In this document: in pieces, positions 1 to 44,060 of the stretch
Layout: the number at the start of each line of letters is the position of its first letter
Position numbering within the stretch: the first letter of the stretch is position 1
Source of the DNA: Sphingopyxis sp.
Lineage (GTDB): Bacteria; Pseudomonadota; Alphaproteobacteria; Sphingomonadales; Sphingomonadaceae
Length of the DNA: 44,060 bases
Direction of reading: 5' to 3'
Assembly (NCBI GenBank): GCA_016793775.1
Contig: JAEULK010000077.1
Span: forward strand, 1-44,060
Notes under the pieces: generated by a model
Seen by the model: only the letters and a program-made list of their open reading frames with translations
The model's database searches: none
Told to the model about the DNA's origin: nothing
Made by a program: the position numbers and the translations under genes

Positions 1-139
1 AACCACTGTCTCCACGATCAACATCCCGTTCTCGCCAACTGATCAAAACCAGTCGGCCGACTAAATCCCCGGGATGAAGGGGTCCTTTTTGCACGCCGAT
101 CACCCCACGAAGGGGGTGCCTATTGCACGCTGATCCTCA
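1..139. mobile_element. IS21-family-like element end (partial)
   Basis: Two tandem copies of a motif of the form GGGTCCTTTTTGCACGCCGAT (about 79-100) and GGGGGTGCCTATTGCACGCTGAT (about 113-134) sit near the left edge. Such repeated 'GGGTCCCTTTTGCACGCCGAT' blocks are typical of the terminal inverted repeats of IS21-family elements. The terminus is placed near 139 because IS21 ends are 5'-TG...CA-3' and a CA occurs there. No transposase reading frame is visible in these 139 bases, so istA/istB would lie to the left, outside the window. Orientation cannot be decided. Confidence 0.5.
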
Positions 140-140
140 C

Positions 141-335
141 CTAACGTGACAGCGCTTTTATCGCTTCCGTCAGAGCATGAATTTTCGCGGCGGCATCCGC
201 AATCTCGCAGACTTTCGCAACCCGCGCTTCGCTACTTACACGCCCCAACGTCAGGGCGATCACGCTGGCGTCTTCCATAATCATTCCGACGCGGGTGCTG
301 ATCTGGGCGATTAGATCTGAGGTTTCTTGGTCCAT
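141..335 (-). CDS. small hypothetical protein, possibly clipped by the adjacent IS
   Basis: A short, mostly helical-looking acidic protein of about 64 aa, rich in Ala, Ile and Glu; I do not recognise a family. The ATG at 335 begins MDQETSDLIAQ; an in-frame GTG at 362 would add nine residues, and neither has a strong ribosome-binding site. Its TAG stop (141-143) lies directly against the presumed IS21-like terminus, so the C-terminus may have been trimmed or replaced by the insertion. It diverges from the DUF3489/DUF2924/recombinase cassette, where small ORFs of this kind are common in sphingomonads (recollection). No function is proposed. Confidence 0.45.
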   Translation of the reverse strand: MDQETSDLIAQISTRVGMIMEDASVIALTLGRVSSEARVAKVCEIADAAAKIHALTEAIKALSR

Positions 336-534
336 GTCGGTGACCACGCTCTCGTGACGCACAGAAGTCCAGACGCAGCTTTTGCTCCGTCCGCGATCAA
401 ATCATTCGACTTCTCAAGCACCGCAAGCATTGGTCCAACGGCGCCTGCACGAACGCGCTTCGCTCCGATCTCCAAGGATCCGGAGCCTGAGCTGGTGGGG
501 CCGGCATAAGGCTGCGCCCCACCGGAGACTGAAC

Positions 535-777
535 ATGACCGACCAGACGACCCAGGCCGCCGAAGTGCCTGCTGCACGCCGCGCGCCCACCAAGGCTGCG
601 ACAGTGCAGAATCTGCTTTGCCGGAATAAGGGGGCGACACTTCCCGAGATCACGAACACGACGAGCTGGCAGCCGCATAGCGCCCGCGCCTTCCTTACCG
701 GTCTGCGCAAGAAGGGCCTCAAACTCATCCGAGAATGCCGCCCGAACGGCGATACCTGCTGGCGCATCGAGCGCTGA
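535..777 (+). CDS. DUF3489 domain-containing protein
   Basis: An 80-aa protein beginning MTDQTTQAAEVPAARR, followed by a compact helix-turn-helix-like segment (about residues 22-78, with TLPEITNTTSWQPHSARAFL). This matches the DUF3489 pattern of small winged-helix-like proteins found just upstream of DUF2924 and large serine recombinases in alphaproteobacterial mobile regions. The ATG at 535 is preceded by GGAG (about 10 nt upstream); a longer upstream reading frame exists but lacks coding character. The stop is one base before the DUF2924 start, so the three genes read as one transcript. Probably a DNA-binding accessory protein; the role is inferred from context. Confidence 0.75.
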   Translation: MTDQTTQAAEVPAARRAPTKAATVQNLLCRNKGATLPEITNTTSWQPHSARAFLTGLRKKGLKLIRECRPNGDTCWRIER

Positions 778-778
778 G

Positions 779-1219
779 ATGAACGGCATTGATAATCAGC
801 TGGCTGAGCTGGCGACCATGTCGCCGGCTCAGCTCCGCGCCGAATGGCGCAAGGCCCATAAGGGCCGCACGATGCCAGCCGGGCTTGGTCGCGACCTCGC
901 CAGCAGGGCACTGGCATGGCGTGTGCAGGAACGCATCAGCGGCGGCCTGACACCCGCAACTCTCCGGCAGCTCAGCCGGTTGGCCCAGCAGCTGGAAAAT
1001 GGCGGCGAGCTCGATATCGCGCGCGAGGTCCGCCTCAAGCCGGGGACCCGGCTGGTGCGACACTGGCATGGCGAGCCCTACACCGTCCTGGTGCTTGAGG
1101 ATGGGTTCCAGTTCCAGGATCGCCACTATCGCTCGCTGACCCCGATTGCCCGCGAGATCACCGGCGCGGCCTGGTCTGGTCCGCGCTTCTTCGGGTTGAA
1201 GGGAACGACCCATGCGTGA
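779..1219 (+). CDS. DUF2924 domain-containing protein
   Basis: A 146-aa protein with the usual DUF2924 layout: an N-terminal helical part (LAELATMSPAQLRAEWRK, with LASRALAWRVQE further on) and a C-terminal part containing GTRLVRHWHGEPYTVLVLE, FQFQDRHYRSL and the SGPRFFGL motif near the end. The family accompanies large serine recombinases in phage-like and integrative elements; its biochemical function is not established. It starts one base after the DUF3489 stop and overlaps the recombinase start by 8 bases, indicating translational coupling. Confidence 0.85.
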   Translation: MNGIDNQLAELATMSPAQLRAEWRKAHKGRTMPAGLGRDLASRALAWRVQERISGGLTPATLRQLSRLAQQLENGGELDIAREVRLKPGTRLVRHWHGEPYTVLVLEDGFQFQDRHYRSLTPIAREITGAAWSGPRFFGLKGTTHA

Positions 1220-2786
1220 CGGCAAGCCGGTACGCTGCGCCATCTACACCCGCAAATCGACCGAGGAGGGTCTGGAGCAGGCGTTCAACAGCCTCGATGC
1301 ACAGCGCGAGGCCTGCTCAGCCTATATTGCCAGTCAGCGACACGAAGGATGGGTGCTCGTTCCCGACCTATATGATGATGGGGGTTATTCCGGCGGCAAT
1401 ATAGATCGGCCGGGTCTGCAGCATCTGCTCGCCGACGTCAGGGCGGGCAAGATCGATGTTATCGTCGTATACAAGGTCGATCGACTCACTCGCAGCCTCG
1501 CGGACTTTGCGAGGATCGTTGATGTGCTGGACCAGCAAGGCGCATCATTCGTCAGCATCACGCAGGCGTTCAATACGACGACGAGCATGGGGCGGTTGAC
1601 GTTGAACGTGCTGCTGTCGTTCGCCCAGTTCGAGCGCGAGGTGACTGGCGAACGCATCCGCGACAAGATTGCTGCCTCGAAGGCCCGCGGGATGTGGATG
1701 GGTGGCAATGTCCCGCTGGGATATCAGGTGCAGGACCGGAAGCTCGTGATCGTCCCTGACGACGCGGCCAAGCTGCAGATGATCTATGAGCAATATCTCG
1801 CCTTAGGTTCTGTTCGCGCCCTTGCGGGCCAGCTTGATACACAGGGGGTGCGCAGCAAGGTTCGGGTCAGCCGCACCGGCAAGACCTACGGCGGCGCCGC
1901 ATTGAGTCGCGGTGCGTTATATCTGATGCTCAAGAACCGGACTTATCTCGGGGAGGTGAACTTCAAGGGCAAATCCTATCCCGGCGAGCATGTTGCGATC
2001 ATCGAACCGGAACTGTTCGCGGCGGTGCAGGCACTCCTCGCGCAGAACCGCAACAACAACGCCGATGGCGTAGGGCTAAAAGACCCGAGTCTTCTCGTCG
2101 GCAAGGTCTGGGATTATCTTGGACGACGTATGTCGCCCAGCCACACATCGCGGCGCACCAAGAGATATCGCTATTATGCCAGCGCGACCGAGATCGGGCA
2201 AAGTAAGGCAGTGCGCGTTCCCGCCGGAGACTTGGAAGCGATCGTGATCGCCCAGCTTTGCCGACTGTTCGACGAGGATGATGCTCCGATCCAGCTGCTC
2301 TCACTATCTACCGGTGACGGACTTGAGCAGAGGACTGCCATCGCGCGTTATGTCGAACGCGTGGACGTTTGCGCCGATCGGATCAACATAACATTCTCGG
2401 CAGATATCCCGATTGCAGCAAGGTCTACATCAATCCCGGCCGCACTTGTTAGTCGCGGGCGCGAGAAACGAATAGCGGTCCCGCCAGATCAACAGCGGAC
2501 GGCCCAGCGAGACCCTGCGCTGATAAAGCTGGTCGTCAAAGCGCACATGGCCCGTGAAGCGCTCTCGCTCGCTGGCGAGCGATCGGTCGCGGAGGTTGCA
2601 TCGGCCCGCGGATATACGAAGGACTATTTTGGTGTGCTGGTCCGTATCGGGTATCTCGCGCCCGACATTGTCACAGCGATATTGGATGGTCGCCAACCGG
2701 CTCACCTCAACCGCCAGCGGTTGGCCCGCGTTACGAATCTTCCGATCGAATGGCAGCGTCAGCGCGAGATGTTCGGGTTCGGCTGA
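1212..2786 (+). CDS. large serine recombinase (resolvase/invertase family)
   Basis: A 524-aa recombinase expected to cut and rejoin DNA at att-like sites through a 5'-phosphoserine link. The N-terminal resolvase domain (about 5-155) has RCAIYTRKST with the presumed nucleophile Ser16, DDGGYSGGNIDRP, the VVYKVDRLTRS motif and FAQFEREVTGERIRDKI. The recombinase domain follows (about 165-280, with NVPLGYQV and LKNRTYLGEV). The region where many relatives carry a zinc ribbon (about 290-320, MSPSHTSRRTKRYRYY) has no CxxC pairs. The ATG overlaps the DUF2924 end by 8 bases. The gene appears intact. It points toward the 3' end of tRNA-Phe 216 bp away. Whether it moves its own cassette or a larger island cannot be told here. 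Confidence 0.9.
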   Translation: MRDGKPVRCAIYTRKSTEEGLEQAFNSLDAQREACSAYIASQRHEGWVLVPDLYDDGGYSGGNIDRPGLQHLLADVRAGKIDVIVVYKVDRLTRSLADFARIVDVLDQQGASFVSITQAFNTTTSMGRLTLNVLLSFAQFEREVTGERIRDKIAASKARGMWMGGNVPLGYQVQDRKLVIVPDDAAKLQMIYEQYLALGSVRALAGQLDTQGVRSKVRVSRTGKTYGGAALSRGALYLMLKNRTYLGEVNFKGKSYPGEHVAIIEPELFAAVQALLAQNRNNNADGVGLKDPSLLVGKVWDYLGRRMSPSHTSRRTKRYRYYASATEIGQSKAVRVPAGDLEAIVIAQLCRLFDEDDAPIQLLSLSTGDGLEQRTAIARYVERVDVCADRINITFSADIPIAARSTSIPAALVSRGREKRIAVPPDQQRTAQRDPALIKLVVKAHMAREALSLAGERSVAEVASARGYTKDYFGVLVRIGYLAPDIVTAILDGRQPAHLNRQRLARVTNLPIEWQRQREMFGFG

Positions 2787-3002
2787 GACCGCCCGCAGAT
2801 GATGCGCAACTGATGCGCATCGCATCGCCCGACTGCCAAAACGCCCCACAGATAATATCGGTCGAACGAGCGTCATGCGGCAGGTCGAAATCGTCTCCCA
2901 GCACGGTCGTTAAAAATGGCGTCGCCGGATACCCGCAGAACTCCGGGATTGTCAGGCGCAATCCGACCGACTGCAAATCTCGTAGCCAAAGACTTAGAAA
3001 AG

Positions 3003-3078
3003 TGGTGCCTGGGGACGGGATCGAACCGCCGACACTGCGATTTTCAGTCGCATGCTCTACCAACTGAGCTACCCAGGC
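3003..3078 (-). tRNA. tRNA-Phe (GAA)
   Basis: On the minus strand the 76-nt sequence folds into a full cloverleaf: acceptor GCCTGGG/CCCAGGC, D-arm GCTC...GAGC, anticodon stem TGCGA/TCGCA with loop CTGAAAA (anticodon GAA), variable loop GTGTC, T-arm GGCGG-TTCGATC-CCGTC, discriminator A and an encoded CCA (3003-3005). The 3' end faces the serine recombinase cassette; the gene lies 94 bp downstream of yacG and in the same direction. Confidence 0.97.
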
Positions 3079-3172
3079 ATGGGCCTCGCGGACCGACCGG
3101 CCCGCTGGCGAGCGGCGGCTATAGGCAGGGTCTCGCGTCCTGTCCAGCACCTTTGTTGCGCGTTTTTTACGC

Positions 3173-3367
3173 CTATTCGTCGGTGAAATTATCGGCGTCG
3201 GCGGTGCCGTCGGGCGGCTGGTCGACCGGCACGCGATAACCTTCGCCGAACCAGGTCAAGAGGTCGCGATCGCGGCAGCCACGGCTGCAGAAGGGTTTGA
3301 ACTCCTCGCGGCGCGGATTGCCGCACAGGGGGCAGGCGCGCGCCTTGGTCGCTGATTTACTGAGCAT
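3173..3367 (-). CDS. yacG: DNA gyrase inhibitor YacG (zinc-ribbon protein)
   Basis: A 64-aa protein with the YacG zinc ribbon: CPLC (Cys12, Cys15) and CSRGC (Cys27, Cys31), followed by the family's RDRDLLTWFGEGYRVP segment. In E. coli YacG binds GyrB and inhibits gyrase. The ATG at 3367 is preferred because it overlaps the stop of the upstream RNase E/G gene by 11 bases (coupling) and gives the usual short length; an upstream in-frame start would only add an unrelated Arg/Pro-rich tail. Last gene of the infA-maf-RNase-yacG series. An acidic tail (DGTADADNFTDE) ends the protein. Confidence 0.93.
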   Translation of the reverse strand: MLSKSATKARACPLCGNPRREEFKPFCSRGCRDRDLLTWFGEGYRVPVDQPPDGTADADNFTDE

Positions 3368-4358
3368 GGCCCGATCCCTTGATGGCCGCGTCGGCGGTGA
3401 TTTCCACCGGTCGTCCGGTGCGTGTTTGCACCATATGGGTCCAGGCGGGGTGCGCCGCAATATGGTCGGCGACCGCCGGGCGCGCTGACAGTCCTAATAT
3501 CCCCGTCCCCGCCGCGCGCTCGGCCTGGCGCAGCAGCAGCGCGGCATCGGTCGCGATGGGGTCGAAGCGGATCTGCTCGATCAGCGACGGGCGCTCGCGG
3601 CGGCGGATGATCTGCATAAAGCCGAAGCCGTTGGTCGCGGTGCGCTCGAACGGTTGCGGCAGATAGTCGTCGATCAGCGCGTCGATCGCCAGCCGCTCGG
3701 CGCGGCCGGGCAGCGAGGGAACGTCGATCCCGATCGATCCGCCGACATCGCAGCAGCGAATGACCTGCGCCGCCGCGCGGGCCCCCGCCTTGGCGAGCGC
3801 GAAGGCGTCACCCTCGCCGTCGATATCGATCAGCAGCATCGCCGGCGTGGCATCGACCCACAGCGCCCCGCCCGCAAAGGGCCAATGGCCGGTGCGGACG
3901 CGGTCGATCAGTTCGGACCAGCCCGCCGCTTCGAGGCTGTCGGGACCGCTGGGATGCAGATCGACCACGGTTATGCCCGTTGCCGCAATGCGTGCGCGCA
4001 GGTCGGGGCCATCGGAGAACTCGACCCCGGCTTCGGCCAGCCGCGCCCGCGCCGGCTTGTCGCGCCCGCGTTCGCGCAATGCCATGCGGGTGATCTCGAC
4101 CGTCAGCCGTGCCCCGATCGAGGTGGCGGGCGGTACCGCTGCCAGCGTCGCCATCGGGTCGCCGGGCGTGTCGAGCGTGACCAGCGCGCCCTCGCCGCCC
4201 TTGCCCGCTTCGACAAGTTTCGCCGCGACGACGGCGCCGATGCGCGGCCCCTCACCCTCGCGCTCGATGCGCGCCTCGACGATCTCGTCCTGCTCGACCA
4301 GCGCGGCGCGCGCTTCGCCGATCCCGGCCTCGTAAAGCCACTCAGCCAAAAGCAACAC
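3357..4358 (-). CDS. short RNase E/G-family ribonuclease
   Basis: A 333-aa protein related to RNase E/G catalytic cores, with predicted metal-ligand motifs MLLIDIDGEGD (about 175-184) and DVGGSIGIDVPSL (about 204-216), followed by MQIIRRRERPSL, which corresponds to the conserved Arg-rich stretch after the DNase I-like subdomain. It is much shorter than E. coli Rng (about 490 aa): the N-terminal S1-like region is poorly recognisable and I see no CPxC zinc-link. GTG start at 4358 overlaps maf by 17 bases. It likely processes RNA in the cytoplasm, but the reduced architecture leaves its targets open. The form seems usual in sphingomonads (recollection). Confidence 0.85.
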   Translation of the reverse strand: MLLLAEWLYEAGIGEARAALVEQDEIVEARIEREGEGPRIGAVVAAKLVEAGKGGEGALVTLDTPGDPMATLAAVPPATSIGARLTVEITRMALRERGRDKPARARLAEAGVEFSDGPDLRARIAATGITVVDLHPSGPDSLEAAGWSELIDRVRTGHWPFAGGALWVDATPAMLLIDIDGEGDAFALAKAGARAAAQVIRCCDVGGSIGIDVPSLPGRAERLAIDALIDDYLPQPFERTATNGFGFMQIIRRRERPSLIEQIRFDPIATDAALLLRQAERAAGTGILGLSARPAVADHIAAHPAWTHMVQTRTGRPVEITADAAIKGSGHAQ

Positions 4359-4932
4359 CCGCGCCGGTCAAGAGGCCCCGCGTCTCGAACAAAGGCAGGC
4401 CGACAACGTTGGAATGACTGCCCGACAGGAAGCGCACGAAGCTTTCGGCGCGGCCCTGGATCGCATAGCCGCCCGCCTTGCCCATGCCCTCGCCGCTGGC
4501 GACATACCAGTCGATCTCGGCGACGCTCAGGGCCTTGAAGGCGACGATCGTGTCGGCGACGCGCCCGCGCGGCTTGCCATCGCGGCCGACGACACAGACC
4601 CCCGACCAGACATGATGCCGCCGTCCCGACAGCAGGCCGAGCATATGGCGCAGATCGGCTTCGTCGATCGGCTTTTCGAGGATACGGCGCCCGACCGCGA
4701 CGGTGGTGTCGCCCGCCAGCACGACCTCGTTCGGCGCGCGGTCGACCGCGAGCGCCTTGCCCTCGGCGAGCCGCGCGACATAGGCGCGCGGGAGTTCGCC
4801 TTTCAGGGGCGTTTCATCGATTTCGGGGGCCGCGATGCGCGTGGGCATCAGCCCGATGCGCGCGAGCAGTTCGAGCCGGCGCGGCGACGTCGAAGCCAAA
4901 ACAAGCGCGGGCGCTTCCACCGCCCCGCTCAC
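4342..4932 (-). CDS. maf: Maf-family nucleotide pyrophosphatase
   Basis: A 196-aa Maf/Ham1-superfamily protein that hydrolyses non-canonical or surplus nucleoside triphosphates to the monophosphate and PPi. It shows the family motifs [12 protein letters not shown] (about 12-23), PEIDETPL (about 36-43), RLAEGKA with Lys59, and VVLAGDTTV (about 70-78). Maf proteins divide into dTTP/UTP and 7-methyl-GTP types; I cannot assign the subtype with confidence. It begins with GTG in a GTGA overlap with the infA stop and overlaps the RNase gene downstream, so expression is probably coupled to infA. Confidence 0.93.
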
Positions 4933-5147
4933 TTGAAGCGATAGGTGATCCGACCCTTGGTCAGGTCATAGGGGGTCAGTTCGACGAGCACTTCGTCGCC
5001 GACGAGAACGCGGATGCGATTCTTGCGCATCTTGCCGGCCGTGTGGCCCAGAATCTCGTGGTCATTTTCCAGTTTGACGCGGAACATCGCGTTGGGAAGC
5101 AGTTCGACCACCTGGCCGCGCATTTCCAGAAGTTCTTCTTTCGCCAT
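4929..5147 (-). CDS. infA: translation initiation factor IF-1
   Basis: The 72-aa sequence [13 protein letters not shown]...[11 protein letters not shown] is a canonical single S1/OB-fold IF-1, with the conserved [20 protein letters not shown] stretch. IF-1 occupies the ribosomal A site during 30S initiation. ATG at 5147 is chosen over the TTG three bases upstream; GAGG lies about 6 nt before it. First gene of the infA-maf-RNase-yacG operon. Only about 70 bp separate it from the stop of the upstream cupin-like gene, so its promoter lies there or inside that gene. Confidence 0.98.
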
Positions 5148-5220
5148 CAATCCTCAAGGGTCTCGAAACAATTTGGATGCGCGCCCATAGCGGCAAAAGC
5201 CCGCGATGGGAAGCCGTCTG

Positions 5221-6087
5221 TCAGTGCACCAGCCGCAGCCGCCGCGCTACGCGCCAGGCGACCGTCTTGGCCCAGGCATAGCTCGGCCAGCGCGGCGGCA
5301 TCGCGGGGTCCAGCCCCATGCGCCGCAGCGCGGCGTTGGCGGCATGCGCCTCGGATTCGCGATAGCTCCATTCGCTGCGCCAGGTGATCGACAGCGAGAT
5401 CGAGGGGGCATCGCCATTGGCGACATAGTGCGGCGCCATCACCGGCATCAGCACCGCGTCGCCGGGCGCCAGCGGCACGCTTTGCTGGCCGCCCTCATAG
5501 CCTTCTTCCCAGGGCAGGTTGCGGTGGCCGCCGGTGTGATAGCGTTCATGCTCGCGGCGGTGCGCGAACCGCTCGTCGCCCGCGGGCCAGACATTCATCA
5601 CCTTGGTGCCGCGCAATTGCAGCAGGATATTATGCTCGGGGTCGAAGTGGAACGGGGTGATCGATCCCGGCGACGAGATGAAGATGAAACCCTGCGGCGT
5701 CAGCATCGCGCCGGTGCGGGGGCTTACCACGGGTTCGAGTTCGCCGAGCAGGCGCATCAGCAAGTCGCGGTACGGCCCCTCGCTCTCGATATTCTTGAGC
5801 ACCGCCCAGCTGCCGTTGCTGTCGATGGTGCGGATCGTCTCGCCGATCGACAGGCCGTTCGAGGGAATGTCCTCGGGCAAGATACCGATCGGAACATTGC
5901 CGGGATTATATTCGGCCTGGGCGGCGGGAAGGTTCTCGCCGAGCCGCGCCAGCGCTTCGAGCGACAGCAGCGGATGATCGGGCAGCCGATGATGCAGCAG
6001 CCCCGCCTGCAACGGATAGAGCGCCGCCATCGCCGCGAGCGTGTCGGCCGGAAAGACGGGGCGGTCGATGACTTGGTGCGCGGTCAT
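5221..6087 (-). CDS. cupin/JmjC-like (cupin_8) putative Fe(II)/2-oxoglutarate oxygenase
   Basis: A 288-aa protein with a JmjC/cupin_8 core: SPGSITPFHFDPEHN carries the metal-binding HxD pair (His147, Asp149), NILLQLRGTKVMNVWP follows, and a likely distal ligand is His220 in MPVMAPHYVAN after the PGDAVLMP turn. Such enzymes hydroxylate proteins or small molecules using Fe(II) and 2-oxoglutarate. The ATG at 6087 lies in an ATGA overlap with the upstream GNAT gene, so the two are translated together. The position at the end of the XrtA locus suggests a modification linked to surface polymer or sorted proteins, but the substrate is unknown. An earlier in-frame start inside the GNAT gene is rejected as antisense-like GC artefact. 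Confidence 0.8.
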   Translation of the reverse strand: MTAHQVIDRPVFPADTLAAMAALYPLQAGLLHHRLPDHPLLSLEALARLGENLPAAQAEYNPGNVPIGILPEDIPSNGLSIGETIRTIDSNGSWAVLKNIESEGPYRDLLMRLLGELEPVVSPRTGAMLTPQGFIFISSPGSITPFHFDPEHNILLQLRGTKVMNVWPAGDERFAHRREHERYHTGGHRNLPWEEGYEGGQQSVPLAPGDAVLMPVMAPHYVANGDAPSISLSITWRSEWSYRESEAHAANAALRRMGLDPAMPPRWPSYAWAKTVAWRVARRLRLVH

Positions 6088-7289
6088 GGCTGGTCCTGTT
6101 CGTCCGGGGTTTCGGCGGGCGCTGGTTCGGTACGCTTCCAGCGCCGCCAGACCCGTTCGGCCTTGCTGAGCAAGGCGAAGCGCAAGCGGTCGCCCGCGCC
6201 GCCCAGCGGCACATTGACCCAGACGAGCGCGCGGCGCTCGCGCCAGACGCTGTCGATCATCGGGTGGCCGGGCGCGGCGCAGCTGTCGACCCACGCGATG
6301 CGGTCGTCGGCAAGCAGGTCGAGGTTCGCCTGTTGCAGCAGCACCCCGGGCGAGAAGCGCGCATGCTCCTCGTCGAAGGCGGTCTTGAACGAAAAGCCGC
6401 CGGGCGGGCAGAGGAAGTTGATGAGCATCGCGAGCGGCCGGCCATCGAGGTCGAGCGCGCGCATGTCGAGTCGGCCCGCTTCGGCGGCGCCCGCAATGAT
6501 GGCGCGGAACCAGGCTTCGGTTTCGCCATGACTGGCGAGCGCCGACCCGGCGCGCCCCTTCCAGCCGCGCGCTTCCAGGTCGAGGAAGGCATCGACCCAC
6601 GGCTCGACCGGTTCGTCCGCCGACCAGCGACGGAATGCGACCGCGCCCTGCTCGGCGAGGCGGTTCGCCTGGCGCCGATGCTCCTTGCGTTTCTTCGCGC
6701 GCACCGCACCGTCCCAATAGTCCTCGGGCGACAGGCCGCTTTCGAGCAGCGCCCGTTCTTCGCGGTGAACGGTCTCGGCCTCGGCGCCGCGCACCCGCGC
6801 GACATCGACCAGCGCGCGGTGCAGCGGGCCGTCTTCGGTGAGGCGCGGCACATGCACCATCGTCTTCGCCCAGGGCGCCGCGTCGCACCAGCCGAGCAGG
6901 ATCGACCAGAACAGGCGCTCGAACCCCGCACGAACGAGCGGAGCGCCGTGGAAATGATTGGGGTGCGCCCAGCCGATGGCGTGGCGCAGCGGCAGGCGTC
7001 CATAATGGCGCGCCGGCGCAAGCGGCATCACTCCGATCACCGGTCCGTCGGCGCCGCCCTGCACCATCACCAGCCGCGTCTGGCGCTCGGGATCGAGCAG
7101 ATGCAGCGCCGATTGCAGGCACCAGCGTTCGGCAAAGGGGTTGGGCTCGCTCGCCTCCCGCGCCACCGCATCCCACGCCGCGGCAAGCGGGGGCGACAGC
7201 GCCAGCGGATCGACGACGCGCACCGTCAACGGCGCGGCGCTCGCGGGCATGGGTGTGCCGTCGACCGGAAAGGCGGGGTGGACCGTCAT
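6084..7289 (-). CDS. GNAT-type acetyltransferase (CelD/FemAB-like, Acetyltransf_6)
   Basis: A 401-aa protein with the layout of BcsL/CelD-type GNAT proteins: an N-terminal GNAT half (about 30-180), a basic link AVRAKKRKEHRRQANRL (about 200-216) and a second GNAT half in which FLCPPGGFSFKTAFDEEHARFSPGVLL (in two parts, about 290-316) is the characteristic acyl-CoA-side motif of this group. These proteins occur in polysaccharide and cell-envelope loci and transfer acyl or aminoacyl groups; the substrate is unknown. ATG at 7289; the stop overlaps the cupin-like start by 4 bases. It is separated from the asparagine-synthase gene by a 162-bp gap containing an inverted repeat. Confidence 0.8.
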   Translation of the reverse strand: MTVHPAFPVDGTPMPASAAPLTVRVVDPLALSPPLAAAWDAVAREASEPNPFAERWCLQSALHLLDPERQTRLVMVQGGADGPVIGVMPLAPARHYGRLPLRHAIGWAHPNHFHGAPLVRAGFERLFWSILLGWCDAAPWAKTMVHVPRLTEDGPLHRALVDVARVRGAEAETVHREERALLESGLSPEDYWDGAVRAKKRKEHRRQANRLAEQGAVAFRRWSADEPVEPWVDAFLDLEARGWKGRAGSALASHGETEAWFRAIIAGAAEAGRLDMRALDLDGRPLAMLINFLCPPGGFSFKTAFDEEHARFSPGVLLQQANLDLLADDRIAWVDSCAAPGHPMIDSVWRERRALVWVNVPLGGAGDRLRFALLSKAERVWRRWKRTEPAPAETPDEQDQP

Positions 7290-7339
7290 TGCGGCGAGGC
7301 TAGCAGCGAGGGGTTAAGATGAGGTGGCTGCGACACTAA

Positions 7340-7441
7340 GCCCCTCCCGCTTGCGGGAGGGGTTTGGGGAGGGCATGTCGGAATTTGGGGGCGCCCGGAA
7401 ACAAGCCCTCCCCCGACCCCTCCCGCAAGCGGGGGGGGGGA
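7340..7441. repeat. paired palindromic repeat in a gene gap
   Basis: Two opposed copies of a CCCCTCCCGC-TTGCGGGAGGGG-type palindrome (7341-7362 and about 7412-7435), each followed or preceded by TTTGGGGAGGG or its complement, form a larger hairpin. A run of ten G lies at 7431-7440. It sits between two convergently irrelevant same-strand genes and could reduce read-through from the XrtA arm into the GNAT/cupin pair. No T-run typical of a Rho-independent terminator is present. Confidence 0.8.
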
Positions 7442-7451
7442 GAACAAACCC

Positions 7452-9347
7452 TCAAATCCCGAACAACCTCGCCAGCGACTTTTCCAGCATGAAGAATTGC
7501 CAGATCAGCCGCCCATGGTCGCGCTTGCCGCTCTGGTGCGCCGAAACGATCCGTTCGATCTCGGCCATGTCGAACCAGCCCGACCGCGCCAGCGTCGACG
7601 AGGTCGCAAGCGCCCGCGCCGCCTCGACCAGCGGCCCGCGGAACCAGTGCGACACCGGGGTCACAAAGCCCATCTTGGGGCGATAGAGGATGTCGTGCGG
7701 CAGATAGCGCTCCATCGCCTGCTTCATGATCGCCTTGCCCGTCCCGCCCTTGACCCGCATCGACGCGGGCAGCGAGGCGGCGAATTCGATCAGGCGATAG
7801 TCGAGCAGCGGCTCGCGCGCCTCAAGGCTCACCGCCATGCTCATCCGGTCGGTCTTGGTCAGGATGTCGCCGGGCAGCCAGATCATCAGATCGGCATATT
7901 GCGCCCGGTCGAGCGCCTCGCGCGCCGGCGCCTCGGCCATCGCCTTCCAGTAGCGCGCCTCCGCGACATGGTCGCCGAGGGCGGCTTTCGCCGCGCCGTT
8001 GAACAGCCGTGCGCGCTGGTCGGGACCGGTGACGCCGACCGCTTCGGCATAGCCCTCCGCCCCGCTCTTCGACAGGCTCGCCAGCGTCGCGCGGGCGCGC
8101 AGCGGCCGCGGCGCCCAATCCATCTGCGGCCAGACCTTGGCCAGCGGACCGAGCAGGTTGCGCCGCAGCACGCCGGGGATCAGCCCGCGCAGCCGCTCCT
8201 CCTGATGCTGGAACACCAGCCGGCGATAGCCCGCGAAGGCTTCGTCGGCGCCATCGCCCGACAGCGCGACGGTGACCTCTTCGCGCGCGAGTTCGCAGAC
8301 GCGATAGGTCGGCAGCGCGCTCGCATCGGCAAAGGGCTCGTCGAACATGTCGGCGACCGTGTCGATCAGCGCGAAGTCGCTCGCGGCAACGGTGCGCGTG
8401 CGGTGGTCGGTCGCGAAACGCTCGGCGATCTGCTGGGCATAGGCGGTCTCGTCGAGCGCGGCCTGGTCGAAACCGATGGTGCAGGTCTTGACCGCCTTGC
8501 TGCTCGCCTCGGCCATCAGCGCGACGACCGCGCTGCTGTCGACCCCGCCCGACAGGAAGGCGCCGAGCGGCACGTCGGCGACCATGCGATCGGTCACCGC
8601 GGCGCGCATCAGATGGACGAGATGCTCGGCGGCCTCACCCTCGCTCGCCCGGATGCGCTTCGAAAAATCGGGCGCCCACCAGCGGGTCGGCGCGGGCACG
8701 GGCTTGCCGCGTTCGAGCAGCAGATAATGGCCGGCGGGCAGTTTCTGCACCCCCGCGACAATGCAATTGTCGTCGGGCACATAACCCAGCGCGAGGAAAT
8801 CCTCGACCGCCGACAGATTGGCCTCCTGCCGCAACAGCGGGTGGCGGAGCAGGCCCTTGAGTTCGGATGCAAAGGCAAGCGAGCCGTCGGACAGCCGCGC
8901 ATGGTGCAGCGGCTTCACCCCCAGCCGGTCGCGCGCGAGGAACAGGCATTGGCGCTGGTGGTCGTGGAGCGCGAAGGCGAACATGCCGTTGAGCCGGCTC
9001 AGGCACTCGACGCCCCATTGGCGCCACGCCGCGATGATGACCTCGGTGTCGCCGCTGGTGCGGAAGCGATGGCCGCGCTCCTCCAGTTCGGCGCGCAGCT
9101 CGCGGAAATTATAGATTTCACCATTGTAGCTCAGCGTCACCGCCTCGTCGTCCGATGCCATCGGCTGCGGGCTGCCCGCGATATCGATGATCGACAGGCG
9201 CAAATGGCCGAGGCCGACCCCCGGCGCGGTCCAGGTGCCGGTGCCGTCGGGGCCGCGATGGCTCATGGGATGCAGCATCGCACGCAGCCGCGCCGGGTCG
9301 ACCGGCTTTGCCGTGTCCAGGTGATAGAGGCCCGCGATCCCGCACAT
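7452..9347 (-). CDS. XrtA/PEP-CTERM system amidotransferase (asparagine synthase-like)
   Basis: A 631-aa two-domain enzyme. The N-terminal glutaminase domain starts MCGIAGLY with the nucleophile Cys2, and has SHRGPDG (29-35), LSIIDIAG and SYNGEIYN (73-80). The ATP-pyrophosphatase domain has LSGGVDSS (265-272) and LSGDGADEAFAGY. This matches the TIGR03108 group of asparagine-synthase-like proteins tied to XrtA/exopolysaccharide loci rather than housekeeping AsnB. Likely role: amidation of an EPS sugar or lipid-linked intermediate; the substrate is not known. ATG at 9347, 11 bp after the xrtA stop, so part of the same transcript. Confidence 0.92.
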   Translation of the reverse strand: MCGIAGLYHLDTAKPVDPARLRAMLHPMSHRGPDGTGTWTAPGVGLGHLRLSIIDIAGSPQPMASDDEAVTLSYNGEIYNFRELRAELEERGHRFRTSGDTEVIIAAWRQWGVECLSRLNGMFAFALHDHQRQCLFLARDRLGVKPLHHARLSDGSLAFASELKGLLRHPLLRQEANLSAVEDFLALGYVPDDNCIVAGVQKLPAGHYLLLERGKPVPAPTRWWAPDFSKRIRASEGEAAEHLVHLMRAAVTDRMVADVPLGAFLSGGVDSSAVVALMAEASSKAVKTCTIGFDQAALDETAYAQQIAERFATDHRTRTVAASDFALIDTVADMFDEPFADASALPTYRVCELAREEVTVALSGDGADEAFAGYRRLVFQHQEERLRGLIPGVLRRNLLGPLAKVWPQMDWAPRPLRARATLASLSKSGAEGYAEAVGVTGPDQRARLFNGAAKAALGDHVAEARYWKAMAEAPAREALDRAQYADLMIWLPGDILTKTDRMSMAVSLEAREPLLDYRLIEFAASLPASMRVKGGTGKAIMKQAMERYLPHDILYRPKMGFVTPVSHWFRGPLVEAARALATSSTLARSGWFDMAEIERIVSAHQSGKRDHGRLIWQFFMLEKSLARLFGI

Positions 9348-9358
9348 GGTCCGGGGGC

Positions 9359-10876
9359 TTAGCGGCTTTTCAGCGCGCGGTCAGCCATCGCCTGCGCTCC
9401 GCCCGACGCGGAAAGGAAATCGGCGATCGCCGATGCGCCGCCCTGCCCTTCCTCGCTCGACACGATCAGCGACAGCGCGCGCGGATCGCCGCCGAGCAGG
9501 CGCGCCTTGAGGCCCGCGAGTTTCGCGGCGCGCGGATTGCCGGTGACCGCGCCGTCGACGACATAGAAGGTCGCGGCGTCGCGCAGCACCGGACCGGGAT
9601 GGAGCAGCTTTTCGGTCTTGCCCCCGTCGATCGTGGGTAGCGCCGCGCTCCACGCCCATGCGCTGTCGGGATCGACCGCGCCTTGGCCGAAGGCGACGAT
9701 TTCGCGGCCCTCTGCCTGGCGCTCGTAACCGCCGAGCGCGACCGCCACGCGGCGGCCCCTGCTATCGACGAAATGGCGCAGCCACAGCTGGTCGGCGCCG
9801 TCGAAGCGCGGCGCCCAGGCGGTGCCTTCGCCGACCGTCTCGGTCCAATCCGCGGGGACGGCAATCTCCATCTTGCTCGGCAGCGGCGCCGAACGCGCGC
9901 CGACGAGCGCCGCCCATCCGGCGAACAGCAGCGGCACCGCCAGCGCGGCTGGCAGCACGGCCTTTGCCGCCCCGGTGAAGCGCGGGGTGCCGCCCAGCGC
10001 GGCGACATCGACCGCGACATCGTTCGCCGGCCGGTCGAACCAGCGCCGCGCGACGAGCATCACCAGCGCGATCACGACGCCGAAGAAAATCCAGCCATAG
10101 AAGATATGGTCGATGCCGCCCGCCGCCTTGATGCCCCAGATGTCGGCGGCGACCATCGTGCCCCAGGCACGCAGCGCGTTGGCGAGGATCGTCGTCGCAA
10201 GCGCCCCCGCAACGAAGACGATGCGCCGCGTCCAGCTGCGGAAACAGAGATGCGCGGCAAAGGTCGCATAAGCGAACATCGCGATCAGGAAACTGATCCC
10301 CGAACATTCCTCGGCGACCTCGAAGAAACCCGCGCGGGTGGTGATGAACACCCCCTCCATCTGCGCGTCGAGACCGATCAGGTGAAGCAGGACGATGCTG
10401 ATATGCGCGGTCAGCGTCTGGAGCCAAGGCACCAGCTCCTCGCCGAACGGCACGAGCAGCAGCGCATAGGCCAGCGGGAAGAGCAGCCCGCGCACGAGTT
10501 TCTCGCCAAGCGTCGCGGCGACCGCACCCTGCAGCATCAGGATCAGCCCAAGCTGGCGGAAAAGCCCAACGCCCGCCGCCTCGCCGATCAGCCAAGCGAA
10601 CCCTCCGCCCGCGATCCAGATCAGCGCCGGCCACCAATAGACGGGCGTCAGCGCGCGCAGCAGCGCCGCGCGCTGCGACACCAGCCAGCCGATCATCGGC
10701 ACCATCAGCAGGCAATGGGTGAAGGTCGAACTATGCCACCAGATGCCCGCCATGTCGGCGGCATCGCGGTGGAAGAGCGCGAGGATCGCCGCCGACAGTC
10801 CGGCCAGTGCCATCAGATGCGCTTGCCAGCGGCTCCAGCTTTGCGGGCGGGTCGGGTTCAACGTCCCCGTCCTCAC
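9359..10876 (-). CDS. xrtA: exosortase A, with C-terminal EpsI domain
   Basis: A 505-aa inner-membrane protein. About eight hydrophobic segments fill residues 20-280, and the exosortase catalytic triad is visible: Cys191 in AEECSGISF, Arg236 in NALRAWG and His257 in DHIFYGW. The soluble C-terminal part (about 300-505) corresponds to the EpsI domain commonly fused to XrtA (TIGR03109/TIGR02914 type). Exosortases are cysteine transpeptidase-like enzymes thought to cleave and transfer PEP-CTERM proteins at the membrane. Start GTG at 10876 in a GTGA overlap with the upstream glycosyltransferase stop. No PEP-CTERM substrate is encoded in the window, so substrates must be elsewhere. Confidence 0.96.
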   Translation of the reverse strand: MRTGTLNPTRPQSWSRWQAHLMALAGLSAAILALFHRDAADMAGIWWHSSTFTHCLLMVPMIGWLVSQRAALLRALTPVYWWPALIWIAGGGFAWLIGEAAGVGLFRQLGLILMLQGAVAATLGEKLVRGLLFPLAYALLLVPFGEELVPWLQTLTAHISIVLLHLIGLDAQMEGVFITTRAGFFEVAEECSGISFLIAMFAYATFAAHLCFRSWTRRIVFVAGALATTILANALRAWGTMVAADIWGIKAAGGIDHIFYGWIFFGVVIALVMLVARRWFDRPANDVAVDVAALGGTPRFTGAAKAVLPAALAVPLLFAGWAALVGARSAPLPSKMEIAVPADWTETVGEGTAWAPRFDGADQLWLRHFVDSRGRRVAVALGGYERQAEGREIVAFGQGAVDPDSAWAWSAALPTIDGGKTEKLLHPGPVLRDAATFYVVDGAVTGNPRAAKLAGLKARLLGGDPRALSLIVSSEEGQGGASAIADFLSASGGAQAMADRALKSR

Positions 10877-12078
10877 GCCGCGAGACCCAGCAACTGGCCG
10901 AGCGGCGCGAGCCGCGCATCCCAGCCATAGCGCGCGATCATCCGCGCGCGCGCGGCCTGTCCCATCGCCGCGGCGCGGGCCGGATCGCCGAAGCAGGTGC
11001 CGACCGCCGCGGCGATCGCCTCGGCGCCGTCGGCGACGAGCAGATGCGTGCCCGGCTCGGCATCGATGCCCTCGGCGGCGGCGGCACTGGCGACGACGGG
11101 GCGCGCCATCGCCATCGCCTCGAGCAACTTGTTCTGGATGCCGCGCGCCAGCAGCAGCGGTGCGACCACCGCGTCGGCGGCAGCGAGCCAGGGGCGGACG
11201 TCGGGGACCTCGCCGGTGACGGTGACGCCGGGCAGCGCCGCCAGCGCCCGCACCTCGTCGGTCGGCGCGCGGCCGACGATCGCGAAGCGCGCCTCCGCAT
11301 GATGGCGGCGGATCAGCGGCACGATATCGGTCGCGAACCAGCGTACCGCGTCGATATTGGGGCGATAGTCCATCTGGCCGGTGAACACCGCGAGCGGGCC
11401 TTCGCCCTGCCCGACCGGATCGAAAGCCAGTGCCGGGTCGAAGCGTTCGGTGTCGATGCCGTTTTCGACCGCGCGCACGCGATCCTCGTCGAGCCCGCTG
11501 CGGCCGCGGAACAGCGCCGCCTCGGCGGCGCTGACGAACAGGCTGGCGTCGGCGCGCGCCGCGACGTCGGCCTCATAATCGGCAAGGCGGCGCGCTTCGC
11601 GGGCATGCACCCAGTGCAGCGGCTGGCGCTTGTCCTGCGCGGCGTAGGTGGCGAACTTTGCCGAATCGACATCGACGAAATCCATCAGGACCGGACCGTC
11701 GAAATCGGCGGGCAGATATTGCGCCATCTGGCCCGAGAAGGCGACGATATGCGTGATGCCGCCGCCCGCGAGCAACGCCGCGACATGGCGGGCGAGCGCG
11801 GCATTGCGGAACAACCGGTTCGATACCGGCTCGCCGTTGAGCACCGCCTGCGCCAGCGCGATCGGGCGCGACACCTTGCGGACTTCGATGCACAGGCTGG
11901 CGCAGAGCGGCGCCATCTTGGCGCGCGCGGCGTCGGCATCGGCGTGATTGTCGGCGAGCGCCGCGACATGGACGGGGGCGAGCTTCGCCAGCGCCTCGAA
12001 CATATGCCAGCTGCGAATGCGGTCGCCGCGGTCGGGGGGCCAGGGCGCGCGGTGGACGAGGAACAGGATTCCGGCCAT
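10873..12078 (-). CDS. XrtA-associated glycosyltransferase (stp1, GT4-like)
   Basis: A 401-aa GT-B glycosyltransferase starting MAGILFLVHRAPWPPDRGDR, the signature N-terminus of the TIGR03087 'PEP-CTERM/stp1' group. The C-terminal nucleotide-sugar half has AVFTGQMDYRPN (about 231-242), VTGEVPDVRPW and APLLLARGIQNKLLEAMAMARPVV, the usual GT4 donor-binding region. It likely adds a sugar to the lipid-linked EPS repeat unit on the cytoplasmic face. ATG at 12078; stop overlaps xrtA by 4 bases. A 131-bp gap with two palindromes lies upstream, breaking the otherwise tight spacing with the FemAB-like gene. Confidence 0.93.
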   Translation of the reverse strand: MAGILFLVHRAPWPPDRGDRIRSWHMFEALAKLAPVHVAALADNHADADAARAKMAPLCASLCIEVRKVSRPIALAQAVLNGEPVSNRLFRNAALARHVAALLAGGGITHIVAFSGQMAQYLPADFDGPVLMDFVDVDSAKFATYAAQDKRQPLHWVHAREARRLADYEADVAARADASLFVSAAEAALFRGRSGLDEDRVRAVENGIDTERFDPALAFDPVGQGEGPLAVFTGQMDYRPNIDAVRWFATDIVPLIRRHHAEARFAIVGRAPTDEVRALAALPGVTVTGEVPDVRPWLAAADAVVAPLLLARGIQNKLLEAMAMARPVVASAAAAEGIDAEPGTHLLVADGAEAIAAAVGTCFGDPARAAAMGQAARARMIARYGWDARLAPLGQLLGLAA

Positions 12079-12093
12079 CAGTCAACTCCCGCC

Positions 12094-12183
12094 ATTAAAT
12101 AGGGACAGTCCCTATTTAATGGAAAGCGGCGCGCACGATCGCCCCGACCGGTCGGAATTAAATAGGGACAGTCCCTATTTAAT
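12094..12183. repeat. pair of 27-bp palindromes (REPIN-like)
   Basis: Two identical copies (12094-12120 and 12157-12183, starts 63 bp apart) of ATTAAATAGGGAC-A-GTCCCTATTTAAT, a perfect palindrome around one base; the first extends to 31 bp with flanking CC/GG. They fill the gap between the glycosyltransferase and FemAB-like genes. Very AT-rich arms contrast with the GC-rich genes around. A second, slightly degenerate pair lies at 21335-21422. Confidence 0.95.
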
Positions 12184-12209
12184 GGCCACGAGGAGTTCGC
12201 CATATCGGT

Positions 12210-13256
12210 CTACCCCAATCCGCGCGCGATCGGCGGTCCGATGCGGTTCGCGGCCCAGAGCGGCAGTTTTTTCCACAAATCGACCTGCAGCCGATATTTG
12301 GCGCTGGTCGGATTCGTATCGCGCGGCGCTTCGCCCTCCGCGAGCCAGCGGGCGTAGCGCAGCGGCTGGGGCTCGAAACCCCAATTCTTCTTATAGGCGA
12401 AGGGTCCGCTACCGAGCTTCGAGCGGCCGAAGTCGAAGCGGGTGCAGCCCTTCGCGCGCGCATGGTTCATCAGCGCGAAGTACATCAGCTCGTTGGCGCG
12501 GAGGCTGCGTGCTTCCGCCAGGCCCCCGCCCCAATAGGGCATCGCCATGCCGCGCCAATAGAGGCTGAGCACGCTGGCCACCGCCTCCCCGCCGCTATGG
12601 ACGGTCAAGATGTCGGCCGCGTCGCCAAAGGCGTCGAGGACAGACGCGAACAGCGCCTTGGGAAAGACCGGTGTGCCGAGGTTGCGCACGCTGGTCGCAT
12701 AGACGCGATAATGGTCGGCGCGATGCGCGGTATCGCTGCCAGTGGTGACCGTCAGTTCGCTCGCCAGCGCCTTGCGGACTTCGGCGCGCTGTTTGCGCGG
12801 GATGGCGAGCAGTTCGGCTTCTTCGTCCTTCGCGAGATCGCGCGCGAAGCCGGCGTAAACGCCGTCCTCGACATGCCAGCTCTCGGGCAAGGGACCGCCG
12901 CGCAGTTCGACCGACGGCACCCCGAGCGACCCCGCAAGGTCGACCGCGGCATCGGCGAGGACCGCGGCGATCGCCTCATTATCGGCAAGGATACCCCCGC
13001 CGACCGCGAAGCCGCTGGCAACCAGCGCCTGCCCGAACAGCGGCGAGCGGATATGGTGGAGCGGCAGGATACCGACGATCTGGCCCATGGCGTCGCGCTG
13101 CGCGATCAGATGATGTTTGTGCCCCGTCGCCTTCGCAATCGCCTCGCACCAGGCCCGCGTGTGGAAGGGCGTCGCCTGCGGATGCCCCTCGACATAGGCG
13201 TCCCAGCCGTCCGCCTCGCCGAGCGGAGCCGCGACCGGACGGGCATGCGCGTTCAT
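12210..13256 (-). CDS. FemAB-family XrtA/PEP-CTERM system-associated protein
   Basis: A 348-aa protein of the FemAB/GNAT fold, matching TIGR03019. Recognisable parts are HPQATPFHTRAWCEAI (about 24-39), RKQRAEVRKAL (about 153-163), the central WRGMAMPYWGGG and LRANELMYFALMNHA, and the family hallmark FDFGRSKLGSGPFAYKKNWGF (split, about 293-313). FemAB relatives use aminoacyl-tRNA to extend peptides; in XrtA loci the acceptor is unknown. The ATG at 13256 is selected because it forms an ATGA overlap with the deacetylase stop; the longer frame would add a basic tail. Translationally coupled to the deacetylase. Confidence 0.92.
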   Translation of the reverse strand: MNAHARPVAAPLGEADGWDAYVEGHPQATPFHTRAWCEAIAKATGHKHHLIAQRDAMGQIVGILPLHHIRSPLFGQALVASGFAVGGGILADNEAIAAVLADAAVDLAGSLGVPSVELRGGPLPESWHVEDGVYAGFARDLAKDEEAELLAIPRKQRAEVRKALASELTVTTGSDTAHRADHYRVYATSVRNLGTPVFPKALFASVLDAFGDAADILTVHSGGEAVASVLSLYWRGMAMPYWGGGLAEARSLRANELMYFALMNHARAKGCTRFDFGRSKLGSGPFAYKKNWGFEPQPLRYARWLAEGEAPRDTNPTSAKYRLQVDLWKKLPLWAANRIGPPIARGLG

Positions 13257-14113
13257 GCCGCCTGCCTCCACGGAACGGCGCGGCCCTGCTGCGCGGGGAG
13301 CAAGGTGTCGGCGCGCGTCCATTCAAAATCGCCCAGCAATTTGCGCAGCTTGCCTGCCATGGCTGACAGACCATTGTAATGACGGATCTTCGACTTGAGC
13401 GGTGCATCGGCGACGCGCGGCTGGCCGGGGTCGATCTCCCACGGGTGGAAATAGAGGATCGCGGGGTGCCCCTCCGCATTCATCCGCGTGATCGCCCAGC
13501 GCGTGAAACCATAGGGGAGCAGCCGCATAAAGCCGCCGCCGCCCGCCGCCAGCGTGCGCCCCGCGAAGCGCGCGGTGGTGACCGGCCATTCGACCAGATC
13601 GCTGTCGGCCAAGGGCCGCCAGGCGTGGCGCGGGCTGGCGGGCCAGCCATAATGGTCGTGCGCGACCGGCGCGACGCTCGACGAATAGGCATAGCCCTGT
13701 TCGGCGAGGATCACATGCGCCCAGGGGGTGCGCTGGTCGACCGAGAAGCTGGGCGCACGATAGCCGCGCACCGGAACCCCGCCGAGATCCTCGAGGATCG
13801 CCTGCGTCTTCTTGAGATCGGCGGCGAAGGCCTCGGGGGTCATCTGGAACACGCGCTGATGGTCGTAGCCATGGCTGGCGAGTTCATGCCCCGCCGCGAC
13901 GATGCGCTTGATCAGCGCCGGATAGCGTTCGGCGACCCAGCCGAGGGTGAAGAAGGTGCCCTTGACCCCGGCCTCGGCAAAGAGGTGCAGCACCGCGTCG
14001 CAATTCGCCTCGACCCGGCATTCGAGCGTCGGCCAGTCGGCACGATCGATCACGCGCTCAAAGGCGCCGACCTGGAACCAATCCTCGACATCGACCGACA
14101 GGCCGTTCTGCAT
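13253..14113 (-). CDS. XrtA system polysaccharide deacetylase
   Basis: A 286-aa NodB-type carbohydrate esterase (CE4) with DUF3473, matching TIGR03006. It shows the start motif LSVDVEDWFQV (Asp8 and Asp11 region), TFFTLGWVAERYP, the metal-binding motif HELASHGYDHQ (about 76-86, HxxxH type), RGYRAPSFS (about 118-126) and the late YFHPWEIDPGQPR. It probably removes N-acetyl groups from the exopolysaccharide. No clear signal peptide is seen. ATG at 14113; overlaps the FemAB-like start by 4 bases and lies 44 bp after the ATPase stop. Confidence 0.95.
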   Translation of the reverse strand: MQNGLSVDVEDWFQVGAFERVIDRADWPTLECRVEANCDAVLHLFAEAGVKGTFFTLGWVAERYPALIKRIVAAGHELASHGYDHQRVFQMTPEAFAADLKKTQAILEDLGGVPVRGYRAPSFSVDQRTPWAHVILAEQGYAYSSSVAPVAHDHYGWPASPRHAWRPLADSDLVEWPVTTARFAGRTLAAGGGGFMRLLPYGFTRWAITRMNAEGHPAILYFHPWEIDPGQPRVADAPLKSKIRHYNGLSAMAGKLRKLLGDFEWTRADTLLPAQQGRAVPWRQAA

Positions 14114-14157
14114 GCTCTCTCACCTTCAGCGACCCTGAAAGAGCCGACCGGGCGCCG

Positions 14158-15825
14158 TCAGGCGGCCCAGGTCTGCGTCTGCGTCGGGTCGGGCGCGTTC
14201 GCCGGATCGCGTTCGACCCAATCGATCAACAAATCAAGCACCCGGCGCAGCGCGGCATCCTGGTCGGCGATGCGCGCTTCGAGACCCGCGATCTGACGCT
14301 GCAGCGCGACCAGATGATCGTCGTCGATCGGCGCCGCAACGGGCGCTTCGGCTTCGACAGCCGCATCGACCTCGATTTCGGGTTCGACTTCGGATTCGGG
14401 TTCGACCGGCGCGGGTTCGGCAACATCCCCGCCGAGTTCGAGCGTCTCCTCTTCCGCCGTCACCGGCACCCGGTCGGGGTCGGGCGCGATGGTGAAGCGC
14501 GGGGCTTCGGCGGCCGGTTCGGCCTCGACCGGCGCGGCGGCGGCAAGGCCGAGCTGTTCGGCGACGAGCGAGCGCGCTTCGACGAAGTTCGACGCGGCGG
14601 GCGTCGGCGGCAGGATATCGACCTCTTCGAGCGCGGCGCGCATCGACAGGCGTTCGAGACCGAGGATCGGGGCGTCTTCGACCGGCGCGGCGAAAGGTGG
14701 CGGCGCGATCTCGACGCTCTCGATTTCGGGTTCGGCGACCGGCTCGGCGGCGGCGGCCGGCCATTCGAGCGGCGCATCGGCAACCGGCGGGGCGAACGGC
14801 GCCGGACCGGGTTCGACCGACTCCACAACGGGCTCGGGCGCGGGTTCGACGAACGCCTCGACCAGGTCGAGCGGTTCTTCGGCGACCGCCGCTTCGGCCT
14901 CGACCCACATCGTTTCGGGCTTCGGCGCCGGTGCGGCCATGGCCGCGAGCGACGCCACCGGCGCAGGGGCGGGTGGTTGGGGCGCCGGCACCATCGTCTT
15001 CGCGTCGATGCCGCGATCGGCCTCGACCTCGGCGACCACGTCGCGGACATGCTGGCCGGTGATGCGATGCTGCTGCTCGACCGCGCCGAACAGCAGGATG
15101 CGGCTGACCAGCACGTTCAATTTGCGCGGCACGCCTTCGCTATAATCGAAGATTTCCTCGAACGCGTCGGGGCTGAAGCTGGGGTTGCCGGTCCAGCCGA
15201 CCTTGCCGAGGCGGTGGAGGATATAGGGTTCGACCTCCTCGGGCTCCATCGGGTCGAGGTGATGCGTCGCGATCACCCGCTGGCGCAGCTGTTCGAGCTG
15301 CGGCGAGTGAAAGAGCGTCTGGCGAAATTCGGGCTGGCCGAGCAGGAAGATCTGGAGCAGCGAATGGCCGCCGAGCTGGAAGTTCGACAGCATGCGCAGC
15401 TCTTCGAGCGCCGAGATCGCGAGATTCTGTCCCTCGTCGACGATCAGCAGGGTGCGGCGGCCGGCGCGCGCCTGTTCGCGCAGATATTGCTCCATCGAGC
15501 GCAGCAGTTCGGCCTTGCTCTCGCCTTCCCAGTCGAGCCCGAATTGTTCGGCGACCAGGCGCAGCAGGTCGTCGCCCTCGACCTGGGTCGAGACCAGCTT
15601 GACCGCGGTCAGCCGATTGGGGTCGATCGTGTTCATCAGATGGCCGACGAGCGTCGTCTTGCCCGCGCCGACATCGCCGGTGATGACGATGAAGCCTTCG
15701 CCCTGCGCCAGGCCATAGCCGAGATAGGACATCGCCTTGCGGTGGGTGCCGCTCTCGAAATAGAAATTCGGGTCGGGCGTCAGCTGGAACGGGCGTCCCG
15801 TAAGGCCATAATATTGATCGTACAT
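14158..15825 (-). CDS. XrtA-associated AAA ATPase with long acidic tail
   Basis: A 555-aa ExeA/GspA-like ATPase (TIGR03015 type). The AAA domain spans about 1-270: N-terminal YYGLTGRPFQLTPDP, Walker A GDVGAGKTT (50-58), Walker B LLIVDEGQNL (about 125-134) and the LLGQPEFRQTL motif. From about 280 to 515 the chain is low-complexity, rich in Pro, Ala, Glu and Val, followed by a short coiled-coil-like end (QRQIAGLEARIADQDAAL). Such ATPases likely power or regulate EPS export; the tail may be a flexible linker. The ribosome site GGGG sits about 8-12 nt before ATG 15825, immediately inside the edge of a MITE-like repeat. Confidence 0.93.
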   Translation of the reverse strand: MYDQYYGLTGRPFQLTPDPNFYFESGTHRKAMSYLGYGLAQGEGFIVITGDVGAGKTTLVGHLMNTIDPNRLTAVKLVSTQVEGDDLLRLVAEQFGLDWEGESKAELLRSMEQYLREQARAGRRTLLIVDEGQNLAISALEELRMLSNFQLGGHSLLQIFLLGQPEFRQTLFHSPQLEQLRQRVIATHHLDPMEPEEVEPYILHRLGKVGWTGNPSFSPDAFEEIFDYSEGVPRKLNVLVSRILLFGAVEQQHRITGQHVRDVVAEVEADRGIDAKTMVPAPQPPAPAPVASLAAMAAPAPKPETMWVEAEAAVAEEPLDLVEAFVEPAPEPVVESVEPGPAPFAPPVADAPLEWPAAAAEPVAEPEIESVEIAPPPFAAPVEDAPILGLERLSMRAALEEVDILPPTPAASNFVEARSLVAEQLGLAAAAPVEAEPAAEAPRFTIAPDPDRVPVTAEEETLELGGDVAEPAPVEPESEVEPEIEVDAAVEAEAPVAAPIDDDHLVALQRQIAGLEARIADQDAALRRVLDLLIDWVERDPANAPDPTQTQTWAA

Positions 15826-15839
15826 CGATATTCCCCGTC

Positions 15840-16108
15840 AGAGCGTGATGACATGATATTGACCCGCCGCGATTGCCCTGGGACGTTCGCCGGCAAGGAG
15901 TGGCGCGCCGCAGGGGCTGGTTGCCCCTGTCAGCGACATGACGATGCCCGGCGGGCGTCCCAGGGCAACCCCGCAGGGGCTGGCCGATTTTGGCCCATTG
16001 CGGCGTCGCGCGTCACTCACGATGCTTTGGCATCGCGCGCTCCTCGCTCCTTGCACTGGGCCAAAATCGGCTCCGTCTCGGTGGATCAATATCATGTCAT
16101 CACGCTCT
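15840..16108. mobile_element. 269-bp MITE-like structured element
   Basis: Perfect 23-bp terminal inverted repeats (15840-15862 and 16086-16108; outer end AGAGCGTGATGACATG) enclose a non-coding core with further nested inverted repeats: TTGCCCTGGGAC (15873-15884) with its complement (15957-15968), GCCGATTTTGGCCCA (15983-15997) with its complement (16057-16071), and a small hairpin CGATGC-TTTG-GCATCG (16020-16035). No convincing protein is encoded. The right end provides part of the TAG stop of the outer-membrane gene; the left end stops just upstream of the ATPase ribosome site. Non-autonomous transposon is the best reading; a dispersed structural repeat is the alternative. Confidence 0.85.
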
Positions 16109-17843
16109 AAAAATTGTAGCGCAGGCCGACGAGCGCCGAGCCGATGAGCTGGCTGTTGAAGCCGTCCTGGTCGAAGCCGGTGATGCTGGCCGCCGCGCTG
16201 CCGGTCAGGCCGCGCCAGAAGCGCCGCGAATAGACGAGCGAGCCGCCATAGGACTGGACGTCCAAGGCGTTGGGCGCGCCATTGTCGTAATAATTATAGA
16301 AGCCGGCGAGCGAGATGTCGGCGTCGGGGCCAAGCCCGCGTCCGATCGAGGCGAAGAGATAATAATTTTCGTCGATCGTGCCGTTGAGCGCCGCGATGGC
16401 CGACAGCGCCGGGACCAGCAGGCGGCGGCGATCGTAACCGGCGCCGATGCCATAGCTCCAGCCGCCGGCGCGGCTGGTGAAGATGCCCTGCACCCCGCGG
16501 CTGCGGAACTGCGCGCCGGTGGCGTTCGACAGCGCATTGTTGAGGCAACCGCCGCCCTGCGCGCCGAACTGGCAGCTGTTGATGTCGCCGTCGATCGGGT
16601 TGCGCGTCGGGTCGAACTGCGTCGGCAGGCCCGCGAGGCCCGCGGACAGCCCGCGCCCGAAGCTGGAAATGCCGTCATAGACGCCGATCTGGATTTGCGT
16701 CGCATGGCCCGGGCGGTAATAGAAGCTGCCGGTATAGATGGTGTCGCCATAGCGGCGCCCGACGCGCGCGGTGAGCGAGGTGCGGCGGCTGGGCTGCCAC
16801 ATCACGCCCGCGTCCCAGATCAGCCCGTCGGTCTCGAACGCCAGCTGGCGCGGACTGTTCGGGTCGGTGACGAAACGCCCGTTGGCGTCGCGCACGGGAA
16901 TACCGTTCGTATCGACGACCGCATTGCGCTGGCTGATCTCGATATCCTCATAACCGACGCCGCCGAGCAGCGCGACCGTCGGGCCGATCGGCACGGTGAC
17001 GTCGGCGCGGGCATATTTGCCATCGAAGCGCTGATCGAGCTGGCTCGCATCCTCGCGCTGATAGCCGCCCGACACCTGCCAGCCAAAGGGCAGGTCGCCG
17101 GGCTTCTGCCCGACGCTGCCCCAGGCGACATGGTTGGTCGACGAGTTGAAAATATCCTGGCTGAACGCGCCGGGGACGACGGTCGCGGGGGTTTCGACAT
17201 CAACCTTGTTGTAACCGAAGCGATAGCCCGCCCCAACGTCGAGCCCACCGATGCGGCGCGCGAAGGTCGGCCCGGCGTACACCGAATAGACATTGGCAGT
17301 GTTCGATCCGTTGCCGACGAAGATCGTGTCGTCGGCGCCCTGCCCGTCGGCGCGGCTGCGCGTCGCGAGCACTCCTGCCTCGAGATTGAGGCCGCGCGCC
17401 AGTTGGTACCGACCGCGCAGCAGCCCGCTGATCGTATCCGAATCGCCGATATTGCCCGCTTCGCCGATGCGATATTCATAGCGCACGGTCGCGGCGACCT
17501 CGGCCCGGCGCGTCGAAACGACCGCATCGACCCCGGCCGCAAGCCTCGTATAGGTCAGGACATCGCCGTCATTCTTGAGGTCGGCGGTGAGCACCTGGCC
17601 GACTTCGAGATAGGGGGTGATCTCGACGCTGCGCTTGCTGCGGCGTTCGCCGCGCTTCTCGGCCTTGCCGACCTTGCCGGCCTTGCCGCTGTCCGAGGAA
17701 GCGGGCGCGGCGGCGCTGTCGCTGCTGCCGCCGCCGCTTTCGGGGCCGGAAAATTGGGCGTGCGCCGTCGTCGCGGTGCCCGCGAGCAGCAGCGCCGCGA
17801 GCGTCATGACGCCATGGCGGGCGTAAGGGAGAGTGGTGCGCAT
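16107..17843 (-). CDS. XrtA/PEP-CTERM system-associated outer-membrane beta-barrel protein
   Basis: A 578-aa secreted protein: a basic start and hydrophobic stretch GVMTLAALLLAGTATTAHA give a Sec signal peptide (cut near residue 29), then a Ser/Gly/Ala/Lys-rich segment (about 32-72), then a long alternating beta pattern with many Tyr/Gly/Arg strands (such as VRYEYRIGEAGN, VGAGYRFGYN, VGRRYGDTIY) ending ...VGLRYNF, a terminal Phe typical of outer-membrane barrels. It fits the TIGR03016 group. Likely outer-membrane part of EPS export or anchoring. Follows the kinase gene after 2 bp. Its stop codon overlaps the end of the MITE-like element. Confidence 0.9.
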   Translation of the reverse strand: MRTTLPYARHGVMTLAALLLAGTATTAHAQFSGPESGGGSSDSAAAPASSDSGKAGKVGKAEKRGERRSKRSVEITPYLEVGQVLTADLKNDGDVLTYTRLAAGVDAVVSTRRAEVAATVRYEYRIGEAGNIGDSDTISGLLRGRYQLARGLNLEAGVLATRSRADGQGADDTIFVGNGSNTANVYSVYAGPTFARRIGGLDVGAGYRFGYNKVDVETPATVVPGAFSQDIFNSSTNHVAWGSVGQKPGDLPFGWQVSGGYQREDASQLDQRFDGKYARADVTVPIGPTVALLGGVGYEDIEISQRNAVVDTNGIPVRDANGRFVTDPNSPRQLAFETDGLIWDAGVMWQPSRRTSLTARVGRRYGDTIYTGSFYYRPGHATQIQIGVYDGISSFGRGLSAGLAGLPTQFDPTRNPIDGDINSCQFGAQGGGCLNNALSNATGAQFRSRGVQGIFTSRAGGWSYGIGAGYDRRRLLVPALSAIAALNGTIDENYYLFASIGRGLGPDADISLAGFYNYYDNGAPNALDVQSYGGSLVYSRRFWRGLTGSAAASITGFDQDGFNSQLIGSALVGLRYNF

Positions 17844-17845
17844 GG

Positions 17846-18868
17846 TCAGGCGCCTCCTTGTCCGTAATAGGTTCCGAAGCGGCGGCCACCGGGCGAGAAT
17901 TTGACCCCGTTCAGCAGCAGTTGGATGTGCGGACAGGCGCCCATCAGGCCGATCGCGTCGCGCAGCGCGCCTTCGAGCGTTTCGTCGGCGCGCACCACCA
18001 TGATGAGCTGGCCGACGTGGCCGGCGAGCACCGCGGCGGGCGAAGCCGCCAGCACCGGCGGCGAATCGAGGATGAGGATGCGGCCCGGCGCGCCGGCCTC
18101 GAGCTGCGTCAGCAGCGCCTCGGTGCGGGCGGAGGCGAGCAATTCGGTGTCGTGCGTGTGCCCGGTGCCCGCGGGCATCACCTTCAGCCCCGGGATGTCG
18201 GTCTGGATCAAACAGTCGCCGAGCGGCAGATGCGGGTCGGCGAGCGCGTCCATCAGGCCGGGGCCGTCCTCCAGCCCGAGCGCCGCGATGACGCTGGGCT
18301 TGGCGATGTCGGCATCGATCAGCAGCACGTCGTGATCGGTCTCGACCGCGAGGCTGAGCGCGAGATTGACCGCCGAAAAGGTCTTGCCCTCGCCCGGATT
18401 GGCCGAACCGATCAGCACGCGGTGGCCGCGCGGCAGCACCGGGCGGCCGGGGCCGCCGGTGAAGTTGCGGATGATCTCGCGCTTCACGATGCGATATTCT
18501 TCGCTGATCCCGGTCACCGCGGCGCCCGGCACGATCATGCCGCGCGCGGCGAGCCGCTCGCGGTCGATCGTGCCCTGGCGGCTCGGCACCACGGCGGGCG
18601 CGGCGCGGGCGATATCCTTGCGCGGCGACACCTTCGGCGCGGGTTCGACGACCGGCGGGGTTTCGACGACAGGGTCGAGGATTTCGGCCTGCGGTGTCGC
18701 GGGCGCTTCGGGCTCGGCCTTTTTCTTGGCCTTGCCCTTGCGGGCCGGCTCTTCGGGCAGCGCCGACAGGTCGATCGTCGGCGCACCGGCGGCGGGATCG
18801 GTGCCGAACAGGTCGGCGGCGCGTTCCAGCAGCGAAGGCGTGCGCTTGACGGGGCGGTGTTCGTTCAT
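17846..18868 (-). CDS. XrtA-associated tyrosine autokinase (BY-kinase)
   Basis: A 340-aa cytoplasmic BY-kinase-like protein (TIGR03018 type). Residues 1-110 are a Pro/Lys/Glu-rich linker; the kinase domain has Walker A GSANPGEGKT (154-163, Lys162), Walker A' LLIDADIAKPS (from about 183) and Walker B RILILDSPP. The C-terminal end GTYYGQGGA holds only two adjacent tyrosines, a short version of the Tyr cluster used for autophosphorylation. It works with the chain-length protein encoded 11 bp upstream to control polymer length. ATG at 18868; only 2 bp before the outer-membrane gene. Confidence 0.93.
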   Translation of the reverse strand: MNEHRPVKRTPSLLERAADLFGTDPAAGAPTIDLSALPEEPARKGKAKKKAEPEAPATPQAEILDPVVETPPVVEPAPKVSPRKDIARAAPAVVPSRQGTIDRERLAARGMIVPGAAVTGISEEYRIVKREIIRNFTGGPGRPVLPRGHRVLIGSANPGEGKTFSAVNLALSLAVETDHDVLLIDADIAKPSVIAALGLEDGPGLMDALADPHLPLGDCLIQTDIPGLKVMPAGTGHTHDTELLASARTEALLTQLEAGAPGRILILDSPPVLAASPAAVLAGHVGQLIMVVRADETLEGALRDAIGLMGACPHIQLLLNGVKFSPGGRRFGTYYGQGGA

Positions 18869-18879
18869 GTCATTACCCC

Positions 18880-20430
18880 TCAGGCGACCATGCCGCGCTG
18901 GACGAATTCGGCGACGAGCAGCAGCACGAACAGCGCCACCAGCGCCCCGCCGCCGCCCGCGAGCCAGACGAGCTTCTTCTTGCGATCGGCCTGGCGATCG
19001 GGGGTCACGACCTCGGTGATCGAGCCGATGACCGGCAGGCCGCTGGCGCGTTCGAGCTTCGATGCGGTGGCATAGCTGGTGCGCACCTGGCCGAGGCCGA
19101 AGGCCACGCCGATGCCGCCGCCGATGCCGGCGAACAGGACGAGGGTCAGGAACATCGGCCGGTTCGGCGCCGAGGGCGCGGTCGGCTTCGTCGGCGGGTC
19201 GATCAGGTCGATCTTGATCGCGTCAGTTTCGGTCTGCACATCGCCGCGCAGCCGGACCTGCTCGCGCTGCGCCATCAGCCGGTCGTATTGCGCCTTCAGC
19301 GCGGTATATTCGCCGTTGATCCGCTCATATTCAGCGGCAACGCCGGGGTTCTGGATCTGCGCGGTGGTGATCTGGTTGATGTCGCCCGTCAGCTGCGCCT
19401 TGCGCGCGCTGAGCGCCGACACCGTCGCCTGCCGTTCGGCGCGCATCGCGGCGAGTGTCGCATAGGCGGGGTTCTGTGCATTGCCGCCGCCCCCGCCGCC
19501 GGTCCCTTCGCGGTCGGCCATGGCTTTGAGCGACGCGATCTGGCTTTTCAGCGCGACGACGTCGGGGTGCGCGTCGGTCAGCCCGCGCGCGCGCATCGAC
19601 GACAATTCGGCCTGCGCGCCGGCCAGCTGCTGGCGCGCGACGCCGCCGCCGGTGGCGTTGAGGCCGGGGACGTTGATCGTCGCCGGCGTGGTCGCCATCT
19701 GGCCGTTGGCGGCGGCGAGCGCACCTTGCGCGGCGGCGAGCTGGGTCTCGATCTGACCGAGTTCGGCGCGCGCCTGATCGATGCGCTGGCCGGGCGAGCC
19801 GGTGCCGCTGGAGATCAGGCCGATATTCTTCGCCTCGAAGGCAGCACGGCGCGCCTCGACCGCACCGATCGCCTTTTCACGGTCGGCGAGCTGGGCGTCG
19901 AGGAACTTCAGCCCCTCGCGCGCGGTCATCCGGCCGCCGCGCAATTGCTCGTCGCGGAACACGGTTATCAGGCTGTCGAGCACACCCGATGCCAGCTTGG
20001 CATTGTCGGCGTCGGACAGGCTGCCGACCCCGATCGACGAGGTGATCTCGAAGATATTTTCCTGCTGCGGGACGACCTTGATATTCTTTTGCAGCATCGC
20101 GACCGCGCCGGCCTTTTCGCGCTCGCCGGCGCCGGCGGGCAGCATCCCGGTGGTCACCGCGACCTTTTCGAGATTGCGCGCGCTGGTCAGCGTTTCGCGG
20201 ATCTGGTCGATCTGCGAGCGATCGGCATAGGGGCCGCCGCTCTGCGCGTCGGCCGGGATGATCTCGTTGATGTCGACGAGCAGCCGCGCGCGCGAATCAT
20301 AGCGGTTGGGGATCGACGCGATCGCCAGCCAGCCGAGGATGCAGATGCCCCAGGCGACGCCCAGAACCAGCCAGCGGCGCGTCCAGACGCTGTGCAGCGC
20401 CACCCGGAATTCGTCGTAAAGGCCGTTCAT
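18880..20430 (-). CDS. XrtA system polysaccharide chain-length determinant (Wzz/GumC-like)
   Basis: A 516-aa polysaccharide co-polymerase (TIGR03007 type). A first membrane helix (about 20-38, LVLGVAWGICILGWLAIA) follows a short cytoplasmic start; a large periplasmic part with coiled-coil stretches (about 170-400) follows; then a hydrophobic segment (about 432-452, LTLVLFAGIGGGIGVAFGLG) and a final one (about 487-505). The pattern fits Wzz proteins that set chain length together with a BY-kinase. An LRGD...DPPTKP stretch before the second helix is characteristic of the family. Located 52 bp after the export lipoprotein gene and 11 bp before the kinase gene. Confidence 0.93.
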   Translation of the reverse strand: MNGLYDEFRVALHSVWTRRWLVLGVAWGICILGWLAIASIPNRYDSRARLLVDINEIIPADAQSGGPYADRSQIDQIRETLTSARNLEKVAVTTGMLPAGAGEREKAGAVAMLQKNIKVVPQQENIFEITSSIGVGSLSDADNAKLASGVLDSLITVFRDEQLRGGRMTAREGLKFLDAQLADREKAIGAVEARRAAFEAKNIGLISSGTGSPGQRIDQARAELGQIETQLAAAQGALAAANGQMATTPATINVPGLNATGGGVARQQLAGAQAELSSMRARGLTDAHPDVVALKSQIASLKAMADREGTGGGGGGNAQNPAYATLAAMRAERQATVSALSARKAQLTGDINQITTAQIQNPGVAAEYERINGEYTALKAQYDRLMAQREQVRLRGDVQTETDAIKIDLIDPPTKPTAPSAPNRPMFLTLVLFAGIGGGIGVAFGLGQVRTSYATASKLERASGLPVIGSITEVVTPDRQADRKKKLVWLAGGGGALVALFVLLLVAEFVQRGMVA

Positions 20431-20482
20431 CGTCTGGTCTTCGTCCTTGGCAAGCTAGGGGTGTTCGCAGCGCAACCGCGCG

Positions 20483-21142
20483 TCAGAACATGCTTTCGGG
20501 AATGATGATCACGTCGCCCGGCTGGAGCCGGACGTTCGCCTTGATGTCGCCGCGCTTGACGAGGTCGTTGAGGCGCAGGCCATATTCCTGCTGCTTGCCC
20601 GACCCCTTGTCGTAACGGACGAGGCGCGCCTTGTTGCCCGCGGCATATTCGCCGAGCCCGCCGACCGCGATCATCGCGTCGAGCACGGTCATATTGGCGC
20701 GGAACGGGATCGACGCGGGCTTTTCGGTCGCGCCGACGACGCGCACCTGCTGCGAGAAGGTGCTGTTGAAGCTGGTGACGATGACGCTGACGATCGGGTC
20801 GTTGATATACTGGCTAAGCTGGAGCTTCAGGTCCTGCTGGAGCATCGTCGGGGTCTTGCCGACCGCCGGCATGTCGGTGATCAGCGGGGTGGTGATGCGA
20901 CCGTCGGGGCGCACCTGAACCTTGCCGCCCAGCTCGGGGTTGCGCCACACGAAGATCTGAAGCTCATCGAGCGGGCCGATGATATATTCCTCGCCCGGCC
21001 CTTCCTGATTCTGCACGAAATTCGCGCTCGGCAGCTGCGGCGCGGCACCGCCGCCGCCCATGCAGCCGGTCAGCGCGGTCGCGGCGATGCCCGAAACCAG
21101 GGCCACGCGCGCGGCGCGAAGGGCGGGGAAGGACGTCATCAT
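20483..21142 (-). CDS. XrtA-associated polysaccharide export lipoprotein (Wza-like)
   Basis: A 219-aa exporter subunit (TIGR03027 type). The signal peptide ends in lipobox LTGC with Cys27, so it is a predicted lipoprotein. The Poly_export domain (about 53-125: EEYIIGPLDELQIFVWRN, GGKVQVRPDGRITTPLI) and one SLBB repeat (about 130-215, ending VRLQPGDVIIIPESMF) form the periplasmic/outer-membrane channel part. Two consecutive ATGs start the gene; the first (21142) is taken because GGTG lies about 5 nt upstream of it. First gene of the minus-strand EPS arm; promoter expected in 21143-21330. Confidence 0.93.
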   Translation of the reverse strand: MMTSFPALRAARVALVSGIAATALTGCMGGGGAAPQLPSANFVQNQEGPGEEYIIGPLDELQIFVWRNPELGGKVQVRPDGRITTPLITDMPAVGKTPTMLQQDLKLQLSQYINDPIVSVIVTSFNSTFSQQVRVVGATEKPASIPFRANMTVLDAMIAVGGLGEYAAGNKARLVRYDKGSGKQQEYGLRLNDLVKRGDIKANVRLQPGDVIIIPESMF

Positions 21143-21334
21143 GCTATCACCTTTCCTGCGGCAAGGGCCCCGCCGCAGGCTAAATGCCCAGGGCGGAAGC
21201 CAATGCGTCAGGATCAGCGATGGCGGAAAAGGGTGAATATACCGTTAGTAGTCGGCTAGGTTTACACCGCACTCGTCGCACTTTGTTCCGGTCTGGGACA
21301 GAAGTGACCCATACCTCCGATGCGGCGCCCCGCC
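21143..21334 (-). promoter_or_regulatory. presumed leader/promoter region of the EPS arm
   Basis: A non-coding stretch upstream of the export lipoprotein gene, the first gene of the long minus-strand series. It has the ribosome site AGGAAAGGTG before the start. I looked for a -24/-12 sigma-54 pattern (expected for PrsK/PrsR-controlled loci) and found no convincing match, nor a clear -35/-10 pair. The assignment rests on position only. Confidence 0.35.
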
Positions 21335-21440
21335 AATAAATAGGGACAGTCCCTATTTAATCCGTTCAGGTCGACGAGCGGATGGGAGCGAGACGATTAA
21401 ATAGGGACTGTCCCTATTTATTGGGGACTGTCCCTATTGG
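21335..21440. repeat. second pair of 27-bp palindromes plus a half copy
   Basis: Copies at 21335-21361 (one mismatch in the left arm) and 21396-21422 (central base T instead of A, one mismatch in the right arm) match the palindromes at 12094-12183, with starts 61 bp apart. A truncated third copy GGGGACTGTCCCTATTGG follows at 21423-21440. They lie between the EPS arm and the decarboxylase gene. The preserved spacing suggests a two-palindrome unit. Confidence 0.93.
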
Positions 21441-21466
21441 CCCCTCGGAGGTAGCCGGCTTGCCCT

Positions 21467-22696
21467 TCAAACCAGCATTTCCCTCGCCGGGCCTTGGCCC
21501 AGAAAGGCCGAGGGGCTGGCGGTGGCGCCATAAGCGCCGGCCTGGAAGATCGCCACAAGATCGCCGACCTCGCCGCGCGGCAGCGCGACCTGGTCGCCCA
21601 GCCGGTCCAAGGGCGTGCAGAGACAGCCCACGACCGACACGGTCTCGACGGGTTCGGCGCCGAACTGGCTGGCGAGCGCGATCGGATAGTTGCGGCGGAT
21701 GACGGTGCCGAAATTGCCGCTCGCGGCGAGCTGGTGGTGGAGCCCGCCGTCGGTGACGAGGAAGGTGTCGCCATGGCTCACTTTCCGGTCGACGATGCGG
21801 GTCAGATAGACCCCCGCCTCGGCGACGAGCCAGCGGCCGAGTTCCATCGCGAAGCGGCTCGCCCCCAGCATCGGGTCGCGCGCGCTCAATGTCTTCGCCA
21901 AGGCGTCGCCGACCGCCTTGGCATCGACCGCCGTATCGCCGGGGAAATAGGGTACGCCCATGCCCCCGCCCAGATTGACCAGCGGCGGCACCGCGCCGAT
22001 CTCGTTGGCGAGCCGCGCCGCGAGCGCCACCGTCTGCGCCTGTGTGTCGGCGATGGCCGCGGCATCAAGTGCCTGCGATCCCGCGAAAATATGGAAGCCC
22101 TGCCAGTCGGCGCCCGCATCCAGCAGCCGCGTGACCAGCGCCGCGACCTCGGCGGCATCGACCCCGAAAGGCTTGGCGCCGCCGCCCATCTTCATGCCCG
22201 ATCCCTTGAGGTCGAAGTCGGGGTTCACGCGCACCGCGAGCCGCGGGACGACGCCCAGCCGCGCCCCGATCGCCAGCGCGCGCTCGGCCTCGCCCGCCGA
22301 TTCGAGGTTGAGCGTCGCGCCGACCTTGATCGCATATTCGAGTTCGCGGTCGCGCTTGCCCGGCCCGGCGAAGCTGATGTGCCCCGTCGCCATGCCGCTG
22401 GTCCGCGCCGCCTGAAGCTCGCCGCCCGAGGCTACGTCGAGCCCGTCGACCATCATCGCCATATGACCGAGCAGCGGGCCATAGGGGTTCGCCTTCATCG
22501 CGTAATGAAGCCGCAATTCGGACGGCATCGCCGCGCGCCATTCGGCAACGCGCGCGGTCAACATCTTCGAATCATAGACGAAGAGCGGCGTGTCGCCGGC
22601 ATCCTCGGCGAGGTCGTCGGCGCGCTGGCCGCCGATCAGCAGCATACCGTCACTGTCGGCGGTAAAGCCCGGCGGGATCGGACCATGCGGTTTCAT
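21467..22696 (-). CDS. PLP-dependent decarboxylase, exosortase A system-associated
   Basis: A 409-aa fold-III (alanine-racemase-like) PLP enzyme of the ornithine/DAP decarboxylase group, TIGR03099 type. The Schiff-base lysine is Lys68 in HYAMKANPYG. Further motifs are VASGGELQAA, NLGGGMGVPYFPGD (PLP phosphate region), ELGRWLVAEAG and the dimer-contributed VVGCLCTPLDRLGD with the catalytic Cys. The substrate is not known; an amino acid or an aminoacyl-carrier conjugate is plausible given the neighbours. ATG 22696 is taken because it overlaps the ligase stop by 4 bases. Second of a two-gene minus unit. Confidence 0.94.
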   Translation of the reverse strand: MKPHGPIPPGFTADSDGMLLIGGQRADDLAEDAGDTPLFVYDSKMLTARVAEWRAAMPSELRLHYAMKANPYGPLLGHMAMMVDGLDVASGGELQAARTSGMATGHISFAGPGKRDRELEYAIKVGATLNLESAGEAERALAIGARLGVVPRLAVRVNPDFDLKGSGMKMGGGAKPFGVDAAEVAALVTRLLDAGADWQGFHIFAGSQALDAAAIADTQAQTVALAARLANEIGAVPPLVNLGGGMGVPYFPGDTAVDAKAVGDALAKTLSARDPMLGASRFAMELGRWLVAEAGVYLTRIVDRKVSHGDTFLVTDGGLHHQLAASGNFGTVIRRNYPIALASQFGAEPVETVSVVGCLCTPLDRLGDQVALPRGEVGDLVAIFQAGAYGATASPSAFLGQGPAREMLV

Positions 22697-24216
22697 GCCG
22701 CGACCTTCCATCCAGCGGCGATCGCGACGCGGTCGAGCTTGCCATTGGGGTTGCGGGGCAGTTCGCTGCGCCATTCGATCGCCTGCGGCTGCATGAAATT
22801 GGGCAGGTTCGCCTTCAGATACGCCGCCAGCGCATCGGGATCGCTCTCCCCCTTGCCGCGCACGATCAGCACGATCGCGGCGCCCAGCCGTTCATCGGGC
22901 ACGCCGAACGCCACCGCCTCGAAGATCAGGCCCGAGGCGGTGGCGACATCCTCGACCTCGGTCGGGCTGACGCGGTTGCCTGCGGTCTTGATCATCGCGT
23001 CGTCGCGGCCGACGAAATAGAGCAGCCCGTTGGCGTCGCGGCGCACCGTGTCGCCCGACCACACCGCCAGGCCGCCATAGTGCGACGCACGCGGCGCGGG
23101 CCTGAAGCGCTGGGCGGTGCGCGCCGCATCCTGCCAATAACCCTGTGCGACCAGCGGCCCGCAATGGACCAGCTCGCCCGGTTCCTCGTCGGCGGTGATC
23201 GTCCCGTCGGCGCGGCATACCAGAATTTCGGCATGCGGGATCGCCTGGCCCATCGAGGTCGGATGATCGGCGACGAGCTTGGGCGGCAACCAGGTCGAGC
23301 GGAACGCCTCGGTCAGCCCGTACATCGGATAGATGTCGGCGTTCGGAAAGGTCGCGGCCATCGCGTCGATCAGCGAAGGCGTCAGCGCGCCGCCGCTGTT
23401 GGTCAGGCGCCTGAGGTGCGCCGCACTTTCGGCGGGCCACTCGCTCTCGACGAGCTGCACCCACAGCGGCGGCACGCCGGCCAGCGTGGTAGCGCCATGC
23501 CGCGCGACCGCCTTCACGACGTCGCGCGGGGTCAGATAGTCGAGCGGCGCCACCGCCGCCCCCGCATACCAGGCCGAGAGCAGCTGATTCTGGCCATAGT
23601 CGAAGCTGAGCGGCAACACCGCGAGCACACGGTCCTCGGGAACGAGCTTCAGATAATCGGCGACCGCCTCCGCCCCGAGCCACAGATTGGCATGGCTGAG
23701 CATCACCCCCTTGGGGCGCCCGGTCGAGCCGCTGGTGTAGAGGATGGCCGCGAGGTCGCGGGGTTCGGCGAGCGACGGCGGCAGCCCCTGCCCACCCGAA
23801 TCAATGACTTCCTCGGCGACCTTGAGATCCTGCACGACGCAGTCGACCGGCAGCCCGCCCCCGAGCGTGTCGCTGCGCGCCGCATTGGCGACGAGCAGCT
23901 TCGCCCCGCTGTCGCTGAGGATATGCGCGACCTGCGGCGCCTTGAGCAGCGGATTGACCGGCACATGGATCAGCCCCGCGCGCGCCGCGGCCAGCGGCAT
24001 CAGGCAGGCCAGCCGCATCTTGGCGCTCCAGCTCGCGACGCGTTCGCCGGGGCCGCCCGCCTGATCGAGCAGCCACGACGCCAGCCGCCCGACGCCGGCG
24101 TCGAGCTCGGCGAAACTCGTGACCTTGTCGCCGATCAGCAGCGCGGGATCGACCGCCGCACCGCAAAGGGCGAGATGGTCGATCGGGCGCGACGATGGGA
24201 TTAGGGTCTCGGTCAT
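22693..24216 (-). CDS. AMP-forming acyl-CoA ligase, exosortase A system-associated
   Basis: A 507-aa ANL-superfamily adenylating enzyme (TIGR03098 type). It has the P-loop-like AILYTSGSTGRPKGVMLSH (about 157-175), the MYGLTEAFRSTWLPP region (about 297-311), SGDTVRRDANGLLYFVGRDD and the C-terminal PRNPNGKLDR with the catalytic Lys. It should activate a carboxylate as an AMP ester and pass it to a thiol, either CoA or the acyl carrier protein encoded about 1 kb away. ATG at 24216; the divergent acetyltransferase gene starts about 18 bp away, so promoters must overlap coding sequence. Confidence 0.94.
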   Translation of the reverse strand: MTETLIPSSRPIDHLALCGAAVDPALLIGDKVTSFAELDAGVGRLASWLLDQAGGPGERVASWSAKMRLACLMPLAAARAGLIHVPVNPLLKAPQVAHILSDSGAKLLVANAARSDTLGGGLPVDCVVQDLKVAEEVIDSGGQGLPPSLAEPRDLAAILYTSGSTGRPKGVMLSHANLWLGAEAVADYLKLVPEDRVLAVLPLSFDYGQNQLLSAWYAGAAVAPLDYLTPRDVVKAVARHGATTLAGVPPLWVQLVESEWPAESAAHLRRLTNSGGALTPSLIDAMAATFPNADIYPMYGLTEAFRSTWLPPKLVADHPTSMGQAIPHAEILVCRADGTITADEEPGELVHCGPLVAQGYWQDAARTAQRFRPAPRASHYGGLAVWSGDTVRRDANGLLYFVGRDDAMIKTAGNRVSPTEVEDVATASGLIFEAVAFGVPDERLGAAIVLIVRGKGESDPDALAAYLKANLPNFMQPQAIEWRSELPRNPNGKLDRVAIAAGWKVAA

Positions 24217-24233
24217 TGGCTGTTAGGAGTCCG

Positions 24234-25268
24234 GTGATAGAGCGCCAGCCTATGCAAGGGAACGGTGAACATCGCGCTAATGATGACGCGGGGCTGCCCG
24301 CCGACGCGCGCGCGGCTGGCTTCGCGTCGCCGTTCGACCGCGCAATGTGGTTCGACTTGCTGGCGGCGCACGGCTTTGCCGGCGAAGGGCGGGTCGATGC
24401 GCGGGCGACCGTGGAGTCGGTCACCGCCTGGCTGCCGCTGCGCCGCGAAAAGGGCGGCGCACTCAGCGGCCTCGCCAATTGGTACAGCTTCTCTATCCGT
24501 CCCTTGTTCACCGGTCCGGCACATCCCGGCGCGCGCAGCGCCGCGTTGCAGGCGCTTTTCGCGGGACTGCGCCGGAAAGCGGCGCGGCTGACGCTTTACC
24601 CCGTACCCGAGATCGAGGGGGTGAATGGCGACGTCGAGATCGCCCTGCGCGCCGCCGGCTGGTGGGTGAAAGCAACGCCCGCCGGCGACCGCCACTGGCT
24701 CGACTTGGCCGGCATGACCCATGACGACTGGTGGGAAAGCCGCCCCGGCGCGCTCAAGAACACCGTCAAGCGCAAGGCGAAGAAAGGCGTCGTCGATATC
24801 CAGCTGCTCACCCAGTTCGACCCCGGCAGCTGGGCGGCCTATGAAAGCATCTATGCCGCGAGCTGGAAACCCGAGGAGGGCGACCCCGCGCTGCTACGCG
24901 CCTTTGCCGAGGCGGAGAGCTGGCGCGGCACCTTCCGCATGGGGATTGCGCGGATCGAGGGCATCCCGGTCGCCGCGCAATATTGGACGGTCGAGGACGG
25001 CACCGCCTTCATCCACAAGCTCGCGCATGTCGAGGACAGTCTGAAGGCCTCGCCCGGCACCCTGCTGTCGGCCGCCCTGTTTCGCCATGTGATCGAGATC
25101 GACGGCGTCAAACGCGTCGATTTCGGGACCGGCAACGACGGCTACAAAAAGGACTGGATGAACCGCCACGAGCGGCTGTGGCGATTGGAGGCTTTCAATC
25201 CGGCGCGCATCGCGGCATGGGAACCCGCGATAAAGGCTTTTGCGCGCTCGAAGCTGGGGCGCGAGTGA
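24234..25268 (+). CDS. GNAT/FemAB-like acetyltransferase of the XrtA module
   Basis: A protein of about 344 aa with the Acetyltransf_6 layout: an N-terminal half with SPFDRAMWFDLL and SFSIRPLFTGP, the basic RPGALKNTVKRKAKKG (about 167-182), WKPEEGDPALLRAFAE, and the acyl-donor side AQYWTVEDGTAFIHKLAH and VDFGTGNDGYKKDWM. A GTG at 24234, with AGGAG four bases upstream, is the preferred start; ATG 24252 is an alternative, and an upstream ATG at 24195 would run into the divergent ligase gene. Seven bases later the acyl carrier protein starts, suggesting it acylates using, or together with, that carrier. Substrate unknown. Confidence 0.8.
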   Translation: MIERQPMQGNGEHRANDDAGLPADARAAGFASPFDRAMWFDLLAAHGFAGEGRVDARATVESVTAWLPLRREKGGALSGLANWYSFSIRPLFTGPAHPGARSAALQALFAGLRRKAARLTLYPVPEIEGVNGDVEIALRAAGWWVKATPAGDRHWLDLAGMTHDDWWESRPGALKNTVKRKAKKGVVDIQLLTQFDPGSWAAYESIYAASWKPEEGDPALLRAFAEAESWRGTFRMGIARIEGIPVAAQYWTVEDGTAFIHKLAHVEDSLKASPGTLLSAALFRHVIEIDGVKRVDFGTGNDGYKKDWMNRHERLWRLEAFNPARIAAWEPAIKAFARSKLGRE

Positions 25269-25275
25269 GGATGCG

Positions 25276-25548
25276 ATGACCGATACTCCCGCCAACAGCG
25301 TCGACGCGACGCTCCGCGCGCTGCTCGCCGATATTTTGGGTCTGGGCGACGCCCGCGCCGCGGCGCTGACCGAGGACAGCGGGCTGTTCGGCGAGCTGCC
25401 CGAATTCGATTCGATGGCGGTCGCGACGGTGCTGACCGAGATGGAGGATCGCCTCGGCATCATCATCGACGACGACGAGATCGATGGGGAAATCTTTGAA
25501 ACCTATGGTAATTTGCTGGCCTTTTCGCTGCGCAAAGTGACCGACTGA
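25276..25548 (+). CDS. acyl carrier protein of the XrtA module
   Basis: A 90-aa four-helix carrier protein with LPEFDSMAVATVLTEME, where Ser46 is the predicted 4'-phosphopantetheine site, followed by the typical acidic helix III region (IIIDDDEIDGEIFETYGNLLAF). Compared with fatty-acid AcpP it has FDSMA instead of the usual DSLD pattern, so it is a dedicated carrier. ATG 25276 is chosen for its GAGTGAGG site 5-12 nt upstream; an upstream ATG at 25240 lies inside the acetyltransferase. The likely partner is the AMP-forming ligase. Confidence 0.92.
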   Translation: MTDTPANSVDATLRALLADILGLGDARAAALTEDSGLFGELPEFDSMAVATVLTEMEDRLGIIIDDDEIDGEIFETYGNLLAFSLRKVTD

Positions 25549-25564
25549 CATCGTCCGGGCGCGC

Positions 25565-26233
25565 ATGGGCGAACATCATCTGCGCATCGAACCCGCCGGC
25601 GCACCGCGCGCCACCATCCTGATCGTCCCGCCGCTGTTCGAGGAAGCGAACCGCACGCGCCATACCCTCGTGCTGGCGATGCGCGCGCTGGCCGCGCGCG
25701 GCTTTTCGGCTGTGATGCCCGATCTGCCCGGGCAGAATGAGAGCTTGGTCGCGCTGGAGGATGTCGATCTTGCGGGGTGGCAGGCGGCGCTGGCGGAGGC
25801 TGCGGCGATCATCGACGGGCCTTTGCTGGTGGCATCGGTGCGCGGCGGGTGCCTGATCGATCATAGCATCAAAGCCGCGGGCTGGTGGCGGCTCGCGCCG
25901 GTCGGCGGATCGTCGCTGCTGCGCACCCTGCTCCGCGCGCGCGCGTCGGCCGACCGCGAGGCGGGGGTGACATCGGCGCTCGAAAGCCTCACCGAAACCG
26001 CCAAAAGCGAACCGCTGCTGCTCGCGGGCAACCGCCTGTCGCCCGCGATGATCGCACAGCTCGGCGACGCCGAGGCCCAGCCGGTCGAACCGCTGCGCAG
26101 CGTCGCGCTCGGCGCCGGCGGCATTACGGGCACGCCGTTGTGGCTGCGCGCCGAGCCGGGCGAGGACGCCGCGATGGCCCAGGCGATCGCCGCCGATATC
26201 GCGAACTGGAGCGCGTCATGCGGCGCCATCTGA
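25565..26233 (+). CDS. exosortase A system-associated hydrolase 2 (degenerate alpha/beta fold)
   Basis: A 222-aa alpha/beta-hydrolase-fold protein of the TIGR03101 type. The N-terminal strand and oxyanion region is ILIVPPLFEEANRTRH (about 18-33), then FSAVMPDLPGQNES. At the nucleophile elbow the sequence is ASVRGG (90-95): Arg93 stands where a Ser or Cys would be, so ordinary esterase chemistry looks impossible. This lack of a nucleophile seems to be a family trait (recollected GLRLG motif), not a local mutation. It starts 16 bp after the ACP and overlaps the next hydrolase by 16 bases. It may be a carrier-binding or scaffold partner. Confidence 0.85.
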   Translation: MGEHHLRIEPAGAPRATILIVPPLFEEANRTRHTLVLAMRALAARGFSAVMPDLPGQNESLVALEDVDLAGWQAALAEAAAIIDGPLLVASVRGGCLIDHSIKAAGWWRLAPVGGSSLLRTLLRARASADREAGVTSALESLTETAKSEPLLLAGNRLSPAMIAQLGDAEAQPVEPLRSVALGAGGITGTPLWLRAEPGEDAAMAQAIAADIANWSASCGAI

Positions 26234-27042
26234 GCTTCGCCTGCGAAGGCGCGGCCCTCGCCGCGACGCTCGACGACGCGCCGGGTTCGACCGGCCTGCT
26301 CATCGTTTCGGGCGGCAACGAGATCCGCAGCGGCGCGCATCGCGGCATGGCGATGCTGGCGCAGCGCGTCGCCGAGGCGGGGCATCCGGTCTTCCGCTTC
26401 GACCGCCGCGGCATCGGCGACAGCGAAGGCCGGAACGGCGGCTACCGCGCGAGCGGCCCCGACATAGCGGCAGCGATCGCGACGTTTCGCGAGGCGGCGC
26501 CGCAAGTGACGCGCGTCGCCGCGTTCGGCAATTGCGATGCCGCCAGCGCGCTGCTGCTCCACCAGCCGCTCGCGCTCGGCGCGCTGATCCTGGCCAACCC
26601 CTGGACCTATCAGGACGATTGCGGCGACGACGGCAAGATGGACGAACCCGCCCTGCCCCCGGCGTCGGCGATCCGCTCGCGCTATCTCGCGCGGCTGAAA
26701 GACCCGCGGAGCCTGCTCCGGCTGCTGAAGGGCGAAATCGACCTGAAGAAACTCGCGCGCGGGCTGTCGGCGATGGGCAAGAAACCGGCCGCCCCGGCGT
26801 TCGGCAGCCTCGCCGACGAACTCGACGCGGCGCTGGCCGAGATGTTCTGCCCTGTAACGATCCTCCTCGCAACGGGCGACCGCACCGCGCAGGCCTTCAT
26901 GGAGAAGCTGGCCAAATCGCTCGCCTATATCGAGGCGAATCCGGGATCGATCCGCGTCGAGCGGCTCGCAAGCCTTTCGCACAGCTTCGCGGGGGACGAT
27001 GGGGACTGGCTGGCGGGACGGATTTTGGCGGCGCTGGGCTGA
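26218..27042 (+). CDS. exosortase A system-associated hydrolase 1 (Cys nucleophile)
   Basis: A 274-aa alpha/beta-hydrolase of the TIGR03100 type. Motifs: LLIVSGGNEIRSGAHRG (about 27-43), FRFDRRGIGDSEG (about 59-71) and the nucleophile elbow FGNCDAAS with Cys106 in place of Ser. The final histidine is likely in LASLSHSFAGDDG near residue 258. A Cys nucleophile suits thioester or acyl-transfer chemistry. The ATG at 26218 overlaps the hydrolase-2 end by 16 bases, so the two are co-translated. Last gene of the plus-strand module; a nested inverted repeat begins 8 bp after its stop. Confidence 0.88.
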   Translation: MRRHLSFACEGAALAATLDDAPGSTGLLIVSGGNEIRSGAHRGMAMLAQRVAEAGHPVFRFDRRGIGDSEGRNGGYRASGPDIAAAIATFREAAPQVTRVAAFGNCDAASALLLHQPLALGALILANPWTYQDDCGDDGKMDEPALPPASAIRSRYLARLKDPRSLLRLLKGEIDLKKLARGLSAMGKKPAAPAFGSLADELDAALAEMFCPVTILLATGDRTAQAFMEKLAKSLAYIEANPGSIRVERLASLSHSFAGDDGDWLAGRILAALG

Positions 27043-27049
27043 TACTATT

Positions 27050-27295
27050 TTCGCGCAGAGGCGCAGAGATCGCAGAGAAGAAAGAAAATTTGTTCACGCG
27101 GAGACGCGGAGACGCGGAGAGGTTTTCTCAACCCGTTCGTGCCGATCTTGTCGAAGCACAGTCCTTCTCTTCACCGTCGCTAGAAGAAAGAACGGCCCTT
27201 CGACAAGCTCAGGGCGAACGGATTTTAGATAATCTCCGCGCCGCCGCGTCTCCGCGTGAACCACAATCTCTGCGGCCTCTGCGCCTCTGCGCGAA
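27050..27295. repeat. three-layer nested inverted repeat
   Basis: The outer arms 27050-27077 and 27268-27295 (GCGCAGAGGCGCAGAG type, two mismatches), middle arms about 27093-27120 and 27233-27260 (TTCACGCGGAGACGCGG type), and inner arms about 27132-27159 and 27200-27225 (CCGTTCG...CTTGTCGAAG type) form one nested structure filling the gap between convergent genes. The inner arm resembles a dispersed repeat common in sphingomonads (recollection). It could also serve as a bidirectional terminator. No gene is seen here. Confidence 0.88.
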
Positions 27296-27312
27296 TCCTT
27301 CTCGCCTTGATG

Positions 27313-28278
27313 TCAGGCCTCCACCATCGCGTGATATTCGGCCTCGGCCAAAAACCGCTCGGCATCGAGCGCCGCCATGCAGCCCATGCCCGCCGCGGTC
27401 ACCGCCTGACGATACACCTTGTCGGTGACGTCGCCCGCCGCGAACACGCCCGGGATCGACGTCAAAGAGGTACCCGGCGTGACCTCCAGATAACCGTCGG
27501 CGTCGAGCGGCAGCTTGCCCCTGAACAACTCGGTCGACGGGCTGTGGCCGATCGCGACGAAACCGCCGTCGGTCGGTTCGTGGCTCGCCGCGCCGGTGAC
27601 GGTGTCGATCAGGTCGACGCCGACGAGGCCCGACACGCCCGCCCCCGCGACGAAGCGATCGACCTTCTTGTTCCACAGTATCTTGATCTTGGGGTTGGCG
27701 TGCAGGCGGTCCTGCAAAATCTTTTCGGCGCGCAGATGATCGCGGCGGTGGATGAGCGTTACATCGTCGCTGTGGTTGGTGAGGTACAGCGCCTCCTCGA
27801 CCGCGGTGTTGCCGCCGCCGATCACCACCACCTTCTTGCCGCGATAGAAGAAGCCGTCGCACGTCGCGCACGCCGACACGCCCTTGCCGCCCAGTTCCTG
27901 TTCGCCCTCTACCCCCAGCCACTTCGCTTGCGCACCCGTCGCGATCACCAGCGTCTCCGCCAGATACATATCACCGCCGTCGCCGGTGATCCGGAACGGG
28001 CGCTGCGACAGGTCGACGTCGACGATCGTGTCCCAGATCATGCTGGTGCCGACATGCGTCGCCTGCGCGGTCATCTGTTCCATCAGCCAGGGGCCCTGGA
28101 TGACGTCGGCGAAACCGGGGTAATTTTCGACGTCGGTGGTGATCGTCAGCTGGCCGCCGGGTTGCAGCCCCTGCACCACGATCGGCATCATGCCCGCGCG
28201 CGCCGCGTAAATGGCGGCGGACAGGCCCGCGGGGCCGGAGCCGAGGATGAGCATCTTGCTATGGTGCGTGGCGGGCAT
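27313..28278 (-). CDS. trxB: thioredoxin-disulfide reductase
   Basis: A 321-aa flavoprotein reducing thioredoxin with NADPH. It has the FAD-binding LILGSGPAGLSAAIYAAR (10-27), the redox pair CATC (Cys137, Cys140) within SACATCDGFFY, the NADPH-binding VVVIGGGNTAVEEALYL (about 150-166), the IHRRD motif and the FAD end-piece GVFAAGDVTDKVYRQ. ATG 28278 has a purine-rich GGGAAAGAAAG site upstream; a longer in-frame extension to 28464 is not conserved-looking. Convergent with the hydrolase-1 gene and divergent from the caspase-like gene across 137 bp. Confidence 0.97.
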   Translation of the reverse strand: MPATHHSKMLILGSGPAGLSAAIYAARAGMMPIVVQGLQPGGQLTITTDVENYPGFADVIQGPWLMEQMTAQATHVGTSMIWDTIVDVDLSQRPFRITGDGGDMYLAETLVIATGAQAKWLGVEGEQELGGKGVSACATCDGFFYRGKKVVVIGGGNTAVEEALYLTNHSDDVTLIHRRDHLRAEKILQDRLHANPKIKILWNKKVDRFVAGAGVSGLVGVDLIDTVTGAASHEPTDGGFVAIGHSPSTELFRGKLPLDADGYLEVTPGTSLTSIPGVFAAGDVTDKVYRQAVTAAGMGCMAALDAERFLAEAEYHAMVEA

Positions 28279-28415
28279 GATCGTCTTTCTTTCCCTGTGG
28301 CGGAGCGCACAGATGGGTGTTGCCAATCGCGCTAGCAAGGGACAGGCTGCACGCCAAGGCATGTGTGAGCCGGCGGGGGCTTTACGGGAGTGGCACGCAA
28401 CGAAAGGACGGCGAG
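28279..28415. promoter_or_regulatory. divergent promoter region between trxB and the caspase-like gene
   Basis: A 137-bp gap between divergent starts, so it must contain or overlap both promoters. It has the purine-rich trxB ribosome site (28280-28295, complement) and AAAGGACG before the caspase-like start. I do not see clear -35/-10 boxes. Confidence 0.45.
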
Positions 28416-29714
28416 ATGACGCGTTTCTTTCTACCTCTTTTGACGCTGTTTCTGCTGCTGGCACCGCAAGCCGCCGAGGCGCGCAAGGTCGCGCTGGTGA
28501 TCGGCAATTCGGCCTATGCCAACACCGGCGCGCTGGCGAACCCCGCGAACGATATCAGGATCGTCGCCGATGCGGCCAAAAGCGCGGGCTTCGACGATGT
28601 CGTCGTCGCCAGCAACCTCGGCCATCAGGCGTTCCAGACCACGATGCGCGATTTCCGCGCCAAGGCCGACGGCGCCGACGTCGCGATGGTCTATTTCGCC
28701 GGCCACGGGATCGAGGCGCAGGGCAAGAACTGGCTGCTGCCCACCGACGTGAAGCTCGAATCCGACCTCGACCTCCCCTATGAGGCGATCGAGCTCAACC
28801 GGCTGATGGAGGCGGTGTCGGGGGCGCAAATCCGCATGGTCGTGCTCGACGCGTGCCGCAACAATCCCTTCGGCAGCAAATGGCGCTCCGGCACGCGCGC
28901 GGTGGCGCGCGGCATGGCGGGGGTCGAGGCCGACGATGTACTCGTCATCTTCGCCGCCGCGCCCGGCCAGACCGCGAGCGACGGCAACGGCGCGAACAGC
29001 CCCTTTGCCCTCGCGCTGGCGCGGCGGCTGCCCGAACCCGACCTGCCGGTGCAACTGCTCGGCGGCGCGATCCGCGACGATGTGCTCGCCGCGACCGGCG
29101 GCAACCAGCGGCCCTTCGTCAGCGCCAGCATCACCGGCACGCCGGTCTATCTGGTGCCGCGCACCGTGCCGACCCTCGTCGCGGCCGCGCCGACCGTCCC
29201 CACCGGCGACCGCACCGCGAGCGAGGAGATTTTCTGGAAGGGCGCGCTCGCCGAAAGCAGCGTACGCGCCTTCAGCGCCTATCTGTCGGAATTCCCGAGC
29301 GGGCGCTACGCCGGCGACGCGTCGGACGCGATCGCGCGGCTGCTGACGCCGAGCGCCGACGGCAGCGCGGTGCGCGGCGGCAAATATCGCGTGTCGGATA
29401 TCGTCATCGAGTGCGTCAAGGTGACGGGCTTCCTCGGCCTGCCCGACCAGCTGTTCCTGCGCTTCGGCGGCAGCCAGCGCTTTCCCGAGAGCAAGAAGGA
29501 CAGCTATACGATGAAGAAGGGCCAGCGCTGGGTGGTGCCGCGCAGCTTCGACTTCGACGGCAACTCGACGGTGCAATTGCTGGAGGACGACGACGTCGGC
29601 GGCAACGACATATTGGGGACGATCGATCTGGAGCCCCGCGTGGGGAATTTCACCCGCACGATCAACGGCGACCGGAGCGAGTATAAGGTGACCTATAAGG
29701 TGAGCGCGGAGTAG
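28416..29714 (+). CDS. secreted caspase-like peptidase (C14) with C-terminal C2-like domain
   Basis: A 432-aa protein with a Sec signal peptide (TRFFLPLLTLFLLLAPQAAEA, broken here as positions 2-22). The caspase fold follows: RKVALVIGNSAYAN, the catalytic His97 in YFAGHGIEAQG and Cys147 in VVLDACRNNPF, both intact, so it should be active. After a linker (about 255-320, including an EIFWKGALAESS segment) the last 100 residues hold a beta-rich module with FDFDGNSTVQLLEDDDVGGND, resembling a calcium-binding C2-type loop. Bacterial caspase-like proteins of this layout are exported, and some act in stress or proteolysis; targets are unknown here. ATG 28416 with AAAGGACG upstream. Confidence 0.88.
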   Translation: MTRFFLPLLTLFLLLAPQAAEARKVALVIGNSAYANTGALANPANDIRIVADAAKSAGFDDVVVASNLGHQAFQTTMRDFRAKADGADVAMVYFAGHGIEAQGKNWLLPTDVKLESDLDLPYEAIELNRLMEAVSGAQIRMVVLDACRNNPFGSKWRSGTRAVARGMAGVEADDVLVIFAAAPGQTASDGNGANSPFALALARRLPEPDLPVQLLGGAIRDDVLAATGGNQRPFVSASITGTPVYLVPRTVPTLVAAAPTVPTGDRTASEEIFWKGALAESSVRAFSAYLSEFPSGRYAGDASDAIARLLTPSADGSAVRGGKYRVSDIVIECVKVTGFLGLPDQLFLRFGGSQRFPESKKDSYTMKKGQRWVVPRSFDFDGNSTVQLLEDDDVGGNDILGTIDLEPRVGNFTRTINGDRSEYKVTYKVSAE

Positions 29715-29747
29715 CGAGCGGGAGCGTCCGGTTTCGGACGTTAGTCG

Positions 29748-29826
29748 CTGTTCCCCGGCGAAAGCCGGGGGCCACGGGGACAGGACTGCGCTGACTATCT
29801 GGACCCCGGCTTTCGCCGGGGAACAG
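29748..29826. repeat. inverted repeat, 23-bp arms
   Basis: Perfect complementary arms 29748-29770 and 29804-29826 (CTGTTCCCCGGCGAAAGCC type) lie 34 bp after the caspase-like stop. A dispersed repeat family that may also end transcription; there is no T-run. Confidence 0.92.
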
Positions 29827-29834
29827 ATCCCATC

Positions 29835-29922
29835 GTCACCCCGGGCTTGCCCCGGGGCCTGCCTTCCCTTTGATCCGGCAGCGAAAGAAAAAGGGCGGGT
29901 CCCGGGTCAAGCCCGGGATGAC
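29835..29922. repeat. inverted repeat, CCCGGG-rich arms
   Basis: Arms 29835-29856 (GTCACCCCGGGCTTGCCC type) and about 29898-29922 (CCCGGGTCAAGCCCGGG followed by ATGAC) pair imperfectly; each arm is itself a short palindrome. Lies between convergent caspase-like and trhO genes. Confidence 0.88.
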
Positions 29923-29959
29923 GACATAATCAACGTCGGCTTCCACCCCAAGGCAGCCC

Positions 29960-30688
29960 CTATTCCTTCTCCCCCACCTCGACCAGCCCGTGCCCGACGC
30001 TCACCCGCTCGTCGAAGACGAAGCAGCTGCCGTGCCAGCGGCTGTCGGACTCGGGCACCTGTTCGAGATAGGCGAGAATACCGCCCTTCAGATGCACGAC
30101 ATCATCGACGCCCTCGCTGCGCAGGAACGCCGTCGATTTTTCGCAGCGGATGCCCCCGGTGCAGAACATCGCGATGCGCTTGCCCGCGAACGCCTCGGCA
30201 TGCTCGCGCCACCAGCCTGGGAAGTCGCCGAAGCTCCTGGTCCGCGGGTCGATCGCGCCATCGAAGCTGCCGTAACCCACCTCGAAGCCGTTGCGCGTGT
30301 CGATGACCACCGTATCGGGATCGGCGATCACCGCATTCCAGTCGGCGGGGTCGACATAGCGCCCGACGTCGCGCGACGGATCGATGCCCGGCACCTTCAT
30401 CGTCACGATTTCCTTCTTCAGCCGCACTTTCAGGCGCTGGAAAGGCATGGCGGCGGCGGCGGAATATTTTACGTCGAGCGCGGCGCAATCGGGCAGCGCG
30501 CGGATATGCGCGATCACTGCGGCGATACCCGCTTCGGGGCCGGCGACGGTGCCGTTGATGCCCTCGCGCGCGAGGAGCAGCGTGCCCTTGACGCCATTCG
30601 CGGCGCAGATGTCGAGCAACGGCTGGCGCAGCGGGGCGGGGTCGTCGAAGGGCGCGAAGCGATAGAGGGCGGCGACGGTGAAGCGCAT
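29960..30688 (-). CDS. trhO: tRNA uridine(34) hydroxylase TrhO (rhodanese family)
   Basis: A 242-aa YceA/TrhO protein that makes 5-hydroxyuridine at position 34 of certain tRNAs, feeding cmo5U/mcmo5U. An N-terminal acylphosphatase-like domain holds [14 protein letters not shown] (about 37-50), then [23 protein letters not shown] (split, about 73-95), then the rhodanese domain with [19 protein letters not shown] and the active loop [11 protein letters not shown] (Cys176 and Cys182). The C-terminus is shorter than in E. coli, lacking the Cys-rich tail. ATG at 30688. A 73-bp repeat sits upstream. Confidence 0.95.
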
Positions 30689-30704
30689 GATCGGCCGCCC
30701 ATAG

Positions 30705-30777
30705 CCGTTTGTGCCGAGCGAAGTCGAGACACGCCAGACCGGCGCCAGCGTGTCTCGACTGCGCTCGACACAAACGG
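30705..30777. repeat. inverted repeat, 30-bp arms
   Basis: Arms 30705-30734 (CCGTTTGTGCCGAGCGAAG start) and 30748-30777 (complement, several mismatches in the middle) form a stem around GCC-rich loop sequence, upstream of trhO and after the GMC gene. Same style of dispersed sphingomonad repeat as the others in this window. Confidence 0.88.
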
Positions 30778-30799
30778 GATGAAGAGCGTTGCCTTCACC

Positions 30800-32821
30800 T
30801 CACCCGAACGGATCGCCCCGCCCGGTCGCATAGTGCGCCATCGCCATCGTCGTCCATTGCGCATTCACGCGGATGCAGCTCGGAAAGACGCTCGCGTCGG
30901 TGACCAGCACATTGGTCGTGCCATGCACCCGGCATTCGAGGTCGACGATACCGAACTCGGGATTTTCGTTGATTGCATTGCCGCCGTGCGCGTGGCTGCT
31001 CGACAGGGTCAGATCGTCCTGTTGTTTGATCTCGCGGTGGAAAAATGCATCGATATCCATCTCGGGCGTCACCGTCTTGCCGCTCGCCAGCGCGGGGTAG
31101 CATTCGACCGCGCCCGCGGCGAAATGCACCTTGGTCAGCGTCGCCATCGCATCGCGCAGCACCGGCAGATCGTCGTCGATGTCGAGCCGGAAATCGAGCT
31201 TGCCATCGACCACCTGCCCGCGCCGGTCGGCGGGGAACAGGATGCCCGCCGAATGGACGCGGCTGAAATTGCGCATTCGCTCGGCATGGGTACCGAACCA
31301 GCCGGGCATCAGCGACGCCATCGCCATCGGCGGCTGGAAATGGCTTTCGAGCAGATAATGGCCGCAGTCGACATAGCTCGACATCTGATCCTCGTCCCAC
31401 GCGTTGCCGCCGACGCCATCGGGCATCAGCGCGACGACCGGCGAGGCGACGTTGAGCGAGATCTGGTAGCCGGTGCCCGCGATACCGCTGGCGTCGAGCA
31501 GCTTCGACGAGGCGATGGTGCCGCCCGCGACGACGACTCCGACGCGCGCCCGCACGATGCGCCGCGATCCGTCGGGCATCACCAGCCGCACCGCCTCGGC
31601 CTCCAGCTTGCCGTTCGATGCGTCCTGCCACAATATTTCCTCGGCCTTGGTATCGGGCAGGATGCGCGCTTTATGATCGCGACACGCCTGCGGCAGATAG
31701 GTCTGCGCCATGCCCATGCGTCGGCCATAGGGGCAGCCCGAATTGCAATAGCCGCAATAGGCGCAGGCATTGGGGGTGCCCGGCGGCCCGAAATTCTTGT
31801 CGAACCAGTCGGTCACCGCGCGCTGTTCGCGCGGGTCGGTCGACGTCGCGGCATGCTTGCGCCAGCCGTCCATCAGATGGTTGCCATTGTGCCGCCCGCT
31901 GCGCGGTTCGGCGCGGCCGATCCCCAGCCGGTCGCGCACCGCGTCGTAACTGGCGTGAAAGGCGTCGGGGTCGATCGGCGCGCCGATGCTCGCCCATTTG
32001 GCCAGCACGTCGGGCGCATCGGGGTGCGTCCGGCCGTCCTCGTTGACGCGCAGGCAGATGCCGTTGTTGACCGTCGACGATCCCCCGACGCAGCGCCCCT
32101 GAAAGATCACGAAATCGCTGTTGGTCGTCGTCTGCACCCCGCCATGCTTGTAGAGCGCGGCGATCATGTCGAGTTCGCGGTGGGTGATGCGCGGCGAAGG
32201 GTAGAAGGGACCGGCCTCGACGATCAGCACCTTATAACCCTGCGCCGCGACATTATAGGCCGCCACCGCGCCGCCGGCGCCCGAGCCGATGACGATGACG
32301 TCATAGTCGTCGTCCAGCGTCGCGGCATCGAGGATATGGTCCTTGTGGATTTCGCGGCCGGGAACATCGGTGATGTCGAGGTCGGGCGGCTCGACGCGGG
32401 TGCGGAACGTCGGCAGGGTGAAGCCGATCTGGGCGTGCACCGCATTATGCTCGTTGGCGAGCTGGCCCTCCTTGCGCGGCAGCTCGCCCCCCTCCCAATA
32501 GCCGTAATAGCACGCATATATAATTCCGCGCAGCCGCGCCATGTCCTGGAACAGATCGAAGTCGCTGTTCTGCAGCCGGTCGCGGACGCGCTCGGCGCGC
32601 GCATCGACGTCGATATCGACGAACACCGGGGCCAGCACCAGCTCGGTCGCGTTGAGCGAAAAGCGCAGCTCCCGAAGTTTGGTCCCACCGACCTTTCCGA
32701 ACAGTTCGGCGACATTGGCGACGACCTGATCGGCGGTGATCACCATGTCGACGCCGTGAAACAACGCCTCGGTCAGCGCTTTCAAGAATCTGAGTTGCCC
32801 GAAATTAAACGGTGCCGTCAT
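30800..32821 (-). CDS. GMC-family FAD oxidoreductase with cysteine cluster
   Basis: A 673-aa glucose-methanol-choline oxidoreductase. Residues 1-165 form an N-terminal helical extension typical of long alcohol-oxidase-like GMC members. The FAD motif is YDVIVIGSGAGGAVAAYN (173-190), then CVGGSSTVNNGIC, and a C-terminal ALASGK...SSSHAHGGNAIN region with the likely catalytic His, followed by DASVFPSCIRVNAQWTTMAM. A striking CAYCGYCNSGCP (353-364) has CxxCxxCxxxCP spacing. Substrate unknown; a long-chain or sterol-like alcohol is possible. ATG 32821 has GGAGGGG-type purines about 6-12 nt upstream. Standalone gene. Confidence 0.9.
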   Translation of the reverse strand: MTAPFNFGQLRFLKALTEALFHGVDMVITADQVVANVAELFGKVGGTKLRELRFSLNATELVLAPVFVDIDVDARAERVRDRLQNSDFDLFQDMARLRGIIYACYYGYWEGGELPRKEGQLANEHNAVHAQIGFTLPTFRTRVEPPDLDITDVPGREIHKDHILDAATLDDDYDVIVIGSGAGGAVAAYNVAAQGYKVLIVEAGPFYPSPRITHRELDMIAALYKHGGVQTTTNSDFVIFQGRCVGGSSTVNNGICLRVNEDGRTHPDAPDVLAKWASIGAPIDPDAFHASYDAVRDRLGIGRAEPRSGRHNGNHLMDGWRKHAATSTDPREQRAVTDWFDKNFGPPGTPNACAYCGYCNSGCPYGRRMGMAQTYLPQACRDHKARILPDTKAEEILWQDASNGKLEAEAVRLVMPDGSRRIVRARVGVVVAGGTIASSKLLDASGIAGTGYQISLNVASPVVALMPDGVGGNAWDEDQMSSYVDCGHYLLESHFQPPMAMASLMPGWFGTHAERMRNFSRVHSAGILFPADRRGQVVDGKLDFRLDIDDDLPVLRDAMATLTKVHFAAGAVECYPALASGKTVTPEMDIDAFFHREIKQQDDLTLSSSHAHGGNAINENPEFGIVDLECRVHGTTNVLVTDASVFPSCIRVNAQWTTMAMAHYATGRGDPFG

Positions 32822-32928
32822 TGCAGTACCCCTCCAGTTTTCCGCACGCGCGCTAATTTCGGATCATAGCGAGTTTGAGGAAACTATATTGTACGGAAAC
32901 GGCGAGAGGGGGTACCGACAGGCACCAG

Positions 32929-33693
32929 TCAGCCCGGCGCGACGTCCTGCGACCCCACAATATCCAACCATTCCAGAATTGCGGGTTCGACAGGGCCCTC
33001 GTCGCGCAAATCGAACAAAATTTTCTCGCCAAGCTGGATTTGGCAAACGCCGAAAGCCTCATCGGCGCTCAGGCTGTTGTCCACCAGGATCGCGGCGTCG
33101 GCGATCGACTTTGCCTTCATGATCGCTTGCTGTGTTCTTGGAAACCGATCGCGCAACTTGAGTTCGGGGATGCCATGTCCACCCGCCGCGACGCGCGTCA
33201 AGACACGCGCGATCGAGAGGTCCGCATTCGAAAGACCCACAAAACATAGCAGCACGAAATATCCTTCCTCTTGAAGCTGCTGAATTTTCTCGATCTTTGA
33301 TCTAATGGAACCGTCGTCCCTGGGTGCCCAATCGGAGAAGACCGTCTCCATCGCAAAGGGGACCTGTTGAACCATTGCCTGGGCGACAAACGATTCGACG
33401 CCCAACTGCGCGACCCGCATCCAGGCGCCATTGCGATCTCGGAGATTTGTCGCCCAATCGGGAAGGTCGAGCAAATCATCCACTTCAGGCAAGATCGACA
33501 GCATCATGCGGTCGGCATTAACAAGCGGAATTTGCAGCTTTTCGGAAAGATGATCGCGCCACATGGTCGATTTTCCCGACCCATTGTGACCCGCCAAAAT
33601 TATTCCAAGCGGTTTTTGCGAAGCGCGCTGCGCCTCGAGCACTTGGTCGATCGCGGACTCGAGCATATCAGTCGGCAGGAATAAACGTGCCAT
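32929..33693 (-). CDS. zeta-toxin-like P-loop kinase
   Basis: A 254-aa protein of the zeta toxin/PezT-like group. Walker A is AGHNGSGKST (34-43), LVNADRM with Asp61 matches the zeta catalytic Asp region, and FAMETVFSD with Glu116 matches the substrate-binding FAxET motif. A later RVLTRVAAGGHGIPE matches the R-x-R-V-x-x-GGH-xxP pattern of zeta-like kinases. Zeta toxins phosphorylate UDP-N-acetylglucosamine and poison wall synthesis. Its start overlaps the upstream 151-aa gene by 26 bases, the arrangement expected of an antitoxin-toxin operon. Base composition is less GC-rich than the neighbours, suggesting horizontal gain. Confidence 0.85.
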   Translation of the reverse strand: MARLFLPTDMLESAIDQVLEAQRASQKPLGIILAGHNGSGKSTMWRDHLSEKLQIPLVNADRMMLSILPEVDDLLDLPDWATNLRDRNGAWMRVAQLGVESFVAQAMVQQVPFAMETVFSDWAPRDDGSIRSKIEKIQQLQEEGYFVLLCFVGLSNADLSIARVLTRVAAGGHGIPELKLRDRFPRTQQAIMKAKSIADAAILVDNSLSADEAFGVCQIQLGEKILFDLRDEGPVEPAILEWLDIVGSQDVAPG

Positions 33694-34123
33694 TCACGAT
33701 CGTGCCACGATCAACCCTGCCGTTGACCTCCCGAATGAGTATCTTGGGATTTCCCGGCTCCACACGAAATGTTGGCACATCCGCGCCATGATGAAGCTTG
33801 ACGCCCGGCCTGATTAGCGCGGCCTTGGCGCGCGTCAGCGCGTCGCGGCCCGCACCCACATTCACCTTGAGCGTTGCGGCATCGGGCACCGTATTGGACA
33901 CGGTTACCATTCCGAACCGAAGCGTCCGCACATTCATATCCTGAATGGCTCCGGTCACATCGATCATGACTTGGGTTACCGGTGTAAATCCCTCTTTAGA
34001 ATATTTTTGTTGGTAATGCGCGGCGTGCGCCTTTTTTTTCGCAGTCCGAGCGGGAAGGCTTTTCCGCGCGAGCGCACGCTTGCGAGCAGCCCTCATATCC
34101 AATTTCTTGCCCGATTTCGCCAT
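33668..34123 (-). CDS. hypothetical basic protein, candidate antitoxin of the zeta-like kinase
   Basis: A 151-aa protein I do not recognise. Residues 1-36 are strongly basic (MAKSGKKLDMRAARKRALAR start, KKKAHAAHYQQKYSKEG), and residues 45-150 look like a beta-rich domain (VTQVMIDVTGAIQDMN, FGMVTVSNTV, TFRVEPGNPKILIREVNGRVDRG). It precedes and overlaps the zeta-like kinase by 26 bases, suggesting a regulatory or antitoxin role with DNA-binding by the basic tail. It does not resemble the epsilon or PezA antitoxins by eye. ATG at 34123 has no clear Shine-Dalgarno; a GATTAT box lies 12 nt upstream, so a short or absent leader is possible. Confidence 0.7.
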   Translation of the reverse strand: MAKSGKKLDMRAARKRALARKSLPARTAKKKAHAAHYQQKYSKEGFTPVTQVMIDVTGAIQDMNVRTLRFGMVTVSNTVPDAATLKVNVGAGRDALTRAKAALIRPGVKLHHGADVPTFRVEPGNPKILIREVNGRVDRGTIVNGTFIPAD

Positions 34124-34207
34124 ATACAGGAGATAATCCGCCTTCGGTGTCCGCGCAAGTGGCTTGCTCCTGGCCAGTCCAGCCGGATTTTCGCTGTCCG
34201 ACCGACC

Positions 34208-36307
34208 TCAGGCGGCCTTCTTCGCCTGCCGATATTTGTGCAGCAACGGTTCGGTATAACCCGACGGCTGGGTCACGCCCTCGAAGATCAGCGCGCGCGC
34301 CGCCTGGTAAGCGATGCCGTCGGGGGTCAGCTTTTCGTAGAGCGGGTCGCCGGCATTCTGGCCGTCGACCTTGGCCGCCATGCGGACCAGCGCGGCGTCG
34401 ACCTGCGCCGGCGTGCAGACGCCATGGAGCAGCCAGTTGGCCAGCGCCTGGCTCGCGATGCGCAAGGTCGCGCGGTCCTCCATCAGGCCGACATCGTCGA
34501 TGTCGGGCACTTTGGAACAACCGACCCCTTGGTCGATCCAGCGCACGACATAGCCCAATATGCCCTGGCAATTATTGTCGAGCTCGCGCGTGACCTCGGC
34601 CTCGCTCCAGTTGCGTCCCGTGGCGACCGGAATGGCGAGCAACCGGTCCAGCGACGGCACCGCTTCGCCTGCAATCTCCTTCTGCCGCGCAAACACATCG
34701 ACCTGATGATAATGCAGCGCGTGCAAGGTCGCGGCGGTCGGCGACGGCACCCAGGCGGTGTTCGCGCCCGATTTCGGATGGCCGATCTTGGCGTCGAGCA
34801 TCGCGCGCATCAGGTCGGGCATCGCCCACATGCCCTTGCCGATCTGCGCCTTGCCCGACAGCCCGCAGGCAAGGCCGATGCGGACGTTGCGATCCTCGTA
34901 GGACGCGATCCAGTCGCTCGCTTTCATCTCGCCCTTGGGGATCATCGGCCCCGCGCGCATGCTGGTGTGAATCTCGTCGCCGGTGCGGTCGAGGAAGCCG
35001 GTGTTGATGAACACGATGCGGTCCTTCACCGCATGGATGCACGCGGCAAGGTTGGCGCTGGTGCGCCGCTCCTCGTCCATCACCCCGACCTTGATCGTAT
35101 GGCGCGCCAGGCCGAGCATGTCCTCGACCGCGTCGAACAGCCGGTCGGTGAAGCCGCACTCCTCGGGCCCATGCTGCTTGGGCTTGACGATATAGATGCT
35201 GCCGGTCCGGCTGTTGCGGATCGCGGGATCGCCGAGACCCTTGAGGTCGTGGAGCGAACAGAGGCTGGTAAGCACCGCGTCGCAAATCCCCTCGGGCGCC
35301 TCGCTGCCGTCGGCGAGCCGGACCATCGGCGTCGTCATCAGATGGCCGACGTTGCGCACGAACATCACGCTGCGCCCCGGCACCACCAGATTGTCGTCAT
35401 CGGGCGTGACCCAGCAGCGATCGGGCTCCATCGCGCGCGTCACCGTCGCGCCGCCCTTGTCGAATATCTCGGTCAGGTCGCCGCGCATCAGCCCGAGCCA
35501 GTTCGCATAGCCGAGGGTCTTGTCCTCGCCGTCGACCGCCGCGACGCTGTCCTCGAGATCGATGATCGTCGAAAGCGCGGCTTCGAGCTTCACATCGGCG
35601 ATGCCCGCGCGATCGCTCTTGCCGATCGGATGGGTCAGGCTGCGCACGATATGGATATGCAGGCCGTTGTGGCGAAGCAGGAAATCGTCGCCCATCTTGC
35701 CGACAAGCTGCGCCGGGTCGGCGAGGCCGAGCGTCTTGCCGTCCCAGTCGGCCCACGACCCCGACGCCAGCGGCACCGCCTCGTCGAGGAACGCCTTGGC
35801 GCGCGCGATCACCGCGGCGCCGCGCTCGACATCATAGCCGCCGGGCTTCGCGGGCGGCGCGTCGAGCGCGTCGGTGCCGTAGAACGCATCATAGAGGCTG
35901 CCCCAGCGCGCATTGGCGGCGTTGAGCGCGAAGCGGGCGTTGAGCGCGGGCACGACAAGCTGCGGCCCCGCCATCGTCGCGATTTCGGGATCGACATTGG
36001 TCGTGCCGACCTGGAACGGCGCAGGTTCGGGGACCAGATAGCCGATCTCGCGCAGGAAGGCCTGATAGGCGGCGGGATCATGCGCCTGCCCCGCCCGTTC
36101 GAGATGCCAGGCGTCGATCCGCGCCTGCAACTCCTCGCGCTTGGCGAGCAGGGCGGCATTCTCGGGCGCGAATCTGCCGAGCAGCGCCGCGAAATCCGCC
36201 CAGAAACGGTCGGCGTCGAGCCCGGTACCGTCGAGCGCGCGCTCCTGCACGAAATCGACCAGCCGCGTATCGATCGACAGCCCGTGGCGGTCCAGAAATT
36301 CGGTCAT
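34208..36307 (-). CDS. glcB: malate synthase G
   Basis: A 699-aa single-chain malate synthase (glyoxylate + acetyl-CoA to malate), close to the usual length of about 720 aa for isoform G. Typical stretches include [13 protein letters not shown] at the N-terminus, [25 protein letters not shown] (split, about 115-139), [16 protein letters not shown], RGVVRxxx-type [24 protein letters not shown] and the C-terminal [15 protein letters not shown] 36307 is preferred (AAGGGTG 5-11 nt upstream) over an in-frame ATG 24 bases earlier. No isocitrate lyase gene is nearby. Confidence 0.96.
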
Positions 36308-36438
36308 GAAGCACCCTTTGATTCGGCGCATTCGCGCCTGTTGGTCCGGGGAGGAAAGGGCCGCCGCCCTATGCCGCGAAGCGGGCGCGAGGGCAAGGGT
36401 TCAGGTGCGGCCGCCGGCAATCGGCCGACGGCGCGCGG

Positions 36439-37032
36439 TCAGGCGATGTCGTCGGTCCCAACCACGGTGACCTCCAGGGTGCAATATCCCTGAACAAACC
36501 CCAGAATATAGGGGATGGTGGGCGGCGCCCCCGACGCCGTGAACGTCAGGCAGCCATTTTGCTGGAGGGTGCCCAGCGAGGGGTCGTATGCGGCGCGATT
36601 GGCGAATGCATAACCGATCCAATAGAGGGCATGCACGTCGCCATCGCGCGCCAGGACAAGAACGGCCGCCGCGTCCCGGTCGACCGTTGCGCTCAGCCAT
36701 CCGGCTTGACCCGCGGTGAGATATTGGCCGTTATCGGCTTGCAGGATGCACTTCATATAGGGCGAGGCATCGAAATATTCGCCCGGTGCCGCCGGCCAGG
36801 TCTCGATGGTGAACTGGGCGCCAAGCCCGGTGATCGCCTCGTCGAACACCAAGGTGTTCGGATAGGTCACGCCGGCAAAGCTGACCGACTGCAACGCCAG
36901 GCCGGCGGGCGTCGCGAAATCGCCCGCCCACCCCGACATCCCGTCGCTGTAATCATAGCGGCTCGACTTGATCGCGATCCGCGTCCCCGTCGCCAACGGC
37001 GTGCCATCCCATGGCTGACTGCTGCTTGCCAT
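36439..37032 (-). CDS. hypothetical beta-rich protein
   Basis: A 197-aa protein I cannot name. It starts MASSSQPWDGTPLATG, has no signal peptide, is poor in Lys and rich in Gly, Ala, Thr, Tyr and Trp, and looks all-beta. The segment ILQADNGQYLTAGQAGWLSATVD (split, about 119-141) resembles a fascin/beta-trefoil-like repeat ('NGxYLTA'), which is only a fold guess. ATG 37032 is chosen because GGGAGGG lies 8-14 nt upstream; upstream in-frame sequence is not coding-like. Divergent from the methyltransferase gene. Confidence 0.7.
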   Translation of the reverse strand: MASSSQPWDGTPLATGTRIAIKSSRYDYSDGMSGWAGDFATPAGLALQSVSFAGVTYPNTLVFDEAITGLGAQFTIETWPAAPGEYFDASPYMKCILQADNGQYLTAGQAGWLSATVDRDAAAVLVLARDGDVHALYWIGYAFANRAAYDPSLGTLQQNGCLTFTASGAPPTIPYILGFVQGYCTLEVTVVGTDDIA

Positions 37033-37205
37033 CTTGTATCCCTCCCCATTCGTCCCGCCTGCCCGCGTCGGCAGTGTAAAGCAGCATGGGCGGGAAGGAT
37101 AGCGATATGGCGCATAATCGCGCCCGATTTCGGAAAGCGATGCGATCGCCCGGATCGACACGGCCGGGGGGTGCCAAGACCGGTACCGCATCCTATAGGC
37201 GGCGC

Positions 37206-37877
37206 ATGACCCCGCGCGAACTTCTGGCCACGGCCCCCGTCCCTGGCGGCGATGCGTTGCGCCTGTTCCGTCGCGGCGAAGACTATTTCATCACGCTGGG
37301 GCATAGCGAGCTGATGACCAGCCGGATGAGCGGATCCGAGGAGGCGCTCGCCGAGATGGCATGCGACCGGCTGCGCGACCCGGCCGCGCCGCACCTGCTG
37401 ATCGGCGGCTATGGCATGGGTTTCACCCTGCGCGCGGCGCTTGCGCGGCTGGGCGCGGAGGCGCGCGTCACCGTTGCCGAACTGGTGCCCGAGATCATCG
37501 ACTGGGCGCGCGGGCCGATGGCGGCGCTCACCGTGAACTGCCTCGACGACCCGCGCGTCGATGTGGTGCTGGGCGATGTCGGTGCGGTGATCGGCGACGC
37601 GGCGCGGCGCTATGACGCGATCCTGCTCGACGTCGACAATGGCCCCGACGGGCTGACGCGCGAGGGCAACGACCGCATCTATTCCATGGCCGGCCTCGCC
37701 CGCGCCAGGGCGGCGCTGCGCCCCGGCGGCATCCTCGCGATCTGGTCGGCGGCGCCCGACGCCCGCTTCACCCGCCGGCTGAAGGACGCGGGCTTCGCGA
37801 TCGACGAAGTCCCGGTGCGCGCGCGCATCACCGGCAAGGGCGGCCGCCACATCATCTGGTTCGCGCGGAGGCCTTAG
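37206..37877 (+). CDS. spermidine-synthase-like SAM methyltransferase
   Basis: A 223-aa class I Rossmann protein. The nucleotide-binding motif is LLIGGYGMGFTLRAAL (about 61-76), then VTVAELVPEIIDWARG (motif with the ribose-binding Glu), VDVVLGDV and YDAILLDVDNGPDGL, as in spermidine synthase-like enzymes annotated without defined substrate. Missing the N-terminal beta domain of true spermidine synthases. ATG 37206 begins after a 173-bp gap with the divergent hypothetical gene; an earlier in-frame ATG (37086) is not supported. Confidence 0.82.
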   Translation: MTPRELLATAPVPGGDALRLFRRGEDYFITLGHSELMTSRMSGSEEALAEMACDRLRDPAAPHLLIGGYGMGFTLRAALARLGAEARVTVAELVPEIIDWARGPMAALTVNCLDDPRVDVVLGDVGAVIGDAARRYDAILLDVDNGPDGLTREGNDRIYSMAGLARARAALRPGGILAIWSAAPDARFTRRLKDAGFAIDEVPVRARITGKGGRHIIWFARRP

Positions 37878-37936
37878 GACGCGGCATGGCAGGTCTGGGG
37901 GCGGGTTTCGGGCGGGAACGCGACATTCATAACATC

Positions 37937-37963
37937 GTCATCCTGAACGTATTTCAGCATGAC
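37937..37963. repeat. 27-bp imperfect palindrome (hairpin)
   Basis: GTCATCCTGAA and TTCAGCATGAC are nearly complementary around a short loop, about 60 bp after the methyltransferase stop. It resembles the dispersed GTCATCCTGAAC-type repeat of alphaproteobacteria and might also act as a terminator. The rest of the gap 37878-38076 holds nothing I can identify. Confidence 0.65.
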
Positions 37964-38076
37964 GAGAGTAGAGGCGCAGGTTCCCACCCCGCTGCTGAAG
38001 CCCGCCGCCAAGGCGCAATAGCACCGCATGATGTCGGGGGGTGCAAAAGCCCGTCCCCGCTCGCTATAGCGGTCCG

Positions 38077-39288
38077 ATGACCCGTCTCACCGCCCCCGAA
38101 AGCGCGACGCTCGAAGTCGCCGCCGATGCGCCGATGCTGGATCAGGTCGAACGCTGGGCGGCGGTGAACAGCGGCACCGGCAACCTCGCGGGGCTGAAGA
38201 CCGTCGCGGGCCTGCTCGCCGACGCCTTCGCGGCGCTGCCCGGCGATATCCGTCTCGTCGCGCCCGATCCGGTCGAAAGCGTCGATGCCGCCGGCACCAT
38301 CCGCACCACGCAGCGCGGCGATCACCTGCACCTCCGCGTGCGGCCAGAGGCGCCGGTGCAATTGCTGCTGACGGGGCATATGGACACGGTGTTCGCCGCC
38401 GATCATCCGTTCCAGACGCTGCAATGGCGCGAGCCCGGGGTGCTCAACGGCCCCGGCACCGCCGACATGAAGGCGGGCATCTCGGTCATCCTCGCGGCGC
38501 TGACCGCGCTCGAAGCCTCGCCGCTCGCGGGCCGCATCGGCTATGACGTGATGATCAACAGCGACGAGGAGACGGGCAGCCAGGCCTCCGCCGCGCTGAT
38601 CGCCGAACTGGCCAAGGGTAAAACCGCCGCCTTGACCTACGAACCCGCGCTTCCCGACGGCACGCTCGCGGGGGCACGGCCGGGAAGCGGCAACTTCAGC
38701 ATCACCGTGCACGGCGTGTCGGCGCATGCCGGGCGCAACCCCGACGACGGGCGCAACGCCCTCCTCGCCGCGGCCGATCTGGCCTTGCGTTTGGACGCCC
38801 TCAAATCATTGGAATTAAAAGTCAATCCGGCTAAAATCGACGGCGGCGGCCCGAACAATGTCGTCCCCGACCAGGCGATCCTGCGCGTCAACATGCGCCC
38901 CTCGACCCCCGCGGCGATGGTGGCCGCCGAAGTCGCGCTACGCGACACTATCGCCAACATCCAGCGCGACCACGACGTCCACTGCCACCTCCACGGCGGC
39001 TTCAACCGCCCGCCCAAACCGCTCGATGCCGCCGCGACGCGCCTGTTCGAGCTGGTGCGCGACTGCGGCGCCGACCTCGACCTGCCCCCGATCAGCTGGA
39101 ACGCCACCGGCGGCGTGTGCGACGGCAACAATATCGCCGCCTGCGGCGTACCCGTGGTCGATACCATGGGCCCGCGCGGCGGCGCCATTCACTCTTCGGA
39201 CGAATTTCTGATCGTCGATAGCCTGGCGGAACGGGCACGTTTGTCGGCACTTGCCATGATAAGAATAGCGGAACGGGGGACGGTGTGA
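38077..39288 (+). CDS. M20-family metallohydrolase in the ast operon
   Basis: A 403-aa zinc amidohydrolase of the M20 (carboxypeptidase G2/ArgE/DapE) group. Metal ligands and catalytic residues are visible: His101 and Asp103 in LTGHMDTVF, Asp130 in GPGTADMKAGI, Glu164-Glu165 in NSDEETGSQ, a YEPALP motif, and a final His in GGAIHSSDEF. It removes an acyl or glutamyl group from an amino acid. The stop overlaps the astA GTG start by 4 bases, so it is coupled to arginine succinylation; a role as an alternative succinylglutamate desuccinylase or deacylase is inferred, not proven. ATG 38077. Confidence 0.9.
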   Translation: MTRLTAPESATLEVAADAPMLDQVERWAAVNSGTGNLAGLKTVAGLLADAFAALPGDIRLVAPDPVESVDAAGTIRTTQRGDHLHLRVRPEAPVQLLLTGHMDTVFAADHPFQTLQWREPGVLNGPGTADMKAGISVILAALTALEASPLAGRIGYDVMINSDEETGSQASAALIAELAKGKTAALTYEPALPDGTLAGARPGSGNFSITVHGVSAHAGRNPDDGRNALLAAADLALRLDALKSLELKVNPAKIDGGGPNNVVPDQAILRVNMRPSTPAAMVAAEVALRDTIANIQRDHDVHCHLHGGFNRPPKPLDAAATRLFELVRDCGADLDLPPISWNATGGVCDGNNIAACGVPVVDTMGPRGGAIHSSDEFLIVDSLAERARLSALAMIRIAERGTV

Positions 39289-40286
39289 ATTATGTGATCC
39301 GGGCGGCCAAGCCGGGCGATTTGCAGAGCATTTACGAGATGGCGAAGCTGACCGGCGGCGGCTTCACCAACCTGCCCCCCGACAGACAAGCGCTGCGCGC
39401 CAAGCTCGAGCGCACCGAGGCGAGCTTCGCCTCGGACAAGGAATATCCGTCGGACGAGCTCTATCTGATGATGCTCGAGGATCTCGACAGCGGCGAAGTG
39501 CGCGGGACGTGCCAGATTTTCGGGCAGGTCGGCCAGCGCTGGCCCTTCTATTCCTATCGCATCGGCACCGACAGCAAGCATAGCGAGCAACTCGGCCGGA
39601 CCTTCCACGCGCAGGTGCTGATGCTCAGCAACGACCTCAACGGTGCATCCGAAGTCGGCGGATTGTTCCTTCACCCTGCGGCACGCGCCGGCGGCCTCGG
39701 GCTGTTGCTCGCGCGCTCGCGCTACCTGTTCATCGCCCACCACCGCGCGCGGTTTGCCGACCGCATCCTCGCCGAACTGCGCGGGGTGATCGACGAGGCG
39801 GGCGGCTCGCCGTTCTGGGACGGCGTCGCGGGGAAATTTTTCGGGATGAGTTTCCAGGAAGCCGACCAGTTCAACGCGGTGCACGGCAACCAGTTCATCG
39901 CCGACCTGATGCCCAAGCACCCGGTCTATATCGCGATGCTGAACGACCATGCGCGCAGCGTCATCGGCGTCCCGCATCCCACCGGGCGCGCCGCGATGCG
40001 GATGCTGGAGAATGAGGGTTTCGCCTTCGAAAACTATGTCGATATCTTCGACGGCGGCCCGACGATGACCGCGCGCACCGACCAGGTCGCGAGCATCCGC
40101 GATGCCAAAACCGTCGCAGTGACGGGGGTCGGCGAAGGCGGCGAGGACGCGCTGATCGCGGCCGGGCGGCTCGCCGATTTCCGCTGCTGCTTCGGCAAGG
40201 TCGGCGCGGGTGGCGCGGTCGATGCCGACGCCGCGCGCATATTGGGCGTCGGCGCGGGCGACCAGATCAGCTGGATCGGACGCTAA
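39285..40286 (+). CDS. astA: arginine N-succinyltransferase
   Basis: A 333-aa AstA: transfers succinyl from succinyl-CoA to arginine, the first step of the AST pathway. N-terminal VIRAAKPGDLQSIYEMA, then FTNLPPDRQAL, GLFLHPAARAGGLGLLLARSRYLF and FADRILAELRG, GVAGKFFGMSFQEAD and the late PTMTAR motif match the family. The start is GTG 39285 in a GTGA overlap with the M20 gene, and astB follows after 4 bp. astC, astD and a classic astE are not in the window. Confidence 0.95.
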   Translation: MNYVIRAAKPGDLQSIYEMAKLTGGGFTNLPPDRQALRAKLERTEASFASDKEYPSDELYLMMLEDLDSGEVRGTCQIFGQVGQRWPFYSYRIGTDSKHSEQLGRTFHAQVLMLSNDLNGASEVGGLFLHPAARAGGLGLLLARSRYLFIAHHRARFADRILAELRGVIDEAGGSPFWDGVAGKFFGMSFQEADQFNAVHGNQFIADLMPKHPVYIAMLNDHARSVIGVPHPTGRAAMRMLENEGFAFENYVDIFDGGPTMTARTDQVASIRDAKTVAVTGVGEGGEDALIAAGRLADFRCCFGKVGAGGAVDADAARILGVGAGDQISWIGR

Positions 40287-40290
40287 GGCC

Positions 40291-41541
40291 ATGCTGAGCG
40301 AGATCAATTTCGACGGCATCATCGGCCCGACGCACAATTATGCCGGCCTCAGCCGCGGCAATATCGCATCGGCGAGCCACGCCGGCGATGTATCGCAGCC
40401 GCGCGCAGCGGCGCTGCAGGGCCTCGACAAGATGCGCCACAACCTCGCGCTCGGGCTGCCGCAAGGCTTCTTCACCCCGCTCGATCGCCCCGATGCGCCC
40501 TGGCTGGGCGCGCTCGGCACAACGCTGGAGACGGCCGAACCGCATCTGCGTGCGCAGGCTTGGTCGGCGTCGTCGATGTGGGCCGCCAATGCCGCGACGG
40601 TCTCGCCCGCACCCGACAGCGGCGACGGCAAATGCCACCTGACCGTCGCCAACCTCGTCACCATGCCGCACCGCAGCCACGAGTGGCAGGGCACGCTGAA
40701 GCAGCTCAGGCTCGCTTTCGCCGACCCCGCCTTCGCGGTTCACGGCCCCGTCCCGGCACCTTTCGGGGACGAGGGCGCGGCGAACCATATGCGGCTGTGC
40801 GACGGGCACGGCTCGGCGGGGGTCGAGATTTTCGTCTATGGCGTCGGCGGCGGCCGCTTCCCCGCGCGCCAGCATCTCGACGCGTCGAAGGCGATCGCGC
40901 GGCACCACCGGCTCGATCCCGCACGCACGCTCTTCATCCACCAGTCGGACACCGCGATCCAAGGCGGGGCCTTCCACAACGACGTCGTCGCGGTCGCGAA
41001 CGAGCGCGTGCTCTTCACCCACGAAAGTGCGTTCGAGGATCGCGAGGGCGCGCATGCGCAAATTCGCGCGGCGTTTCCCATGGTCGAGATCGTCGAGGTG
41101 CCCGCCGAGGCGGTGAGCCTGCCCGACGCGATCAAATCCTATCTGTTCAACGCGCAGCTCGTCAGCCTGCCGGGCGGCGGCGGCATGGGCCTCGTGCTGC
41201 CGACTGAGGCGCAGGCGACCCCCGCGGTGTGGACCTGGCTGGAGGCGCATGTCGCAGGCAACGGCCCGATCCGCCGCCTGCTGCCCGTGGACGTCCGCCA
41301 GTCGATGGCGAATGGCGGCGGCCCGGCGTGCCTCCGGCTGCGCGTCGTCGCCGACCCGGCGACGGTCGATCCGCGCTTCCTGGCCGATGCGGCCAAGCTC
41401 GACCGGATTTCCGAGGTGGTGGCGAAGCACTGGCCCGAGGCGATCGCGGCGGCCGATCTGGCATCGGCCGGGCTGACCGCCGACGTGCGGCGCGCGCGGG
41501 CGGCTTTGCTGGAGGCGCTGGACCTGGCGGAACTGGGCTAG
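40291..41541 (+). CDS. astB: N-succinylarginine dihydrolase
   Basis: A 416-aa AstB: hydrolyses N2-succinylarginine to N2-succinylornithine, ammonia and CO2, the second AST step. Family motifs: GIIGPTHNYAGLSRGN (about 9-24), SSMWAANAATVSP, HLTVANLVTMPHRSHE, the SAGVEIFVYG region, and the late catalytic Cys in GGGPACLRLR (about 345-354). ATG 40291 has AAGG five bases upstream and is four bases after the astA stop. The next gene starts 4 bp later. Confidence 0.96.
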   Translation: MLSEINFDGIIGPTHNYAGLSRGNIASASHAGDVSQPRAAALQGLDKMRHNLALGLPQGFFTPLDRPDAPWLGALGTTLETAEPHLRAQAWSASSMWAANAATVSPAPDSGDGKCHLTVANLVTMPHRSHEWQGTLKQLRLAFADPAFAVHGPVPAPFGDEGAANHMRLCDGHGSAGVEIFVYGVGGGRFPARQHLDASKAIARHHRLDPARTLFIHQSDTAIQGGAFHNDVVAVANERVLFTHESAFEDREGAHAQIRAAFPMVEIVEVPAEAVSLPDAIKSYLFNAQLVSLPGGGGMGLVLPTEAQATPAVWTWLEAHVAGNGPIRRLLPVDVRQSMANGGGPACLRLRVVADPATVDPRFLADAAKLDRISEVVAKHWPEAIAAADLASAGLTADVRRARAALLEALDLAELG

Positions 41542-41544
41542 GCT

Positions 41545-43011
41545 TTGGACGCGCCTTCAACAACCGACGAACGCACGCGCATTGCGGCGCTTCGCGAAGC
41601 GATGCGGCCGCTCGAGCCCGAGGCGGGCGAGCGCCATCAGTTCGGCCGGCTTGCGCTGGACCATGCGCTCGCCTATCTGGCGCAGATCGCCGACGCGCCG
41701 AGCAATCGGCCCGCGGATGAGGTTTTCGCGCGGCGGCTCGATCCCGAATTTACCGAAACCGGCCGCGATATCGCCGCGACGCTCGACTATATTGCGACTT
41801 GCATCGACGCGCCGGGCTTTGCGACGACCTCGCCGCGCTTCATGGGGTATATTCCGGGCGGGGGCCTGTTCCACTCGGCGCTCGCCGACATGCTCGCCGC
41901 GGTGTCTAACAAATATGCGGGCTTCGCGTCGGCCAGCCCCGGTGCGGTGCGGATCGAGAATCTCACCGTCCGTTGGCTTGCCGAGACGATCGGCTATCCC
42001 GAAGGCGCGGGCGGGACGCTGACCTCAGGCGGCAGCGTCGCCAATCTGACCGCGATCGTCGCCGCGCGCGATGCGCTCGACGGCGACGGCGGCGGCGCCG
42101 TTTACCTGTCGCGTTTCGCACATCATTGCATCGACAAGGCACTGCATATCGCCGGGCGCGCGGGCGCGCCGCGACGGGCCATCGCGACCGACGCCCATCA
42201 GTGCCTGTCGGTGCCCGCCCTCGCCGCCGCGCTTGAAGCCGACCGGGCAGCAGGCGTCCGTCCCTGGCTGGTCGTCGCATCGGCGGGAACCGTCGATACG
42301 GGCGCGGTCGATCCGCTCGCCGAGATCGCCGAACTCTGCCGGCAATATGGCGCCTGGTTCCATGTCGATGGCGCCTATGGCGGCCTGTTCGCGCTTTGCG
42401 ACGAGGGCCGGGCGAAGGTGCGTGGGATCGATCTCGCCGACAGCGTCGCGCTCGACCCGCACAAGACCTTGTTCCTCCCCTACGGCACCGGCGCCGCGCT
42501 CGTGCGCGACGGGCGCCATCTGGCGCAGGCGTTCGGCGCCACCGCCGACTATATCGCGCCGCTCGGCGATTTCGGCGTCGGTCCGTCGCCCGCCGATATG
42601 TCGATCGAACTGACGCGCCATTTTCGCGCGTTGCGGCTGTGGCTGCCGCTCCAGATCGCGGGCGTCGGCGCCTTTCGCGCCGCGCAGTCGGAGAAGCTGG
42701 CGCTGGCGCGCTATTTCCATGCCCGGCTGGCGCAGCTGGACGGTTTCGAGGTTGGCGCGCCGCCCGACCTGTCGGTGGTGGCCTTTCGTTACCGACCGCA
42801 CACGGGCGAGGTCGACGCCTTCAACCAACGCTTGCTGCGCCATCTGATCGACGAGGGGCGCGTGTTGCTCAGCGGAACGCGCATCGACGGGCATCAGATG
42901 CTGCGCTGTGCCATCCTGTCGTTCCGGACGCATATCGAGCATGTCGACGAGGTCGTCGAAGCCTTGAAGCGGGCGGTCGATGTGCTGGAGGGGGACGGCG
43001 GCGCGGAGTGA
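41545..43011 (+). CDS. PLP-dependent group II decarboxylase
   Basis: A 488-aa fold-I PLP enzyme of the aromatic-L-amino-acid/glutamate/2,4-diaminobutyrate decarboxylase group. TSGGSVANLTAI (about 155-166) binds the PLP phosphate, HVDGAYGG holds the Asp for the pyridine nitrogen, and the Schiff-base Lys307 lies in LDPHKTLFLPYGTG. The substrate is unknown; the ast context suggests a basic or succinylated amino acid, but aromatic amino acids are possible. The TTG at 41545, 4 bp after astB, gives a full N-terminus (an ATG at 41602 is the alternative). The stop is in a GTGA overlap with the LuxR-type gene. Confidence 0.9.
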   Translation: MDAPSTTDERTRIAALREAMRPLEPEAGERHQFGRLALDHALAYLAQIADAPSNRPADEVFARRLDPEFTETGRDIAATLDYIATCIDAPGFATTSPRFMGYIPGGGLFHSALADMLAAVSNKYAGFASASPGAVRIENLTVRWLAETIGYPEGAGGTLTSGGSVANLTAIVAARDALDGDGGGAVYLSRFAHHCIDKALHIAGRAGAPRRAIATDAHQCLSVPALAAALEADRAAGVRPWLVVASAGTVDTGAVDPLAEIAELCRQYGAWFHVDGAYGGLFALCDEGRAKVRGIDLADSVALDPHKTLFLPYGTGAALVRDGRHLAQAFGATADYIAPLGDFGVGPSPADMSIELTRHFRALRLWLPLQIAGVGAFRAAQSEKLALARYFHARLAQLDGFEVGAPPDLSVVAFRYRPHTGEVDAFNQRLLRHLIDEGRVLLSGTRIDGHQMLRCAILSFRTHIEHVDEVVEALKRAVDVLEGDGGAE

Positions 43012-43961
43012 CCACCGCGCCGGAATTTCGCCCGCAAAACCCGACAATGCCCGCGAACCGGTCGGGGACGATGATGCACGACGATTTGGTCGACAGGATT
43101 TACGAATGTTCGGTGGTGCCCGAGGCGTGGCCGGCGGCGCTCGACGAGGTTGCGGCGCTCGCGGGATCAACGGGCGGGCTATTGTTCTCTGCGCGCAAGG
43201 CGCTCAACTGGACGGCCTCGAACAGCGTCGCCGACGCGTTCGACGCTTATGTCAACGACGGCTGGTTCGGCAAATGCAGCCGCCGCGCCTGCCTGATGAG
43301 CCAGGACGCGCCCTCCTTTTTCGTCGAATATGATTTCTGGAGCGAGGAGGAACTGCGCGCCGATCCCGTCTATCGCGACTTTTTCCGCCCGCGCGGGCTC
43401 GGCTGGTCGGCGGGGACGGCTCTGCAATTGCCGACCGGCGACAATATCGTGTTCAGCGTCGAGCGCGCCTTCGACGGCGGGCCGATCGAGCCTGAAAATG
43501 TTGCGCGATTGAACATGCTGCGCCCGCATATCGCGCGCAGCGCGCTGGTCAGCGCGCGGTTGCAGATGAAGCGCGCCGAGGGCGCGACCGAGGCGCTGGC
43601 GGGGCTGGGCAGCGACGCGGGCGACCAGGTACGCTCCTTCCCGATCGGCGATGCTGCGGGCAATCCCGAACTGGTCGCGCATATCGTGCCGGTACGGCGC
43701 AGCGCGCACGATGTGTTCGGCGACAGTTTTGCGCTGATGCTGCTGATCCCGGTGGCATCGGAGCGCGCACCTTCGGCGACGCTGATGAAGTCGCTCTTCG
43801 ACCTGACCCCGTCGGAGGCGCGCGTCGCGCGGGGAATCGCGGGCGGTGACACGCCCGATGAAATCGCCGCCGACGGCGATGTCGCGATCAGCACGGTACG
43901 CTCGCAATTGCGCCGCGTTCTAGGGTCCGGACCCAATAAGCGGGTTCCCGTGCCGCTGTGA
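43008..43961 (+). pseudogene. LuxR-type regulator interrupted by an IS5-family element
   Basis: About 300 residues of a transcription factor: a ligand-sensing-like N-terminal domain (from MMHDDLVDRIYECSVVPEAW, about 22-41) and the start of a LuxR HTH, LTPSEARVARGIAGGD...ISTVRSQLRRVL. Homologues continue past RRVL for 15-25 residues; here the frame changes at 43923 to 12 IS-encoded residues (GSGPNKRVPVPL) and stops. So the last part of the HTH is missing. GTG 43008 overlaps the decarboxylase stop; ATG 43071 or 43074 could be the true start. It probably regulated the preceding operon. Confidence 0.85.
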
Positions 43962-44060
43962 ATGTGATTCAACGGTTTCTGTGAGGAGGCGTTGAGAATG
44001 GCGGATTTCTTTTGGTTTTCGGACGATCAGTGGGCTCGGATCGAGCCGCTTTTGCCGGTT
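43923..44060 (+). mobile_element. IS5-family element, left end (partial)
   Basis: Begins GGGTCCGGACCC right after a CTA (CTAG context), the type of target favoured by the IS427/IS6501-like group of IS5 (TA duplicated within YTAR). A transposase start follows at 43998. The right end lies outside the window, so target duplication cannot be checked. Confidence 0.8.
43998..44060 (+). CDS. IS5-family transposase, N-terminal fragment (runs off the edge)
   Basis: The 21 visible residues, MADFFWFSDDQWARIEPLLP then V, match the N-terminus of IS5-family transposases (DUF4096-type start 'FWLSDEQWARIEPLLP'). GAGGAGG lies 8-14 nt upstream of ATG 43998. The gene continues beyond the window edge. Confidence 0.9.
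   Translation, partial: MADFFWFSDDQWARIEPLLPV

Follow-up and report, generated by a model that had tools for sequence, protein, structure and literature searches.

A Gene Block Beside an Exosortase A Cluster in Sphingopyxis Is Predicted to Build a Beta-Aminoacyl Carrier Protein

The window, a stretch of 44,060 nucleotides from Sphingopyxis sp. (contig JAEULK010000077.1), contains six genes at positions 21467-27042, in the order and on the strands given in a preliminary description of this DNA. On the reverse strand lie a fold-III PLP decarboxylase (21467..22696), which scores 554.1 bits on TIGR03099 (cut-off 478.45), and an AMP-forming ligase (22693..24216), which scores 628.3 bits on TIGR03098 (cut-off 592.35) and whose putative start is the first ATG of its frame. 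The forward strand carries a PF13480 "GNAT" (24252..25268), a stand-alone ACP (25276..25548; PF00550, phosphopantetheine site Ser46), hydrolase 2 with an alpha/beta-hydrolase fold (25565..26233) and the alpha/beta hydrolase 1 (26218..27042; TIGR03100, 211.7 bits, cut-off 168.45). The overlapping spacing described before is indeed present, with 4 nt shared by the decarboxylase and ligase genes and 16 nt shared by those of hydrolases 2 and 1. The ligase, the decarboxylase and both hydrolases had been placed in the families TIGR03098-03101. This holds for the ligase, the decarboxylase and hydrolase 1, whose families so far owe their names solely to co-occurrence with exosortase A (XrtA), but hydrolase 2 is an exception and has to be seen as a distant, short relative of TIGR03101 because it reaches 46 bits against a cut-off of 202.75.

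The module is adjoined by an XrtA-type EPS cluster (7452..21142, reverse strand), in which NCBIfam matches reveal an amidotransferase, XrtA, a glycosyltransferase, a FemAB protein, a polysaccharide deacetylase, an ATPase, a kinase that scores below its NCBIfam cut-off, and chain-length and export proteins. The exosortase A gene itself (9359..10876, reverse strand), a neighbour outside the module, is well above the cut-off (TIGR03109, 296 bits versus 208; TIGR02914, 95.8 bits) and encodes a C-terminal EpsI domain. A regex search of the window gave no PEP-CTERM tail, and TIGR02595 (PEP-CTERM) had no match in the genomes searched, the controls likewise giving none.

The pocket region of the ligase has VinN as its best PDB match (52.7 bits; next match 27.8), and residue alignment pairs D206, S274 and R306 of the ligase with Asp230, Ser299 and Arg331 of VinN. 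D206 and R306 are kept in all aligned ligases (20/20 and 78/78), while the position of S274 is occupied by S or T in 19/20 and 78/78. Because this Asp and Arg are found in every aligned relative and are missing from the three readable ligase paralogs of the window genome (seven were fetched), we reject the reading as a fatty acyl-CoA ligase. By its sequence the enzyme looks like an amino-acid loader with a VinN-type pocket, and it is predicted to load the side-chain carboxyl group of aspartate, or of a near relative, onto the ACP. The ACP, whose best PDB match is 2lki (57.1 bits), keeps the pair Asp45-Ser46 in 21/21 aligned sequences, in line with the carrier serine noted earlier.

In the PDB the decarboxylase finds its highest score with BtrK (218.8 bits), the best DAP decarboxylase giving 126.5 bits. 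BtrK itself scores higher on TIGR03099 than on the lysA model, with 371.2 bits versus 255.7. The window decarboxylase reaches 216.9 bits on TIGR01048 (lysA), short of the 297.9 bits set as cut-off; for a true LysA of the compared set the scores are 484.8 bits on lysA and 218 on TIGR03099. The motifs GGxHH..A and LCTPxD are common to the window enzyme and BtrK, and LysA has neither; the LysA motifs AMNDLxRP and CETGD are replaced by BtrK-like ones. On scores and motifs we reject the reading as a DAP decarboxylase. A tree of the decarboxylases did not fix the place of BtrK. The relatives L056, L065-L073 and L053, which are outside TIGR03099 and have no ligase in their stretch, served as outgroups only and are left out of the counts (L056 and L053 fall below the cut-off, L072 and L073 are LysA). 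Because the enzyme is BtrK-like, its substrate is probably an amino acid bound to the carrier, which is also where BtrK and VinO act. The VinN-type pocket and the BtrK kinship support and sharpen the earlier proposal that the ligase would load the ACP and the decarboxylase would furnish an amine.

The third protein had been called an acetyltransferase. Its predicted fold is instead that of the tandem-GNAT FemX type, and we predict from the model that it is a FemX-type aminoacyltransferase. In the fold comparison FemX, FemA and Sbb17 outscore the tandem GNATs that use acetyl-CoA by some 4 to 5 Z, which makes the acetyl-CoA reading less likely. Sequence searches gave no NCBIfam match at E 0.001, PF13480 as the only Pfam match and no FemAB family model, and a profile search of the PDB gave two chance matches near E 1 only. 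K303 (numbered from 24240) is invariant. In one strain (locus L086) the GNAT is fused to the ACP, which argues for the ACP as its donor.

Hydrolase 1 has the residues Cys106-Asp221-His255 (C102/D217/H251 when numbered from 26230), with the Cys present in 31/32 aligned sequences (by eye) and the Asp and His in 32/32; its relatives in the PDB are weak, general alpha/beta hydrolases only. Hydrolase 2 cannot be kept as an ordinary hydrolase. The nucleophile is missing and Arg93 stands in its place at the nucleophile elbow, directly after strand 87-92 (model pLDDT 94.9), and this residue is kept in 11/11 and 28/28 aligned sequences. The protein is probably a non-catalytic partner.

In a scan of named genomes we examined the best 80 of at least 568 confirmed relatives, and all 80 of these Sphingomonadales-type loci have the ligase in the same stretch as the decarboxylase. 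In sixty-five of the best 80 the sequence extends 6.5 kb or more ahead of the decarboxylase; among these the ligase is present in 65/65 and the ACP is a separate frame in 64/65 and fused to the GNAT in 1/65. The layout is looser in another class, in which many loci show no ACP close to the decarboxylase: the ligase lies within the fetched stretch in 17/19 loci and the ACP in 9/19, several stretches ending at contig ends. Elsewhere such genes have acyltransferases at their side, an MBOAT protein in L061 and a PF02522 protein in L055, and we count these in favour of the cassette proposed below.

The block had further been described as dedicated to exosortase A, with strict co-occurrence suggested as a check, and a strict tie of this kind is not supported. 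In two samples, XrtA is over its cut-off in 22/31 genomes that have the decarboxylase over its cut-off, leaving 9/31 without it; three of these nine show an exosortase match of lower score (G155, G255 and G289; 128-187 bits), and completeness is under 90% for G255, G347 and G403. Seen from the other side, 22/45 XrtA genomes have the decarboxylase over cut-off and 23/45 do not, one of the latter (G337) having a copy cut by a contig end. Of the module pieces, hydrolase 1 follows XrtA most closely (22/24).

From sequence, conservation, predicted fold and gene order we propose that the block is a beta-aminoacyl-carrier cassette, a full mechanism to which we assign a probability of roughly 0.62. 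In step 1 the ligase would adenylate an amino dicarboxylic acid at its side-chain carboxyl group and load it onto the phosphopantetheine arm of the ACP; given the VinN-type pocket, L-aspartate is the most likely substrate. In step 2 the PLP decarboxylase, by its kinship to BtrK, would remove the free alpha-carboxyl group on the carrier to give beta-alanyl-S-ACP. In step 3, in Sphingomonadales, the FemX-fold transferase may accept the beta-alanyl residue of the ACP and attach it, at an amine or hydroxyl group, to a glycan or glycolipid that the EPS genes next door produce. A second off-loading or proofreading enzyme could be hydrolase 1 with its Cys, hydrolase 2 serving as its non-catalytic partner. 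Loading and on-carrier decarboxylation together we regard as highly probable from the sequences. That the product is beta-alanine, and not another beta- or gamma-amino acid, is likely, while the FemX-fold transfer to a glycan or glycolipid acceptor is tentative, with the chances somewhat short of even. One distant relative (L054) has a glutamate mutase E chain (472.5 bits) between its ligase and decarboxylase genes, the only copy in 20 genomes searched. The window genome has no glutamate mutase at E 0.001, which makes methylaspartate unlikely there and the route from aspartate to beta-alanyl-ACP our best guess.

The same carrier chemistry could serve a lipid, so that the product would be an N-acylated beta-alanine surfactant or anchor lipid and not a glycan decoration, with fatty N-acylation either along the route proposed for bolagladin or by an acyl-ACP enzyme of the FeeM type. 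For bolagladin, the available part of PMC7756342 indeed proposes that a fatty acyl thioester condenses with the amino group of beta-alanyl-BolC, and a report cited in the accessible portion of PMC7293339 ties N-acyl amino acid synthases to PEP-CTERM loci. In L039 the gene right after hydrolase 1 is of the FeeM type (PF13444; above the TIGR03694 cut-off), and TIGR03694 is over its cut-off in 10/29 genomes searched. Against this, TIGR03694 has no match at E 0.001 in any of the 10 genomes of that search which belong to the window's own family, among them the window genome, and the predicted GNAT fold is closest to the FemX-type aminoacyltransferases; we consider the lipid product unlikely.

A gamma-aminobutyryl-ACP formed from glutamate, as in butirosin, and used in the same way would fit the closest PDB decarboxylase, BtrK, which takes glutamyl-ACP. 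The butirosin loader BtrJ is, however, an ATP-grasp ligase, whereas the window ligase matches the aspartate-type loader VinN, and the mutase of L054 would make methylaspartate, which leaves glutamate improbable. Still further down we place the idea that ligase and ACP load an unrelated carboxylic acid while the decarboxylase is a free-standing, DAP-like enzyme. The lysA model still gives the decarboxylase 216.9 bits and in the other class the ACP is often not nearby, but the score stays below the lysA cut-off, a true LysA shows the reverse preference for the two models, the LysA motifs are replaced, and the ligase accompanies the decarboxylase in all of the best 80 of at least 568 relatives. 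We regard this separation of the two activities as very unlikely.

The individual steps of the proposed beta-aminoacyl-carrier cassette are precedented in antibiotic pathways, and it is the EPS and exosortase setting that appears to be new. The vicenistatin proteins VinN/VinL/VinO share the adenylating ligase with the Asp230/Ser299/Arg331 pocket, which loads 3-methylaspartate, the stand-alone ACP and the on-carrier PLP decarboxylase. This is different from the window in that 3-aminoisobutyrate feeds a polyketide synthase, a glutamate mutase makes the substrate, and the pathway continues with another ligase and the acyltransferase VinK, according to the available text of PMC11284099; the six-gene block contains none of them. 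For BolO/BolC/BolN (bolagladins, Burkholderia gladioli) the parts of the source available propose that Asp is loaded through its beta-carboxyl group onto a free ACP and that a BtrK-like decarboxylation yields beta-alanyl-ACP, but there N-acylation and desaturation of the product follow, and an NRPS receives it. BtrI/BtrJ/BtrK (butirosin) share the closest solved decarboxylase and the on-carrier logic, but use glutamate and deliver the product to an aminoglycoside. FemABX and MprF share the predicted fold of the window GNAT, with aminoacyl-tRNA as donor where the ACP is likely here. The Dlt system likewise feeds an amino acid, D-alanine, to a surface polymer, the teichoic acids, by a ligase and a carrier protein; it has no decarboxylase, and none of the six window proteins matches MBOAT (DltB), which is found in the block of relative L061. 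Finally, SbzB/SbzG/SbzC (SB-203208) combine an adenylating enzyme with an ACP and a GNAT; the GNAT, SbzC, transfers the ACP-bound aminoacyl group to an acceptor, as shown in vitro in small amount (PMC6331615). Here the acceptor is a small antibiotic, and the available portion of PMC6331615 has no decarboxylase for that residue.

Among open-licence PMC papers, one names exosortase together with acyl carrier protein and decarboxylase, and none carries the NCBI phrase. The words sought were absent from Haft 2006 (PMC1569441), and by such words the floc-formation paper PMC9850573 gave nothing on the module genes. On amino acid substituents of EPS, the open-licence PMC literature yielded only the general aminoacylated-sugar examples in the accessible text of PMC3210612.

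If the cassette works as proposed, families named after XrtA would gain a chemical role, amino-acid loading of the ACP followed by CO2 loss on the carrier, that is testable by simple mass spectrometry, and beta-alanine or a near relative would be what to look for in the exopolysaccharide or envelope. One may also speculate that, in lineages having the cassette, its beta-alanine, on a glycan or glycolipid of the XrtA cluster, offers the primary amine that exosortase A uses as nucleophile when it attaches PEP-CTERM proteins. We hold this to be quite improbable; if true, it would bear on what the exosortase attaches its substrates to, and the cassette would correspond, with a carrier as its source, to the Fem proteins of staphylococci, which build the glycine bridge used by sortase A. 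More broadly, the beta-aminoacyl-carrier reading would place beta-amino acid chemistry of the antibiotic type next to genes for surface polymers in common environmental bacteria.

The six genes lie in a genome of 3.93 Mb in 106 contigs, in which the window is contig C55. On the leftward (-) side, the decarboxylase (21467-22696, over the TIGR03099 cut-off) and the ligase (22693-24216, over the TIGR03098 cut-off) overlap by 4 nt. The rightward (+) side holds the GNAT gene (24252-25268), the ACP (25276-25548), hydrolase 2 (25565-26233), which does not pass TIGR03101 (46 bits vs a cut-off of 202.75), and hydrolase 1 (26218-27042), which is over the TIGR03100 cut-off. Provided that the chosen first ATGs are correct, the divergent ligase and GNAT start codons are only 35 nt apart (24216-24252), and hence each promoter is either shared or located inside the other gene. 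The XrtA-type EPS cluster (7452-21142, minus strand) follows downstream of the decarboxylase. Next to its amidotransferase we saw a GNAT-like protein (6084-7289) that weakly resembles the NCBIfam model BspF (136 of 775 bits); a relative sits near position 5700 of locus L058, close to a ligase-decarboxylase-ACP block, and no XrtA was seen in that stretch. Read as protein, the spacer after hydrolase 1 (27043-27250) shows repeats rich in arginine (RRGAEIAEKK, TRRRGDAERF); it may represent a dispersed repeat element. Past the block and a thioredoxin reductase gene, a caspase-like open frame (28317-29714; peptidase C14, by eye) belongs to a cluster with members also in loci L046 and L056.

The best PDB relative of the decarboxylase is BtrK, the L-glutamyl-[BtrI ACP] decarboxylase (218.8 bits), compared with 126.5 bits for the best DAP decarboxylase. 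In the reverse test, BtrK scored higher on TIGR03099 (371.2 bits) than on lysA (255.7), while a true LysA (L072) gave 218 and 484.8 bits, respectively. BtrK and the relatives share the motifs GG(L/M)HH..A and LCTPxDxLG; LysA carries AMNDLxRP and CETGD in their place. In the tree, the three LysA stand apart (support 100/100) and the 14 TIGR03099 members form one group (96/81); the position of BtrK, on a long branch, is uncertain. The kinship with BtrK, as read from sequence, thus appears in motifs and score, not as a resolved clade.

For the ligase, a profile built from 20 relatives matched many NRPS adenylation domains in the PDB. LgrA came top with 535 bits added up over two domains (244 and 289), followed by the NRPS chain 8xjz_C (453.7) and VinN (3wvn, 317.7), the first stand-alone loader among the matches listed. 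With the pocket region alone (residues 195-330) VinN was top at 52.7 bits, the next molecule reaching 27.8. In the alignment, D206, S274 and R306 of the window ligase fall on VinN Asp230, Ser299 and Arg331, at a numbering offset of 16 to the PDB sequence that the agreement of all three residues supports. D206 and R306 are conserved in 20/20 and 78/78 ligases, two sets with some strains in common; at position 274 the former set has 16 S, 3 T and 1 A, the latter 73 S and 5 T. The pocket Arg also recurs in 17 of 17 additional ligases, taken from the class of genome G019, another class of the phylum. Seven paralogs were fetched from the window genome: three passed the motif filter and lack D and R, and the other four were missed by that filter. 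Of the two kinds of load suggested in the preliminary description, a carboxylic acid or an amino acid, the VinN-type pocket supports the latter. With a loader of this type the alpha-carboxyl stays free, as a PLP decarboxylase requires. We put at about 0.8 the probability that an amino dicarboxylate is loaded and then decarboxylated on the carrier.

A clue to the substrate comes from locus L054, where a glutamate mutase E chain with B12 domain (10445-12376; PF06368, 472.5 bits) is flanked by ligase and decarboxylase. It is the only copy found in 20 genomes with this decarboxylase or a relative, so its position is hardly due to chance. A mutase of this kind seems to supply the 3-methylaspartate of the vicenistatin pathway (PMC11284099). 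The L054 decarboxylase (441.5 bits) and ligase (504.8 bits) are both under the TIGR cut-offs, the former clustering with other under-cut-off copies (98/95), and the sole exosortase match of the genome (G014; 139.5 bits) is under the XrtA cut-off. The L054 genes, from a lineage other than that of the window, probably lead to 3-aminoisobutyryl-ACP. The window genome gave no glutamate mutase at E 0.001, and together these observations lead us to favour, for the window, aspartate to beta-alanyl-ACP as the best guess, ahead of glutamate to GABA-ACP. Beta-alanine is the probable product.

The best 80 of 568 confirmed decarboxylase relatives from a scan of named genomes were kept; judged by their names, all 80 come from Sphingomonadales or from bins whose label goes no further than class, phylum or "bacterium". 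Among the matches listed, the closest is from an unclassified Sphingomonadaceae strain (91% identity), and Sphingopyxis strains show 82-86%. All 80 stretches contain the ligase. Among the 65 with at least 6.5 kb before the decarboxylase, a separate ACP occurs in 64, the exception being L086 (Alteraurantiacibacter aquimixticola), where a single 442-codon open frame combines GNAT and ACP. GNAT is found in 48 and all five partners in 43. Both hydrolases are present in 56 and both absent in 9; a single one never occurs. Around the 14 over-cut-off decarboxylases of the 249-genome search described below (13 fetched stretches and the window), the ligase is near in 13, L042 being the exception. The layout is looser at 19 loci of the G019 class (ligase 17, ACP 9, hydrolase 1 7), five of which are stretches cut to below 11 kb, three of these to below 4.3 kb. 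These counts define a core of ligase and decarboxylase, mostly plus ACP; the GNAT and the two hydrolases are extras separable from it.

Hydrolase 1 keeps its Cys in 11/11, 31/32 and 7/7 aligned sequences, and Asp and His in 11/11 and 32/32. A Cys nucleophile is familiar from acyltransferases of the alpha/beta-hydrolase fold such as PHA synthase. One copy (L118:6794-7525), with Gly where the catalytic Cys is expected, may be decaying or altered. Hydrolase 2 carries Arg at the nucleophile elbow (11/11 and 28/28 aligned; by eye in 6/6 further loci). Its model (pLDDT 94.9) has an alpha/beta-hydrolase fold nearest to feruloyl esterases and thioesterases, with R93 straight after strand 87-92, opening the next helix. 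The strict co-occurrence in the 65 loci, the gene overlap and a single frame joining a hydrolase-2-like domain to hydrolase 1 in L049 (same phylum, other class) suggest that the two proteins form one complex, with a single active site. We think that the Cys of hydrolase 1 would take the aminoacyl group off the ACP and then hand it on or clear wrong loads.

We searched 249 genomes of the phylum for TIGR03099, XrtA (TIGR03109) and hydrolase 1 (TIGR03100), finding 14, 14 and 11 over cut-off. Decarboxylase and XrtA coincide in 12, which include all 11 with hydrolase 1; in the twelfth (G126) hydrolase 1 reaches 166.0 vs 168.45. Among 185 genomes of the G019 class, XrtA was found in 33, the decarboxylase in 18 (11 with XrtA) and hydrolase 1 in 14, of which 12 have XrtA and 13 the decarboxylase; in the remaining one (G337) the decarboxylase copy is broken by the contig end. 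With G019 and G007, common to both samples, counted once, XrtA is over cut-off in 22 of 31 genomes with the decarboxylase and in 22 of 24 with hydrolase 1, and the decarboxylase is present in 22 of 45 XrtA genomes. The strict tie to XrtA sought in the preliminary description is not borne out: in nine genomes with the decarboxylase, XrtA does not reach its cut-off, and this occurrence apart from xrtA counts in part against that description. Three of the nine have a weaker exosortase match (G155 128, G255 187, G289 182 bits), and G255, G347 and G403 are <90% complete. The association is strong, not strict, and many genomes have XrtA without the module. Because of these, we consider it very improbable that the beta-alanine amine is an acceptor for the exosortase. 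In L039, a row of ACP, hydrolase 2 and hydrolase 1 and a FeeM-type acyltransferase are followed downstream by two neighbouring frames (15057-17150) whose tails look PEP-CTERM-like by regex. Transfer of the product to a glycan or glycolipid is our tentative proposal. An N-acylated lipid as product is unlikely; the FeeM-type family would fit it, but a search of 10 genomes from the window's own taxonomic family found no member.

Related layouts exist elsewhere. L060, L062 and L063 each combine three adenylating ligases with a BtrK-like decarboxylase and small frames that resemble ACPs; the decarboxylase frame exceeds 800 codons in L062 and L063. One ligase in each has TECHRC for TEAFRS, close to TECKRI of VinN, and these loci look like unexplored natural product clusters. 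In L061 (4437-10921) the row runs from ACP through decarboxylase, sulfotransferase, ligase and a frame without a name to an MBOAT, a layout similar to the Dlt system but with the decarboxylase added. In the open-licence PMC literature we found no placement of the XrtA-associated families in such a pathway. The main steps each have a described counterpart in antibiotic pathways.
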